This document shows, piece by piece, positions 1-38,325 of a stretch of DNA of 38,325 bases. Source of the DNA: Helicobacteraceae bacterium (GTDB taxonomy: Bacteria; Campylobacterota; Campylobacteria; Campylobacterales; Sulfurimonadaceae); NCBI GenBank assembly GCA_015488775.1, contig WFNF01000018.1:1-38325 (forward strand), written 5' to 3'. How positions within the stretch are numbered: the stretch's first letter is position 1; the number at the start of each line of letters is the position of its first letter. The position numbers and the translations under genes are program-made. The notes under the pieces are model-generated. The model saw nothing but the letters and a program-made list of their open reading frames with translations. It searched no databases and was not told the origin of the DNA.

Positions 1-2
1 AT

Positions 3-104
3 GTTGTAGAAAAAATTAAAAATGGTATTAGTCGTGCTGAAAATGGTGAAGTCTCATCACATCAAGATGCAAAACAAAGAATGGCTAAATGGCTTTCACA
101 CTAG
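3..104 (+). CDS. Antitoxin, C-terminal end (partial at window start)
   Basis: The frame is open from the window edge and gives about 33 residues ending KWLSH before a stop. The pattern of a Glu/Lys-rich helix, then SRAENGEVSSHQDAK, then RMAKW resembles the C-terminal tail of small RHH/ParD- or RelB-type antitoxins, which binds the cognate toxin. The next frame, a ParE-like toxin, starts 16 nt before this stop, the usual tight coupling of a type II toxin-antitoxin pair. The N-terminal DNA-binding part lies outside the window, so the antitoxin class cannot be fixed. The toxin partner is truncated, so this may be an orphan. Confidence 0.5.
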   Translation, partial: VVEKIKNGISRAENGEVSSHQDAKQRMAKWLSH

Positions 105-196
105 AGTACTCAGAAGAGGCTCTTGAAGATATTGAATCAATCGCAACTTATGTAGAAAAAGATTCTCCAATATACGCAAAATCAGTAGTTTCATAG
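89..196 (+). pseudogene. ParE/RelE-like toxin, truncated to 35 residues
   Basis: ATG at 89 overlaps the antitoxin frame. The peptide begins MAFTLEYSEEALEDIESIA and continues through YVEKDSPIYAK before a stop at 194. This matches the start of ParE/RelE-superfamily toxins, with a first beta strand and then the ALEDIESIATYVEKDSP helix. Such toxins are normally 90-100 aa, so about two thirds are missing, including the C-terminal strands that carry the active surface. Homology appears to end at about 190, exactly where a Nif3-like fragment on the other strand also ends. I read it as a deletion scar and expect no toxin activity. Confidence 0.55.
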
Positions 197-285
197 TTGT
201 TGAACTTTCCAACCCCAAGTTCAAAAAGAGCATCTTTAACACTCTCTTTATGGCTTGGTGGCACAAAAAAGATTAGTTTATACAT
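148..285 (-). pseudogene. Nif3-like (YqfO C-terminal type) protein, N-terminal fragment
   Basis: On the minus strand, ATG at 285 gives MYKLIFFVPPSHKESVKDAL followed by FELGVGKFNNY. The FVPxxHxExVxxALFxxGxGxxxNY pattern is that of the roughly 100-aa standalone Nif3/YqfO-type domain. The resemblance stops at about 193. The remaining residues to the stop at 148 are just the toxin fragment read antisense. The start lies 2 nt beyond the stop of the triheme cytochrome, so it was probably the second gene of that operon. It has lost its C-terminal two thirds through a rearrangement. Confidence 0.55.
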
Positions 286-287
286 CT

Positions 288-1127
288 TTAGTTGTTTTTT
301 GCACCTTGAGTTATCCACTCTACTATAGTTTTATGATTGCTAGAACTTTTTCCTAGTACTACACCGCCAACATGACTTTGTGTCCCATCTGCTTTTTCGA
401 GTAACCATGAGTTAGCTGGAGCATTTAGATTTAACATATTTCCTGCTGTAACTTTAGTATGAGTTTCTTGAACAGTAGTTACTAAAAATTTTGTCCCTTG
501 TGCTTGACCTGATGGATTATGACAACCTTTACAACTACTTTCTAATACAGGCATAACATCATCTTTAAAAGATCTTGTTGATGTTGTGTTGTTGTTTGTG
601 GTATTACTTGTATTTTTATCTTTGCTTGTGTTGTCTTGCTTTGGAGTATCGCTATTTGTTTGAATTTTAGTATTTATAATACGTCCAGGTGCATTGCTTA
701 CACCTCTACTTGTATGGCAACTATTACATGCTAGACGATTAGAGTTGTGTGAGTTTGTGGCAGATGAGTTTACAACTTTACCTGAACTATTTACAACTTG
801 AGCAGTAAAGTCATACCCACCAAGTGCGGCAGATGTTTTAGAGTTAGCATCACCTAAACCACTTGAGTAGTTTGCAGTTTTACCATCAGAAAGTAAAAGT
901 CTTATAGTGTAACCTTTTGCATAGCTTGAGCTATCACTATTTAAGGCGTTAAGCTTTGTAAAAACAGTAGCACCTGAACTTAGTGTTGGATCTTCACTTC
1001 CACCTATTCCATGGCAAACTAAACAATCTTGTCCTTGCTTATGGAGACCATTTTTAGCTTCATTCTCATCTTCACAACCCATAAAAAGAGCTGAAATCAG
1101 CATAATTGGAATTATAATTTTTTTCAT
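288..1127 (-). CDS. Triheme c-type cytochrome lipoprotein
   Basis: A 279-aa protein with an N-terminal hydrophobic segment and lipobox LFMGC (Cys18), so it should be a lipid-anchored envelope protein. Three CxxCH heme c sites are visible: CLVCH at 35-39, CNSCH at 134-138 and CKGCH at 199-203. The first two lie in one globular part. The third follows a Thr/Asn/Ser/Lys-rich linker at about 152-188, which suggests two separate heme domains joined by a flexible spacer. It probably shuttles electrons in the periplasm; the partner is unknown. The start has a good ribosome site (AAAAGG) and a TATAAT-like box lies at 1156-1161. I cannot assign a named family. The heme sites are certain, the function is not. 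Confidence 0.8.
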   Translation of the reverse strand: MKKIIIPIMLISALFMGCEDENEAKNGLHKQGQDCLVCHGIGGSEDPTLSSGATVFTKLNALNSDSSSYAKGYTIRLLLSDGKTANYSSGLGDANSKTSAALGGYDFTAQVVNSSGKVVNSSATNSHNSNRLACNSCHTSRGVSNAPGRIINTKIQTNSDTPKQDNTSKDKNTSNTTNNNTTSTRSFKDDVMPVLESSCKGCHNPSGQAQGTKFLVTTVQETHTKVTAGNMLNLNAPANSWLLEKADGTQSHVGGVVLGKSSSNHKTIVEWITQGAKNN

Positions 1128-1210
1128 ATTTGAACCTTTTTTGAAAAATCTATATATTATAAGTTTTTATTATTATAAAAAAGCTTAATTTTATCTACTA
1201 AAAAATTGTA

Positions 1211-1241
1211 ATGTGACATTGTAAATGCTAAAATGTCACAT
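1211..1241. promoter_or_regulatory. Perfect 10-bp inverted repeat between divergent genes
   Basis: Arms ATGTGACATT (1211-1220) and AATGTCACAT (1232-1241) are exact reverse complements separated by 11 nt. They sit in the 154-bp gap between the divergently transcribed cytochrome gene and the 1282 gene, about 40 bp upstream of the latter. The heptamer ATTGTAA also occurs twice, the second copy running out of the left arm. A dimeric regulator site is the simplest reading. The spacing is wider than the CRP/FNR TGTGA-N6-TCACA layout. It could also form an RNA hairpin. Confidence 0.45.
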
Positions 1242-1281
1242 AAAACATATATACTTTTATTATCATATTTGAAGGATTAAG

Positions 1282-1683
1282 ATGAAAACTATATTAACTT
1301 TAATACTACTAAGTGCATTTCTAAATGCAAATGAACCAATTATAAACATCAAGTATTCTAACTCTCAAATAGTTGCATTAGAAGCTGGTTTTATTGATCG
1401 TAGGTCTTGTTTAACTAGTAGTTTACAACTAGGTATTGCAGCTCAAAAATTTCGTATTGGGTGTGGAGTTGTTGAGGGTGGAGTTGGTGCTTACGCATCT
1501 GGGCGTGTTGTTGCATCTTACTTTTTACAAACAATGGACTATAATTATTTTGAAAAAAAACATAATTATGTTGGTGTTGAGGGTATAGGTATGATTATGG
1601 GACTAAATGGTGCTCTTGGTCTATTTACAGATGTAAAAGATGGTGGTGTAAAGATTGTTGTTGAGATAGGTTTAGGAATATAA
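1282..1683 (+). CDS. Small exported protein of unknown function
   Basis: 133 aa with a clear Sec-type signal peptide (a hydrophobic stretch over residues 4-14, likely cleaved after LNANE). The mature part is rich in Gly, Val and Tyr with alternating hydrophobic residues and two Cys (in RRSC and GCGVVEGG). That fits a small beta-rich envelope protein, with a disulfide possible. A strong ribosome site (GAAGGA) precedes the ATG. Its stop overlaps the start of the next gene (TAATG), so the two are translationally coupled. I recognise no family. Confidence 0.65.
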   Translation: MKTILTLILLSAFLNANEPIINIKYSNSQIVALEAGFIDRRSCLTSSLQLGIAAQKFRIGCGVVEGGVGAYASGRVVASYFLQTMDYNYFEKKHNYVGVEGIGMIMGLNGALGLFTDVKDGGVKIVVEIGLGI

Positions 1684-2171
1684 TGTTCAAAAAAGTCTCT
1701 TCGTATCTTAACATCTTTGTACATTACTCGCTTTTAGCATTTAGTTTTGTACTTTTTTGCTTTGCTTTATGGGCTCTTTTTATTTCATACAAATTTACAT
1801 TTAGTTTAAAACTTAGCACTGTATATATCTTGTTATACCTAGCAATTTTTAACTTTTTAATGATGTTGATTAATCATATTATTTATATCAAGGGTTATGA
1901 TGTAAAATTACGCATATATTTTAAAGATATACCAGCCAAACAAGGTGAATTTTTACTTTTAAAAAAACTTAGAGAACCACCCTTTACTAGAACTGATGGT
2001 AAAAGGTATCTATTGTTTGTTCACGATATGTTTAAGAGTAAACTTGAAGCTAAGAATTACTCCTTATTTTTTAAACTAAGTATGGCCCTTTTTTATCTTG
2101 TGTTTTTACTCCAACTACTAGGCATAATTTTACTATTTATCTCTTTTTTATTTTTGTTTTCTACTGCATAG
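1683..2171 (+). CDS. Membrane protein of unknown function
   Basis: 162 aa starting at the ATG that shares its A with the stop of the upstream gene. Three strongly hydrophobic stretches are visible, at about residues 12-32, 43-65 and 130-158. A basic soluble loop of some 60 residues lies between the second and third. This predicts an inner-membrane protein with three, possibly four, helices. The tight coupling to a small exported protein suggests the two act together. I recognise no domain. Confidence 0.6.
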   Translation: MFKKVSSYLNIFVHYSLLAFSFVLFCFALWALFISYKFTFSLKLSTVYILLYLAIFNFLMMLINHIIYIKGYDVKLRIYFKDIPAKQGEFLLLKKLREPPFTRTDGKRYLLFVHDMFKSKLEAKNYSLFFKLSMALFYLVFLLQLLGIILLFISFLFLFSTA

Positions 2172-2216
2172 TTTAGGTTTAAGGCTATATACATCTCTTA
2201 AAGGTACACTTCAATT

Positions 2217-2849
2217 ATGGAAAATTATTTTAAAAGCCCTTTTTTAGGGATACCTTTAGATAAACAAGTGAAAAATAAAAACATCATAGTTGGAAAACAT
2301 AGTTACTACTCAGGCTACTACCACGGGCATAGCTTTGATGCTTGTGCTCGTTACCTAATTGGTGATAGAGATGATGTAGATAAACTTGTTATTGGAAATT
2401 ATGTATCTATAGGTTCTGGTGCTGTTTTTATGATGGCAGGAAACCAAGGTCACAGAACAGAATGGGCAAGTACTTTTCCATTTTTTTTCCAAATTAGTAA
2501 AAATTTCAAAACTGCAAAAAATGGTTTTAAAAAAGCTGGTGATACTATTATTGGAAATGATGTTTGGATAGGTAGCGAAGCTATGATTATGAGTGGTATA
2601 AACATCGGTGATGGTGCAGTTATAGCAAGTAGATCTGTTGTTACTAGAGATGTTGAAGCATACAGCATTGTTGGTTCTAATCCTGCAAAACATATAAAAT
2701 ATAGGTTTGATAAAAAAGAGCGTAAGATGTTAGAAGAGATGAAGTGGTGGAAATGGGACGATGAAGAGATAAAAGGTGCGATGGAGCTACTGTGTTCTAG
2801 TGATATTAAAGGTTTATATCACTATTGGAAGTCTAACACTTTGACTTAA
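2217..2849 (+). CDS. CatB-related O-acetyltransferase (hexapeptide repeat)
   Basis: 210 aa. The protein has the features of the xenobiotic/CatB (Vat) acetyltransferase family. The start region [18 protein letters not shown] is followed by hexapeptide-type repeats forming a left-handed beta helix ([15 protein letters not shown]; later [20 protein letters not shown]). The loop [15 protein letters not shown] carries the catalytic His. The [12 protein letters not shown] motif and a C-terminal helical segment ([10 protein letters not shown]) are also typical. Members acetylate sugars, antibiotics or other hydroxylated acceptors with acetyl-CoA; the substrate here is unknown. Its stop codon interleaves with that of queD on the opposite strand. 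A role in surface sugar modification is plausible but unproven. Confidence 0.8.
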
Positions 2850-3391
2850 ACACTAACCTTACAGTGTGATTTAGGTGTTTCCCAAAACTCTACACTTTCA
2901 ACTAAAACACCTAATGTTTTCATTTTATCTTGAACAACTTTTAGAATCCACTGGGTTAAGTTTTCACTTGTTGGTACAAACTCAACAACAACCATACCCT
3001 CATACTTTTCAATTAACTCTATATCTTTTAAATCTTCTAGCCTAGGCGTGTAAAAGCCCTCATTATGGTAAAAAAACTTTGATTTATCCATCTTTTTATC
3101 TTTAACATAGTGAGATAAAAGATCATAAAAAAGTGGGTCATTTTTATCTATTATAAACTTATGATCAAGTGTAGAGTCCAACCACTCTTTAAACCAGTTT
3201 AGATGTTTGAAGTCTGTTACCATCCCACTTTCAAGTTTAGTGCTACTAAGAAAGATTTTTAGTTTACCCTGATGTCCATGAAGATGTCTGCACACCAAAC
3301 AATCATCCAAAGCAAAATCTTTGTTCAACTCTTGTGACCAAACTCTATGACCATAACAAAAATCAAAACTTTTATCTATAGTGTATTTCAT
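2846..3391 (-). CDS. queD: 6-carboxy-5,6,7,8-tetrahydropterin synthase family (QueD)
   Basis: 181 aa from the ATG of [15 protein letters not shown]. An in-frame ATG lies 12 nt upstream, but the shorter form fits the family. Zinc ligands are visible as the early His in FCYGHRVW and the pair in LHGHQG. The catalytic Cys is in [11 protein letters not shown], with DHKFI and the substrate-binding Glu in PTSENLT. QueD makes carboxytetrahydropterin from dihydroneopterin triphosphate in queuosine synthesis. The usual length is about 120 aa; here an inserted segment of about 50 residues precedes PTSEN. The gene starts inside the 3' end of the dioxygenase gene, so the two are co-transcribed. Confidence 0.85.
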
Positions 3392-4148
3392 CAAATCCAT
3401 CATCTTTTAGTAATATCTCTCTCATCGAGGTTGAACGGGTGTTTGTTATAGGTTTATTGGACTCTGCTCTTAGTGTAAAAACAAAAGATATTTTTGGTTT
3501 ATCACTTAGGTTTGCGTTTGCATGATGTAAGGTTTTAGAGTGAAAGAACACAACATCACCACTTTTTAACTCATAAGATACTTTTTTATCTATATATGGT
3601 TTGTTTAAAGTACTATCTTTTTTAAAACAGGTCTTCTGATCAAAACTCTCTTCACTAAAATTTACTTTATGAGAAGCAGGTATAAACTCTAAAACACCAT
3701 TTTCTAAAAACTCATCACCCATACTAAGCCAAACACTTAAAAGATTATCGTTTTCAAAGTTCCAGTACCTTATATCTTGATGCCAACAAGTCACACTAAT
3801 GGGAGTAGGCATCTTTGTCATGATGGAGTTATGGTGAGCAAGAGTTATAACAGGGGTTTCCCCTAAAAGCTCTTTAGCTATACTTCTAACCCTTACATCT
3901 CTCATCCAAGTTGAAAAAACCTCACTTCTATCATAAACACTTCTTAATCGTCTAAGAGTGGTTTTTTCACCTTTAATCTCATGAAAATCCTCTTCACACT
4001 CAAAAGGTTGCTCTAGTTTTTTTATCTCAGTTTTAGCTTCATTCAAGATAGGTTTAACTTCATCATCACTTAAAAAGTTTCTGATCAAAATAAAACCATC
4101 TCTCTCAAAACTTTCTTTTTCTTTTTTACTTAGTTTCATAAATAGCAT
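3372..4148 (-). CDS. Phytanoyl-CoA dioxygenase (PhyH) family oxygenase
   Basis: 258 aa. PhyH enzymes are Fe(II)/2-oxoglutarate dioxygenases with a double-stranded beta helix. The iron triad is visible as HxD in CWHQDIRYW plus the distal His in FFHSKTLHHANAN. The Arg that should bind 2-oxoglutarate follows in FVFTLRAES. The N-terminus (ERDGFILIRNFLSDDEV) is typical of the family. The substrate is unknown; relatives hydroxylate lipids, small metabolites and secondary products. The last 20 nt overlap queD, which may point to a modified pterin or nucleoside, but that is only an inference from gene order. An alternative start three codons in is possible. Confidence 0.8.
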   Translation of the reverse strand: MLFMKLSKKEKESFERDGFILIRNFLSDDEVKPILNEAKTEIKKLEQPFECEEDFHEIKGEKTTLRRLRSVYDRSEVFSTWMRDVRVRSIAKELLGETPVITLAHHNSIMTKMPTPISVTCWHQDIRYWNFENDNLLSVWLSMGDEFLENGVLEFIPASHKVNFSEESFDQKTCFKKDSTLNKPYIDKKVSYELKSGDVVFFHSKTLHHANANLSDKPKISFVFTLRAESNKPITNTRSTSMREILLKDDGFDEIHYR

Positions 4149-4245
4149 TGTACTACTTTTTTAACTCTTTTATAGCATCTTTTTCTATGTTTAGTACAAA
4201 AAAGACTCATCTATTTTTTCAATATCTTTACAAGCCACATCCTGA

Positions 4246-5433
4246 TCAAACTGCATAACGGACTCTGTTTTTTCCAGCTTTTTTAGCTTCACATAAAGCA
4301 TCATTAGCATTTGAAATAAGTTTATATGTATCGTCACCACGTTTTGACTCTGCGACTCCAATACTTATAGTAGCACTTCTTTCATCACACTTTACAGTAT
4401 CTTCAACCACTTCACACATCAAAGTAACCTTAGCTTTTATTTTATCTATGCTTGTGTTTGTAAAAACTACCATAAACTTTTTACCATCATAACGCCCAAA
4501 TATATCTGAGTATCTAAGATATTTTTTTAAAGCATTAGCAATATTTATAAGAACCATATCCCCTTTTTGATGTCCATACACATCATTAATATTTTTAAAA
4601 TTATCTACATCAATCAAAGCTATAACTAAATACTCTTTTTTAATAAGAAACTTTTTGAACTCTAACTCCAACTTATAAAGCAAAGAACTTCTGTTTCTTA
4701 GCTTAGTTAATGGGTCAACATTTGACAACTTCTCAATGTCGCATGCCAATTCACTTAACTCTTGATCTTTTTGATCCAATCTCTTTTTTTCAAGTAACAA
4801 CTTACGCTTTCTAATAAACAATAATCTTTGATCAACCTTCTTTTGGTATAAAATAAAAGATAAAAAGACACTTATCAACATATGAAGAACAAATATATAA
4901 AATGTTTCTATTGCGTTAAGGTACTTTTCATCCAAATAATAGATATTTATATATAAAAAGAGACTATAAAATAGTCCTAGCCACAAAGTAACATACACAA
5001 ATCTTAACTCTAAAAATACAACTAAAATTAAAAATGTTATGACAAATACAAACCCTTCTATAAAACTAGAGGAGAGAACATACCCAAAAAGTATGCCAAA
5101 CATACAAAGCAATAGAAATAAATTAACCAAGAAGCTTACTTTTAAGAGTTTGTGTTTTATAAAAAGATACATAATCAATAAACTAAACAACATAAAAATT
5201 TCAAGTAAAAAACCATAAAGATTATCTTTAAAATAGTCAATAACTAGAAAAAAAAGCATAGCTATAAAACTCAATACAGTAAGCAAAAGAAGGTTTCTCT
5301 CTTGAAACCCTCTTGCTTGATCAAACTTACGAAGAAATATACTTATTTTTTTATGCAACATAACTAATACTATAAAAATAATCATAAAAACTAAATAAAA
5401 GTATAAATATAGTAGAATTACACTTCTTAACAC
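4246..5433 (-). CDS. Membrane GGDEF-domain protein with degenerate active site
   Basis: 395 aa from a GTG start. The N-terminal half contains roughly seven hydrophobic helices up to about residue 200. A short charged coiled-coil-like linker follows, then a GGDEF domain (about 238-394, starting NVDPLTKLRNR). The signature GG(D/E)EF is replaced by DGKKF (316-320), so the acidic residue that binds the catalytic metal is Lys. The upstream RxxD inhibitory site is intact (RYSD, 307-310), as is the substrate-helix motif DVDNFKNINDVYGHQKGD. The protein probably does not make c-di-GMP and may instead sense it or regulate another enzyme. The tRNA-Ser gene begins 14 bp from its start on the other strand, so their promoters must overlap. 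Confidence 0.85.
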   Translation of the reverse strand: MLRSVILLYLYFYLVFMIIFIVLVMLHKKISIFLRKFDQARGFQERNLLLLTVLSFIAMLFFLVIDYFKDNLYGFLLEIFMLFSLLIMYLFIKHKLLKVSFLVNLFLLLCMFGILFGYVLSSSFIEGFVFVITFLILVVFLELRFVYVTLWLGLFYSLFLYINIYYLDEKYLNAIETFYIFVLHMLISVFLSFILYQKKVDQRLLFIRKRKLLLEKKRLDQKDQELSELACDIEKLSNVDPLTKLRNRSSLLYKLELEFKKFLIKKEYLVIALIDVDNFKNINDVYGHQKGDMVLINIANALKKYLRYSDIFGRYDGKKFMVVFTNTSIDKIKAKVTLMCEVVEDTVKCDERSATISIGVAESKRGDDTYKLISNANDALCEAKKAGKNRVRYAV

Positions 5434-5446
5434 TAAAACCTAAAAT

Positions 5447-5534
5447 GGGCAGCTGGCCGAGTGGTCGAAGGCGCACGCCTGGAACGCGTGTGAGTGTTAA
5501 AGCTCCGAGAGTTCGAATCTCTCGCTGTCCGCCA
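5447..5534 (+). tRNA. tRNA-Ser (anticodon GGA)
   Basis: An 88-nt cloverleaf. The acceptor stem GGGCAGC pairs with GCTGTCC (one G-U pair), followed by discriminator G and an encoded CCA. The anticodon stem CACGC/GCGTG encloses the loop CTGGAAC, with anticodon GGA at 5481-5483, reading UCC and UCU. A variable arm and a T arm with GTTCGAATC are present, as expected of a class II serine tRNA. A TAGAAT-like box lies upstream inside the GGDEF gene. Confidence 0.97.
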
Positions 5535-5621
5535 TTACAAAACAATCAAAAATCTTTTAACGACATTTCAATCATTACTAATATTTTTAGTTTTTTACTT
5601 GAAAATCAGATAAATATTTAA

Positions 5622-5840
5622 CTCCAATTAATATCATCAACAAATTTGAAAAGAGCTTGGAATAAAAGTTTTATATCTGATATATTAGAGAATTGGAATA
5701 AATATGAAAGAGATGGTGTAATTAGTTTTGAATATAAGAAAAATTTTATAGATACCAATATAAATGTATCACCTCTAAAACTGTTGAAAATGATTATATA
5801 ATTTATGGAATAATTATTGCTTATAATCTAAAAAGCATAA
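5622..5840 (+). pseudogene. Decayed hipA-like fragment (toxin kinase N-terminal region)
   Basis: This fills most of the 313-bp gap between the tRNA and fliK. One frame, open 5622-5801 without a usable start, reads NKYERDGVISFEYKKNFIDT then NINVSPLKL. This resembles the N-terminal domain of HipA-type kinases, where the pattern FEYDxxFL...SPLxLPL is typical. After SPLKL the resemblance shifts to another frame (VENDYIIYG, about 5783-5809), as if a small deletion or frameshift had occurred. The kinase domain is absent. I read it as the relic of a toxin gene lodged 3' of the tRNA. The 3' end overlaps the sigma-54-type site before fliK. Identification rests on motif memory only. Confidence 0.4.
5806..5820 (+). 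promoter_or_regulatory. Sigma-54 (RpoN) -24/-12 promoter for fliK-flgD-flgE
   Basis: TGGAAT, then 5 nt, then TTGC gives the diagnostic GG-N10-GC spacing of RpoN promoters, 27 nt upstream of the fliK start. Sigma-54 control of hook and hook-length genes is well known in Campylobacterota. The predicted transcript would start near 5832 and include the AAAGGG ribosome site. Confidence 0.65.
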
Positions 5841-5847
5841 AGGGTAG

Positions 5848-7164
5848 ATGATGATTATTCCTAAAGATTTAGATGTTAAACAATCCTCTTTGCTCTCTTC
5901 ATTGTTGGGCTCTTCTAATGCTCAAAATGGGGGAGAATCAGCATTTACTAAACTTCTTGCTACCCTTAAAGACTCAAAAGCCTCTGGTGTTGAACTTAAA
6001 GATATAAAACCTGATCAAAGCGCTTTACTACTTGAAGTTGATGAAAAAACAGATACTAAGAGTAGTGTTTTAAGTAAACTTTTACACTCTAAAGATATTG
6101 ATGAAAAAGATTTGGAGACTTTAAAAGAGGATATTAAAGAGATAAATCCAAAATTGGTATCTACCTTAAGTGTAAAAGAGCTAAAAATAGTTATAAATGA
6201 GGCAAAAGAGTATCTTAAAAACAAACTATCTACACTTAGTGGGACAAAACTTGAGGAGCTACCAAAAACACTAAAAGGTCTTTTAACTTTAGCTAAAAAA
6301 GAAAATATTGATGTTAAATCTTTGTCTTTAACTCAAGGTACTAACCCTTTAGAAAGTTCTAAAACTACTCCTAATGTTGTTGACACTTCAAGTAAAGATT
6401 TTCAAAAAGAGACAAAAAGCATTGCTCTGTTTGCCCCAAGAGAGGCTAAAACAGCTAGCACAAAAGAGCTCATAGCTCAAAAAAGTGCTAAAACTCTTAA
6501 TGTAGAAGATAAAAAAGTTAGTAAACTTGAATCTTTACTTCATGCAAAAAACAACACTGATTCAAAATCAGATATAAAAAGTGAAGATTTAGGTCAAAAA
6601 ATAGTACAAGTAGCAGGTACTAAACAAAACCTTAACATAAACGATACAGATACTAAAAGAGATTTTTCTTCACTTTTACATGATAATAAAGAAGACAATG
6701 AATCTACACCAAAAATTAGTTCTGGTGAGCTTAATCTAAAAAATTCTGAATCCTTAGAGGTAAAAGTGGTAGAAGCGAAACAGTTAACAAAACATTTTGC
6801 TACACAAATTGCTAAAGAGATAGAGGATTATAAGCCACCATTTGTAAAGTTAAAAATGAAGCTAAATCCTGTAAAACTCGGTGAAGTTGATGTTACAATG
6901 GTTCAAAGAGGCTCAAATGTACACATAAATCTTAGCTCAAACCAAGTTGCACTTACTACACTTTTACAAAATGCAGGTGATCTAAAACAAGCTTTAGCAC
7001 AAAATGGAATAAATAGTGCTTCTATGTCTTTTAGTAGTGGGAACTTTTCTGATCAGAATCAACAACATCAGAATCAACAAGCCCAAAAATTTTATGAAGA
7101 TATCGCAAAATATAATAATGAAGAGGTTGAAAGTCTTGAGATTATTGTTCCAAGATATGTTTAA
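5848..7164 (+). CDS. fliK: Flagellar hook-length control protein FliK
   Basis: 438 aa. The N-terminal two thirds are Lys/Ser/Asp-rich, low in complexity and probably extended, as expected for the secreted ruler. The C-terminal domain (about 320-400) has the conserved pattern LKMKLNPVKLGEVDVTM with the downstream helix of the Flg_hook domain, which contacts FlhB to switch export specificity. A Gln-rich tail (QNQQHQNQQ) follows. The first of two adjacent ATGs follows the AAAGGG ribosome site. It begins the fliK-flgD-flgE operon behind a sigma-54-type promoter. The family position is clear from the C-terminal domain and the gene order. Confidence 0.92.
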   Translation: MMIIPKDLDVKQSSLLSSLLGSSNAQNGGESAFTKLLATLKDSKASGVELKDIKPDQSALLLEVDEKTDTKSSVLSKLLHSKDIDEKDLETLKEDIKEINPKLVSTLSVKELKIVINEAKEYLKNKLSTLSGTKLEELPKTLKGLLTLAKKENIDVKSLSLTQGTNPLESSKTTPNVVDTSSKDFQKETKSIALFAPREAKTASTKELIAQKSAKTLNVEDKKVSKLESLLHAKNNTDSKSDIKSEDLGQKIVQVAGTKQNLNINDTDTKRDFSSLLHDNKEDNESTPKISSGELNLKNSESLEVKVVEAKQLTKHFATQIAKEIEDYKPPFVKLKMKLNPVKLGEVDVTMVQRGSNVHINLSSNQVALTTLLQNAGDLKQALAQNGINSASMSFSSGNFSDQNQQHQNQQAQKFYEDIAKYNNEEVESLEIIVPRYV

Positions 7165-7190
7165 CACAGTAGTATAATAAAGGATTCAAA

Positions 7191-7862
7191 ATGGCAGTTT
7201 CAAGCACAACACAAGCAACAGGGGTAAATCTAGGACAAAAGCCTACAAATGGCTCTAATCCAAAAGCAAATTTAGGTAAAGATGATTTTTTAAAGCTTCT
7301 TTTAGTTGAGCTTCAACATCAAGATCCAACTCAACCTATGGATTCTGAAAAGATTTTAGCCCAAACTTCACAACTTGCAACTTTAGAATCAAGTAAAAAT
7401 ACAAATAAAGCTCTTACAAACCTTGCTGATTCACTTATGAACAACCAACAGTTTTCAACTATATCAAGTATTGGTAAGATTGCTGATCTTGGTAATGACA
7501 AAATAGTACTAAAAAAAGGTGGCACGGCATCTTTTGATCTTTACTTTCCAACTGATGTTAAAGAGGGACAGATAGATATAACAAATAAAGATGGAGAAGT
7601 GATTAAAAGTATCGCAGTTGGGGCAAATGACAAGGGTGTATATAATTTTGAGTTTGATGGGATAGACAACTCCCAAAATCCAGTTAAAGAGGGTATCTAC
7701 GCTGTAAACGCAGTATATAAAGATAACAATGATGTTTCAAGAACAACTAGACTTGGTGCTTACCCTATAGAGTCTGTAAGATTTGATGAGGGTAAAACCT
7801 TAGTTAAGTTAGGTTCATCTTATGTTCCTTTTGAAAGTATTAAAGAGGTATATAACCAATGA
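7191..7862 (+). CDS. flgD: Flagellar hook cap / scaffold protein FlgD
   Basis: 223 aa. The N-terminal segment LGKDDFLKLLLVELQHQDPT followed by QPMDSEKILAQTSQLATLE is the signature of FlgD, which caps the growing hook and is discarded on completion. The C-terminal half has the FlgD Ig-like region (FEFDGIDNSQNPVKEGIYAV). A good ribosome site (AAAGGA) precedes the ATG. The last 4 nt overlap flgE (ATGA), so the two are translationally coupled. Confidence 0.95.
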   Translation: MAVSSTTQATGVNLGQKPTNGSNPKANLGKDDFLKLLLVELQHQDPTQPMDSEKILAQTSQLATLESSKNTNKALTNLADSLMNNQQFSTISSIGKIADLGNDKIVLKKGGTASFDLYFPTDVKEGQIDITNKDGEVIKSIAVGANDKGVYNFEFDGIDNSQNPVKEGIYAVNAVYKDNNDVSRTTRLGAYPIESVRFDEGKTLVKLGSSYVPFESIKEVYNQ

Positions 7863-9109
7863 CCCAAGCTTTTTATAGCGGTACTATAGGTATCCAAACC
7901 CATCAAACTGGTATGGATATCTTAGCCGATAATCTTGCAAATACAAATGCCATAGGTTTTAGAGGTTCAAATGTTGAATTTAGCTCTATGCTAGAGCGTC
8001 AAATAAATACTGGTTCTGGTTCATCTTCAGTAAATAGTTCTGTTGGAGTTGGTGTTCAAGTTCAAACATCTGCTTTAGATTTAGGTCAAGGTGAGTTGAT
8101 TTTAACTGATTCAAGTACAGATTTAGCCATAGATGGTGATGGTTGGTTTGGGATAGAGGGTAAAAACCAAAGACTATACACAAGAAATGGTGTTTTTAAA
8201 TTTGACAGCGCTCGTGATTTAGTTACACCTGATGGGTATCACCTCATAGGTACACTTGGAAACAATATAAGTGGTGAAACACTAACTAATGAATTAACTA
8301 AAATTGATATAACAGATGTGAAGCAACAAACTCCTCTAAATTTTCCTTTAGAGTTGAACTATCCAGCAGTTCCAACTGGGAAATCATCATTTTTTGGAAA
8401 TCTTGGTGTAAGTGATGAAAAAAGAGTTATGAGTGCAAAAGCGGTTGATCCTCAGGGTCAAAAAAATATTATTAAACTTACATTTACTAAAAGCACAACT
8501 CAACCAGATATTGGTATATCTTGGGATGTAAAAGCTCAAGTTTCTAGCCCTTCTGGTGATGTGCTAGACACACAAAATGGAGTTGCTCTTTTTGATAAAA
8601 AAGGTGGACTTCTAAGTTCAAGTGTACCAAATGTAAATAACAATGGTTCAAGTGTACAGATAGATTTAGGAAGTGGTGGTTATGGGGGAGTTATTTCAAC
8701 AAGTTTACCCATTACTGCTTCAAGTTCTAGTGATGGTTTAGAGGGTGGTACTCTTCTAGGTTATGATATAAACGAGGTTGGAGAGATTGTAGCAACTTTT
8801 ACCAATGGTCGTCAAAGTGCAGTTGGTAAAGTAGCTCTTTTTCATTTCCAAAATGATCAAGGTTTAGAGAAAACTCAAAACTCAAGATTTAAAGCTGGAG
8901 TTAACTCTGGAAAACCCTTGTTCTTTAGAGAGAAAGAGAGTAATGCATACGTTGCTGGTGCAACGCTAAGACGATTTAACCTTGAAAACTCCAATGTTAA
9001 ACTTGAAGAGGGACTAACTGAGATTATAATTATGCAAAGAGCTTATGATGCAAATGCAAAAAGTATCACAACTGCTGATCAGATGATACAAAAAGCTTTA
9101 CAGATGTAA
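7859..9109 (+). CDS. flgE: Flagellar hook protein FlgE
   Basis: 416 aa. The N-terminus (FYSGTIGIQTHQTGMDIL, then ADNLANTNAIGFRGS) is the D0 motif of flagellar rod/hook proteins. The C-terminus (EEGLTEIIIMQRAYDANAKS, then ITTADQMIQKALQ) is the matching coiled-coil D0 partner. Between them lie the FlgE beta domains (ELILTDSSTDLAIDGDGWF). The position after fliK and flgD supports FlgE. Campylobacterota often carry a second, much longer hook protein, so this short form may be one of two; that is an inference from the phylum. Confidence 0.92.
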   Translation: MTQAFYSGTIGIQTHQTGMDILADNLANTNAIGFRGSNVEFSSMLERQINTGSGSSSVNSSVGVGVQVQTSALDLGQGELILTDSSTDLAIDGDGWFGIEGKNQRLYTRNGVFKFDSARDLVTPDGYHLIGTLGNNISGETLTNELTKIDITDVKQQTPLNFPLELNYPAVPTGKSSFFGNLGVSDEKRVMSAKAVDPQGQKNIIKLTFTKSTTQPDIGISWDVKAQVSSPSGDVLDTQNGVALFDKKGGLLSSSVPNVNNNGSSVQIDLGSGGYGGVISTSLPITASSSSDGLEGGTLLGYDINEVGEIVATFTNGRQSAVGKVALFHFQNDQGLEKTQNSRFKAGVNSGKPLFFREKESNAYVAGATLRRFNLENSNVKLEEGLTEIIIMQRAYDANAKSITTADQMIQKALQM

Positions 9110-9115
9110 ATATAT

Positions 9116-9145
9116 TTGTCATAAGCTTAGATATTAAGATATAAT
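9116..9145 (+). promoter_or_regulatory. Sigma-70-type promoter before the 9153 gene
   Basis: TTGTCA (9116-9121), an 18-bp spacer, then TATAAT (9140-9145). The expected transcription start falls at about 9152, virtually at the ATG of the outer-membrane protein, and no ribosome site is visible in front of that ATG. If used, the transcript would be leaderless. Confidence 0.45.
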
Positions 9146-9152
9146 AATTTTT

Positions 9153-10424
9153 ATGTATCTAATTAAAATAATAACTATTATTTTTATCTCCGTTTCTTTA
9201 TTAAAAGCAGAATACACCATAACCAATATTGATACAAACAAATCAAAAGCAGCTATAGTCTTGCCTTACGCTTTTAGTTCTGACTCTACTGGCTTAGCCT
9301 TTGGTATTGGTGGTATATTAAATGGTTATATACAAGATAATATGACCATAGTTGCCACTGCTTATTTTGGTGAAGCTTTAAGTATTCTTGATCAAGTAAG
9401 TGGTAAAAAAGAGATAAACTCTTATGGAACATTTTTTGGCATTACTAATTATCAAAGTTTTTTTAATGATAGGATATTTTTATCTTGTTTAGGCTCTTAC
9501 TCCTACTATGCAAATCAAAAAATATACATAGATGGTTCGAGTGATTCTAAAAAAAATGATGTTCTTTTAACTCCTGGTTTTTCAAACTGGATTGAGATTC
9601 CAATTAGAATAACCCTACCTCTTGGTGAAAATAAAGATAGTCCAATTACAAACTATACACTAAAAGATGGTTTTGTTATAAATAGAGAAAATCATGGTGG
9701 AGGTTTGCCATTTGTAACTGGTAGTACAGTTTTAGAAATTAAACCTTTTTATTCAAATTTTAGCTCAGAAAAAGCATCTAAAACAGAAAATTGGAAAACA
9801 AATGGCATAAAATTTACCCTTATTCATGATAATGTTGATTTTATACCAAATCCAAGTCGTGGATATAGATTTAAACTACATTACGATACAGATTTTGACT
9901 CTTTTAACTCAACACAAAGTTGGAGTAATGTTAGAGCACAATACACTCAGTTTATAGAGTTGCCAAACTCAAGATGGGATAGACAAAGTGTTATAGCATT
10001 AAATATATGGAGTTCATACTCACCATCATGGGATACAGAAGAGATTTACAAAGATTCACATAGACCACCAACTTGGGAAGGTTCAAGACTTGGGGGATGG
10101 AATAGAATGCGTGCTTATGACTCCAACAGGTTTTCAGATAAAGCTGCAATATATTACGGTATTGAACATAGAATCATACCTTATCTAAACCCTTTAAAAA
10201 AGAAAAAGTGGATGCCTATAAATATAGATTGGTTTCAAGTAGTTAGTTTTGCAGAGATGGGAAATGTTGCGCCTGAGTTTAACCTAAAAGAGTTACACAC
10301 TAATCTTAAATGGGATGTAGGGATGTCATTAAGGGCTTTAGCTGCAAATCTCCCTATCCGTTATGATTTAGCTTATGGAGCTGAGGGGCTTAACATGTGG
10401 GTTATGATAAATGAAACTTTTTAA
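9153..10424 (+). CDS. Outer-membrane beta-barrel protein, BamA/D15 surface-antigen type
   Basis: 423 aa with a signal peptide (hydrophobic residues 4-16, cleavage near LLKAE). The rest is a run of alternating hydrophobic/polar strands rich in aromatic residues, ending NMWVMINETF with the C-terminal Phe typical of outer-membrane barrels. The C-terminal part (GSRLGGWNRMRAYDSNRFSD, then KAAIYYGIEHRI) resembles the barrel of the BamA/Omp85 'surface antigen' family. No POTRA domains precede it, so it is not BamA itself. It is followed by an octaheme cytochrome gene, separated by a hairpin. Its function is unknown. Confidence 0.7.
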   Translation: MYLIKIITIIFISVSLLKAEYTITNIDTNKSKAAIVLPYAFSSDSTGLAFGIGGILNGYIQDNMTIVATAYFGEALSILDQVSGKKEINSYGTFFGITNYQSFFNDRIFLSCLGSYSYYANQKIYIDGSSDSKKNDVLLTPGFSNWIEIPIRITLPLGENKDSPITNYTLKDGFVINRENHGGGLPFVTGSTVLEIKPFYSNFSSEKASKTENWKTNGIKFTLIHDNVDFIPNPSRGYRFKLHYDTDFDSFNSTQSWSNVRAQYTQFIELPNSRWDRQSVIALNIWSSYSPSWDTEEIYKDSHRPPTWEGSRLGGWNRMRAYDSNRFSDKAAIYYGIEHRIIPYLNPLKKKKWMPINIDWFQVVSFAEMGNVAPEFNLKELHTNLKWDVGMSLRALAANLPIRYDLAYGAEGLNMWVMINETF

Positions 10425-10439
10425 AGTTCAAAGTTTCAT
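10411..10439 (+). terminator. Hairpin over the stop codon of the barrel gene
   Basis: Arms ATGAAACTTT (10411-10420) and AAAGTTTCAT (10430-10439) are perfect complements with a 9-nt loop that holds the TAA stop. No strong T tract follows, so it may act as an attenuator or 3'-stabilising hairpin rather than a full terminator. Confidence 0.5.
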
Positions 10440-10475
10440 TATGTTAATATAAACAATATTTTTTGGGAGAGTTTA

Positions 10476-11789
10476 ATGTTAAAATTATTAAAAGTACTTG
10501 GGGTCGTTTTTACACTGGTTGTGTTGTTGTTTATATATGATAATGGTAAAAAGATAGCACCATTTTATGAGCAGATGACACAAGACAGAGTAGGTCTAAA
10601 TAAAGACTTACAAATAGCTGATCAAAAAGAGGCGCACTATGTTGGTGCAGCAAAGTGTAAAGAGTGTCACGATAAAAAATATAGTGCTTGGCATAACTCT
10701 ATGCACCCAAAAATGATTCAAGATATTAAAAAAGATCTTAGTGTTGTTGTAGCTGATTTTTCAACCTTACCTAAAGATGCTAACTTTAAACTTGAAGATG
10801 CAACTTACACTGTTGGAGGAAAGTTTAAACAAAGATTTATGATCAGAAAAGATATAAATGGTAGTGAAGATTATGTTTTAGGAAACTACCAATACAATCT
10901 TCAAACAAAAAAATGGCAAAAATTTAAACCATGGAAATATTGGTACAAAACAGCTTACCCACACGATAACAACAAGCTTCCAACATCAAGAGCGTGTGAT
11001 GGGTGTCACTTCACAGGTTATATGTCAACTCAAAAACGTGTAGATACTGGTATCTCTTGTGAAGCTTGTCATGGACCAGCATCAAAGCATGTAAAAGAGC
11101 CTGAATCTAAAGTTTATTTAGCATCATTAAGTGATCCTATGCGTCAAAATGAGGTATGTTTACAGTGTCATATGAGAAATAGAGATAAAAGACTTGATGA
11201 TGTAAATATGAGTGAGATATATGGAGATGCTAGAGATTACCCTATGGGGTATGAGGCTGGAAAATCTTTAAAAAAATATAAAAAAGTTGCACCTTTTGTT
11301 ATGGGACATGAAACTAAAGAGTTTTATGCAAATGGAGCGGGTAAAAAAAATCGTACTCAAGGTAATGAGTTTGTTCACTCTATAAAAGGTAAACATGGCA
11401 TCACTTGTATAAACTGTCACAATCCACATACACTAGAACCAACTGCACAAAAAAACAAGGGTAATGCTTTATGTTTAAAATGTCACTCATTTGGCTCACT
11501 TATAGGTCCTCATCAAGAGAATCTTGAAGCTCACACTCACCATAAAGCAGACTCAAAAGGTAGTTTATGTGTAGAGTGTCATATGCCTAAAACTGGTCGC
11601 CATACAGGTAAATCTCCACTAACAGTAAGAAGTCATCTTTTTGGTTTTACAACTCCTAATCAAACACTAAAATACAAAATGCCAAAAGAAACTAATGCTT
11701 GTTTTGCTTGTCATAAAAATGATAGAGATATGAAAACATTACAAAGTGACTTAGAGTCTTGGGGTATGGTAAACTGGGATAAGCGTTAA
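10476..11789 (+). CDS. Membrane-anchored octaheme c-type cytochrome
   Basis: 437 aa. An N-terminal hydrophobic helix (about residues 5-20) anchors the protein in the inner membrane with the bulk in the periplasm. Eight CxxCH motifs are visible in order: CKECH (61-65), CDGCH, CEACH, CLQCH, CINCH, CLKCH, CVECH and CFACH. The opening YVGAAKCKECH...YSAWHNSMH is typical of the cytochrome c554/multiheme family. No CxxCK or CX15CH site marks a nitrite or sulfite reductase, so an electron-carrier or unassigned reductase role is likelier. A strong ribosome site (GGGAGAG) precedes the ATG. A partnership with the upstream barrel protein is possible but unproven. Confidence 0.85.
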   Translation: MLKLLKVLGVVFTLVVLLFIYDNGKKIAPFYEQMTQDRVGLNKDLQIADQKEAHYVGAAKCKECHDKKYSAWHNSMHPKMIQDIKKDLSVVVADFSTLPKDANFKLEDATYTVGGKFKQRFMIRKDINGSEDYVLGNYQYNLQTKKWQKFKPWKYWYKTAYPHDNNKLPTSRACDGCHFTGYMSTQKRVDTGISCEACHGPASKHVKEPESKVYLASLSDPMRQNEVCLQCHMRNRDKRLDDVNMSEIYGDARDYPMGYEAGKSLKKYKKVAPFVMGHETKEFYANGAGKKNRTQGNEFVHSIKGKHGITCINCHNPHTLEPTAQKNKGNALCLKCHSFGSLIGPHQENLEAHTHHKADSKGSLCVECHMPKTGRHTGKSPLTVRSHLFGFTTPNQTLKYKMPKETNACFACHKNDRDMKTLQSDLESWGMVNWDKR

Positions 11790-11804
11790 AATACTAACGC
11801 TTAT
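11779..11804. terminator. Bidirectional hairpin spanning two convergent stop codons
   Basis: Arms ATAAGCGTTA (11779-11788) and TAACGCTTAT (11795-11804) are perfect complements with a 6-nt loop. The left arm overlaps the cytochrome's stop codon and the right arm contains the regulator's stop. One symmetric hairpin can serve both converging genes. Confidence 0.6.
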
Positions 11805-12451
11805 TCATAAAACTCTTTAAGTCCATCTCCATGTTCAAGTTTAAAAGTTTTTCCATTTTTACTTATAAGTTTTAGTGTTAAAAGTTTTTTGAGTACGCGA
11901 GATAATGTTTCTGGTTTCATCTGTAAGTAGACTGCTATTTGAGTTTGCTTTACCTCATTTAGTATATTTGGGTTGTCATAGATATATTTTGCTACCTTAC
12001 TTGTTGCATCTAAAAGCATATGCAGGTTTATAAGAGATTCTAGGTTTTGTATCTTGTTTGAGAGAGATTTTATAAAAGCAAAAGATATCTTCTGATCAGA
12101 TAAAAACTTCTCTTTAAACTTTTTTAGGTTTATAAAGATTATCTCACTTGGCTCAACACTTGCACAAGTTGCGGGGTAAGGTATCTCATTTAAAACTGCC
12201 ATCTCTGCTACAAATGAGTATGGACTAAACTGCTTTAAAACAACCTCGTTTAACTTCATATCGCTTTTATAAACTTTTACCTTACCACTAGAGATTAAAA
12301 TCAAAGATTTTGGAGTATCTTTTTCATAAAAAATTATCTCATCTTTTGAATATGTTTTTTTTATAGAGATATTGGCTAACTCTTCAAGCTCTTTTTCACT
12401 TAACTCTTCAAAAAAGTAGAACTTTTTAAGCTCTTGTGCTATGCTTAACAT
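11801..12451 (-). CDS. Crp/Fnr family transcriptional regulator
   Basis: 216 aa from the ATG that shares a base with the sdhB stop (TGATG); a TTG one codon earlier is less likely. The N-terminal cyclic-nucleotide-binding-type barrel (about 15-120; ELSEKELEELA, then IIFYEKDTPKSLILISSGKVKV) is followed by the long dimer helix. A winged helix-turn-helix comes last (TQIAVYLQMKPETLSRVLKKL). There is a single Cys, so there is no FNR-type Fe-S cluster, and no obvious heme ligand pattern. Being the last gene of the sdh operon, it may respond to respiratory or redox conditions, but its ligand is unknown. Confidence 0.88.
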   Translation of the reverse strand: MLSIAQELKKFYFFEELSEKELEELANISIKKTYSKDEIIFYEKDTPKSLILISSGKVKVYKSDMKLNEVVLKQFSPYSFVAEMAVLNEIPYPATCASVEPSEIIFINLKKFKEKFLSDQKISFAFIKSLSNKIQNLESLINLHMLLDATSKVAKYIYDNPNILNEVKQTQIAVYLQMKPETLSRVLKKLLTLKLISKNGKTFKLEHGDGLKEFYE

Positions 12452-13152
12452 CAAAAACCACCATTTGGATCAAAACCACCAAAACTCATAGTTGAGAAGT
12501 TTGGATCCATATAACCCTTAACCCCACTTTTACTTCTAAGCATCATAATGTCATCTTTTGGACTAATACCTTGAGGACAAGCTATAGTACACTCACCGCA
12601 CAAGGTACAATCCCAAATCCCATTATTTTGTATAAGTTCTATCTTCTGTTTTATATCATCTTCTCTTTTATCTGCTACATACTTCCAAACTCTAGTAAGT
12701 GCAAAAGGTCCTAAAAACTCTTTATTTACCTCATAAACGGGACAAGCAGAGTAGCAAGAGGTACACAATATACAATCACTTTGCAACTCATTTTGCTTCT
12801 CATCCTCTTTGCTTACATCAGTTTTTATGTATGACTCTAACCATGCGTTTGATTTTTGATTAAATCTTTGAGCATCATCATTATCTACAACTAAATCTCT
12901 TATGATTTTTATGTTTTTAAGAGGTTCAACTATATCACCATCTTTAAGTTTATACTCACAAGCAAGTTCCTCTTTAGAGTTTACACGAACAGCACATGAG
13001 CCACAAACACCAGAGCGACAAGAGTGATCATAACTTAGTGTTGCATCTTTTGTACTTTTAATATGTTCAAGCACCTCTAAAAGTGTGTTATCTTCAAGTA
13101 AAACCTCAAACTCTTCTAAAGTTTCACTATCTCTTCTAATTTTTATAATCAT
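12451..13152 (-). CDS. sdhB: Succinate dehydrogenase/fumarate reductase iron-sulfur subunit (type E-like)
   Basis: 233 aa. Cluster ligands are visible in order. The [2Fe-2S] site has Cys45, Cys50, Cys53 and Cys65. The [4Fe-4S] site has Cys127, 130, 133 and 137 (CILCTSCYSACP). The third site has Cys182, 185, 188 and 192 (CTLCGECTIACP). Classical SdhB/FrdB has only three Cys in the third site, which holds a [3Fe-4S] cluster. The extra Cys185 allows a second [4Fe-4S], as described for type E enzymes of Sulfolobus. The subunit carries electrons between the flavoprotein and the membrane. It overlaps sdhA by 4 nt. No anchor gene follows, so its membrane partner must be elsewhere. Confidence 0.92.
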   Translation of the reverse strand: MIIKIRRDSETLEEFEVLLEDNTLLEVLEHIKSTKDATLSYDHSCRSGVCGSCAVRVNSKEELACEYKLKDGDIVEPLKNIKIIRDLVVDNDDAQRFNQKSNAWLESYIKTDVSKEDEKQNELQSDCILCTSCYSACPVYEVNKEFLGPFALTRVWKYVADKREDDIKQKIELIQNNGIWDCTLCGECTIACPQGISPKDDIMMLRSKSGVKGYMDPNFSTMSFGGFDPNGGF

Positions 13153-14738
13153 TTTTTAAACTCCACATTTAAAGAGTTACCTTTAAGACTAGCGATGCTA
13201 TGGGTTTGAAAGTTTATATCATCTCTTGATAAGTAGTCACTTCTAAAATGTGCACCCCTACTCTCTTTCCTTTTTAAAGCACTACTAACTATAAGTTCGC
13301 TAAGTTTTAAAATGTTCATAAACTCTAAAAACTCTATTAGATTTGTGTTGTAAACTTCACTTTTATCTTTTACACCCATAAAAGGCAAGTTCTCTTTCAT
13401 TTTAGAAATCTCTAACAAAACTACATTTAAAGAGCTTTCATCTCTACTTATCCCAACATTTTTATAAAAAAGTTCAGCTAAAGCCTCTTTTTCTTTATAA
13501 AAATCAACTTCATTTGTATAAGTTTTTATAGTTTGTAAAATATTTTCTTTTACATTTTGAGCATCAAAAAGATTACTATTTTTTGCAAAAGAGCAGGCAT
13601 TTTCACCCACCTCTTTACCAAAAACTATAAGCTCTAAAAGGGAGTTTCCACCAAGACGGTTTGCACCATGAACTTTATGGTTAGCACACTCACCAACCCC
13701 AAAAAGAGCCTCTATACTAGACATAGAGTTTTCATCCACCTCTAAACCACCCATAGTATAATGAGCAGATGGTTTTATAGGGATTAGCTCAGACACTGGA
13801 TCTATTTTTTCATAAAGTTTTGCTAATTTTCTCTCTTGCGGTAACTCTTCATCTATAAACTCTTCACCAAGATGCCTAATATCTAAAAAAATATCTTCAC
13901 CCTTTTTTATCTCATCATCAATGGCTCTACTTACTATATCTCTAGGTGCTAACTCATCTGTAAATCTTTCACCCTTTGAGTTTACAAGATATCCACCACT
14001 TCCACGAGCAGATTCTGAGATTAAAATGGATGAGTTTTTAAGAGCAGTTGGATGAAACTGAACAAACTCCATATCACTTAGTTTTGCACCATTAGAGTAA
14101 GCTATAGCTAAAGCATCACCCGTTGCACTTGAAGAATTTGTTGAGTACTTACCATATATCTTAGAGTAACCACCAGTTGCTAAGATAACGCTTTTAGCTT
14201 TTATCTCTTCAACTTTTCCAGTTTTTTTATCTAAAAAGATAGCTCCAAAGCATCTGTTATTTTCAACCAATAAGTCAAGTAAAAAGTAGTCGTTTTTAAA
14301 CTCTATATTTTGTTTATTGCACTCATCATAAAGAGTATGTAAAATCTTTAAACCTGTAAAATCTTGTGCATAACAAGCGCGTGAAGCGTAAGCACCACCA
14401 AGTTTTCTTTGAGCTATTTTTGAGTTTTCATCTCTGCTAAAACATACACCTATGCTCTCTAAGTATTCTATAGCTTCTTTAGCATTAGATGTTAGTTTTT
14501 TTACAGCATCCTCATTGGCTAAATCGTTTCCAGCTTTTATAGTATCTTTAAAATGTTGCTCAACTGAGTCTTCACCACTATGTGAAAGTGCTGCGTTTAT
14601 TCCACCTTGAGCCATACAAGTTTGTGAGCGAGTTGGAAACTGTTTAGATGCTATAAGTACACTAGAAACACTGTTTTTAGCACTTAAACCTGCTCTTAAA
14701 CCTGCTGCTCCACTTCCAACAACTAAAACATCAAGCAT
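13149..14738 (-). CDS. sdhA: Succinate dehydrogenase/fumarate reductase flavoprotein subunit
   Basis: 529 aa, shorter than the usual 570-600. FAD-binding GSGAAG lies at residues 8-13. Active-site elements are present: FVQFHPTAL, SARGSGGYLVN, the catalytic Arg in APRDIVSRAI, HYTMGG and RLGGNSLLE. The residue that normally carries FAD covalently (His in SHTxxAQGG) is Gln39 here (SQTCMAQGG; codon CAA). FAD should therefore bind non-covalently. Such His mutants of E. coli fumarate reductase keep fumarate reduction but lose succinate oxidation, which favours a reductase role. No Tat signal is seen, so it should be cytoplasmic. It overlaps bioB by 8 nt and sdhB by 4 nt. Confidence 0.93.
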   Translation of the reverse strand: MLDVLVVGSGAAGLRAGLSAKNSVSSVLIASKQFPTRSQTCMAQGGINAALSHSGEDSVEQHFKDTIKAGNDLANEDAVKKLTSNAKEAIEYLESIGVCFSRDENSKIAQRKLGGAYASRACYAQDFTGLKILHTLYDECNKQNIEFKNDYFLLDLLVENNRCFGAIFLDKKTGKVEEIKAKSVILATGGYSKIYGKYSTNSSSATGDALAIAYSNGAKLSDMEFVQFHPTALKNSSILISESARGSGGYLVNSKGERFTDELAPRDIVSRAIDDEIKKGEDIFLDIRHLGEEFIDEELPQERKLAKLYEKIDPVSELIPIKPSAHYTMGGLEVDENSMSSIEALFGVGECANHKVHGANRLGGNSLLELIVFGKEVGENACSFAKNSNLFDAQNVKENILQTIKTYTNEVDFYKEKEALAELFYKNVGISRDESSLNVVLLEISKMKENLPFMGVKDKSEVYNTNLIEFLEFMNILKLSELIVSSALKRKESRGAHFRSDYLSRDDINFQTHSIASLKGNSLNVEFKK

Positions 14739-15588
14739 TTTTCAAGTCTTTGCTTGTAGCAACACCAAAACCTAAACGCTCTAACATCTCATAATCTTTA
14801 GATTTATCTCTACCACTTGTTGTTAGGTAGTTTCCTATAACTATAGAGTTTGCACCATACTCAAATATCTCATCTTGTCTATCACCAAAGGTTATCTCTC
14901 TTCCACCAGCAACCATTAATCTCTCTATATCATCACCAAGTATCTCTTTTGAGATTCTGATCAAAGATAGTGCTTCATCAACACCAAGTTTTTTTGGTTT
15001 TAAAGGTAAAGCAGGGTTTGGATGAAAAAAATTAAGTGGAACTGATGTTGGGTTAAGAGATTTTATAGACTCTAACATAGAAACTCTATCCTCATCACTT
15101 TCACCTAAACCAAAAATTCCACCAGTTATAAGTTTTAAACCAACTTTATTTACATTTTGGCAAGTCTCATAACGCTCACTCCAAGGATGAGTTGTACATA
15201 TCTCTTTATAAAAATTTTCACTTGTTTCTAAGTTATGGTTATAAGCTTTTATACCAGCATCTTTTAAAGTTTGAAGTTGAGAGACACTAGCCGTTCCATT
15301 ACAAGCTATAAGTCTTAGTTGTGGAACTTCTTTTGTTACAGCCTTAGCAACATCACAAACAAAGTTTAAAATTTTATCGTCTATACCCTTGTTAGCAGTT
15401 ACTAAACAAAAGCCTAAAGCACCGTTTGAGTATGCAGTTTTTGCTTCATCCACTATATCTACTATAGGTTTTTGTTTATAGCGTTCTATGTCAGCTTTAA
15501 ACTTTACACTTTGGCTACAAAATTTACAATCTTCATTGCATGTTCCACTGTTTATATTGCTAATGGCACATAAAAATATCTTTTCCAT
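14731..15588 (-). CDS. bioB: Biotin synthase
   Basis: 285 aa from the ATG that overlaps the phosphodiesterase stop as TGATG; a GTG one codon earlier is less likely. It is a radical SAM enzyme with the CxxxCxxC cluster site in CNEDCKFCSQS, which inserts sulfur into dethiobiotin. NHNLETSE, GGIFGLGE and the Arg of VAGGRE are typical BioB elements. It is shorter than E. coli BioB (346 aa), as is usual in Campylobacterota. No other biotin genes lie nearby, and its place between housekeeping and respiratory genes looks incidental. Confidence 0.93.
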   Translation of the reverse strand: MEKIFLCAISNINSGTCNEDCKFCSQSVKFKADIERYKQKPIVDIVDEAKTAYSNGALGFCLVTANKGIDDKILNFVCDVAKAVTKEVPQLRLIACNGTASVSQLQTLKDAGIKAYNHNLETSENFYKEICTTHPWSERYETCQNVNKVGLKLITGGIFGLGESDEDRVSMLESIKSLNPTSVPLNFFHPNPALPLKPKKLGVDEALSLIRISKEILGDDIERLMVAGGREITFGDRQDEIFEYGANSIVIGNYLTTSGRDKSKDYEMLERLGFGVATSKDLKNA

Positions 15589-16106
15589 CACTTTTGCCTT
15601 ACAAATATATGGGTAGTTTTATCAAACTTTTTCCCATTTTTCTCTTTTGTGTACATTGTTACAGTAAACTCATCATCATCTATTTGTAACATTGAACACT
15701 CAACATTATCTTCATTTCGTGCACATGCTTCACCTGGATTTAAAAAAAGAGTTCCCATTTTAAACTCTACACTCTCTTCATGAGTGTGACCAAAAAGTAC
15801 AACTTCAGCATCTGCGTTTAAGTAAAAAGGCAAGTGCATCAACTTAAAAGTTGTATTTGCAAGTTTAAAGTAGTAAGGTTCTTGAACAAGGTTGTACTTG
15901 TCATGGTAGTTTACAAGGTGTGCATCATTGTTTCCATAAACAGCTATATATTTTTTGCCAGTTCTAACTAACTGATCAAGAACTTCAACTTTTACTATAT
16001 CTCCACAGTGTATAAAAAACTCTGCACCATCTTTTAGTAATTGATCAATAATCTTTTGAGACTTTTTCTCTTTAGTGTGAGTATCAGATAAAATCCCTAT
16101 CTTCAT
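15588..16106 (-). CDS. YfcE/MJ0936-family metallophosphoesterase
   Basis: 172 aa. Metal-binding motifs of calcineurin-like phosphoesterases are visible: DTH at the N-terminus (ILSDTHTKE), GDIV, GNND, and GHTHEE near the end. The family hydrolyses phosphodiesters in vitro with Mn or Co; the cellular substrate is not known. It starts just after topA and its stop overlaps bioB, so all are probably one transcript. Confidence 0.88.
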   Translation of the reverse strand: MKIGILSDTHTKEKKSQKIIDQLLKDGAEFFIHCGDIVKVEVLDQLVRTGKKYIAVYGNNDAHLVNYHDKYNLVQEPYYFKLANTTFKLMHLPFYLNADAEVVLFGHTHEESVEFKMGTLFLNPGEACARNEDNVECSMLQIDDDEFTVTMYTKEKNGKKFDKTTHIFVRQK

Positions 16107-16109
16107 AAC

Positions 16110-18329
16110 TTACTCTTTTTCTTCAAAAGGTGTACGATTTTTACATTTAGTACACTCATACACCTCTTTATTTCTATAAGTTCTTCTAGCTAATGCTCCA
16201 CCACAATCTTTCTCTTCACATTTTTCTTCAGTTGGTTCAAACTTAGAGATAAATTTACACTTAGGGTAGTGTTCACATCCCCAAAATGCACCACGTTTAC
16301 TAGTTCTAAACATCAACTTACCACCACACTCAGGACAAGGTATTTTAGACTCTTTAACTGCTTCTAGTGATTTTGTAGTTTTACATTTAGGGTAGCCTGA
16401 ACATGCTAAAAACTTACCGTTTCTTCCCATTTTAACTATCATATCTGAGCCACATTTTTCACATTTTTCATCACTAACTTCAACAGGGGCTTTCTCTTTA
16501 GGCTCTTCACCCTCTTCTAAAACTTGCTCTGTATATTTACACTTAGGAAAACCACTACAAGCTATAAAGTTACCATAACGACCACCTCTTAAAAGTAGCT
16601 CTTCTCCACACTCAGGACACTCACGACCAAGTGGTTTTGCAAGTTTTAAAGATTTTATATCCGTTTTACCCTTAGCAATTTTTTCCATAAATGGTTCATA
16701 AAATTCAAGTAAAACTTTTTCCCATTCATGTTTACCCTCTGCTATCTCATCAAGAGTCTCTTCCATATTTGCTGTAAAAGAAGCATCAACTATATCACTA
16801 AAGTGTTCCTCTAACATCTCTGTCACAGTAAAAGCAATCTTAGTTGGTACAATCTGACGCTTTTCTATCTCTATATACATTCTAGCTTGAAGTGTTGAGA
16901 TAGTTGGTGCGTAAGTTGATGGACGACCTATCCCCTCTGCTTCAAGTTTCTTGATCAAAGATGCTTCTGAGTAACGAGCTGGTGGCTCTGTAAAATGTTG
17001 CTCATTTTTGATGTTTTGTATATCTATATTATCACCCTCTTTAAGAGTTGGAAGTAGTTTATCTTTATCGTCTGTTCCCATGATTTTATAAAAACCATCA
17101 AAAACAAGTTTTCTACCACTAGCTTTAAATTCTGATTTTTGACCTTTAAAAATTATGTTTTGAAGTTCAAACTGAGCATCCATCATCTGAGAAGCAACAA
17201 ATCTATTGTAAATAAGTCTATATAATCTAATCTCATCAGACTTTAAAAACTTTTCAGCAATAGCAGGAGTAAACTCTAACATTGTTGGGCGTATAGCCTC
17301 ATGCGCTTCTTGAGCACCCTTAGCAGTTTTAGTATAAACCTTCTCTTTTTTTGGAAGATACTTCTCTCCAAACTCATTTGAAATTTTTTCTCTTACAGCT
17401 TCTATAGCTTCTTTTGCGATGTTTAGTGAGTCTGTTCTCATATATGTTATAACACCACTAACACCATTTGGAGTTTTTACACCCTCATAAAGTGATTGCG
17501 CAACCATCATAGTCTTTTTAGGTGTCATACTCAAACGAGATGATGCACTTTGTTGAAGAGTTGATGTCATAAATGGTGGTTGAGTTGAAGTTTTACGATT
17601 TTTTGTTTCAATCGCACCTATAGTAAATTTTTCTTTTTCTATAGTTGCCATAATATGGTCAGCATCTTTTTTGTTGGTAATGCTAAGTTTATCCATCTTT
17701 TGTTCATCAAATTTTACAAGAGTTGAGTCTATATCTTTTTTAAAGATAGTATCTATGCTCCAGTACTCAACAGGAATAAAAGCTTTTATCTCACGCTCTT
17801 TATCTATAATGATTTTAAGAGTTGAGCTTTGAACACGTCCACCTGAGAGTCCCTTTTGTATTTTTGAGCTTAAAAGTGGAGAAAGTTTATAACCAACCAT
17901 ACGATCAAGTAAACGACGTGTTTGTTGCGCATTTACCATTTTCATATCTATGCTTTTTGCTTCTTCTAAAGCCTTATTGATTGCCGTTTTAGTGATTTCA
18001 TGAAACACTATACGTGGTAAAGATTCTGGATCTTTTTTAATAGCATGAGCAATATGCCACCCTATAGCTTCCCCCTCGCGGTCCTCATCGGTCGCGATAT
18101 AGATAGTATCTGCTTTTTTAGCTAGGGTTAATATATCTTTTACTTTTGACTTGTTCTCTTTAGAGATACTGTACTCTGGGGTTATACCATTTTCATCTAT
18201 TTTTATACCAAATTTACTTTTTGGAAGGTCTCTTACATGACCTTTAGATGCTATGACCTCATAGCCCTTACCTAAAAAGTTTTTAATTGTTTTTGCTTTT
18301 GCGGGTGACTCAACTATAATTAAATCCAA
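16110..18329 (-). CDS. topA: DNA topoisomerase I
   Basis: 739 aa from a TTG start; the peptide DLIIVESPAKAKTIKNFLGK begins right at the conserved Toprim strand, so no upstream ATG is needed. A GGGAAAA ribosome site precedes it. The Toprim acidic motif is in IATDEDREGEAIGWH. The catalytic Tyr is Tyr296 in ITYMRTDS. Four C-terminal zinc-ribbon-like units follow (CPECG, CEKCG, CPECG and CEEKDCGG types), which bind single-stranded DNA. The enzyme relaxes negative supercoils. It heads the minus-strand operon and shares its upstream region with divergent flaA. Confidence 0.96.
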   Translation of the reverse strand: MDLIIVESPAKAKTIKNFLGKGYEVIASKGHVRDLPKSKFGIKIDENGITPEYSISKENKSKVKDILTLAKKADTIYIATDEDREGEAIGWHIAHAIKKDPESLPRIVFHEITKTAINKALEEAKSIDMKMVNAQQTRRLLDRMVGYKLSPLLSSKIQKGLSGGRVQSSTLKIIIDKEREIKAFIPVEYWSIDTIFKKDIDSTLVKFDEQKMDKLSITNKKDADHIMATIEKEKFTIGAIETKNRKTSTQPPFMTSTLQQSASSRLSMTPKKTMMVAQSLYEGVKTPNGVSGVITYMRTDSLNIAKEAIEAVREKISNEFGEKYLPKKEKVYTKTAKGAQEAHEAIRPTMLEFTPAIAEKFLKSDEIRLYRLIYNRFVASQMMDAQFELQNIIFKGQKSEFKASGRKLVFDGFYKIMGTDDKDKLLPTLKEGDNIDIQNIKNEQHFTEPPARYSEASLIKKLEAEGIGRPSTYAPTISTLQARMYIEIEKRQIVPTKIAFTVTEMLEEHFSDIVDASFTANMEETLDEIAEGKHEWEKVLLEFYEPFMEKIAKGKTDIKSLKLAKPLGRECPECGEELLLRGGRYGNFIACSGFPKCKYTEQVLEEGEEPKEKAPVEVSDEKCEKCGSDMIVKMGRNGKFLACSGYPKCKTTKSLEAVKESKIPCPECGGKLMFRTSKRGAFWGCEHYPKCKFISKFEPTEEKCEEKDCGGALARRTYRNKEVYECTKCKNRTPFEEKE

Positions 18330-18477
18330 GATTTTCCCTTTTTTATGTTAACTTCTATCTACTATATATGTAGTTTGAGATTTTTTTTATGAAAGTGTAG
18401 CAAAAAAGAACAGACAAATCAAAACTAATGGCAAACTTTAAAAAAATAGTTAATAGAAATATTTTCAAATATAGCAT

Positions 18478-18504
18478 TAAAGAAATATTTTCAAGTGACG
18501 ATAA
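18478..18504 (+). promoter_or_regulatory. Sigma-28 (FliA) promoter of flaA
   Basis: TAAA (18478-18481), a 15-bp spacer, then GACGATAA (18497-18504) matches the FliA consensus TAAA-N15-GCCGATAA at all but one position. It sits 66 bp before the flaA start, giving a leader of about 60 nt. Confidence 0.85.
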
Positions 18505-18512
18505 TTAAAGTA

Positions 18513-18528
18513 TCAGCAAGGACGCTGA
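18513..18528 (+). promoter_or_regulatory. Putative CsrA-binding hairpin in the flaA leader
   Basis: The stem TCAGC/GCTGA closes a loop AAGGAC, so the GGA core of CsrA sites is presented in a loop right at the 5' end of the expected mRNA. A second small hairpin, GAAGC-AAC-GCTTC (18539-18551), follows. The AAAAGGA ribosome site at 18558-18564 could be the second CsrA contact. CsrA repression of flaA with FliW relief is established in Campylobacter jejuni; binding here is inferred. Confidence 0.5.
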
Positions 18529-18570
18529 AAAAACTTCAGAAGCAACGCTTCGCCCGAAAAAGGATTTATT

Positions 18571-20643
18571 ATGGGTTTTAGAATTAACACAAACATTGCG
18601 GCAATGAATGCCCAAACAAACGCAAATATGACTAACCGTGGTCTTGATAGCTCACTAGAGAAATTAAGTTCAGGTTTAAGAATTAACAAAGCTGCTGATG
18701 ATGCATCTGGTATGACAATTGCCGATACTCTTCGTTCACAAGCTAACTCACTAGGTCAAGCTATTTCAAATGCAAATGACGGTATCTCTGTTGTGCAAAT
18801 TGCAGATAAAGCTATGGATGAGCAACTAAAGATACTTGATACTATTAAAACTAAAGCAATTCAAGCTGCTTCAGATACTCAAAATAGTTCATCTCGTTCA
18901 GCTATTCAAAAAGATGTTAACCGTCTTTTAGAACAACTTGATAATATTGCAAAAACTACATCTTATAATGGTCAATCACTACTTTCTGGAAACTTTACAA
19001 ACAAAGAGTTCCAAATTGGTGCTTACTCAAACCAAACTATTAAAGCTTCTATTGATAACACTCAATCTTTAGCTATTGGTAACATCACGTCAAAAACTGA
19101 TATTTCTGCAGTTGGTAATACAATCACTGATACAGTTGCAACTACAATAACTGAAGGTTCAAAAACCATCTCCATTTCAACTGCATTTGGAGCTGGATTT
19201 AATGGTCAAGGTTTAGCACAAGGTGATACTATCCGTATAGATGGTGTTGGTGATTATACAATTGCTGAAGTTGATGGAACTATGTCAACAGGTACTATGT
19301 CAGGTGCGACTATAACATTAGATAGAGGTATTGAAAAAACTTTATCTGTTGGTTCAAGTGTAAATATATCTTTGGTTCAAACTGTAGCTGAAGACTTAAA
19401 TAATCTTAAACTTACTTCTGGTGCTGCAGATGCTGCTTCTACTGTTATAATAAGTTCAAGCGATATTGCAGGATTAGCAGTTGGTGATACTATAGATATA
19501 ACAAGTAGTGCTGGTAATACTAAAACTTACACTATTGCAGTACTTACAGGGGCAACATCAGTTGGTGCAACTTCAGGATCTATAACTATATCTACGACAG
19601 ATACAAGTTCTGGTGGGGTTTTAGCTAATGCTACTGATATTAAAATGTCTAATAGAGCATCTTTAGGAACTGACTTTACAAGTAATGACTTTATTCAATA
19701 CACTGTAGATAATACAAAACTTCAAGGTGTTCAATTAACAGCAGAGGTTACAGCAACTAAATCTGATGGTTCAACTACAACATTAGCTGCTGGTGTTGAT
19801 CAAAGTGGTCTTGGTCGTGTTGCAAATCTTGTTAATGCTACAAGTGATGCAACTGGTATTAAAGCTGTTGCTACAGTTGAGCAAAACTCAAACATTCGTG
19901 TACAAGCTGGCCAATTATCTTCAGATGTGTTTATTAATGGTGAACGTATCATGGATAAAGGTGATACTCTTGTAGATGGTGACACAGACAACACTTTACT
20001 AAATGCTGTTAATGCAAAAACAAACATCACTGGTGTAAGTGCAACTTTAGAATCTGATGGTACTATGACACTTACAAGTGATGGTAGAGCTATGGTAACT
20101 GATGGTTTAAGTGCAGCTGCTGGTATTAATGATGGTGTTCACGCTGGTGAGCTTAAATTTACAAGTAAAAATGGTGGTGCTATAGATACAAGTTCAGCTC
20201 ATTATTCTGATGCTGGATTAGTAACTTCAAACTCTGCTGGTAATACATTAGATGAGCTATCTTCAACTAATGTACTTAGTGACTTAAAATTTGGTCAAGT
20301 AGATGATAACAACGATGGTGTTGTAAATTCAAATGACAAAGTTGGTCTTCTTTTAACTAAAAAAGGTGCAATGCTTACTATGGACATTACAGAAGCTGCT
20401 ATCTCTAAACTAGATAGTACTCGTTCTGACCTTGGTTCGGTTCAAAATCAACTTAATGTTACTGTAAACAATATCTCAGTGACTCAAGTAAATGTAAAAG
20501 CGGCAGAATCTCAAATCAGAGATGTTGACTTTGCTCAAGAGAGTGCAAACTTCTCAAGACTTAACATCCTAGCTCAATCTGGATCTTACGCAATGAGTCA
20601 AGCAAATGCTATTCAAAAAAATGTTATGAGACTATTACAATAA
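18571..20643 (+). CDS. flaA: Flagellin FlaA (major, sigma-28 class)
   Basis: 690 aa, longer than C. jejuni FlaA (about 575). Conserved D0/D1 ends are present: MGFRINTNIAAMNAQTNA at the start and SESANFSRL-type QESANFSRLNILAQSGSYA then MRLLQ at the end. The central Ser/Thr/Gly-rich domain should be surface exposed and is the expected target for glycosylation. Two similar beta modules lie within it (about residues 211-255 and 298-348). An EF-hand-like acidic loop occurs at 578-589 (DDNNDGVVNSND). It has its own promoter and ends in a hairpin. The first 270 residues are nearly the same as in FlaB. Confidence 0.97.
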   Translation: MGFRINTNIAAMNAQTNANMTNRGLDSSLEKLSSGLRINKAADDASGMTIADTLRSQANSLGQAISNANDGISVVQIADKAMDEQLKILDTIKTKAIQAASDTQNSSSRSAIQKDVNRLLEQLDNIAKTTSYNGQSLLSGNFTNKEFQIGAYSNQTIKASIDNTQSLAIGNITSKTDISAVGNTITDTVATTITEGSKTISISTAFGAGFNGQGLAQGDTIRIDGVGDYTIAEVDGTMSTGTMSGATITLDRGIEKTLSVGSSVNISLVQTVAEDLNNLKLTSGAADAASTVIISSSDIAGLAVGDTIDITSSAGNTKTYTIAVLTGATSVGATSGSITISTTDTSSGGVLANATDIKMSNRASLGTDFTSNDFIQYTVDNTKLQGVQLTAEVTATKSDGSTTTLAAGVDQSGLGRVANLVNATSDATGIKAVATVEQNSNIRVQAGQLSSDVFINGERIMDKGDTLVDGDTDNTLLNAVNAKTNITGVSATLESDGTMTLTSDGRAMVTDGLSAAAGINDGVHAGELKFTSKNGGAIDTSSAHYSDAGLVTSNSAGNTLDELSSTNVLSDLKFGQVDDNNDGVVNSNDKVGLLLTKKGAMLTMDITEAAISKLDSTRSDLGSVQNQLNVTVNNISVTQVNVKAAESQIRDVDFAQESANFSRLNILAQSGSYAMSQANAIQKNVMRLLQ

Positions 20644-20662
20644 TAGACACATTGCAATCTTT

Positions 20663-20687
20663 TCAAAGAAACTTTATGTTTCTTTGA
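20663..20687 (+). terminator. Hairpin after flaA
   Basis: Perfect 10-bp arms TCAAAGAAAC and GTTTCTTTGA enclose the 5-nt loop TTTAT, 20 bp after the stop. The following sequence is T-rich (ATCTTCTTCTT) rather than a pure T run. It likely separates flaA transcripts from flaB. Confidence 0.65.
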
Positions 20688-20816
20688 TCAAATCTTCTTC
20701 TTAACTCTTACACAATACATTTTAAATTTTTTCTCTTTTTATATTATTATAATATTAAACAATCTGACAAATTAAAAAACACCTATATGAATGCATATTT
20801 ACCTAAAATAAAAAAC

Positions 20817-20831
20817 TGGAACACCTTTTGC
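20817..20831 (+). promoter_or_regulatory. Sigma-54 (RpoN) promoter of flaB
   Basis: TGGAAC, 5 nt, then TTGC gives the exact GG-N10-GC spacing. It is the only such site in the 245-bp flaA-flaB gap and lies 57 bp before the flaB ATG. The division into a sigma-28 flaA and sigma-54 flaB is the one known from C. jejuni. Confidence 0.8.
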
Positions 20832-20850
20832 TTAACTTACTCTAATACTA

Positions 20851-20862
20851 CGCAAGGATGCG
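20851..20862 (+). promoter_or_regulatory. Putative CsrA-binding hairpin in the flaB leader
   Basis: The stem CGCA/TGCG closes the tetraloop AGGA. The sequence CAAGGATG matches the core of the CsrA consensus (CARGGAUG). It lies within about 10 nt of the expected sigma-54 transcript start, mirroring the flaA leader, with a second GGA in the ribosome site (AAAAAGGA, ending 20881). Confidence 0.5.
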
Positions 20863-20888
20863 AATAGCATTTCAAAAAGGAAAAAGTT

Positions 20889-22967
20889 ATGGGATTTAGA
20901 ATAAACACTAATATTGCATCAATGAATGCACAAACAAATGCGGCAATTGTCAATAGGAATCTTGATAGTTCACTAGAGAAGTTGAGTTCAGGTTTAAGAA
21001 TTAATAAGGCAGCTGATGATGCATCTGGTATGACTATTGCAGATTCACTTCGTTCACAAGCTAACTCACTAGGTCAAGCTATTGCAAATGCAAATGATGG
21101 AATCTCTGTTATACAAATTGCTGATAAAGCTATGGATGAGCAATTAAAAATACTAGACACTATTAAAACTAAAGCAATTCAAGCTGCTTCAGATACTCAA
21201 AACAGTGCATCTCGTGAAGCTATACAAAAGGATGTTGATAGACTTTTAGAACAACTAGATAACATTGCAAAAACTACATCTTATAATGGACAGACTCTAC
21301 TTTCTGGTAACTTTACAAATAAAGAGTTCCAAATTGGTGCTTACTCTAACCAAACAATTAAAGCTTCTATAGATAATACTCAATCTTTAGCTATAGGTAA
21401 TATTACTGGTAAAACAGATATTGCTGCTATTGGAAACACTATTAGTGATGCAGTTACAACAACAATAACAGAGGGTTCTAAAACTATCTCAATCTCAACT
21501 GCGTTTGGTGGAGCTAACTTTGATGGTCAAGGCTTAGCTGTTGGAGATACAATCCGTATAGATGGTGTTGGTGATTATAAAATTGCTGAGCTTGATGGCA
21601 GCATGTCAACTGGTACTATGTCAGGTGCAACTATAACACTAGATAGAGGTATTGAAAAAACATTATCTGTTGGTACAAATGTAAAACTATCTTTAGTTCA
21701 AACCGTACCTGAAAATTTAAATGCTTTAGATACTTCAAGTGGTACAGCAGATGCTGCCTCTACTGTTGCAATAAGTACAACAGATTTATCTGGTTTAGCA
21801 GTTGGTGACACAATAAATATAACAAATAGTGCTGGTAATACTAAGGTATATACTATTGCAATACTTACAGGAGCAACATCTGTTGGTGCTACTTCAGGCT
21901 CTATAACTATATCTACAACAGATACAAGTTCTGGTGGTGCTTTAGCAAATGCAACAAATATACAGATGTCAGATAGAGCATCTCTAGGTACCGATTTTAC
22001 AAGTGATGATTTTATACAATACACGGTAGGTGGAGTAGATCTTCAAGGAGTTCAATTAACTAAGTCAGTTGATGTAGCGATGTCAGATGGAAGTACAAAA
22101 ACGTTTGCATCTGGTGTTGATCAAACTGGTTTAGGTAAAGTAGCAGATTTAATCAACGCTACAACAGATAAAACTGGTATAAAAGCTGTTGCAGTCGTTG
22201 AAGAAAAATCTCAAATACGTGTTCAAGGTGGAATCATCTCGAATGATATAATAATCAATGGTGAGCGAATTTTAAATGCAGGTACAACTATTGAAAATGC
22301 TGATAGCAATAACACCCTACTAAATGCGATTAACCAAAAAACTAATGTAACTGGAGTTAGTGCAACTTTAGCAGCAGATGGAACTATGAGACTAACAAGT
22401 GATGGTAGAGCTATGGTAACAGATGGCTTAAGTGTAGTTGCAGGGATAAATGATGGTGTACATGCAGGAGAACTAGAACTTAAAAGTTTAACAGGTGGAA
22501 CTATAGATACATCATCAAAACAGTTTAAAGACTCTGGATTAACACAAAGTTCAAATTCAGATATATCCTCTTTAACAGAGTTAGAGCAAAGCAATGTTCT
22601 GAGTGATGTTAAATACGGTCAAGTTGATGATAATGAAGATGGTGTTATAGATGAAAAAGATAAAGTTGGACTATTAAGAACAAATGCGGGGGCTATGCGT
22701 ACTATGGATATAGTTGAAGCAGCAATCTCAAAACTTGATGGAACTCGTTCAGATTTAGGTTCTGTTCAAAACCAACTTACAGTTACAGTAAATAATATCT
22801 CTGTTACACAAGTAAATGTAAAATCAGCAGAATCTCAAATTAGAGATGTTGACTTTGCAGCAGAGAGTGCCAACTTCTCTAAAAATAACATCCTAGCACA
22901 ATCAGGCTCTTACGCAATGAGTCAAGCAAATGCAATACAACAAAATGTACTAAAACTACTTCAATAG
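20889..22967 (+). CDS. flaB: Flagellin FlaB (minor, sigma-54 class)
   Basis: 692 aa with the same layout as FlaA. The D0/D1 ends are conserved, with MGFRINTNIASMNAQTNA at the start and SQANAIQQNVLKLLQ at the end. The same two central beta modules are present, and an acidic EF-hand-like loop at 580-591 reads DDNEDGVIDEKD. It is nearly identical to FlaA over the first 270 or so residues and diverges mostly in the middle and before the C-terminal helices. The pair is a long direct repeat prone to recombination. A Maf gene begins 24 nt after its stop with no terminator seen, so both may be on one transcript. Confidence 0.97.
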   Translation: MGFRINTNIASMNAQTNAAIVNRNLDSSLEKLSSGLRINKAADDASGMTIADSLRSQANSLGQAIANANDGISVIQIADKAMDEQLKILDTIKTKAIQAASDTQNSASREAIQKDVDRLLEQLDNIAKTTSYNGQTLLSGNFTNKEFQIGAYSNQTIKASIDNTQSLAIGNITGKTDIAAIGNTISDAVTTTITEGSKTISISTAFGGANFDGQGLAVGDTIRIDGVGDYKIAELDGSMSTGTMSGATITLDRGIEKTLSVGTNVKLSLVQTVPENLNALDTSSGTADAASTVAISTTDLSGLAVGDTINITNSAGNTKVYTIAILTGATSVGATSGSITISTTDTSSGGALANATNIQMSDRASLGTDFTSDDFIQYTVGGVDLQGVQLTKSVDVAMSDGSTKTFASGVDQTGLGKVADLINATTDKTGIKAVAVVEEKSQIRVQGGIISNDIIINGERILNAGTTIENADSNNTLLNAINQKTNVTGVSATLAADGTMRLTSDGRAMVTDGLSVVAGINDGVHAGELELKSLTGGTIDTSSKQFKDSGLTQSSNSDISSLTELEQSNVLSDVKYGQVDDNEDGVIDEKDKVGLLRTNAGAMRTMDIVEAAISKLDGTRSDLGSVQNQLTVTVNNISVTQVNVKSAESQIRDVDFAAESANFSKNNILAQSGSYAMSQANAIQQNVLKLLQ

Positions 22968-22990
22968 TTTTAGTATTATAAAGCAATATT

Positions 22991-24871
22991 ATGGATTTTT
23001 ATAAAAAAAACCTTGATGCAATAAAACAAAATAATGTTTTTCTTTATGAAAAACTAAACTCAATATATAATAATGATAGATATGAGGTTTTTTTACCTCA
23101 AGGGTATAAATATCCAAACATATTAGATAAAAAAAACAATGCTATGTTTTACCAAGATTCCCAAGATGAAATTGAGATAAAAAAAGAGCATCTAAAAGAA
23201 CTTCAAGAATACCCATTTTTATATTTTTTTGGTATTGCTGATGGTAGCAATATCAAAGAGTTATTAAAAAATAAAAATCTACAACAACTTTTAGTTATAG
23301 AGCCAGAGCTTGAACTACTTTATGTTGCTTTAAACGTAAACGATTTTAGCAAAGATTTAGAGAAAAACAGATTACTTTTTTTAGAAAAAGATGATATAAA
23401 TAGATCAACAATAGTTAATCTTTTTCATAACTTAAATGCAAAATACTATATAAAAGTATTTAGATTACATCTGATAAATCAATATTATGAGCAATTTTAT
23501 ATTGATGAGTATAAAAAATTATATGGAATTTTTTTAGATGCTTTAGACTACTTTGCACAAGCAAATGGTAACGATATAAACGACACATTTACAGGAGTCA
23601 TACAACATATCCAAAACTTAGACATAATGTTAGAAAACTTACCTTATTCCCAGCTAAAAAAGGCAAAAAACTCTAATTTAGCTGTTATAGTATCAACAGG
23701 TCCAAGCTTAACTAAACAACTTCCACTACTAAAAGAGTATCAAGATAAAATTACAATTATAAGTGTAGATGCCTCTCTACCTATACTTTTAAAAAATGGT
23801 ATCATCCCAGATATTGTTACATCTATGGAGAGGGATGAACCAACATCTGTATTTTTTAAAGATGTAGATTATTCAACACTTAAAGAGACCATTTTTATAT
23901 GTGCGTCACTTCAACATAAAAGTGTTTTTGATGCTATTAAAAGCGATAAATTAATGGTTGTAATGCGTCCATTTGCTTACAATATATATTTTGATTTTGA
24001 TGATTATGGATATGTTTGTATGGGGATGAGTTCAGCTAATATGGCTCATGAAGTAGCAACAGCTATGAGATTTGATCAGATAACATTTATAGGTCAAAAT
24101 CTTGCCTTTGGTGATGATTTAAAAACACATGCTGATGATCATATTATAGAAAGTGATCCTGATCTTGATGCTCAAATTCAAAGTGGTAAGCTTTTTGATA
24201 TAACGGCTTATGGTGCAGAGGGGAAAGTAAAAACAAATATTTTTTGGAATATCTTTAAAAATTTTATTGAACAACATATAGACTCAACCAAAAACATAGT
24301 TACAAGCTATAACTCTACACAAGGTGGTGCTAGGATTGAGGGTAGTATAGAGATCGATTTTAAAGATGTTTTGTCTAAATATGCAAATACTACAAAAAAA
24401 CCTTTACAAGTAAGCAAACCATCAAGTGAAAACATTGAAGTATTAAAAAGTTCAAAAGAGCAAAAGTTACAATTTATCCTTGATGAATCAAAAGAGTTGC
24501 AAGAGCAGATCAATAGATCTTTTTTAATTATTGCAGATGCCTCAAAAGATCTTGAAAATAAAAGTATAGATGAGTGTTTAGAGATATTTGATATCTCAAT
24601 GACTATAAAACTTTTAGATGAGATATCTAAAATCCGTAAAGAGGTTGAAAACTCTAAAATATATTACAAATTTTTAGAGAGCATCATACAGCCACTAATG
24701 TACTCTATGGAGTTGGAGATAGGTGAGATAAAAGTAAAATATGTTAATAATCCTAAAGACAATACTATAAAAGCTCTGCAATGGATTTTAGCACATAGAT
24801 ATTGGCTTTTTAGTCTAAGTGGCGTAATTGAAAATGTTATCCATCTAACTCAAGAGAATATTAAGAGCTAG
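22991..24871 (+). CDS. maf1: Motility-associated factor (Maf) glycosyltransferase, copy 1
   Basis: 626 aa of the Maf/DUF115 (MAF_flag10) family, which transfers nonulosonic acids to flagellin in the cytoplasm before export. The central nucleotide-sugar-binding-like domain (about 228-400) contains VSTGPSLTKQLPLL, SMERDEPTSVFFKD, LQHKSVFDAIKSD, SSANMAHEVA and GQNLAFGDD. A variable helical C-terminal region follows. It lies directly behind flaB on the same strand, so it is likely made together with its substrate. It ends tail to tail with the second maf gene, overlapping by 11 bp. Confidence 0.9.
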   Translation: MDFYKKNLDAIKQNNVFLYEKLNSIYNNDRYEVFLPQGYKYPNILDKKNNAMFYQDSQDEIEIKKEHLKELQEYPFLYFFGIADGSNIKELLKNKNLQQLLVIEPELELLYVALNVNDFSKDLEKNRLLFLEKDDINRSTIVNLFHNLNAKYYIKVFRLHLINQYYEQFYIDEYKKLYGIFLDALDYFAQANGNDINDTFTGVIQHIQNLDIMLENLPYSQLKKAKNSNLAVIVSTGPSLTKQLPLLKEYQDKITIISVDASLPILLKNGIIPDIVTSMERDEPTSVFFKDVDYSTLKETIFICASLQHKSVFDAIKSDKLMVVMRPFAYNIYFDFDDYGYVCMGMSSANMAHEVATAMRFDQITFIGQNLAFGDDLKTHADDHIIESDPDLDAQIQSGKLFDITAYGAEGKVKTNIFWNIFKNFIEQHIDSTKNIVTSYNSTQGGARIEGSIEIDFKDVLSKYANTTKKPLQVSKPSSENIEVLKSSKEQKLQFILDESKELQEQINRSFLIIADASKDLENKSIDECLEIFDISMTIKLLDEISKIRKEVENSKIYYKFLESIIQPLMYSMELEIGEIKVKYVNNPKDNTIKALQWILAHRYWLFSLSGVIENVIHLTQENIKS

Positions 24872-26690
24872 ATGAATTTATCTTTTTCATTATTAAAGTA
24901 GAATTAGTATCCATAAGTTTTAAATTTTCATAGCTGAATTTAATAATCGTTTCTGCTCTTTCATAATCATCTTTATAGCACTGAGCATATTTGTAAGCAA
25001 GTTCTCTCTCTTGGGCATCTAAAGATGAAGCTATTATTGGGGAAATAAAATCATGAAAAGTTTTAATATTTTTAATTTCTTTTTTAACACTTAAAATCTC
25101 ATTGTACAATAGTAAAGATTTAACACTGCCATATTTATCAAATTTTTTAATTTTATTAATTATATTTTTAAGTATATGATTATATTTTTTATAATCTTTT
25201 TCAAGTTTTGTATTTTTTTTATTAAATGATTTTAATAATTTGGCACTCTCCTCTTTTGATATCTGATCAACTTTTATAATATCTTTATCATCTAGTTTTT
25301 TTAACACATTAGTTATATTTAAAAAACTATCCTCTATACAGTTATATATTTTAGCTCCACCCTCAGTTGCATTTATACATAACATGTTGTCACTATATTT
25401 TAAAATAAATCTCTCTAAAGCATTTTTAAATAAAACCCAATATACATGAGACTTTACCACTCCTTCTGAGCCATAAGCTTCAAGTTCATACAATCTACCA
25501 TCTTTTTTCTCTTGCTCTATAAGATCATTTGTTTCAAATATATGTCCTTTTGTATGTGTACTTCCATCTTTAGCAAAAGCTAAATCCTGACCAATTAAAA
25601 CTGTTTTACTTACACCTATGTGATATGCAAAATCTAAAGCCATATTTGCAGCCGAGTGACCATTTGCCAAATAACCAAAATCATCATATTCAAAATAGCG
25701 GTACTCTTTTAAGTTTCTAAATACAATAACTTGTTGCTCTTTTTTTATAGCATCAAAAACACTTTTATGTTGTAAAGAAACTAAAATAAAATCACTTTTC
25801 TCTTGAAAAGAATATGGTATATCTTTAAAAAAATGAGATGTTGGTTCATCTCTTTCCATAGAAACAACAAAATCTGGAATAATTCCATGCCTATATAAGA
25901 TAGGGTATGAAGCATCTACACTTATAATTATCGCCTTAGATTCAATACTTTTTAAAAGCTTAAGCTGTTTATGTAAACTTGGACCGGTAGAAACAATTAT
26001 AGCTGTTTTATTTTTATAAAGATTTTGAAAGTTTGAAAGTTTTTTTGATTTAAACATCAGCTCAATATTGTTAAAACTCTGTTCTATCCCCTTTAAACTA
26101 TCGTTTATCATATTTCCTGATCTAATTTTTAAATATTCAATTATCTGTGTAAAAAGTACTTTTAGATTTTTATAATTACTAAATCTTTTATAATATTCAC
26201 TTGTAAATATCTCAAAATAATCTATACAAAAAATACTATCTTGATAATCAAATATCTTTATACCAAATTCAAAATCTATATCTGTACTTTTTAAAATCTG
26301 AATTTTTTTTGATTTTAAAAAATCACTATAATCATGAAAATGAAAAGCTATATAGATTAACTCTATATTGTCTTCAAATAAGACAACTCTTTGAGCTTCA
26401 TGGTTTAAAAGTAAGGATAAAAGAAATAAACCATTACCTATGCCATAAAGATATAAATACCTATAATTTTCATAAACTTTAAACTCTTGCAGTTGTTGGG
26501 CAAGTTCTAGTTTTGGATTATCATAGATATATGTTTGATTTTTATGATCAAAGATATTTAGATCTGTAATAGTTTCTATTGAGTTTGATGGCTCAAATAC
26601 CTCAAGTTGTTCTATCTTTAAAAGCTCTTTTGCAAGTGAACTGTTTACACTTTCTAGAGATTTTATATTTTTTTTAAATACCGTCTGCAT
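24861..26690 (-). CDS. maf2: Motility-associated factor (Maf) glycosyltransferase, copy 2
   Basis: 609 aa, clearly paralogous to copy 1: IVSTGPSLHKQLKLL, SMERDEPTSHFFKD, LQHKSVFDAIKKE, HSAANMALDFA and GQDLAFAKDGST. The N-terminal and C-terminal parts differ more. It starts at an ATG sharing its A with the stop of amidotransferase 2 (TAATG), so it is the last gene of the sugar operon. This gives one Maf tied to flagellin and one tied to sugar synthesis. The two may use different sugars or different acceptors, which is an inference. Confidence 0.9.
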   Translation of the reverse strand: MQTVFKKNIKSLESVNSSLAKELLKIEQLEVFEPSNSIETITDLNIFDHKNQTYIYDNPKLELAQQLQEFKVYENYRYLYLYGIGNGLFLLSLLLNHEAQRVVLFEDNIELIYIAFHFHDYSDFLKSKKIQILKSTDIDFEFGIKIFDYQDSIFCIDYFEIFTSEYYKRFSNYKNLKVLFTQIIEYLKIRSGNMINDSLKGIEQSFNNIELMFKSKKLSNFQNLYKNKTAIIVSTGPSLHKQLKLLKSIESKAIIISVDASYPILYRHGIIPDFVVSMERDEPTSHFFKDIPYSFQEKSDFILVSLQHKSVFDAIKKEQQVIVFRNLKEYRYFEYDDFGYLANGHSAANMALDFAYHIGVSKTVLIGQDLAFAKDGSTHTKGHIFETNDLIEQEKKDGRLYELEAYGSEGVVKSHVYWVLFKNALERFILKYSDNMLCINATEGGAKIYNCIEDSFLNITNVLKKLDDKDIIKVDQISKEESAKLLKSFNKKNTKLEKDYKKYNHILKNIINKIKKFDKYGSVKSLLLYNEILSVKKEIKNIKTFHDFISPIIASSLDAQERELAYKYAQCYKDDYERAETIIKFSYENLKLMDTNSTLIMKKINSSSS

Positions 26691-27862
26691 TAATCTTCAA
26701 ATCCCCTCTGTAATAGATCCATATCTTCATCTATATCTATTTTTTTATCTTCAATAAAATTTAGTTTATCTAAGATATCTTTTATATCATCATATAAAAT
26801 AGTTTGTTCCAATTTTTTATATCCTATCTTCTCTTTTAATATATCTACAGAGATATCAAAATAAGAGGCTAATTGAGGCAGATATTTTAATGGTTGCTCT
26901 TGATAATACTTAGTAAGCTTTAAAGCATCTTCTTTACTTAATCTACCCCATCTAATCTCTCTACAAGCATGATCAGTGGCTAGAGTATAAGAGCATTTTC
27001 TAAATTTTATATAATCATGTGTATCAGCATAATGCAGAGTATCTATAGTGTTATATGTATCAAAAGTTCTATTTTGCTCTTGAGTTTTATAGCCATACAG
27101 TTTTATCATCAACTCATGCTGTTTTTTACTATCCCAAGCTATATAATTACTTAGATATATCCCCCTTACACCAACTTTCTCTATCTCTTTAGAATCTGGG
27201 TAAAAGTATTGTAATAGATCGTTTTTAGTAAGATTATCAACACCAACTAAATCCTCAGCCTCATAGCCCATTAAATCGTGCTCTTTTCTATACTTTCTAC
27301 TCATCTCAACCTCATCTTCATGTGAATACATTCCAACTTGTTCAACACCTTGATGAGCTCCCCAAATGATTAGTGGTATTTTGTATCTTACTGCTATTTG
27401 AACTGGAAAAACACTATTTCCAGCTACTATATGCCAATGTATAGATTTAAATTTATCTAAGGTTACTTTTGTGATTTTTTTCACTTTTTGTGGTTGAGAC
27501 ACCATATCTAAAGCATCAACATCAAATATAGTTTTTAGATAAGCGTAATTTCTATGACCTATTTTAGAATTAAAATGGGGGTTATATCTTACAAGCAAAG
27601 GGTTTAGACCTAAAATCTTTTTCACTATATGAAGTGTATAGTAGCTATCTTTAGCTCCTGTAACTGGGACTATGCAATCATAAGATTGAGCATCTTGATT
27701 TTTGAAACCATTTACTAAATTTTTTAATTTTTCAAACCTTTTATCCCAATCAAGTGTTATCTTTTCCTCATGAACAAGGCACCCACTACAAATCCCATCA
27801 TCATCTATAATAATCCCTAAAGGGTGGTTTTCATGATATAAACATCTTTTACAATATCTCAT
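26690..27862 (-). CDS. N-acetyl sugar amidotransferase 2 (PseA/WbpG family) with altered PP-loop
   Basis: 390 aa. The N-terminal zinc-binding-like Cys pairs are CKRC (4-7) and CSGC (25-28). The PP-loop that should bind ATP reads TGAKDS (68-73) instead of SGGxDS. These enzymes adenylate an acetamido group and use ammonia from a HisH/HisF pair to make an acetamidino group. The paralogue at 29334 has the standard loop. The changed loop could mean a different substrate or lower ATP use; Lys71, Asp72 and Ser73 remain. It overlaps the HisF-like gene by 4 nt and is coupled to maf2. Confidence 0.85.
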   Translation of the reverse strand: MRYCKRCLYHENHPLGIIIDDDGICSGCLVHEEKITLDWDKRFEKLKNLVNGFKNQDAQSYDCIVPVTGAKDSYYTLHIVKKILGLNPLLVRYNPHFNSKIGHRNYAYLKTIFDVDALDMVSQPQKVKKITKVTLDKFKSIHWHIVAGNSVFPVQIAVRYKIPLIIWGAHQGVEQVGMYSHEDEVEMSRKYRKEHDLMGYEAEDLVGVDNLTKNDLLQYFYPDSKEIEKVGVRGIYLSNYIAWDSKKQHELMIKLYGYKTQEQNRTFDTYNTIDTLHYADTHDYIKFRKCSYTLATDHACREIRWGRLSKEDALKLTKYYQEQPLKYLPQLASYFDISVDILKEKIGYKKLEQTILYDDIKDILDKLNFIEDKKIDIDEDMDLLQRGFED

Positions 27863-28719
27863 ATAGACTCTTTTATATGTTTTTCAAATATCATATCTTT
27901 TAAAACTTCATCATCTTGTTTTTTTATCCTAATATCATTATCAAACTCTATATCTTTATATTGTAATACTCCATCATGCCTTATAGCTCTAAGTTTATCT
28001 TTTTTTAAAAACATTTTACTTATAGCTACACTATGCTCACTATAATGAAAAAAGTTACCAGCTCCTACAGCAGAGATTTTATCTACATTATCTAGTAACT
28101 CTCTCATACATAAAGGGTTTTTAGCCCCACCTAAAGCTATTATAGGAAGATTGGTATATCTAAGTGCCTCTTTGTATAGTTCAATATCATAAGAGTTTTT
28201 ACTTCCATCTCTATCTACACTATTTAACAGAACCTCTGCAATATCTAAACTTGATAATCTTTGCTTTAACTCTATAGTAGTTTGTTTACTTTTATAATCA
28301 TATATCATATATTTTGAGTTCTCTTTTTTAACATCTATAGAAGCTACAATAGCTTGTTTGCCAAAATATTTAATTAAATCTTGAACCAAAACATCATCAT
28401 CTAAAGCGCTATTTAAAATGATTTTATCCGCACCAGATTCAAAAACTTTTTTTGCACTCTCTATAGAGTTTATACCACCACCAACACTGAGTGGAGTAAA
28501 GATTTTACCTGCTACTTTTTTTACAAGATCTAAAGATATTAAACTAGATTTTTTACTTGCATCTATATCTATCAAAGCTATCTCATCTATGCCCCACTCG
28601 TTTAAAAACTCTGCTGCTATCTCAGGTTTGCCAATTGGTAGATATCTATTAAACCCTATACTTTGAACTGCAAGATTATTTTTTACTATTATAGTAGCTA
28701 TCAACCTTTTTTTAAGCAT
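27859..28719 (-). CDS. HisF-like ammonia-channel subunit for amidotransferase
   Basis: 286 aa of the HisF (beta/alpha)8-barrel family, with a C-terminal extension of about 30 residues. The first catalytic Asp of true HisF (Asp11) is Ile here (RLIATIIVKNN), whereas the second (in VASIDVKK) is kept. It therefore probably no longer makes imidazole glycerol phosphate. Its likely role is to dock with the HisH-like subunit and pass ammonia on, as proposed for HisF2 with WbpG in Pseudomonas aeruginosa. It lies between hisH-like and amidotransferase 2 genes with overlapping ends. Confidence 0.87.
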   Translation of the reverse strand: MLKKRLIATIIVKNNLAVQSIGFNRYLPIGKPEIAAEFLNEWGIDEIALIDIDASKKSSLISLDLVKKVAGKIFTPLSVGGGINSIESAKKVFESGADKIILNSALDDDVLVQDLIKYFGKQAIVASIDVKKENSKYMIYDYKSKQTTIELKQRLSSLDIAEVLLNSVDRDGSKNSYDIELYKEALRYTNLPIIALGGAKNPLCMRELLDNVDKISAVGAGNFFHYSEHSVAISKMFLKKDKLRAIRHDGVLQYKDIEFDNDIRIKKQDDEVLKDMIFEKHIKESI

Positions 28720-29344
28720 TATAACTCTCCATATAGTTTAAAAAACCTCTTAATAGTTTTAAGCCAGAAGTTTGCGATTTTTCTGGATGAAACTGTGTCG
28801 CAAAAATATTATCTTTTTGAACACTAGCTACAATCTCTTTTTCATATAGAGTTATTGAACCTACTATATCTTCATTACAAACCATCTCAAAAGAGTGATC
28901 AAAATAAAAATGCGTATCTGAATCTATTTTTGTAAAAAGTGGCTCTTTTTTTAGTACCTCTATAGAGTTAAACCCAACATGGGGTAAAGGGTTTGATTTA
29001 ACATCCAAAAGCTTTACACTAGCATCAAAAAAACCAAGTCCCTCACTTACTCCACTCTCCTCACCATTTTGTGCCATTATTTGCATCCCTAAACATATAC
29101 CTAATATTGGTTTTTTATCTACTAGGGCACTATCTCTAAGAATCTCTTTTAATCCAAAAAACTTTATCTTCTGCATAGCTTCATAAAAAGACCCAACTCC
29201 TGGTAAAATCAAAGCATCAGCATCTTTAATCTCATCATAATCTCTACTAACACTACTTCTATAACCAAGAAACTCTAAAGAGTTTGAGATTGAGTAGGTG
29301 TTACCCATATCGTAATCTACAATAACAATCTTTTTACCAAACAT
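28712..29344 (-). CDS. HisH-like glutaminase subunit for amidotransferase
   Basis: 210 aa from the ATG of MFGKKIVIVDYDMGN, which has a GAGG ribosome site; an in-frame GTG two codons earlier is less likely. It is a class I glutamine amidotransferase with the nucleophile Cys in GICLGMQIM and the His-Glu pair in TQFHPEKSQ, so all three catalytic residues are present. It should release ammonia from glutamine for the sugar amidotransferases. It overlaps the end of amidotransferase 1 by 11 nt and the HisF-like gene by 8 nt. No histidine biosynthesis genes are near. Confidence 0.9.
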   Translation of the reverse strand: MFGKKIVIVDYDMGNTYSISNSLEFLGYRSSVSRDYDEIKDADALILPGVGSFYEAMQKIKFFGLKEILRDSALVDKKPILGICLGMQIMAQNGEESGVSEGLGFFDASVKLLDVKSNPLPHVGFNSIEVLKKEPLFTKIDSDTHFYFDHSFEMVCNEDIVGSITLYEKEIVASVQKDNIFATQFHPEKSQTSGLKLLRGFLNYMESYNA

Positions 29345-30479
29345 CAACACCCTCTTTTAAAATCCATTTTCCATCACTATTTTTATAAAACAGATCTTTA
29401 TTTACAAAAGGATCAAACATCTCCCAAAACTGATCTTCACTAATCTGTAAATATCTACACAGTTTATCCATATAACTTTGATGATAAGAACCATCATACT
29501 TTTTAACTAGCTCTTTAGCCTCATCCCTACTCATCAAATCTGCTCTAAGTGCAACCCCAACCTCTTGCGTACATTTACCAAATCCAAACTTTAGATATTT
29601 CATCATCTGATTTATAATTACAAAATCATCATCCAATGCTACATGTGGTTGAATCCCTCCAATATTTTCTGGCTTAGCCTCTTCACCATCTCTTGTTACA
29701 AGACCATTTTCTATAGCAACTCTAGCATTTGTATGATCATTAAAATCTTTCATAAAGTAGCCTAAATAAACAAGTTTTAAATCGGCTCTTTGCATCTCAT
29801 CATCTTGAGGGTATCTATACCAATATAGTTTGTTATCTTTTATACTTGGTGGAGCAAAAGCCCTTGGATCTCCACCTTGCAAAGTATTTGTATGTTTCAT
29901 ATTATTTGCAATATAATCCTCACTGCCACCAACTGCTGTACCAAAAGCTAAAGCTGGATTTTCCCCTAAAAGTATTAGTGGGATATTGTATCTTATGGCT
30001 GTTATTGGCAAGGAGGAGTAAAGAGCCAATTCACTAGAGTTAAAAAGATTTCCATAGGTTTTTAAACAATACAACATCATCTCTTTTGAGCTTAGTGGTG
30101 CTGGTTGAACTATTATAGTATCAAAACCCAGCTCTATTAGATTTTCTAAGTTTTTCACACCTCTATGTGTAACTTGTTCTGGAGGATATACACAAGATAC
30201 CAAAAGTGGATTTAAACCTTTTTCTCTAGCGTAAAGAGCCTGAACTGTACTATCTTTACCCCCACTAACACCAATTATACAATCATACCCACTTACATCA
30301 CTTCTAGCCTTCCCCCAAGCTATAATATCTTGTAAAATCTCTTCTCTTTTATCCCAATCTATAATCTCTAAACTTTTTTTAGATACAGAGCGACAAGGCA
30401 GACAAATACCATTTTCATCAAACTTTGATGTTGGTCTAAGATCGGTCTCTACACAAGTTTTACATCTATGAAATTTCAT
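29334..30479 (-). CDS. pseA: N-acetyl sugar amidotransferase 1 (PseA/WbpG family)
   Basis: 381 aa. The N-terminal Cys pairs are CKTC (6-9) and CLPC (26-29). An intact PP-loop SGGKDS lies at 72-77. Later family motifs include LLVSCVYPPEQVTHRGVKN and GENPALAFG. PseA acts in the acetamidino branch of pseudaminic acid in C. jejuni, and WbpG does the same for LPS sugars in P. aeruginosa. Location with pse genes and HisH/HisF makes amidination of a nonulosonate the likely role, but the exact sugar is not shown. A GGGAAA ribosome site precedes the ATG. It follows the AAA ATPase gene by 17 nt. Confidence 0.85.
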   Translation of the reverse strand: MKFHRCKTCVETDLRPTSKFDENGICLPCRSVSKKSLEIIDWDKREEILQDIIAWGKARSDVSGYDCIIGVSGGKDSTVQALYAREKGLNPLLVSCVYPPEQVTHRGVKNLENLIELGFDTIIVQPAPLSSKEMMLYCLKTYGNLFNSSELALYSSLPITAIRYNIPLILLGENPALAFGTAVGGSEDYIANNMKHTNTLQGGDPRAFAPPSIKDNKLYWYRYPQDDEMQRADLKLVYLGYFMKDFNDHTNARVAIENGLVTRDGEEAKPENIGGIQPHVALDDDFVIINQMMKYLKFGFGKCTQEVGVALRADLMSRDEAKELVKKYDGSYHQSYMDKLCRYLQISEDQFWEMFDPFVNKDLFYKNSDGKWILKEGVDVW

Positions 30480-30496
30480 TTATTTTCCCTACTTAA

Positions 30497-31687
30497 TTAA
30501 TACAAAAACCCAAACAACCATAGAGGTATTTTATTATTACCTCCTATCTCTATATTATCTGAAACAATAAAAGAGTTTGATATATCTTTTACTTGTTTAT
30601 ACGATTTATTTTTTCCACCAAGTTCAAATATATATCTATCTTCTACTAAAAAATCCCCTATTTTGGAGTAGTTAATACTATACTTGTGCGATACCTGATT
30701 TACAAAAAATATCTCCCTATCTGTTCCTATATCTTGATTTTGACAATATATATTACTTATATTTGTATTATTTAAGTAAAGTTTTTCAGGTTTTGTAAAA
30801 ATCTTATCTCCATGACTATGTTGTCTAATAGTTTTTGTAAGATTTCCAGATTCTAAATAATATAAATAGTTATATAAAGTAGATCTATTTAGCTCTATTT
30901 TTGTAGATAATTTTGAAATATTTAACTCGTATGGCTTACTTTGACATAACATCGCTAAAAGCTTTTTAAGTTTGTTTATATTTGATGGATCTATCTTAAA
31001 AATTAAAGGCAAATCACTCTCTAGAACTACATTTAAAACTTCATTTAGTTTTTGTCCATAAAGGTTGATATTTTGTTTATAAAATGGATAGTACCCATAT
31101 TGAAGATATTTACTAAAATACTCAAATGGTTTTATATTTTCATTTATATCATAAGCTATTTGCGTATGGTTATCAAGCAACTCTTCCAATTTATAAGTGG
31201 TAAACTTTTGTTTAGTCTCAAACTCTAAAAACTCCCTAAAACTAAGCCCATTCACCCTATATAGAACAGCTCTTCTGCTTAAATCAACCTTAGATTGCTC
31301 CAATGCAATAGCAGATGATCCACTAAAAATTACTTTTAAATTAAAAGTATCATAGATAGATTTAAGCTCGAGTGCAAAATTAGGATATTTATGTATCTCA
31401 TCTATAGCTAAAACTTCACCACCAATTTTACTAAACTCCTGAGCTATCTCATACAAAGAGTAATTAAGTGCATAAAAATGATCAACACTAAAGTATAGTT
31501 TTTTTTCTATCGGAAGGTTTAGCTCTTTAAGATATTGTAAAATAAAAGTGGTTTTTCCAACACCCCTAGAGCCCAATATCCCTATTAGTTTATCATCCAT
31601 ATCAAAACTATTATGCATATATCGCTTAAATTTTAATGATACATTAGACAGTTGTTTTAAAAAAGTGTTTTGTAAAGTATCTATCAT
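30497..31687 (-). CDS. AAA family ATPase (ATP-binding protein with DUF4143-type C-terminus)
   Basis: 396 aa from the ATG behind the AAAGGG ribosome site; a longer TTG-started form reaches 31717 but would lie inside the palindrome. Walker A is GSRGVGKT (39-46) and Walker B is LAIDEIHKYP, followed by IFSGSSAIALEQSKVDLSRR with the sensor and Arg-finger region. A winged-helix-like segment (KLSTKIELNRSTLYNYLYYL) and a nuclease-like C-terminus resembling DUF4143 follow. Such COG1373 proteins are scattered and of unknown function. It splits the sugar operon and has its own promoter, which points to a later insertion. It is not expected to act in glycosylation. Confidence 0.8.
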   Translation of the reverse strand: MIDTLQNTFLKQLSNVSLKFKRYMHNSFDMDDKLIGILGSRGVGKTTFILQYLKELNLPIEKKLYFSVDHFYALNYSLYEIAQEFSKIGGEVLAIDEIHKYPNFALELKSIYDTFNLKVIFSGSSAIALEQSKVDLSRRAVLYRVNGLSFREFLEFETKQKFTTYKLEELLDNHTQIAYDINENIKPFEYFSKYLQYGYYPFYKQNINLYGQKLNEVLNVVLESDLPLIFKIDPSNINKLKKLLAMLCQSKPYELNISKLSTKIELNRSTLYNYLYYLESGNLTKTIRQHSHGDKIFTKPEKLYLNNTNISNIYCQNQDIGTDREIFFVNQVSHKYSINYSKIGDFLVEDRYIFELGGKNKSYKQVKDISNSFIVSDNIEIGGNNKIPLWLFGFLY

Positions 31688-31697
31688 AGAATCCCTT

Positions 31698-31717
31698 TTG
31701 TATAATATATTATACAA
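31698..31717. promoter_or_regulatory. 20-bp perfect palindrome (likely operator) before the AAA ATPase
   Basis: TTGTATAATA followed by its exact reverse complement TATTATACAA, with no spacer. On the minus strand it covers the -10 box and predicted start of transcription of the ATPase gene. A symmetric dimer site over the -10 is a classic autoregulatory layout, though no regulator gene is adjacent. The palindrome could also contribute to ending the upstream transcript. Confidence 0.6.
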
Positions 31718-31736
31718 TAATATCAGTTTTTTACAA
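31709..31736 (-). promoter_or_regulatory. Sigma-70-type promoter of the AAA ATPase
   Basis: On the minus strand: TTGTAA (31731-31736), a 16-bp spacer, and TATAAT (31709-31714). The -35 lies inside the last codons of the GNAT gene. The expected start near 31702 gives a leader of about 15 nt with the AGGG ribosome site. The -10 lies within the palindrome. Confidence 0.55.
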
Positions 31737-32265
31737 TAGCATAAATAACTATATCAACAAAAACTCCATCTTTTTTCATAGCCTCTTTTTTTACACCCTC
31801 TTGTTTAAAACCAAGCTTTAGTGCTAGTTTTTGCATCCCATTGTTAAACTCACTTGTTCCACAATATATACGATGAAGTTTTAAAACATTAAAACCAAAC
31901 TCTAACAAAAGTTTTGATGCTCTAAAACCTATATTTTTTCCATACATATCATCTCTACCTATAAGTATTGCAAACTCTGCATTTTCATCTTTAGAGTTTA
32001 CATTTTGTAAAGAGATATTTCCTATATGCTCACCATCTAACTCAATTGCAAAAGCATAGATACTGTTAGAGTCATTTACACCTTTTACATATTGTAGTGC
32101 CATCTCTTTAGTGTAGGGTATTGCTCCATGTGAGTTGTACTTAGTTACCTCTTTGTTATTTAACCAACTTGGGTAAGCCCCATAAGCGTCATCTTCAACT
32201 AAGGCTCTAAGTTTTAAATCTTTATCTTGAAGAGTTGGTAAAGGGGTTTGTTTCACTTTTATCAT
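31723..32265 (-). CDS. GNAT acetyltransferase (RimJ/RimL-like)
   Basis: 180 aa. The layout is that of RimJ/RimL-type GNAT proteins: KLRALVEDDAYGAYPSWL, then NISLQNVNSKDENAEFAILI, then the acetyl-CoA pyrophosphate-binding stretch GRDDMYGKNIGFRASKL and the C-terminal LGFKQEGVKKEAM. Its start overlaps the DegT gene by 4 nt. After an oxidoreductase and an aminotransferase, the expected job is to acetylate the new amino group on a sugar nucleotide. It is distinct from the smaller PseH enzyme. The substrate is inferred from gene order only. Confidence 0.8.
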   Translation of the reverse strand: MIKVKQTPLPTLQDKDLKLRALVEDDAYGAYPSWLNNKEVTKYNSHGAIPYTKEMALQYVKGVNDSNSIYAFAIELDGEHIGNISLQNVNSKDENAEFAILIGRDDMYGKNIGFRASKLLLEFGFNVLKLHRIYCGTSEFNNGMQKLALKLGFKQEGVKKEAMKKDGVFVDIVIYAIVKN

Positions 32266-33545
32266 CTTAACTCATCTAAATTTTTACTAACTTTTATAAA
32301 AGCTTCTATAACATCATCCAGATTATCTTGACTCATCCCAGGTCTCATAAGTTCATGTGTTATAAGCTCTTTAAAGTGCATTTTTTCAGTAACTGGACAT
32401 ATCCCAAGTGAGTAATCTTGATCAGATAAATCATTAAAACTAAAAGCAATCTTCTCTTGGTAAAGGGGTTGAAGATACAGGGGTTTAACATACCCATAAG
32501 AGATAAGCACATCACTCTCATCTCTTAGTAAGGTTCTTGGTAGTTCAGCTTTTAAAGCTTTTACAAAAGACTCTCTACTAACACCTGCTTTACTCTCATC
32601 AAATCTAATTGGATGAACATAAAAAGCGTGTTCACCCATTCGTTTTGGCATACTTAAAAATGGTATCTCTTTTAGATGAGCTTCAAGGTAATCAACATTT
32701 TTTATACGCTCTTTTATAAGTTGTGGAAGTTTTTTTAACTGCTCTTTAGCTATAGCACACTCTATCTCAGTCATCCTATAATTAAAGCCTACCATATTTT
32801 TAAGCTCATCTACACTTTCATAGCCTTTGGCATTTATAACAGCTTCTGCATGGTTTCTAATGAGTCTAAGCTTATGTGCCAAACTATCATCATCGGTTAC
32901 TACAACACCACCCTCACCACTATGTATATGTTTATGGTAGTTTAAAGAGAAAACACCTATATCACCAAAAGTACCAAGGTATCTGTTCTTATACTTAACC
33001 CCTGGAGCTTGAGCACAATCCTCTATAATCTTTAAATTATATTTTTTAGCTAAAGTGTCTAAAGATTCAACATCATAAACACCACCAAAGATATCAACAA
33101 CAATTATAGCTTTTGTTTTAGGTGTGATTTTAGACTCAATACTTTTAACATCAAGTGTAAAACTATCTTCATCTATATCTGCAAAAACAGGAGTAGCACC
33201 ATAAACAAGTGCAGCAGTTGCACTAGCGCTCATAGTGTAGCTACTCACAATAACCTCATCACCAACACCAAGCCCAAGAGCACCAACACTAGCATAAAGT
33301 CCAGAAGTTGCAGAGTTTACGCTAATAGCGTGTTTTACACCAAAAAAACTCTCCCACTCCCTCTCAAAAGATTGAACCTCAACACCACCATAAAAATCAT
33401 CATGCCAAGTTCCAAGATAAGTTGAAAGTTTTCCAGAGCGAAGAACCCTTAAAACAGCCTCCTCCTCAGCTTTATCTATAGTATTGTAAGCTGGAAACGG
33501 TTTATCTCTTACCTTTTTACCACCATTTATAGCTAAAACTGCCAT
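32262..33545 (-). CDS. DegT/DnrJ/EryC1/StrS-family sugar aminotransferase
   Basis: 427 aa, a PLP enzyme with the Schiff-base Lys at 205 in SLNYHKHIHSGEGG, plus SVNSATSGLYAS and EDCAQAPG. The family transaminates keto sugars or cyclitols bound to a nucleotide. PseC of the pseudaminic pathway belongs to this family, but neighbours suggest a separate role, with a Gfo/Idh oxidoreductase before it and a GNAT after it. This matches the order dehydrogenate, aminate, acetylate seen in WbpB/WbpE-type routes. The start shares a base with the oxidoreductase stop. I cannot rule out that it is PseC itself. Confidence 0.88.
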   Translation of the reverse strand: MAVLAINGGKKVRDKPFPAYNTIDKAEEEAVLRVLRSGKLSTYLGTWHDDFYGGVEVQSFEREWESFFGVKHAISVNSATSGLYASVGALGLGVGDEVIVSSYTMSASATAALVYGATPVFADIDEDSFTLDVKSIESKITPKTKAIIVVDIFGGVYDVESLDTLAKKYNLKIIEDCAQAPGVKYKNRYLGTFGDIGVFSLNYHKHIHSGEGGVVVTDDDSLAHKLRLIRNHAEAVINAKGYESVDELKNMVGFNYRMTEIECAIAKEQLKKLPQLIKERIKNVDYLEAHLKEIPFLSMPKRMGEHAFYVHPIRFDESKAGVSRESFVKALKAELPRTLLRDESDVLISYGYVKPLYLQPLYQEKIAFSFNDLSDQDYSLGICPVTEKMHFKELITHELMRPGMSQDNLDDVIEAFIKVSKNLDELR

Positions 33546-34501
33546 TAAAACTCCAATCTTTTTTCATCAAAAAGTCTATCTTTTATATCTATAAGTTTTC
33601 TACTTAAACTTAGATGTCTTTTTAAAGTTGTATCTATATCGTCACCATTTAGTGCATAATCAAGACTATAATATAGATTTTTACCCATAAAATCAGCTAA
33701 GCTTTTTTCAAAAACAAGATTTTTATAGCCCTTGTAGTGTTTAGAGTCTTGTGTAGTCTCTATCTCTATATTGTGCCCACTATCTTTTATCTTTACCCTA
33801 TGGTTTTTATATATAACACTCATCTCAAACAAAGCAAACTCATCACCACTAAAGTTTTGAATAACCCCTGAAGTACTTGTTGTTTTTATAAAAAAAGTTC
33901 CAAAAAGATCATCTTCTACTTTTTTAGCCTCTATAACTTTTATCTCTAAAATCTCACCTAACAAAAACTCTACCATATCAAGTGCATGTGAGCCATTATG
34001 AAAAAGCCCCTTAGTAAATGTAAAGTTAAAATTTACAGCATCACCAAAACTGCTAACTTCCTTTTTTAACTCCAAAAAACTTGGATTAAAACTTCTTATA
34101 AAGTTTATAATCACTCTTTTGTTGCTAGAGATTAGCAAGGGTTCAATCTCATCTATTTGATCAAGTGTTTCAACAAAAGGTTTTTCACAAATTATGATTT
34201 TTAAATCTCTATTTTGCAAAGCTATTTTAAGGTTTTCAAAATGGAACTTAGTGGGTGAGCATATACTTAAGATATCAAAATAGTTGTTTTTTAACATCAA
34301 CTCTAGTGAGTTGTATCTTTTAATCCAACCATAACTATTTTCAAGATGCTCCAATTTATCATTATCAACATCACAAGCACAACGCAAGGCTGTATCTTTA
34401 TGCTCTTTATAAGCGTGAGCATGGGTTAAGATATTTTCACTATTGGGTGTATCAAGATAACATGCTATGTTTCCAACTCCAACTATTGCTGCATTATACA
34501 T
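33545..34501 (-). CDS. Gfo/Idh/MocA-family oxidoreductase
   Basis: 318 aa. The Rossmann motif GVGNIA (8-13) binds NAD(P), and the EKPF motif near residue 115 marks the active-site Lys-Pro of the family. The C-terminal half (FNFTFTKGLFHNGSHALDMVEFLLGE) is the usual dimerising substrate domain with an active-site His. In this context it probably oxidises a nucleotide sugar, making the keto group that the following aminotransferase uses. It overlaps the putative glycosyltransferase by 8 nt. Confidence 0.85.
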   Translation of the reverse strand: MYNAAIVGVGNIACYLDTPNSENILTHAHAYKEHKDTALRCACDVDNDKLEHLENSYGWIKRYNSLELMLKNNYFDILSICSPTKFHFENLKIALQNRDLKIIICEKPFVETLDQIDEIEPLLISSNKRVIINFIRSFNPSFLELKKEVSSFGDAVNFNFTFTKGLFHNGSHALDMVEFLLGEILEIKVIEAKKVEDDLFGTFFIKTTSTSGVIQNFSGDEFALFEMSVIYKNHRVKIKDSGHNIEIETTQDSKHYKGYKNLVFEKSLADFMGKNLYYSLDYALNGDDIDTTLKRHLSLSRKLIDIKDRLFDEKRLEF

Positions 34502-35465
34502 ACTTAAAACCTTTTATTTTTTGAACTAGAGTCTTTATATCCCCACCTATGAACATATTGTCAATATTTAACTTTTCAAAATGTATCTTAGATAGCTTTA
34601 ACTCTCTTAGTTTATGTGTTTCTGGTAGAGGGAGTAAAAACTCCCTATTTTTAGATGGAAGATAAGATATAGTAGCCACACCCATAAGTGCAGATATAAC
34701 TAAAACAAAACTATTAAACCCTATAACCATGTTTGATGTTAATATATCTTTATTTAGGTCAACTTCACTTGATTTATGAACACTTATATCTATATCTTTA
34801 TATTTTTTGATCAAATCATCATAAGGGGATCTTTTTTGAGCTGGATGGAGTCTAACTTCAATTCTCATACCACCAAAGCGATTAGTGTTTTTTAATATAT
34901 CCTCTAAAGCGCTTAGCTCATCAAAGCCCCAATAGTTTTCATCATTATAACTATTTAAAGCAACCTCTTTTACAGGTTCACTTAAAAAAAGCAGTTTATT
35001 TTGTGGTGTATGTTCTATCTTAGTATCTAAAAGGTTTTTTATATAATAGTTTGTAAGTTGAATAGGATTTTTTAAGTTATATCTATATGCTAACTCTAAA
35101 GCGTAACTATCACTTAAGATGGTAAAATCTGGCTCTAACAACACCCCATCATATATAAACCTAGATCTATACTCACTATAGCTATCTACAAAAGCAAAAG
35201 TTGGAATATTTAGTTTTTTAGCTTTTTTAACATACTTATACTCTACTTTATCTCTCCAAGCAGTACCATAAAAAAAGGCATCAAAACCATTTATATTTAA
35301 CTCATCTAAAGATTTAAACTCTAAGTTTTCTCTTATTAAGATACTCTCAAAAGGGGATGATTTTTTTGCAAAAATAGAGCATTTTATCTCATCTTTGTAC
35401 TCTTTAACCAAAGCAGATATAAGTTCACTAGCACCAGCATCATGAGATAAAACAGCTATCTTCAT
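34494..35465 (-). CDS. Putative glycosyltransferase-like protein (unassigned)
   Basis: 323 aa. It begins MKIAVLSHDAGASELISALV with an N-terminal Rossmann-like domain, a middle FLSEPVKE segment, then RLHPAQKRSPYDDL and SNMVIGFNSFVLVISALMGV. The His-Pro in RLHP and the later Ser-containing glycine-rich helix start recall the GT-B fold of sialyltransferase/polysialyltransferase and capsule proteins. I cannot name the family. It overlaps pseI by 4 nt and the oxidoreductase by 8 nt, so it is co-expressed with nonulosonate genes. A transferase or a nucleotide-sugar epimerase would fit. Confidence 0.55.
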   Translation of the reverse strand: MKIAVLSHDAGASELISALVKEYKDEIKCSIFAKKSSPFESILIRENLEFKSLDELNINGFDAFFYGTAWRDKVEYKYVKKAKKLNIPTFAFVDSYSEYRSRFIYDGVLLEPDFTILSDSYALELAYRYNLKNPIQLTNYYIKNLLDTKIEHTPQNKLLFLSEPVKEVALNSYNDENYWGFDELSALEDILKNTNRFGGMRIEVRLHPAQKRSPYDDLIKKYKDIDISVHKSSEVDLNKDILTSNMVIGFNSFVLVISALMGVATISYLPSKNREFLLPLPETHKLRELKLSKIHFEKLNIDNMFIGGDIKTLVQKIKGFKYV

Positions 35466-36469
35466 ACTATAAGTTCATCTTTAAGTGGAGTACCTTTTTT
35501 TATATCTTGCTTAAAAGTTTTTCCTAAAACTACATTTAGATACTTAGGGTGCATCCCATCTCCAGGTCTTATACTTTTTATATTTTTTTCACTTATAATA
35601 TCACCTTTTTTTACATCTTCAACCACAAAAAGGCTTCTACCAAAAATTTTATTTGACTTAGCATCATCACCTAAGGTGTATTTTACTTCACCTAAAGCTT
35701 TTTGAGCCTCCCTTACACCATTTACTAAGGATTTTAACTCGCTTGGCTCTAATGAAAACTCACTATCTACACCACCCATAGATCTATCTAAGATAAAATG
35801 TTTCTCTATAACCTTAGCACCCAAACCTACACTTAAAATAGGGAGAGTTATCCCCATAGTATGATCAGATAAACCAACCTCTACACCAAAGCGTTTTTTC
35901 ATATCTAAAAGTGTTTTCAGATTTGCATCTTCCACTTTTGCAGGGTATGCAGATGTGCACTTTAAAAGTGTTATCTCGTTATGGTGTTTTTTTATAGTTT
36001 TTATAGCTAGCTCTATATCCTCAACACTAGCTATACCACTTGAGATGATTATAGGTTTCATCTTAGATGCCATATAATCTATCAAGGCTATATCTTGAAT
36101 CTCAAAAGATGCAACTTTATAGATGGGGTTATCTAAGCCTTCTAAAAAGTCTATAGCCGTTTTATCAAAGGGTGAGCTAAAACATAGTATCCCCTCCTCT
36201 TTAGCTACTCTAAAAAGCTCTTTATGCCAACTCCATGGGGTATGAGCCTTTTCATACAAAGAGTATAAAATCTCCCCATCCCACAAAGATCCATTTTTTA
36301 TCTGAAAATACTCATTATCACAATCTAGAGTCATAGTATCAGCTCTATAGGTTTGCAGTTTTATAGCATCTACCCCACATTTTGCAGCAGACTTAATGGT
36401 ATCTATAGCTGTTTGTAAATCTCCATTGTGGTTTGCACTAAGTTCAGCTACTATAAAAACACTATCCAT
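35462..36469 (-). CDS. pseI: Pseudaminic acid synthase
   Basis: 335 aa from the ATG with a GGG ribosome site; an earlier GTG is in frame. It is a NeuB-family enzyme that condenses the trideoxy sugar with phosphoenolpyruvate. The N-terminal barrel contains AELSANHNGDLQTA and KLQTYRADTMTL, with LWDGEILYSLYEKAHTPW fitting PseI rather than sialic acid or legionaminic acid synthases. Metal-binding His residues are in SDHTMG and EKHFILDRSMGG. The C-terminal SAF antifreeze-like domain is GRSLFVVEDVKKGD...IRPGDGM. It overlaps pseH by 8 nt. Confidence 0.93.
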   Translation of the reverse strand: MDSVFIVAELSANHNGDLQTAIDTIKSAAKCGVDAIKLQTYRADTMTLDCDNEYFQIKNGSLWDGEILYSLYEKAHTPWSWHKELFRVAKEEGILCFSSPFDKTAIDFLEGLDNPIYKVASFEIQDIALIDYMASKMKPIIISSGIASVEDIELAIKTIKKHHNEITLLKCTSAYPAKVEDANLKTLLDMKKRFGVEVGLSDHTMGITLPILSVGLGAKVIEKHFILDRSMGGVDSEFSLEPSELKSLVNGVREAQKALGEVKYTLGDDAKSNKIFGRSLFVVEDVKKGDIISEKNIKSIRPGDGMHPKYLNVVLGKTFKQDIKKGTPLKDELIV

Positions 36470-36896
36470 CTTCACCCTTTTTTATATAATCAACATCACC
36501 AACATACTCAAAGCCCAATTTTTTAAACAAAGCTATAGATTTTACATTTTCTTTTTTTATCTGTGCTTTAAAATTATAAAAATTTCTCTCTTTTATAATC
36601 TGCTCAAGAGCTAAAAAAGCATACCCTTTGGAGCGAAACTCTTTATGTAAAGATATACTAATTAGATAGGTATCTTTTTCTAAAATATCTAAGCGTATTT
36701 GACCTATAAATTTTTTATCTTTTAAAATTTTATAAAGTATCCTATGTTTATTGTTTAAACTATTTTTAAACCAGAGTATATGTTCATCAAAAGATATTTT
36801 TTCACTATTAAAAGAGTTTTCCCTAACACTCTTATCGTTTGCCAAATTAAAAAAAAGTTCTAAATCATCTAAGTTAGCTTCAACTACACTAAGCAT
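36462..36896 (-). CDS. pseH: PseH-type N-acetyltransferase
   Basis: 144 aa of the GNAT family. The acetyl-CoA site is EFRSKGYAFLALEQII and the C-terminus reads SIALFKKLGFEYVGDVDYIK. PseH acetylates the 4-amino group of the altrose-configured UDP-sugar in pseudaminic acid synthesis. Its place between pseG and pseI is the main support for the name. It overlaps pseG by 13 nt and pseI by 8 nt. Confidence 0.85.
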   Translation of the reverse strand: MLSVVEANLDDLELFFNLANDKSVRENSFNSEKISFDEHILWFKNSLNNKHRILYKILKDKKFIGQIRLDILEKDTYLISISLHKEFRSKGYAFLALEQIIKERNFYNFKAQIKKENVKSIALFKKLGFEYVGDVDYIKKGEDG

Positions 36897-37735
36897 TTAA
36901 GCCTCTTTATATCTCTCATCTTTATACACTTATATCGGTTTTGTTTAAGATACTTGTAGATCTCAGCTTGATTGTTAACAACCTGCACAGCAACTATCTC
37001 TAAACCCATAAAGATAGCCTCACTTGCCATAACGCTAGGTGTCACAATAGCTTTTTTACTTTGTGCCATAACTAAAGCTACATCAGCATCTACAAAAAGT
37101 TTTACCCATCTGTTTTTATTTATATATCGTTTTAGTTGTTTTAGATTTTGATTTGAGCTTGTTGTTGCGAGATTTATTTTTATATTTAGTGGTTTTAAAA
37201 TTTTTAAAATTTTAAGAGTTAGATTTTTACTATCACTTCCACCCAAGCTTAAAAAAACACCCTCTTTTTTTAAGTTTAACTTTTTTGCCTTATAAAACTC
37301 ATCTCTTATAAGTGGTTCTATAAGATTTACCTTTGTAAAACTCTCTAAGATATATCTGTTTTTTTTAGAGCCAAGATTATGGTTGATTATCTCATCACAG
37401 TAGTGTCTCTCATAGGTATCATCAAACACTTTTAGCACTAAGTCAACATATGTGTTTTTTATCTTTTTCTGATCAGTAAAAGAGATACCATAGTGATCAA
37501 CAATCAACTCATCAAAACCTTTAAGATGCTCTAAAAGTGTAGATGTTTTATCATCTTTTAACTCTATAACCTTATATGGTATCTCATCAACTATATCACC
37601 CTCAAGTCTTACACAAGCAAATGAAACATCACAACCACTAAGATACCTTTTAGCATAAACCAAGTCCCGTTTTATATGCCCTAAGCCTATTTTAGAACTA
37701 GAATCGGCTCTTATAAGTATTTTTTTTAAACTCAT
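36884..37735 (-). CDS. pseG: UDP-2,4-diacetamido-2,4,6-trideoxy-beta-L-altropyranose hydrolase
   Basis: 283 aa. The N-terminus ILIRADSSSKIGLGHIKRDL holds the catalytic-type His of PseG in GLGH. The GT-B-type domain has VFLSLGGSDSKNLTLKIL and a final TPSVMASEAIFMGL motif that binds UDP. The enzyme removes UDP to release the free sugar for PseI. The usual length is about 275-340, so it is complete. It overlaps pseF by 4 nt (ATGA). Confidence 0.9.
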   Translation of the reverse strand: MSLKKILIRADSSSKIGLGHIKRDLVYAKRYLSGCDVSFACVRLEGDIVDEIPYKVIELKDDKTSTLLEHLKGFDELIVDHYGISFTDQKKIKNTYVDLVLKVFDDTYERHYCDEIINHNLGSKKNRYILESFTKVNLIEPLIRDEFYKAKKLNLKKEGVFLSLGGSDSKNLTLKILKILKPLNIKINLATTSSNQNLKQLKRYINKNRWVKLFVDADVALVMAQSKKAIVTPSVMASEAIFMGLEIVAVQVVNNQAEIYKYLKQNRYKCIKMRDIKRLKCLV

Positions 37736-38325
37736 ATTGTTTTATATACACTAGCATACATCAACTTAGCTCTTTCAAAATCCTCTAAGGTGTCTATATC
37801 TTGGACTAGGTGTCTTGGTAAGATTATAGGGATGGAATCTTTTCCAAAAAGTATCTCATTAGTTTTTTTATTGACCTTTTTAAAGTAAAACTGTCCAGCG
37901 TCTTGGTAGGCTTCATCTAAGTCCTGACTTCTAGCATTAAAAAACTCTGGTGTAAACATCTCACACCTTCCATCTACAAGTCTAAAAGTTCTTTGTATAG
38001 GAAAAGGCATACTTGTAGCTGAAAAAGCATATACCGCGTCTGAGTTTTTTAAAGTCTCATACCCTTTTTTAAGATACACAACATCCAAAAGTGGAGCAGT
38101 TGCATAAAGCATACAAGCTATCTCAACATCTTCAAACTTAGATATAGCATCCTCAAAAACCTCTATGCTTGAGCTATAATCATCACTAAGATTCTCATCT
38201 CTCATAAAGGGTACTTCTGCTCCATACTCTTTAGCTATATTTGCTATCTCTTCATCATCTGTACTAACTATCACCTTATCAAAAATCTCACTTTTTAAGG
38301 CATTTTCTATGGAGTAGGCAATAAG
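37732..38325 (-). CDS. pseF: CMP-pseudaminic acid synthetase, partial (5' end outside window)
   Basis: The frame is open to the window edge, so the start (with the nucleotide-binding PARGGSK-type motif) lies beyond it. The visible 197 residues begin LIAYSIENALKSEIF and continue VIVSTDDEEIANIAKEYGAE, then ATAPLLDVVYLKKGYE, SATSMPFPIQRTFRL, and YQDAGQFYFKK. These are features of NeuA/PseF cytidylyltransferases. PseF activates pseudaminic acid with CTP to CMP-Pse, the donor for Maf. It is the first of the run of overlapping pse genes in the window. Confidence 0.92.
   Translation of the reverse strand, partial: LIAYSIENALKSEIFDKVIVSTDDEEIANIAKEYGAEVPFMRDENLSDDYSSSIEVFEDAISKFEDVEIACMLYATAPLLDVVYLKKGYETLKNSDAVYAFSATSMPFPIQRTFRLVDGRCEMFTPEFFNARSQDLDEAYQDAGQFYFKKVNKKTNEILFGKDSIPIILPRHLVQDIDTLEDFERAKLMYASVYKTI

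What the first reader, a model, noticed from the sequence alone, without database searches (positions are those of the whole stretch)
31723..38325. Pseudaminic genes extended by an oxidoreductase, aminotransferase, acetyltransferase and unknown transferase
Beyond pseF-G-H-I, the operon holds a Gfo/Idh/MocA protein, a DegT aminotransferase, a second GNAT and an unassigned GT-like protein, all overlapping. The trio follows the dehydrogenate-aminate-acetylate logic of 2,3-diamino sugar routes such as WbpB/WbpE, and the amidotransferase set downstream matches the WbpG-HisH-HisF step. This would give a modified sugar not part of the standard Pse pathway, perhaps an acetamidino amino sugar joined to flagellin.
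Basis: inference. Interest (0 to 1): 0.6.

Follow-up and report, generated by a model that had tools for sequence, protein, structure and literature searches.

The report
Conserved add-on module for pseudaminic acid
Beside the genes that make the flagellar sugar pseudaminic acid sits a four-gene set, found next to the same pathway in many bacterial phyla, that probably swaps one of the sugar's remaining hydroxyl groups (most likely at carbon 8) for an acylated amino group.

Summary
pseF(partial)-G-H-I is followed, with overlapping reading frames, by a GT-B-fold protein (X), a Gfo/Idh/MocA dehydrogenase, a DegT aminotransferase and a second GNAT. True PseB and PseC lie on contig C146, which overlaps the window's end inside pseF, so the DegT is not PseC. 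The WbpB/WbpE reading fails: the same genome carries a canonical wbpA-B-D-E set on contig C85, and the window's Gfo and DegT do not match WbpB/WbpE. X-Gfo-DegT is a conserved module. All 10 order relatives with X carry it beside pse genes. DegT identified 80 named loci from many phyla; in 43 full-length loci X occurs 43 times, Gfo 41 and a NeuB/PseI synthase 41; 26 of 31 synthases outside Campylobacterota are PseI-type. There a CMP-ulosonate cytidylyltransferase directly precedes Gfo in 31 of 51 loci. X has an invariant HP motif. Best explanation: oxidise-aminate-acylate tailoring of the finished nonulosonate, most likely giving 8-amino-pseudaminic acid; such a sugar is known from Tenacibaculum maritimum O-antigen. 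Position, substrate and X's role are inferred. The acetamidino genes are an optional separate layer.

The parts
37732..38325 (-). pseF, CMP-pseudaminate cytidylyltransferase, cut by the contig end
   Evidence: TIGR03584 260 bits, cut-off 205.7; its 5' part is on contig C146, 391-bp overlap at 98.2%
36884..37735 (-). pseG, UDP-sugar hydrolase
   Evidence: TIGR03590 166 bits, cut-off 153.6
36462..36896 (-). PseH-like GNAT acetyltransferase (position of pseH)
   Evidence: best NCBIfam model PseH but under cut-off (39.8 vs 93.1); GNAT Pfam hits
35462..36475 (-). pseI, pseudaminic acid synthase
   Evidence: TIGR03586 499 bits, cut-off 340
34494..35465 (-). module gene X: GT-B fold protein with invariant HP motif (H207-P208), role unknown, perhaps a CMP-nonulosonate transferase
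   Evidence: AlphaFold2 model pLDDT 85.6; VIA Z about 20 to UDP-GlcNAc 2-epimerases, 18.2 to NeuC; relatives weakly match Epimerase_2, polyST and CDP-glycerol transferase models
33545..34501 (-). module gene: Gfo/Idh/MocA NAD(P)-dependent sugar dehydrogenase
   Evidence: PF01408; model pLDDT 92.7, Z 26-28 to Gfo/Idh/MocA enzymes; EKP motif at 106-108
32262..33545 (-). module gene: DegT/DnrJ/EryC1/StrS PLP aminotransferase, own subfamily
   Evidence: PF01041 293 bits; PseC model 231 vs 423.5 cut-off; putative PLP lysine K205 in an invariant HKH motif; 50-68% identity to the 10 order relatives
31723..32265 (-). module gene: GNAT acyltransferase (GNAT2)
   Evidence: PF13302 80 bits; present with the module in 8 of 10 order relatives
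29334..30479 (-). WbuX/PseA-type N-acetyl sugar amidotransferase 1 (intact SGGKDS)
   Evidence: TIGR03573 270 bits, cut-off 203
28712..29350 (-). HisH-type glutaminase subunit
   Evidence: TIGR01855 216 bits, cut-off 105
27859..28719 (-). HisF/WbuZ-type subunit
   Evidence: best model WbuZ 201 bits, under its cut-off of 300
26690..27862 (-). WbuX-type amidotransferase 2, PP-loop altered to TGAKDS
   Evidence: TIGR03573 299.5 bits; motif read from the sequence
24861..26690 (-). Maf-family (MptE-like) protein 2
   Evidence: PF01973 131 bits
22991..24871 (+). Maf flagellin glycosyltransferase 1
   Evidence: PF01973 134 bits, PF20157 31 bits
20889..22967 (+). flagellin, likely glycosylation target
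   Evidence: PF00669 and PF00700
18571..20643 (+). flagellin, likely glycosylation target
   Evidence: PF00669 and PF00700

Best explanation
X-Gfo-DegT-GNAT is a tailoring module for pseudaminic-type nonulosonic acids. The standard enzymes (PseB-C-H-G-I-F) make (CMP-)Pse. The Gfo/Idh/MocA enzyme oxidises one of the sugar's remaining hydroxyls to a ketone, most likely at C8; the DegT enzyme transaminates it; the GNAT acylates the new amine. The product would be a 5,7,8-triamino-3,5,7,8,9-pentadeoxynonulosonic acid, activated by PseF (elsewhere by the module's own cytidylyltransferase). X binds the CMP-sugar, perhaps as a transferase. Some acetamido groups may be turned into acetamidino groups by WbuX-HisH-HisF, and Maf proteins would attach the sugar to flagellin. 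Shown here: gene content, conservation, tight linkage to PseI and to CMP-ulosonate cytidylyltransferases, and distinctness from PseC and WbpB/WbpE. Inferred: the reactions, the substrate level, the C8 position and the role of X.
For: Conserved module: X was found in 11 of 249 order genomes; all 10 relatives have X, Gfo and DegT next to pse genes, Maf and flagellin genes. Across phyla (80 loci found by DegT): 43 full-length loci have X 43, Gfo 41 and NeuB/PseI 41 times; X, Gfo and DegT lie within four consecutive same-strand ORFs in 64 of 68. Of 20 genomes whose locus showed no synthase, 17 carry one elsewhere. The synthase is PseI-type in 26 of 31 loci outside Campylobacterota. There a cytidylyltransferase nearest to KdsB directly precedes Gfo in 31 of 51 loci, and 12 loci have two or more such genes. 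X's invariant HP motif and weak hits to polysialyltransferase and CDP-glycerol transferase models suggest a cytidine-nucleotide substrate. Precedents: EpaA (cytidylyltransferase plus aldo-keto reductase) and EpaB convert Pse to 8-epi-Pse (PMC12053666); an 8-amino-pentadeoxynonulosonic acid of manno configuration exists in Flexibacter (Tenacibaculum) maritimum O-antigen (PMC3210612). Pse has free hydroxyls only at C4 and C8.
Against: No enzyme or glycan was measured. Gfo and DegT structure or sequence comparisons do not tell the substrate: inositol, UDP-GlcNAc(A) and hexose dehydrogenases tie in fold, and scyllo-inosose-type aminotransferases score slightly above KdnA. In the window itself the only cytidylyltransferase is PseF. 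Three of 20 genomes with the module but no synthase in the locus showed no true NeuB (all are MAGs, one an archaeal bin). X resembles UDP-sugar 2-epimerases more than sialyltransferases by fold. Whether T. maritimum carries the module could not be checked. DegT genes are common near NeuB genes anyway (PseC, LegC), so part of the linkage is expected.
Confidence: 0.5

Rival explanations
1. The trio makes a separate nucleotide sugar such as UDP-GlcNAc3N(Ac), in the manner of GnnA/GnnB, and X is the GT-B glycosyltransferase (or 2-epimerase) that adds or processes it on the flagellar or surface glycan next to Pse.
For: Gfo plus DegT is the GnnA/GnnB pattern and needs no UDP-GlcNAc 6-dehydrogenase; GnnA is among the close folds (Z 26.5); X has a GT-B fold close to UDP-GlcNAc 2-epimerases.
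Against: The Gfo scores only 52 bits to the UDP-GlcNAc 3-dehydrogenase model (cut-off 450). It does not explain the link to PseI-type synthases and CMP-ulosonate cytidylyltransferases across phyla, nor X's HP motif.
Confidence: 0.2
2. The trio tailors the nonulosonate at C4 rather than C8.
For: Pse has free hydroxyls at C4 and C8 only; the linkage data fit either.
Against: The known natural triamino nonulosonate carries its third amine at C8, and known Pse tailoring with a cytidylyltransferase plus oxidoreductase is at C8.
Confidence: 0.13
3. The trio is the WbpB/WbpE/WbpD route to a 2,3-diamino-uronic acid, with WbpG-HisH-HisF amidination.
For: Same enzyme classes in the same order; WbuX and HisH models are met.
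Against: A canonical wbpA-B-D-E set is on contig C85 (WbpB 364 bits, WbpE 380 bits to the solved enzymes), while the window's Gfo has no WbpB hit at E<=0.001 and its DegT scores 117 bits to WbpE. No WbpA-type gene cluster near the module; the acyltransferase is a GNAT, not a hexapeptide enzyme.
Confidence: 0.03
4. The trio makes an amino-inositol or amino-hexose (scyllo-inosamine or kanosamine-like) that caps the glycan.
For: Best solved relatives are scyllo-inositol/inosose transaminases and inositol dehydrogenases.
Against: Identities are low and shared by the whole superfamilies; this does not explain linkage to nonulosonate and cytidylyltransferase genes.
Confidence: 0.09

Closest known systems
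EpaA/EpaB, 8-epimerisation of Pse in Acinetobacter baumannii prophages (PMC12053666)
   Same: Add-on genes that change finished Pse at C8 and include a cytidylyltransferase and oxidoreductases
   Different: Two redox enzymes invert C8; here a dehydrogenase is paired with an aminotransferase and acyltransferase, plus a GT-B protein; no sequence relation was tested
KdnB/KdnA, Kdo to 8-amino-Kdo in Shewanella (own knowledge; KdnA structure 5k8b)
   Same: Oxidation then DegT transamination of a ulosonic acid at C8
   Different: KdnB is a metal alcohol dehydrogenase, not Gfo/Idh; the DegT here scores 145 bits to KdnA, below inosose-type enzymes
WbpB/WbpE/WbpD of Pseudomonas aeruginosa
   Same: Gfo dehydrogenase, DegT aminotransferase, acetyltransferase
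   Different: True set is on another contig of this genome; the module lacks WbpA and a hexapeptide acetyltransferase, and is tied to PseI
PseA/PtmG acetamidino synthases of Campylobacter (own knowledge)
   Same: WbuX-type amidotransferases next to Pse genes
   Different: Two WbuX copies share HisH-HisF here, and other loci use an Amidase-family gene instead
8-amino-3,5,7,8,9-pentadeoxynonulosonic acid of Flexibacter (Tenacibaculum) maritimum O-antigen (PMC3210612)
   Same: Proposed product class
   Different: No biosynthetic genes for it were found in the papers searched; link untested

Membership tests
CMP-pseudaminic acid pathway (PseB-C-G-I-F) | Each of these steps meets its curated NCBIfam cut-off | tested here: met
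   PseI, PseG, PseF above cut-off in the window; PseB, PseC above cut-off on C146
CMP-pseudaminic acid pathway (PseH step) | PseH above its cut-off | tested here: inconclusive
   PseH is the best model for the GNAT at the pseH position, but 39.8 bits against 93.1
PseC | DegT above the PseC cut-off | tested here: not met
   230.8 bits against 423.5; true PseC on C146
LegC | DegT above the LegC-family cut-off | tested here: not met
   174 bits against 420
WbpB/WbpE/WbpD route | Gfo is a WbpB, DegT a WbpE by sequence | tested here: not met
   No WbpB hit at E<=0.001, 117 bits to WbpE; positive control in the same genome gives 364 and 380 bits
WbpB/WbpE/WbpD route | UDP-GlcNAc 6-dehydrogenase (WbpA) alongside | tested here: not met
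   None in the window cluster; no such cluster among neighbours of 80 loci; the genome's own is on C85
WbuX-HisH-HisF acetamidino machinery | WbuX and HisH above cut-off, HisF-type partner present | tested here: met
   WbuX 270.5 and 299.5 vs 203.2; HisH 215.6 vs 105.4. The HisF-like partner is best matched by WbuZ but under its cut-off (201 vs 299.7)
GT-B superfamily (gene X) | Predicted GT-B fold over the whole length | tested here: met
   Z about 20, about 295 of 323 residues aligned, rmsd 3.7 to UDP-GlcNAc 2-epimerases
CMP-sugar glycosyltransferases with HP motif (gene X) | HP motif plus family-level sequence match | tested here: inconclusive
   HP invariant in 46 of 46; only 10 of 46 relatives weakly match PF07388 and 9 PF04464, 21 match Epimerase_2
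8-amino-ulosonate synthesis (KdnA/KdnB-like function) | Oxidation and transamination at C8 of a ulosonate | not testable with these tools
   Needs enzyme assay or NMR

The most novel reading that the evidence does not exclude
A widespread, undescribed biosynthetic module (CMP-ulosonate cytidylyltransferase or PseF, Gfo dehydrogenase, GT-B protein X, DegT aminotransferase, acyltransferase) makes 5,7,8-triamino pseudaminic acids in many bacterial phyla, with X as a dedicated transferase for them, giving flagella and surface glycans a nonulosonic acid class that I found reported from only one O-antigen.
Probability: 0.35. Interest if true: 0.75.

Novelty: new variant of a known kind. Interest (0 to 1): 0.6.

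Why it matters
Pseudaminic acids decorate flagella and capsules, and their variants set serotype, phage binding and immune recognition. A conserved gene module for a triamino variant would explain the biosynthesis of the Tenacibaculum sugar, predict an overlooked flagellar sugar in cultured Sulfurospirillum species and in clostridia, and give an annotation rule for 'DegT plus Gfo/Idh plus hypothetical protein' next to pseI, which is at present unnamed.

Tried and rejected
WbpB/WbpE/WbpD reading: rejected with the genome's own canonical set as control. DegT as PseC or LegC: rejected. A 3-amino hexose feeding into PseI: rejected by reasoning, since the hexose 3-oxygen becomes the ring oxygen at C6 of the nonulosonate. 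Tenacibaculum maritimum test: I tried to reach its genome through the 16S primer MAR1 in sampled Bacteroidia; two searches of 42 and 395 genomes gave no 16S hit, so it stays open and says nothing either way. Fold searches do not settle the substrate of Gfo or X. DegT in phage records: none; in plasmids: one Azospirillum record at 42%. The ten paper searches found no description of this module; the library is open-access only, and the 2026 Clostridium flagellar paper (PMC13317340), in the section and passages I read, does not single it out.
Full report
WHAT IS THERE. The minus strand from 38325 down to 31723 carries pseF (fragment), pseG, a PseH-like GNAT, pseI, protein X (323 aa, no family), a Gfo/Idh/MocA dehydrogenase (318 aa), a DegT aminotransferase (427 aa) and a second GNAT (180 aa). 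Neighbouring genes overlap by 1-14 bases. The window is the whole contig C18. Contig C146 holds pseB, pseC and the 5' part of pseF, and its end overlaps the end of C18 over 391 bases at 98.2%, so the natural order is most likely pseB-C-F-G-H-I-X-Gfo-DegT-GNAT. Downstream, after an AAA ATPase gene, come WbuX-HisH-HisF-WbuX, two Maf-family genes and two flagellin genes.

NOT PseC, NOT WbpB/WbpE. The DegT scores 231 bits against the PseC model (cut-off 423.5), while the genome's real PseC scores about 490. Contig C85 of the same genome carries a UDP-GlcNAc 6-dehydrogenase, a Gfo that matches solved WbpB at 364 bits, a hexapeptide transferase and a DegT that matches solved WbpE at 380 bits. The window's Gfo does not hit WbpB at E<=0.001 and its DegT scores 117 bits to WbpE.

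A CONSERVED MODULE. In 249 genomes of the order, X was found in 11 including this one, and the same genomes are the ones with a strong Gfo match. In all 10 relatives X, Gfo and DegT lie together beside pse genes, with Maf and flagellin genes nearby; in 8 the GNAT is part of the set, and in 2 an Acetyltransf_6-like gene takes its place. Identity to the relatives is 50-68% for DegT but only about 24-42% for X and Gfo. The DegT subfamily was then used to scan named genomes: 491 relatives, of which the best 80 loci (55-70% identity) come from Campylobacterota, Clostridia, Bacteroidota, Desulfobacterota-type bins, Lentisphaerota, Patescibacteria, Cyanobacteria-related lineages and others. Selection was by DegT, not by context. 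Among the 43 loci longer than 18 kb, X is present in 43, Gfo in 41 and a NeuB/PseI synthase in 41; the three module genes lie within four consecutive same-strand ORFs in 64 of the 68 loci that have all three. Of 20 genomes whose locus showed no synthase, 17 have a true one elsewhere. Of 31 synthases outside Campylobacterota, 26 match the PseI model at E<=1e-103. No WbpA-like neighbour cluster appeared. A caution: DegT genes of the PseC/LegC kind are commonly near NeuB genes, so some linkage is expected; the linkage of X and Gfo is not.

CYTIDINE NUCLEOTIDES. Outside Campylobacterota a CTP_transf_3 protein nearest to KdsB stands directly 5' of Gfo in 31 of 51 loci, and 12 loci have two or more such genes. 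X is predicted as a GT-B fold (pLDDT 85.6), closest to UDP-GlcNAc 2-epimerases (Z about 20) and NeuC (Z 18.2), with PseG also among the Foldseek matches. In 46 diverse members only P112, H207 and P208 are invariant; 21 weakly match Epimerase_2, 10 the polysialyltransferase and 9 the CDP-glycerol transferase model. From established knowledge, the HP motif belongs to GT-B transferases that use CMP- or CDP-activated donors. This supports, but does not show, that X binds a CMP-sugar.

MECHANISM. Pse carries nitrogen at C5 and C7, a methyl at C9 and free hydroxyls at C4 and C8. Oxidation by a Gfo/Idh/MocA enzyme, transamination by DegT and acylation by a GNAT would replace one hydroxyl by an acylamino group. 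A 3-amino hexose cannot be the precursor, because that oxygen closes the nonulosonate ring. C8 is favoured by two published facts. EpaA (cytidylyltransferase plus aldo-keto reductase) with EpaB converts Pse to 8-epi-Pse (PMC12053666), and 5-(3-hydroxybutyramido)-7-acetamido-8-amino-3,5,7,8,9-pentadeoxy-manno-nonulosonic acid occurs in the O-antigen of Flexibacter (Tenacibaculum) maritimum (PMC3210612). From own knowledge, KdnB/KdnA does the same chemistry on Kdo. The expected flagellin residue is 357.154 Da, or 356.170/355.186 Da with one or two acetamidino groups. The role of X (transferase, epimerase or other) is the weakest part.

THE ACETAMIDINO LAYER. WbuX genes occur in 34 of the 80 loci, so amidination is not part of the module. 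Among them HisH+HisF (16 loci) and an Amidase-family gene (11 loci) never co-occur, which suggests an alternative ammonia source.

VERDICT. Gene content confirmed; first reading half right. This is a new variant of nonulosonate tailoring rather than a new kind of system. The link between module and Pse is strong; the chemistry is inferred. The Tenacibaculum genome check, which would be the quickest test, could not be run.

Noticed in passing
L070, L071, L072, L075, L076, L080, L084, L085, L095, L117, L126 (gene after WbuX); example L028:14811-16157: An Amidase-family (PF01425, GatA-like) gene directly follows WbuX in 11 loci, and never co-occurs with HisH+HisF (16 loci). It may be an alternative ammonia donor for acetamidino synthesis.
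   Followed up: partly
window 26690-30479: WbuX1-HisH-HisF-WbuX2 order recurs in other phyla (e.g. L090, L114, L139); WbuX2 here has an altered PP-loop (TGAKDS instead of SGGKDS), so the two copies may do different jobs.
   Followed up: partly
window 30497-31717: An AAA_14/DUF4143-type ATPase gene sits inside the operon between GNAT2 and WbuX1; it was not seen at this place in the 10 order relatives and looks like an insertion.
   Followed up: no
window 37935-38325 and L013:3852-4242: The two contigs end in overlapping pseF copies at 98.2% identity: an assembly break, perhaps from strain variation.
   Followed up: yes
L014 (G000:C85) 2208-6106: Canonical wbpE-wbpD-wbpB-wbpA set with rml-type genes on another contig of the same genome.
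   Followed up: yes
L185:9001-11343: In Azospirillum argentinense plasmid p6 the module-type DegT is fused to a methyltransferase; cytidylyltransferase-Gfo-X lie nearby on the other strand, with a NeuB-family gene.
   Followed up: partly
L033:6064-7170 and L034:12903-13997: GNAT2 is missing in these two loci; an Acetyltransf_6-like gene and methyltransferases stand in its place, suggesting a different acyl group.
   Followed up: partly
window 22991-26690: Two Maf-family genes on opposite strands overlap by 11 bases at their 3' ends, next to two long flagellin genes (690 and 692 aa).
   Followed up: no
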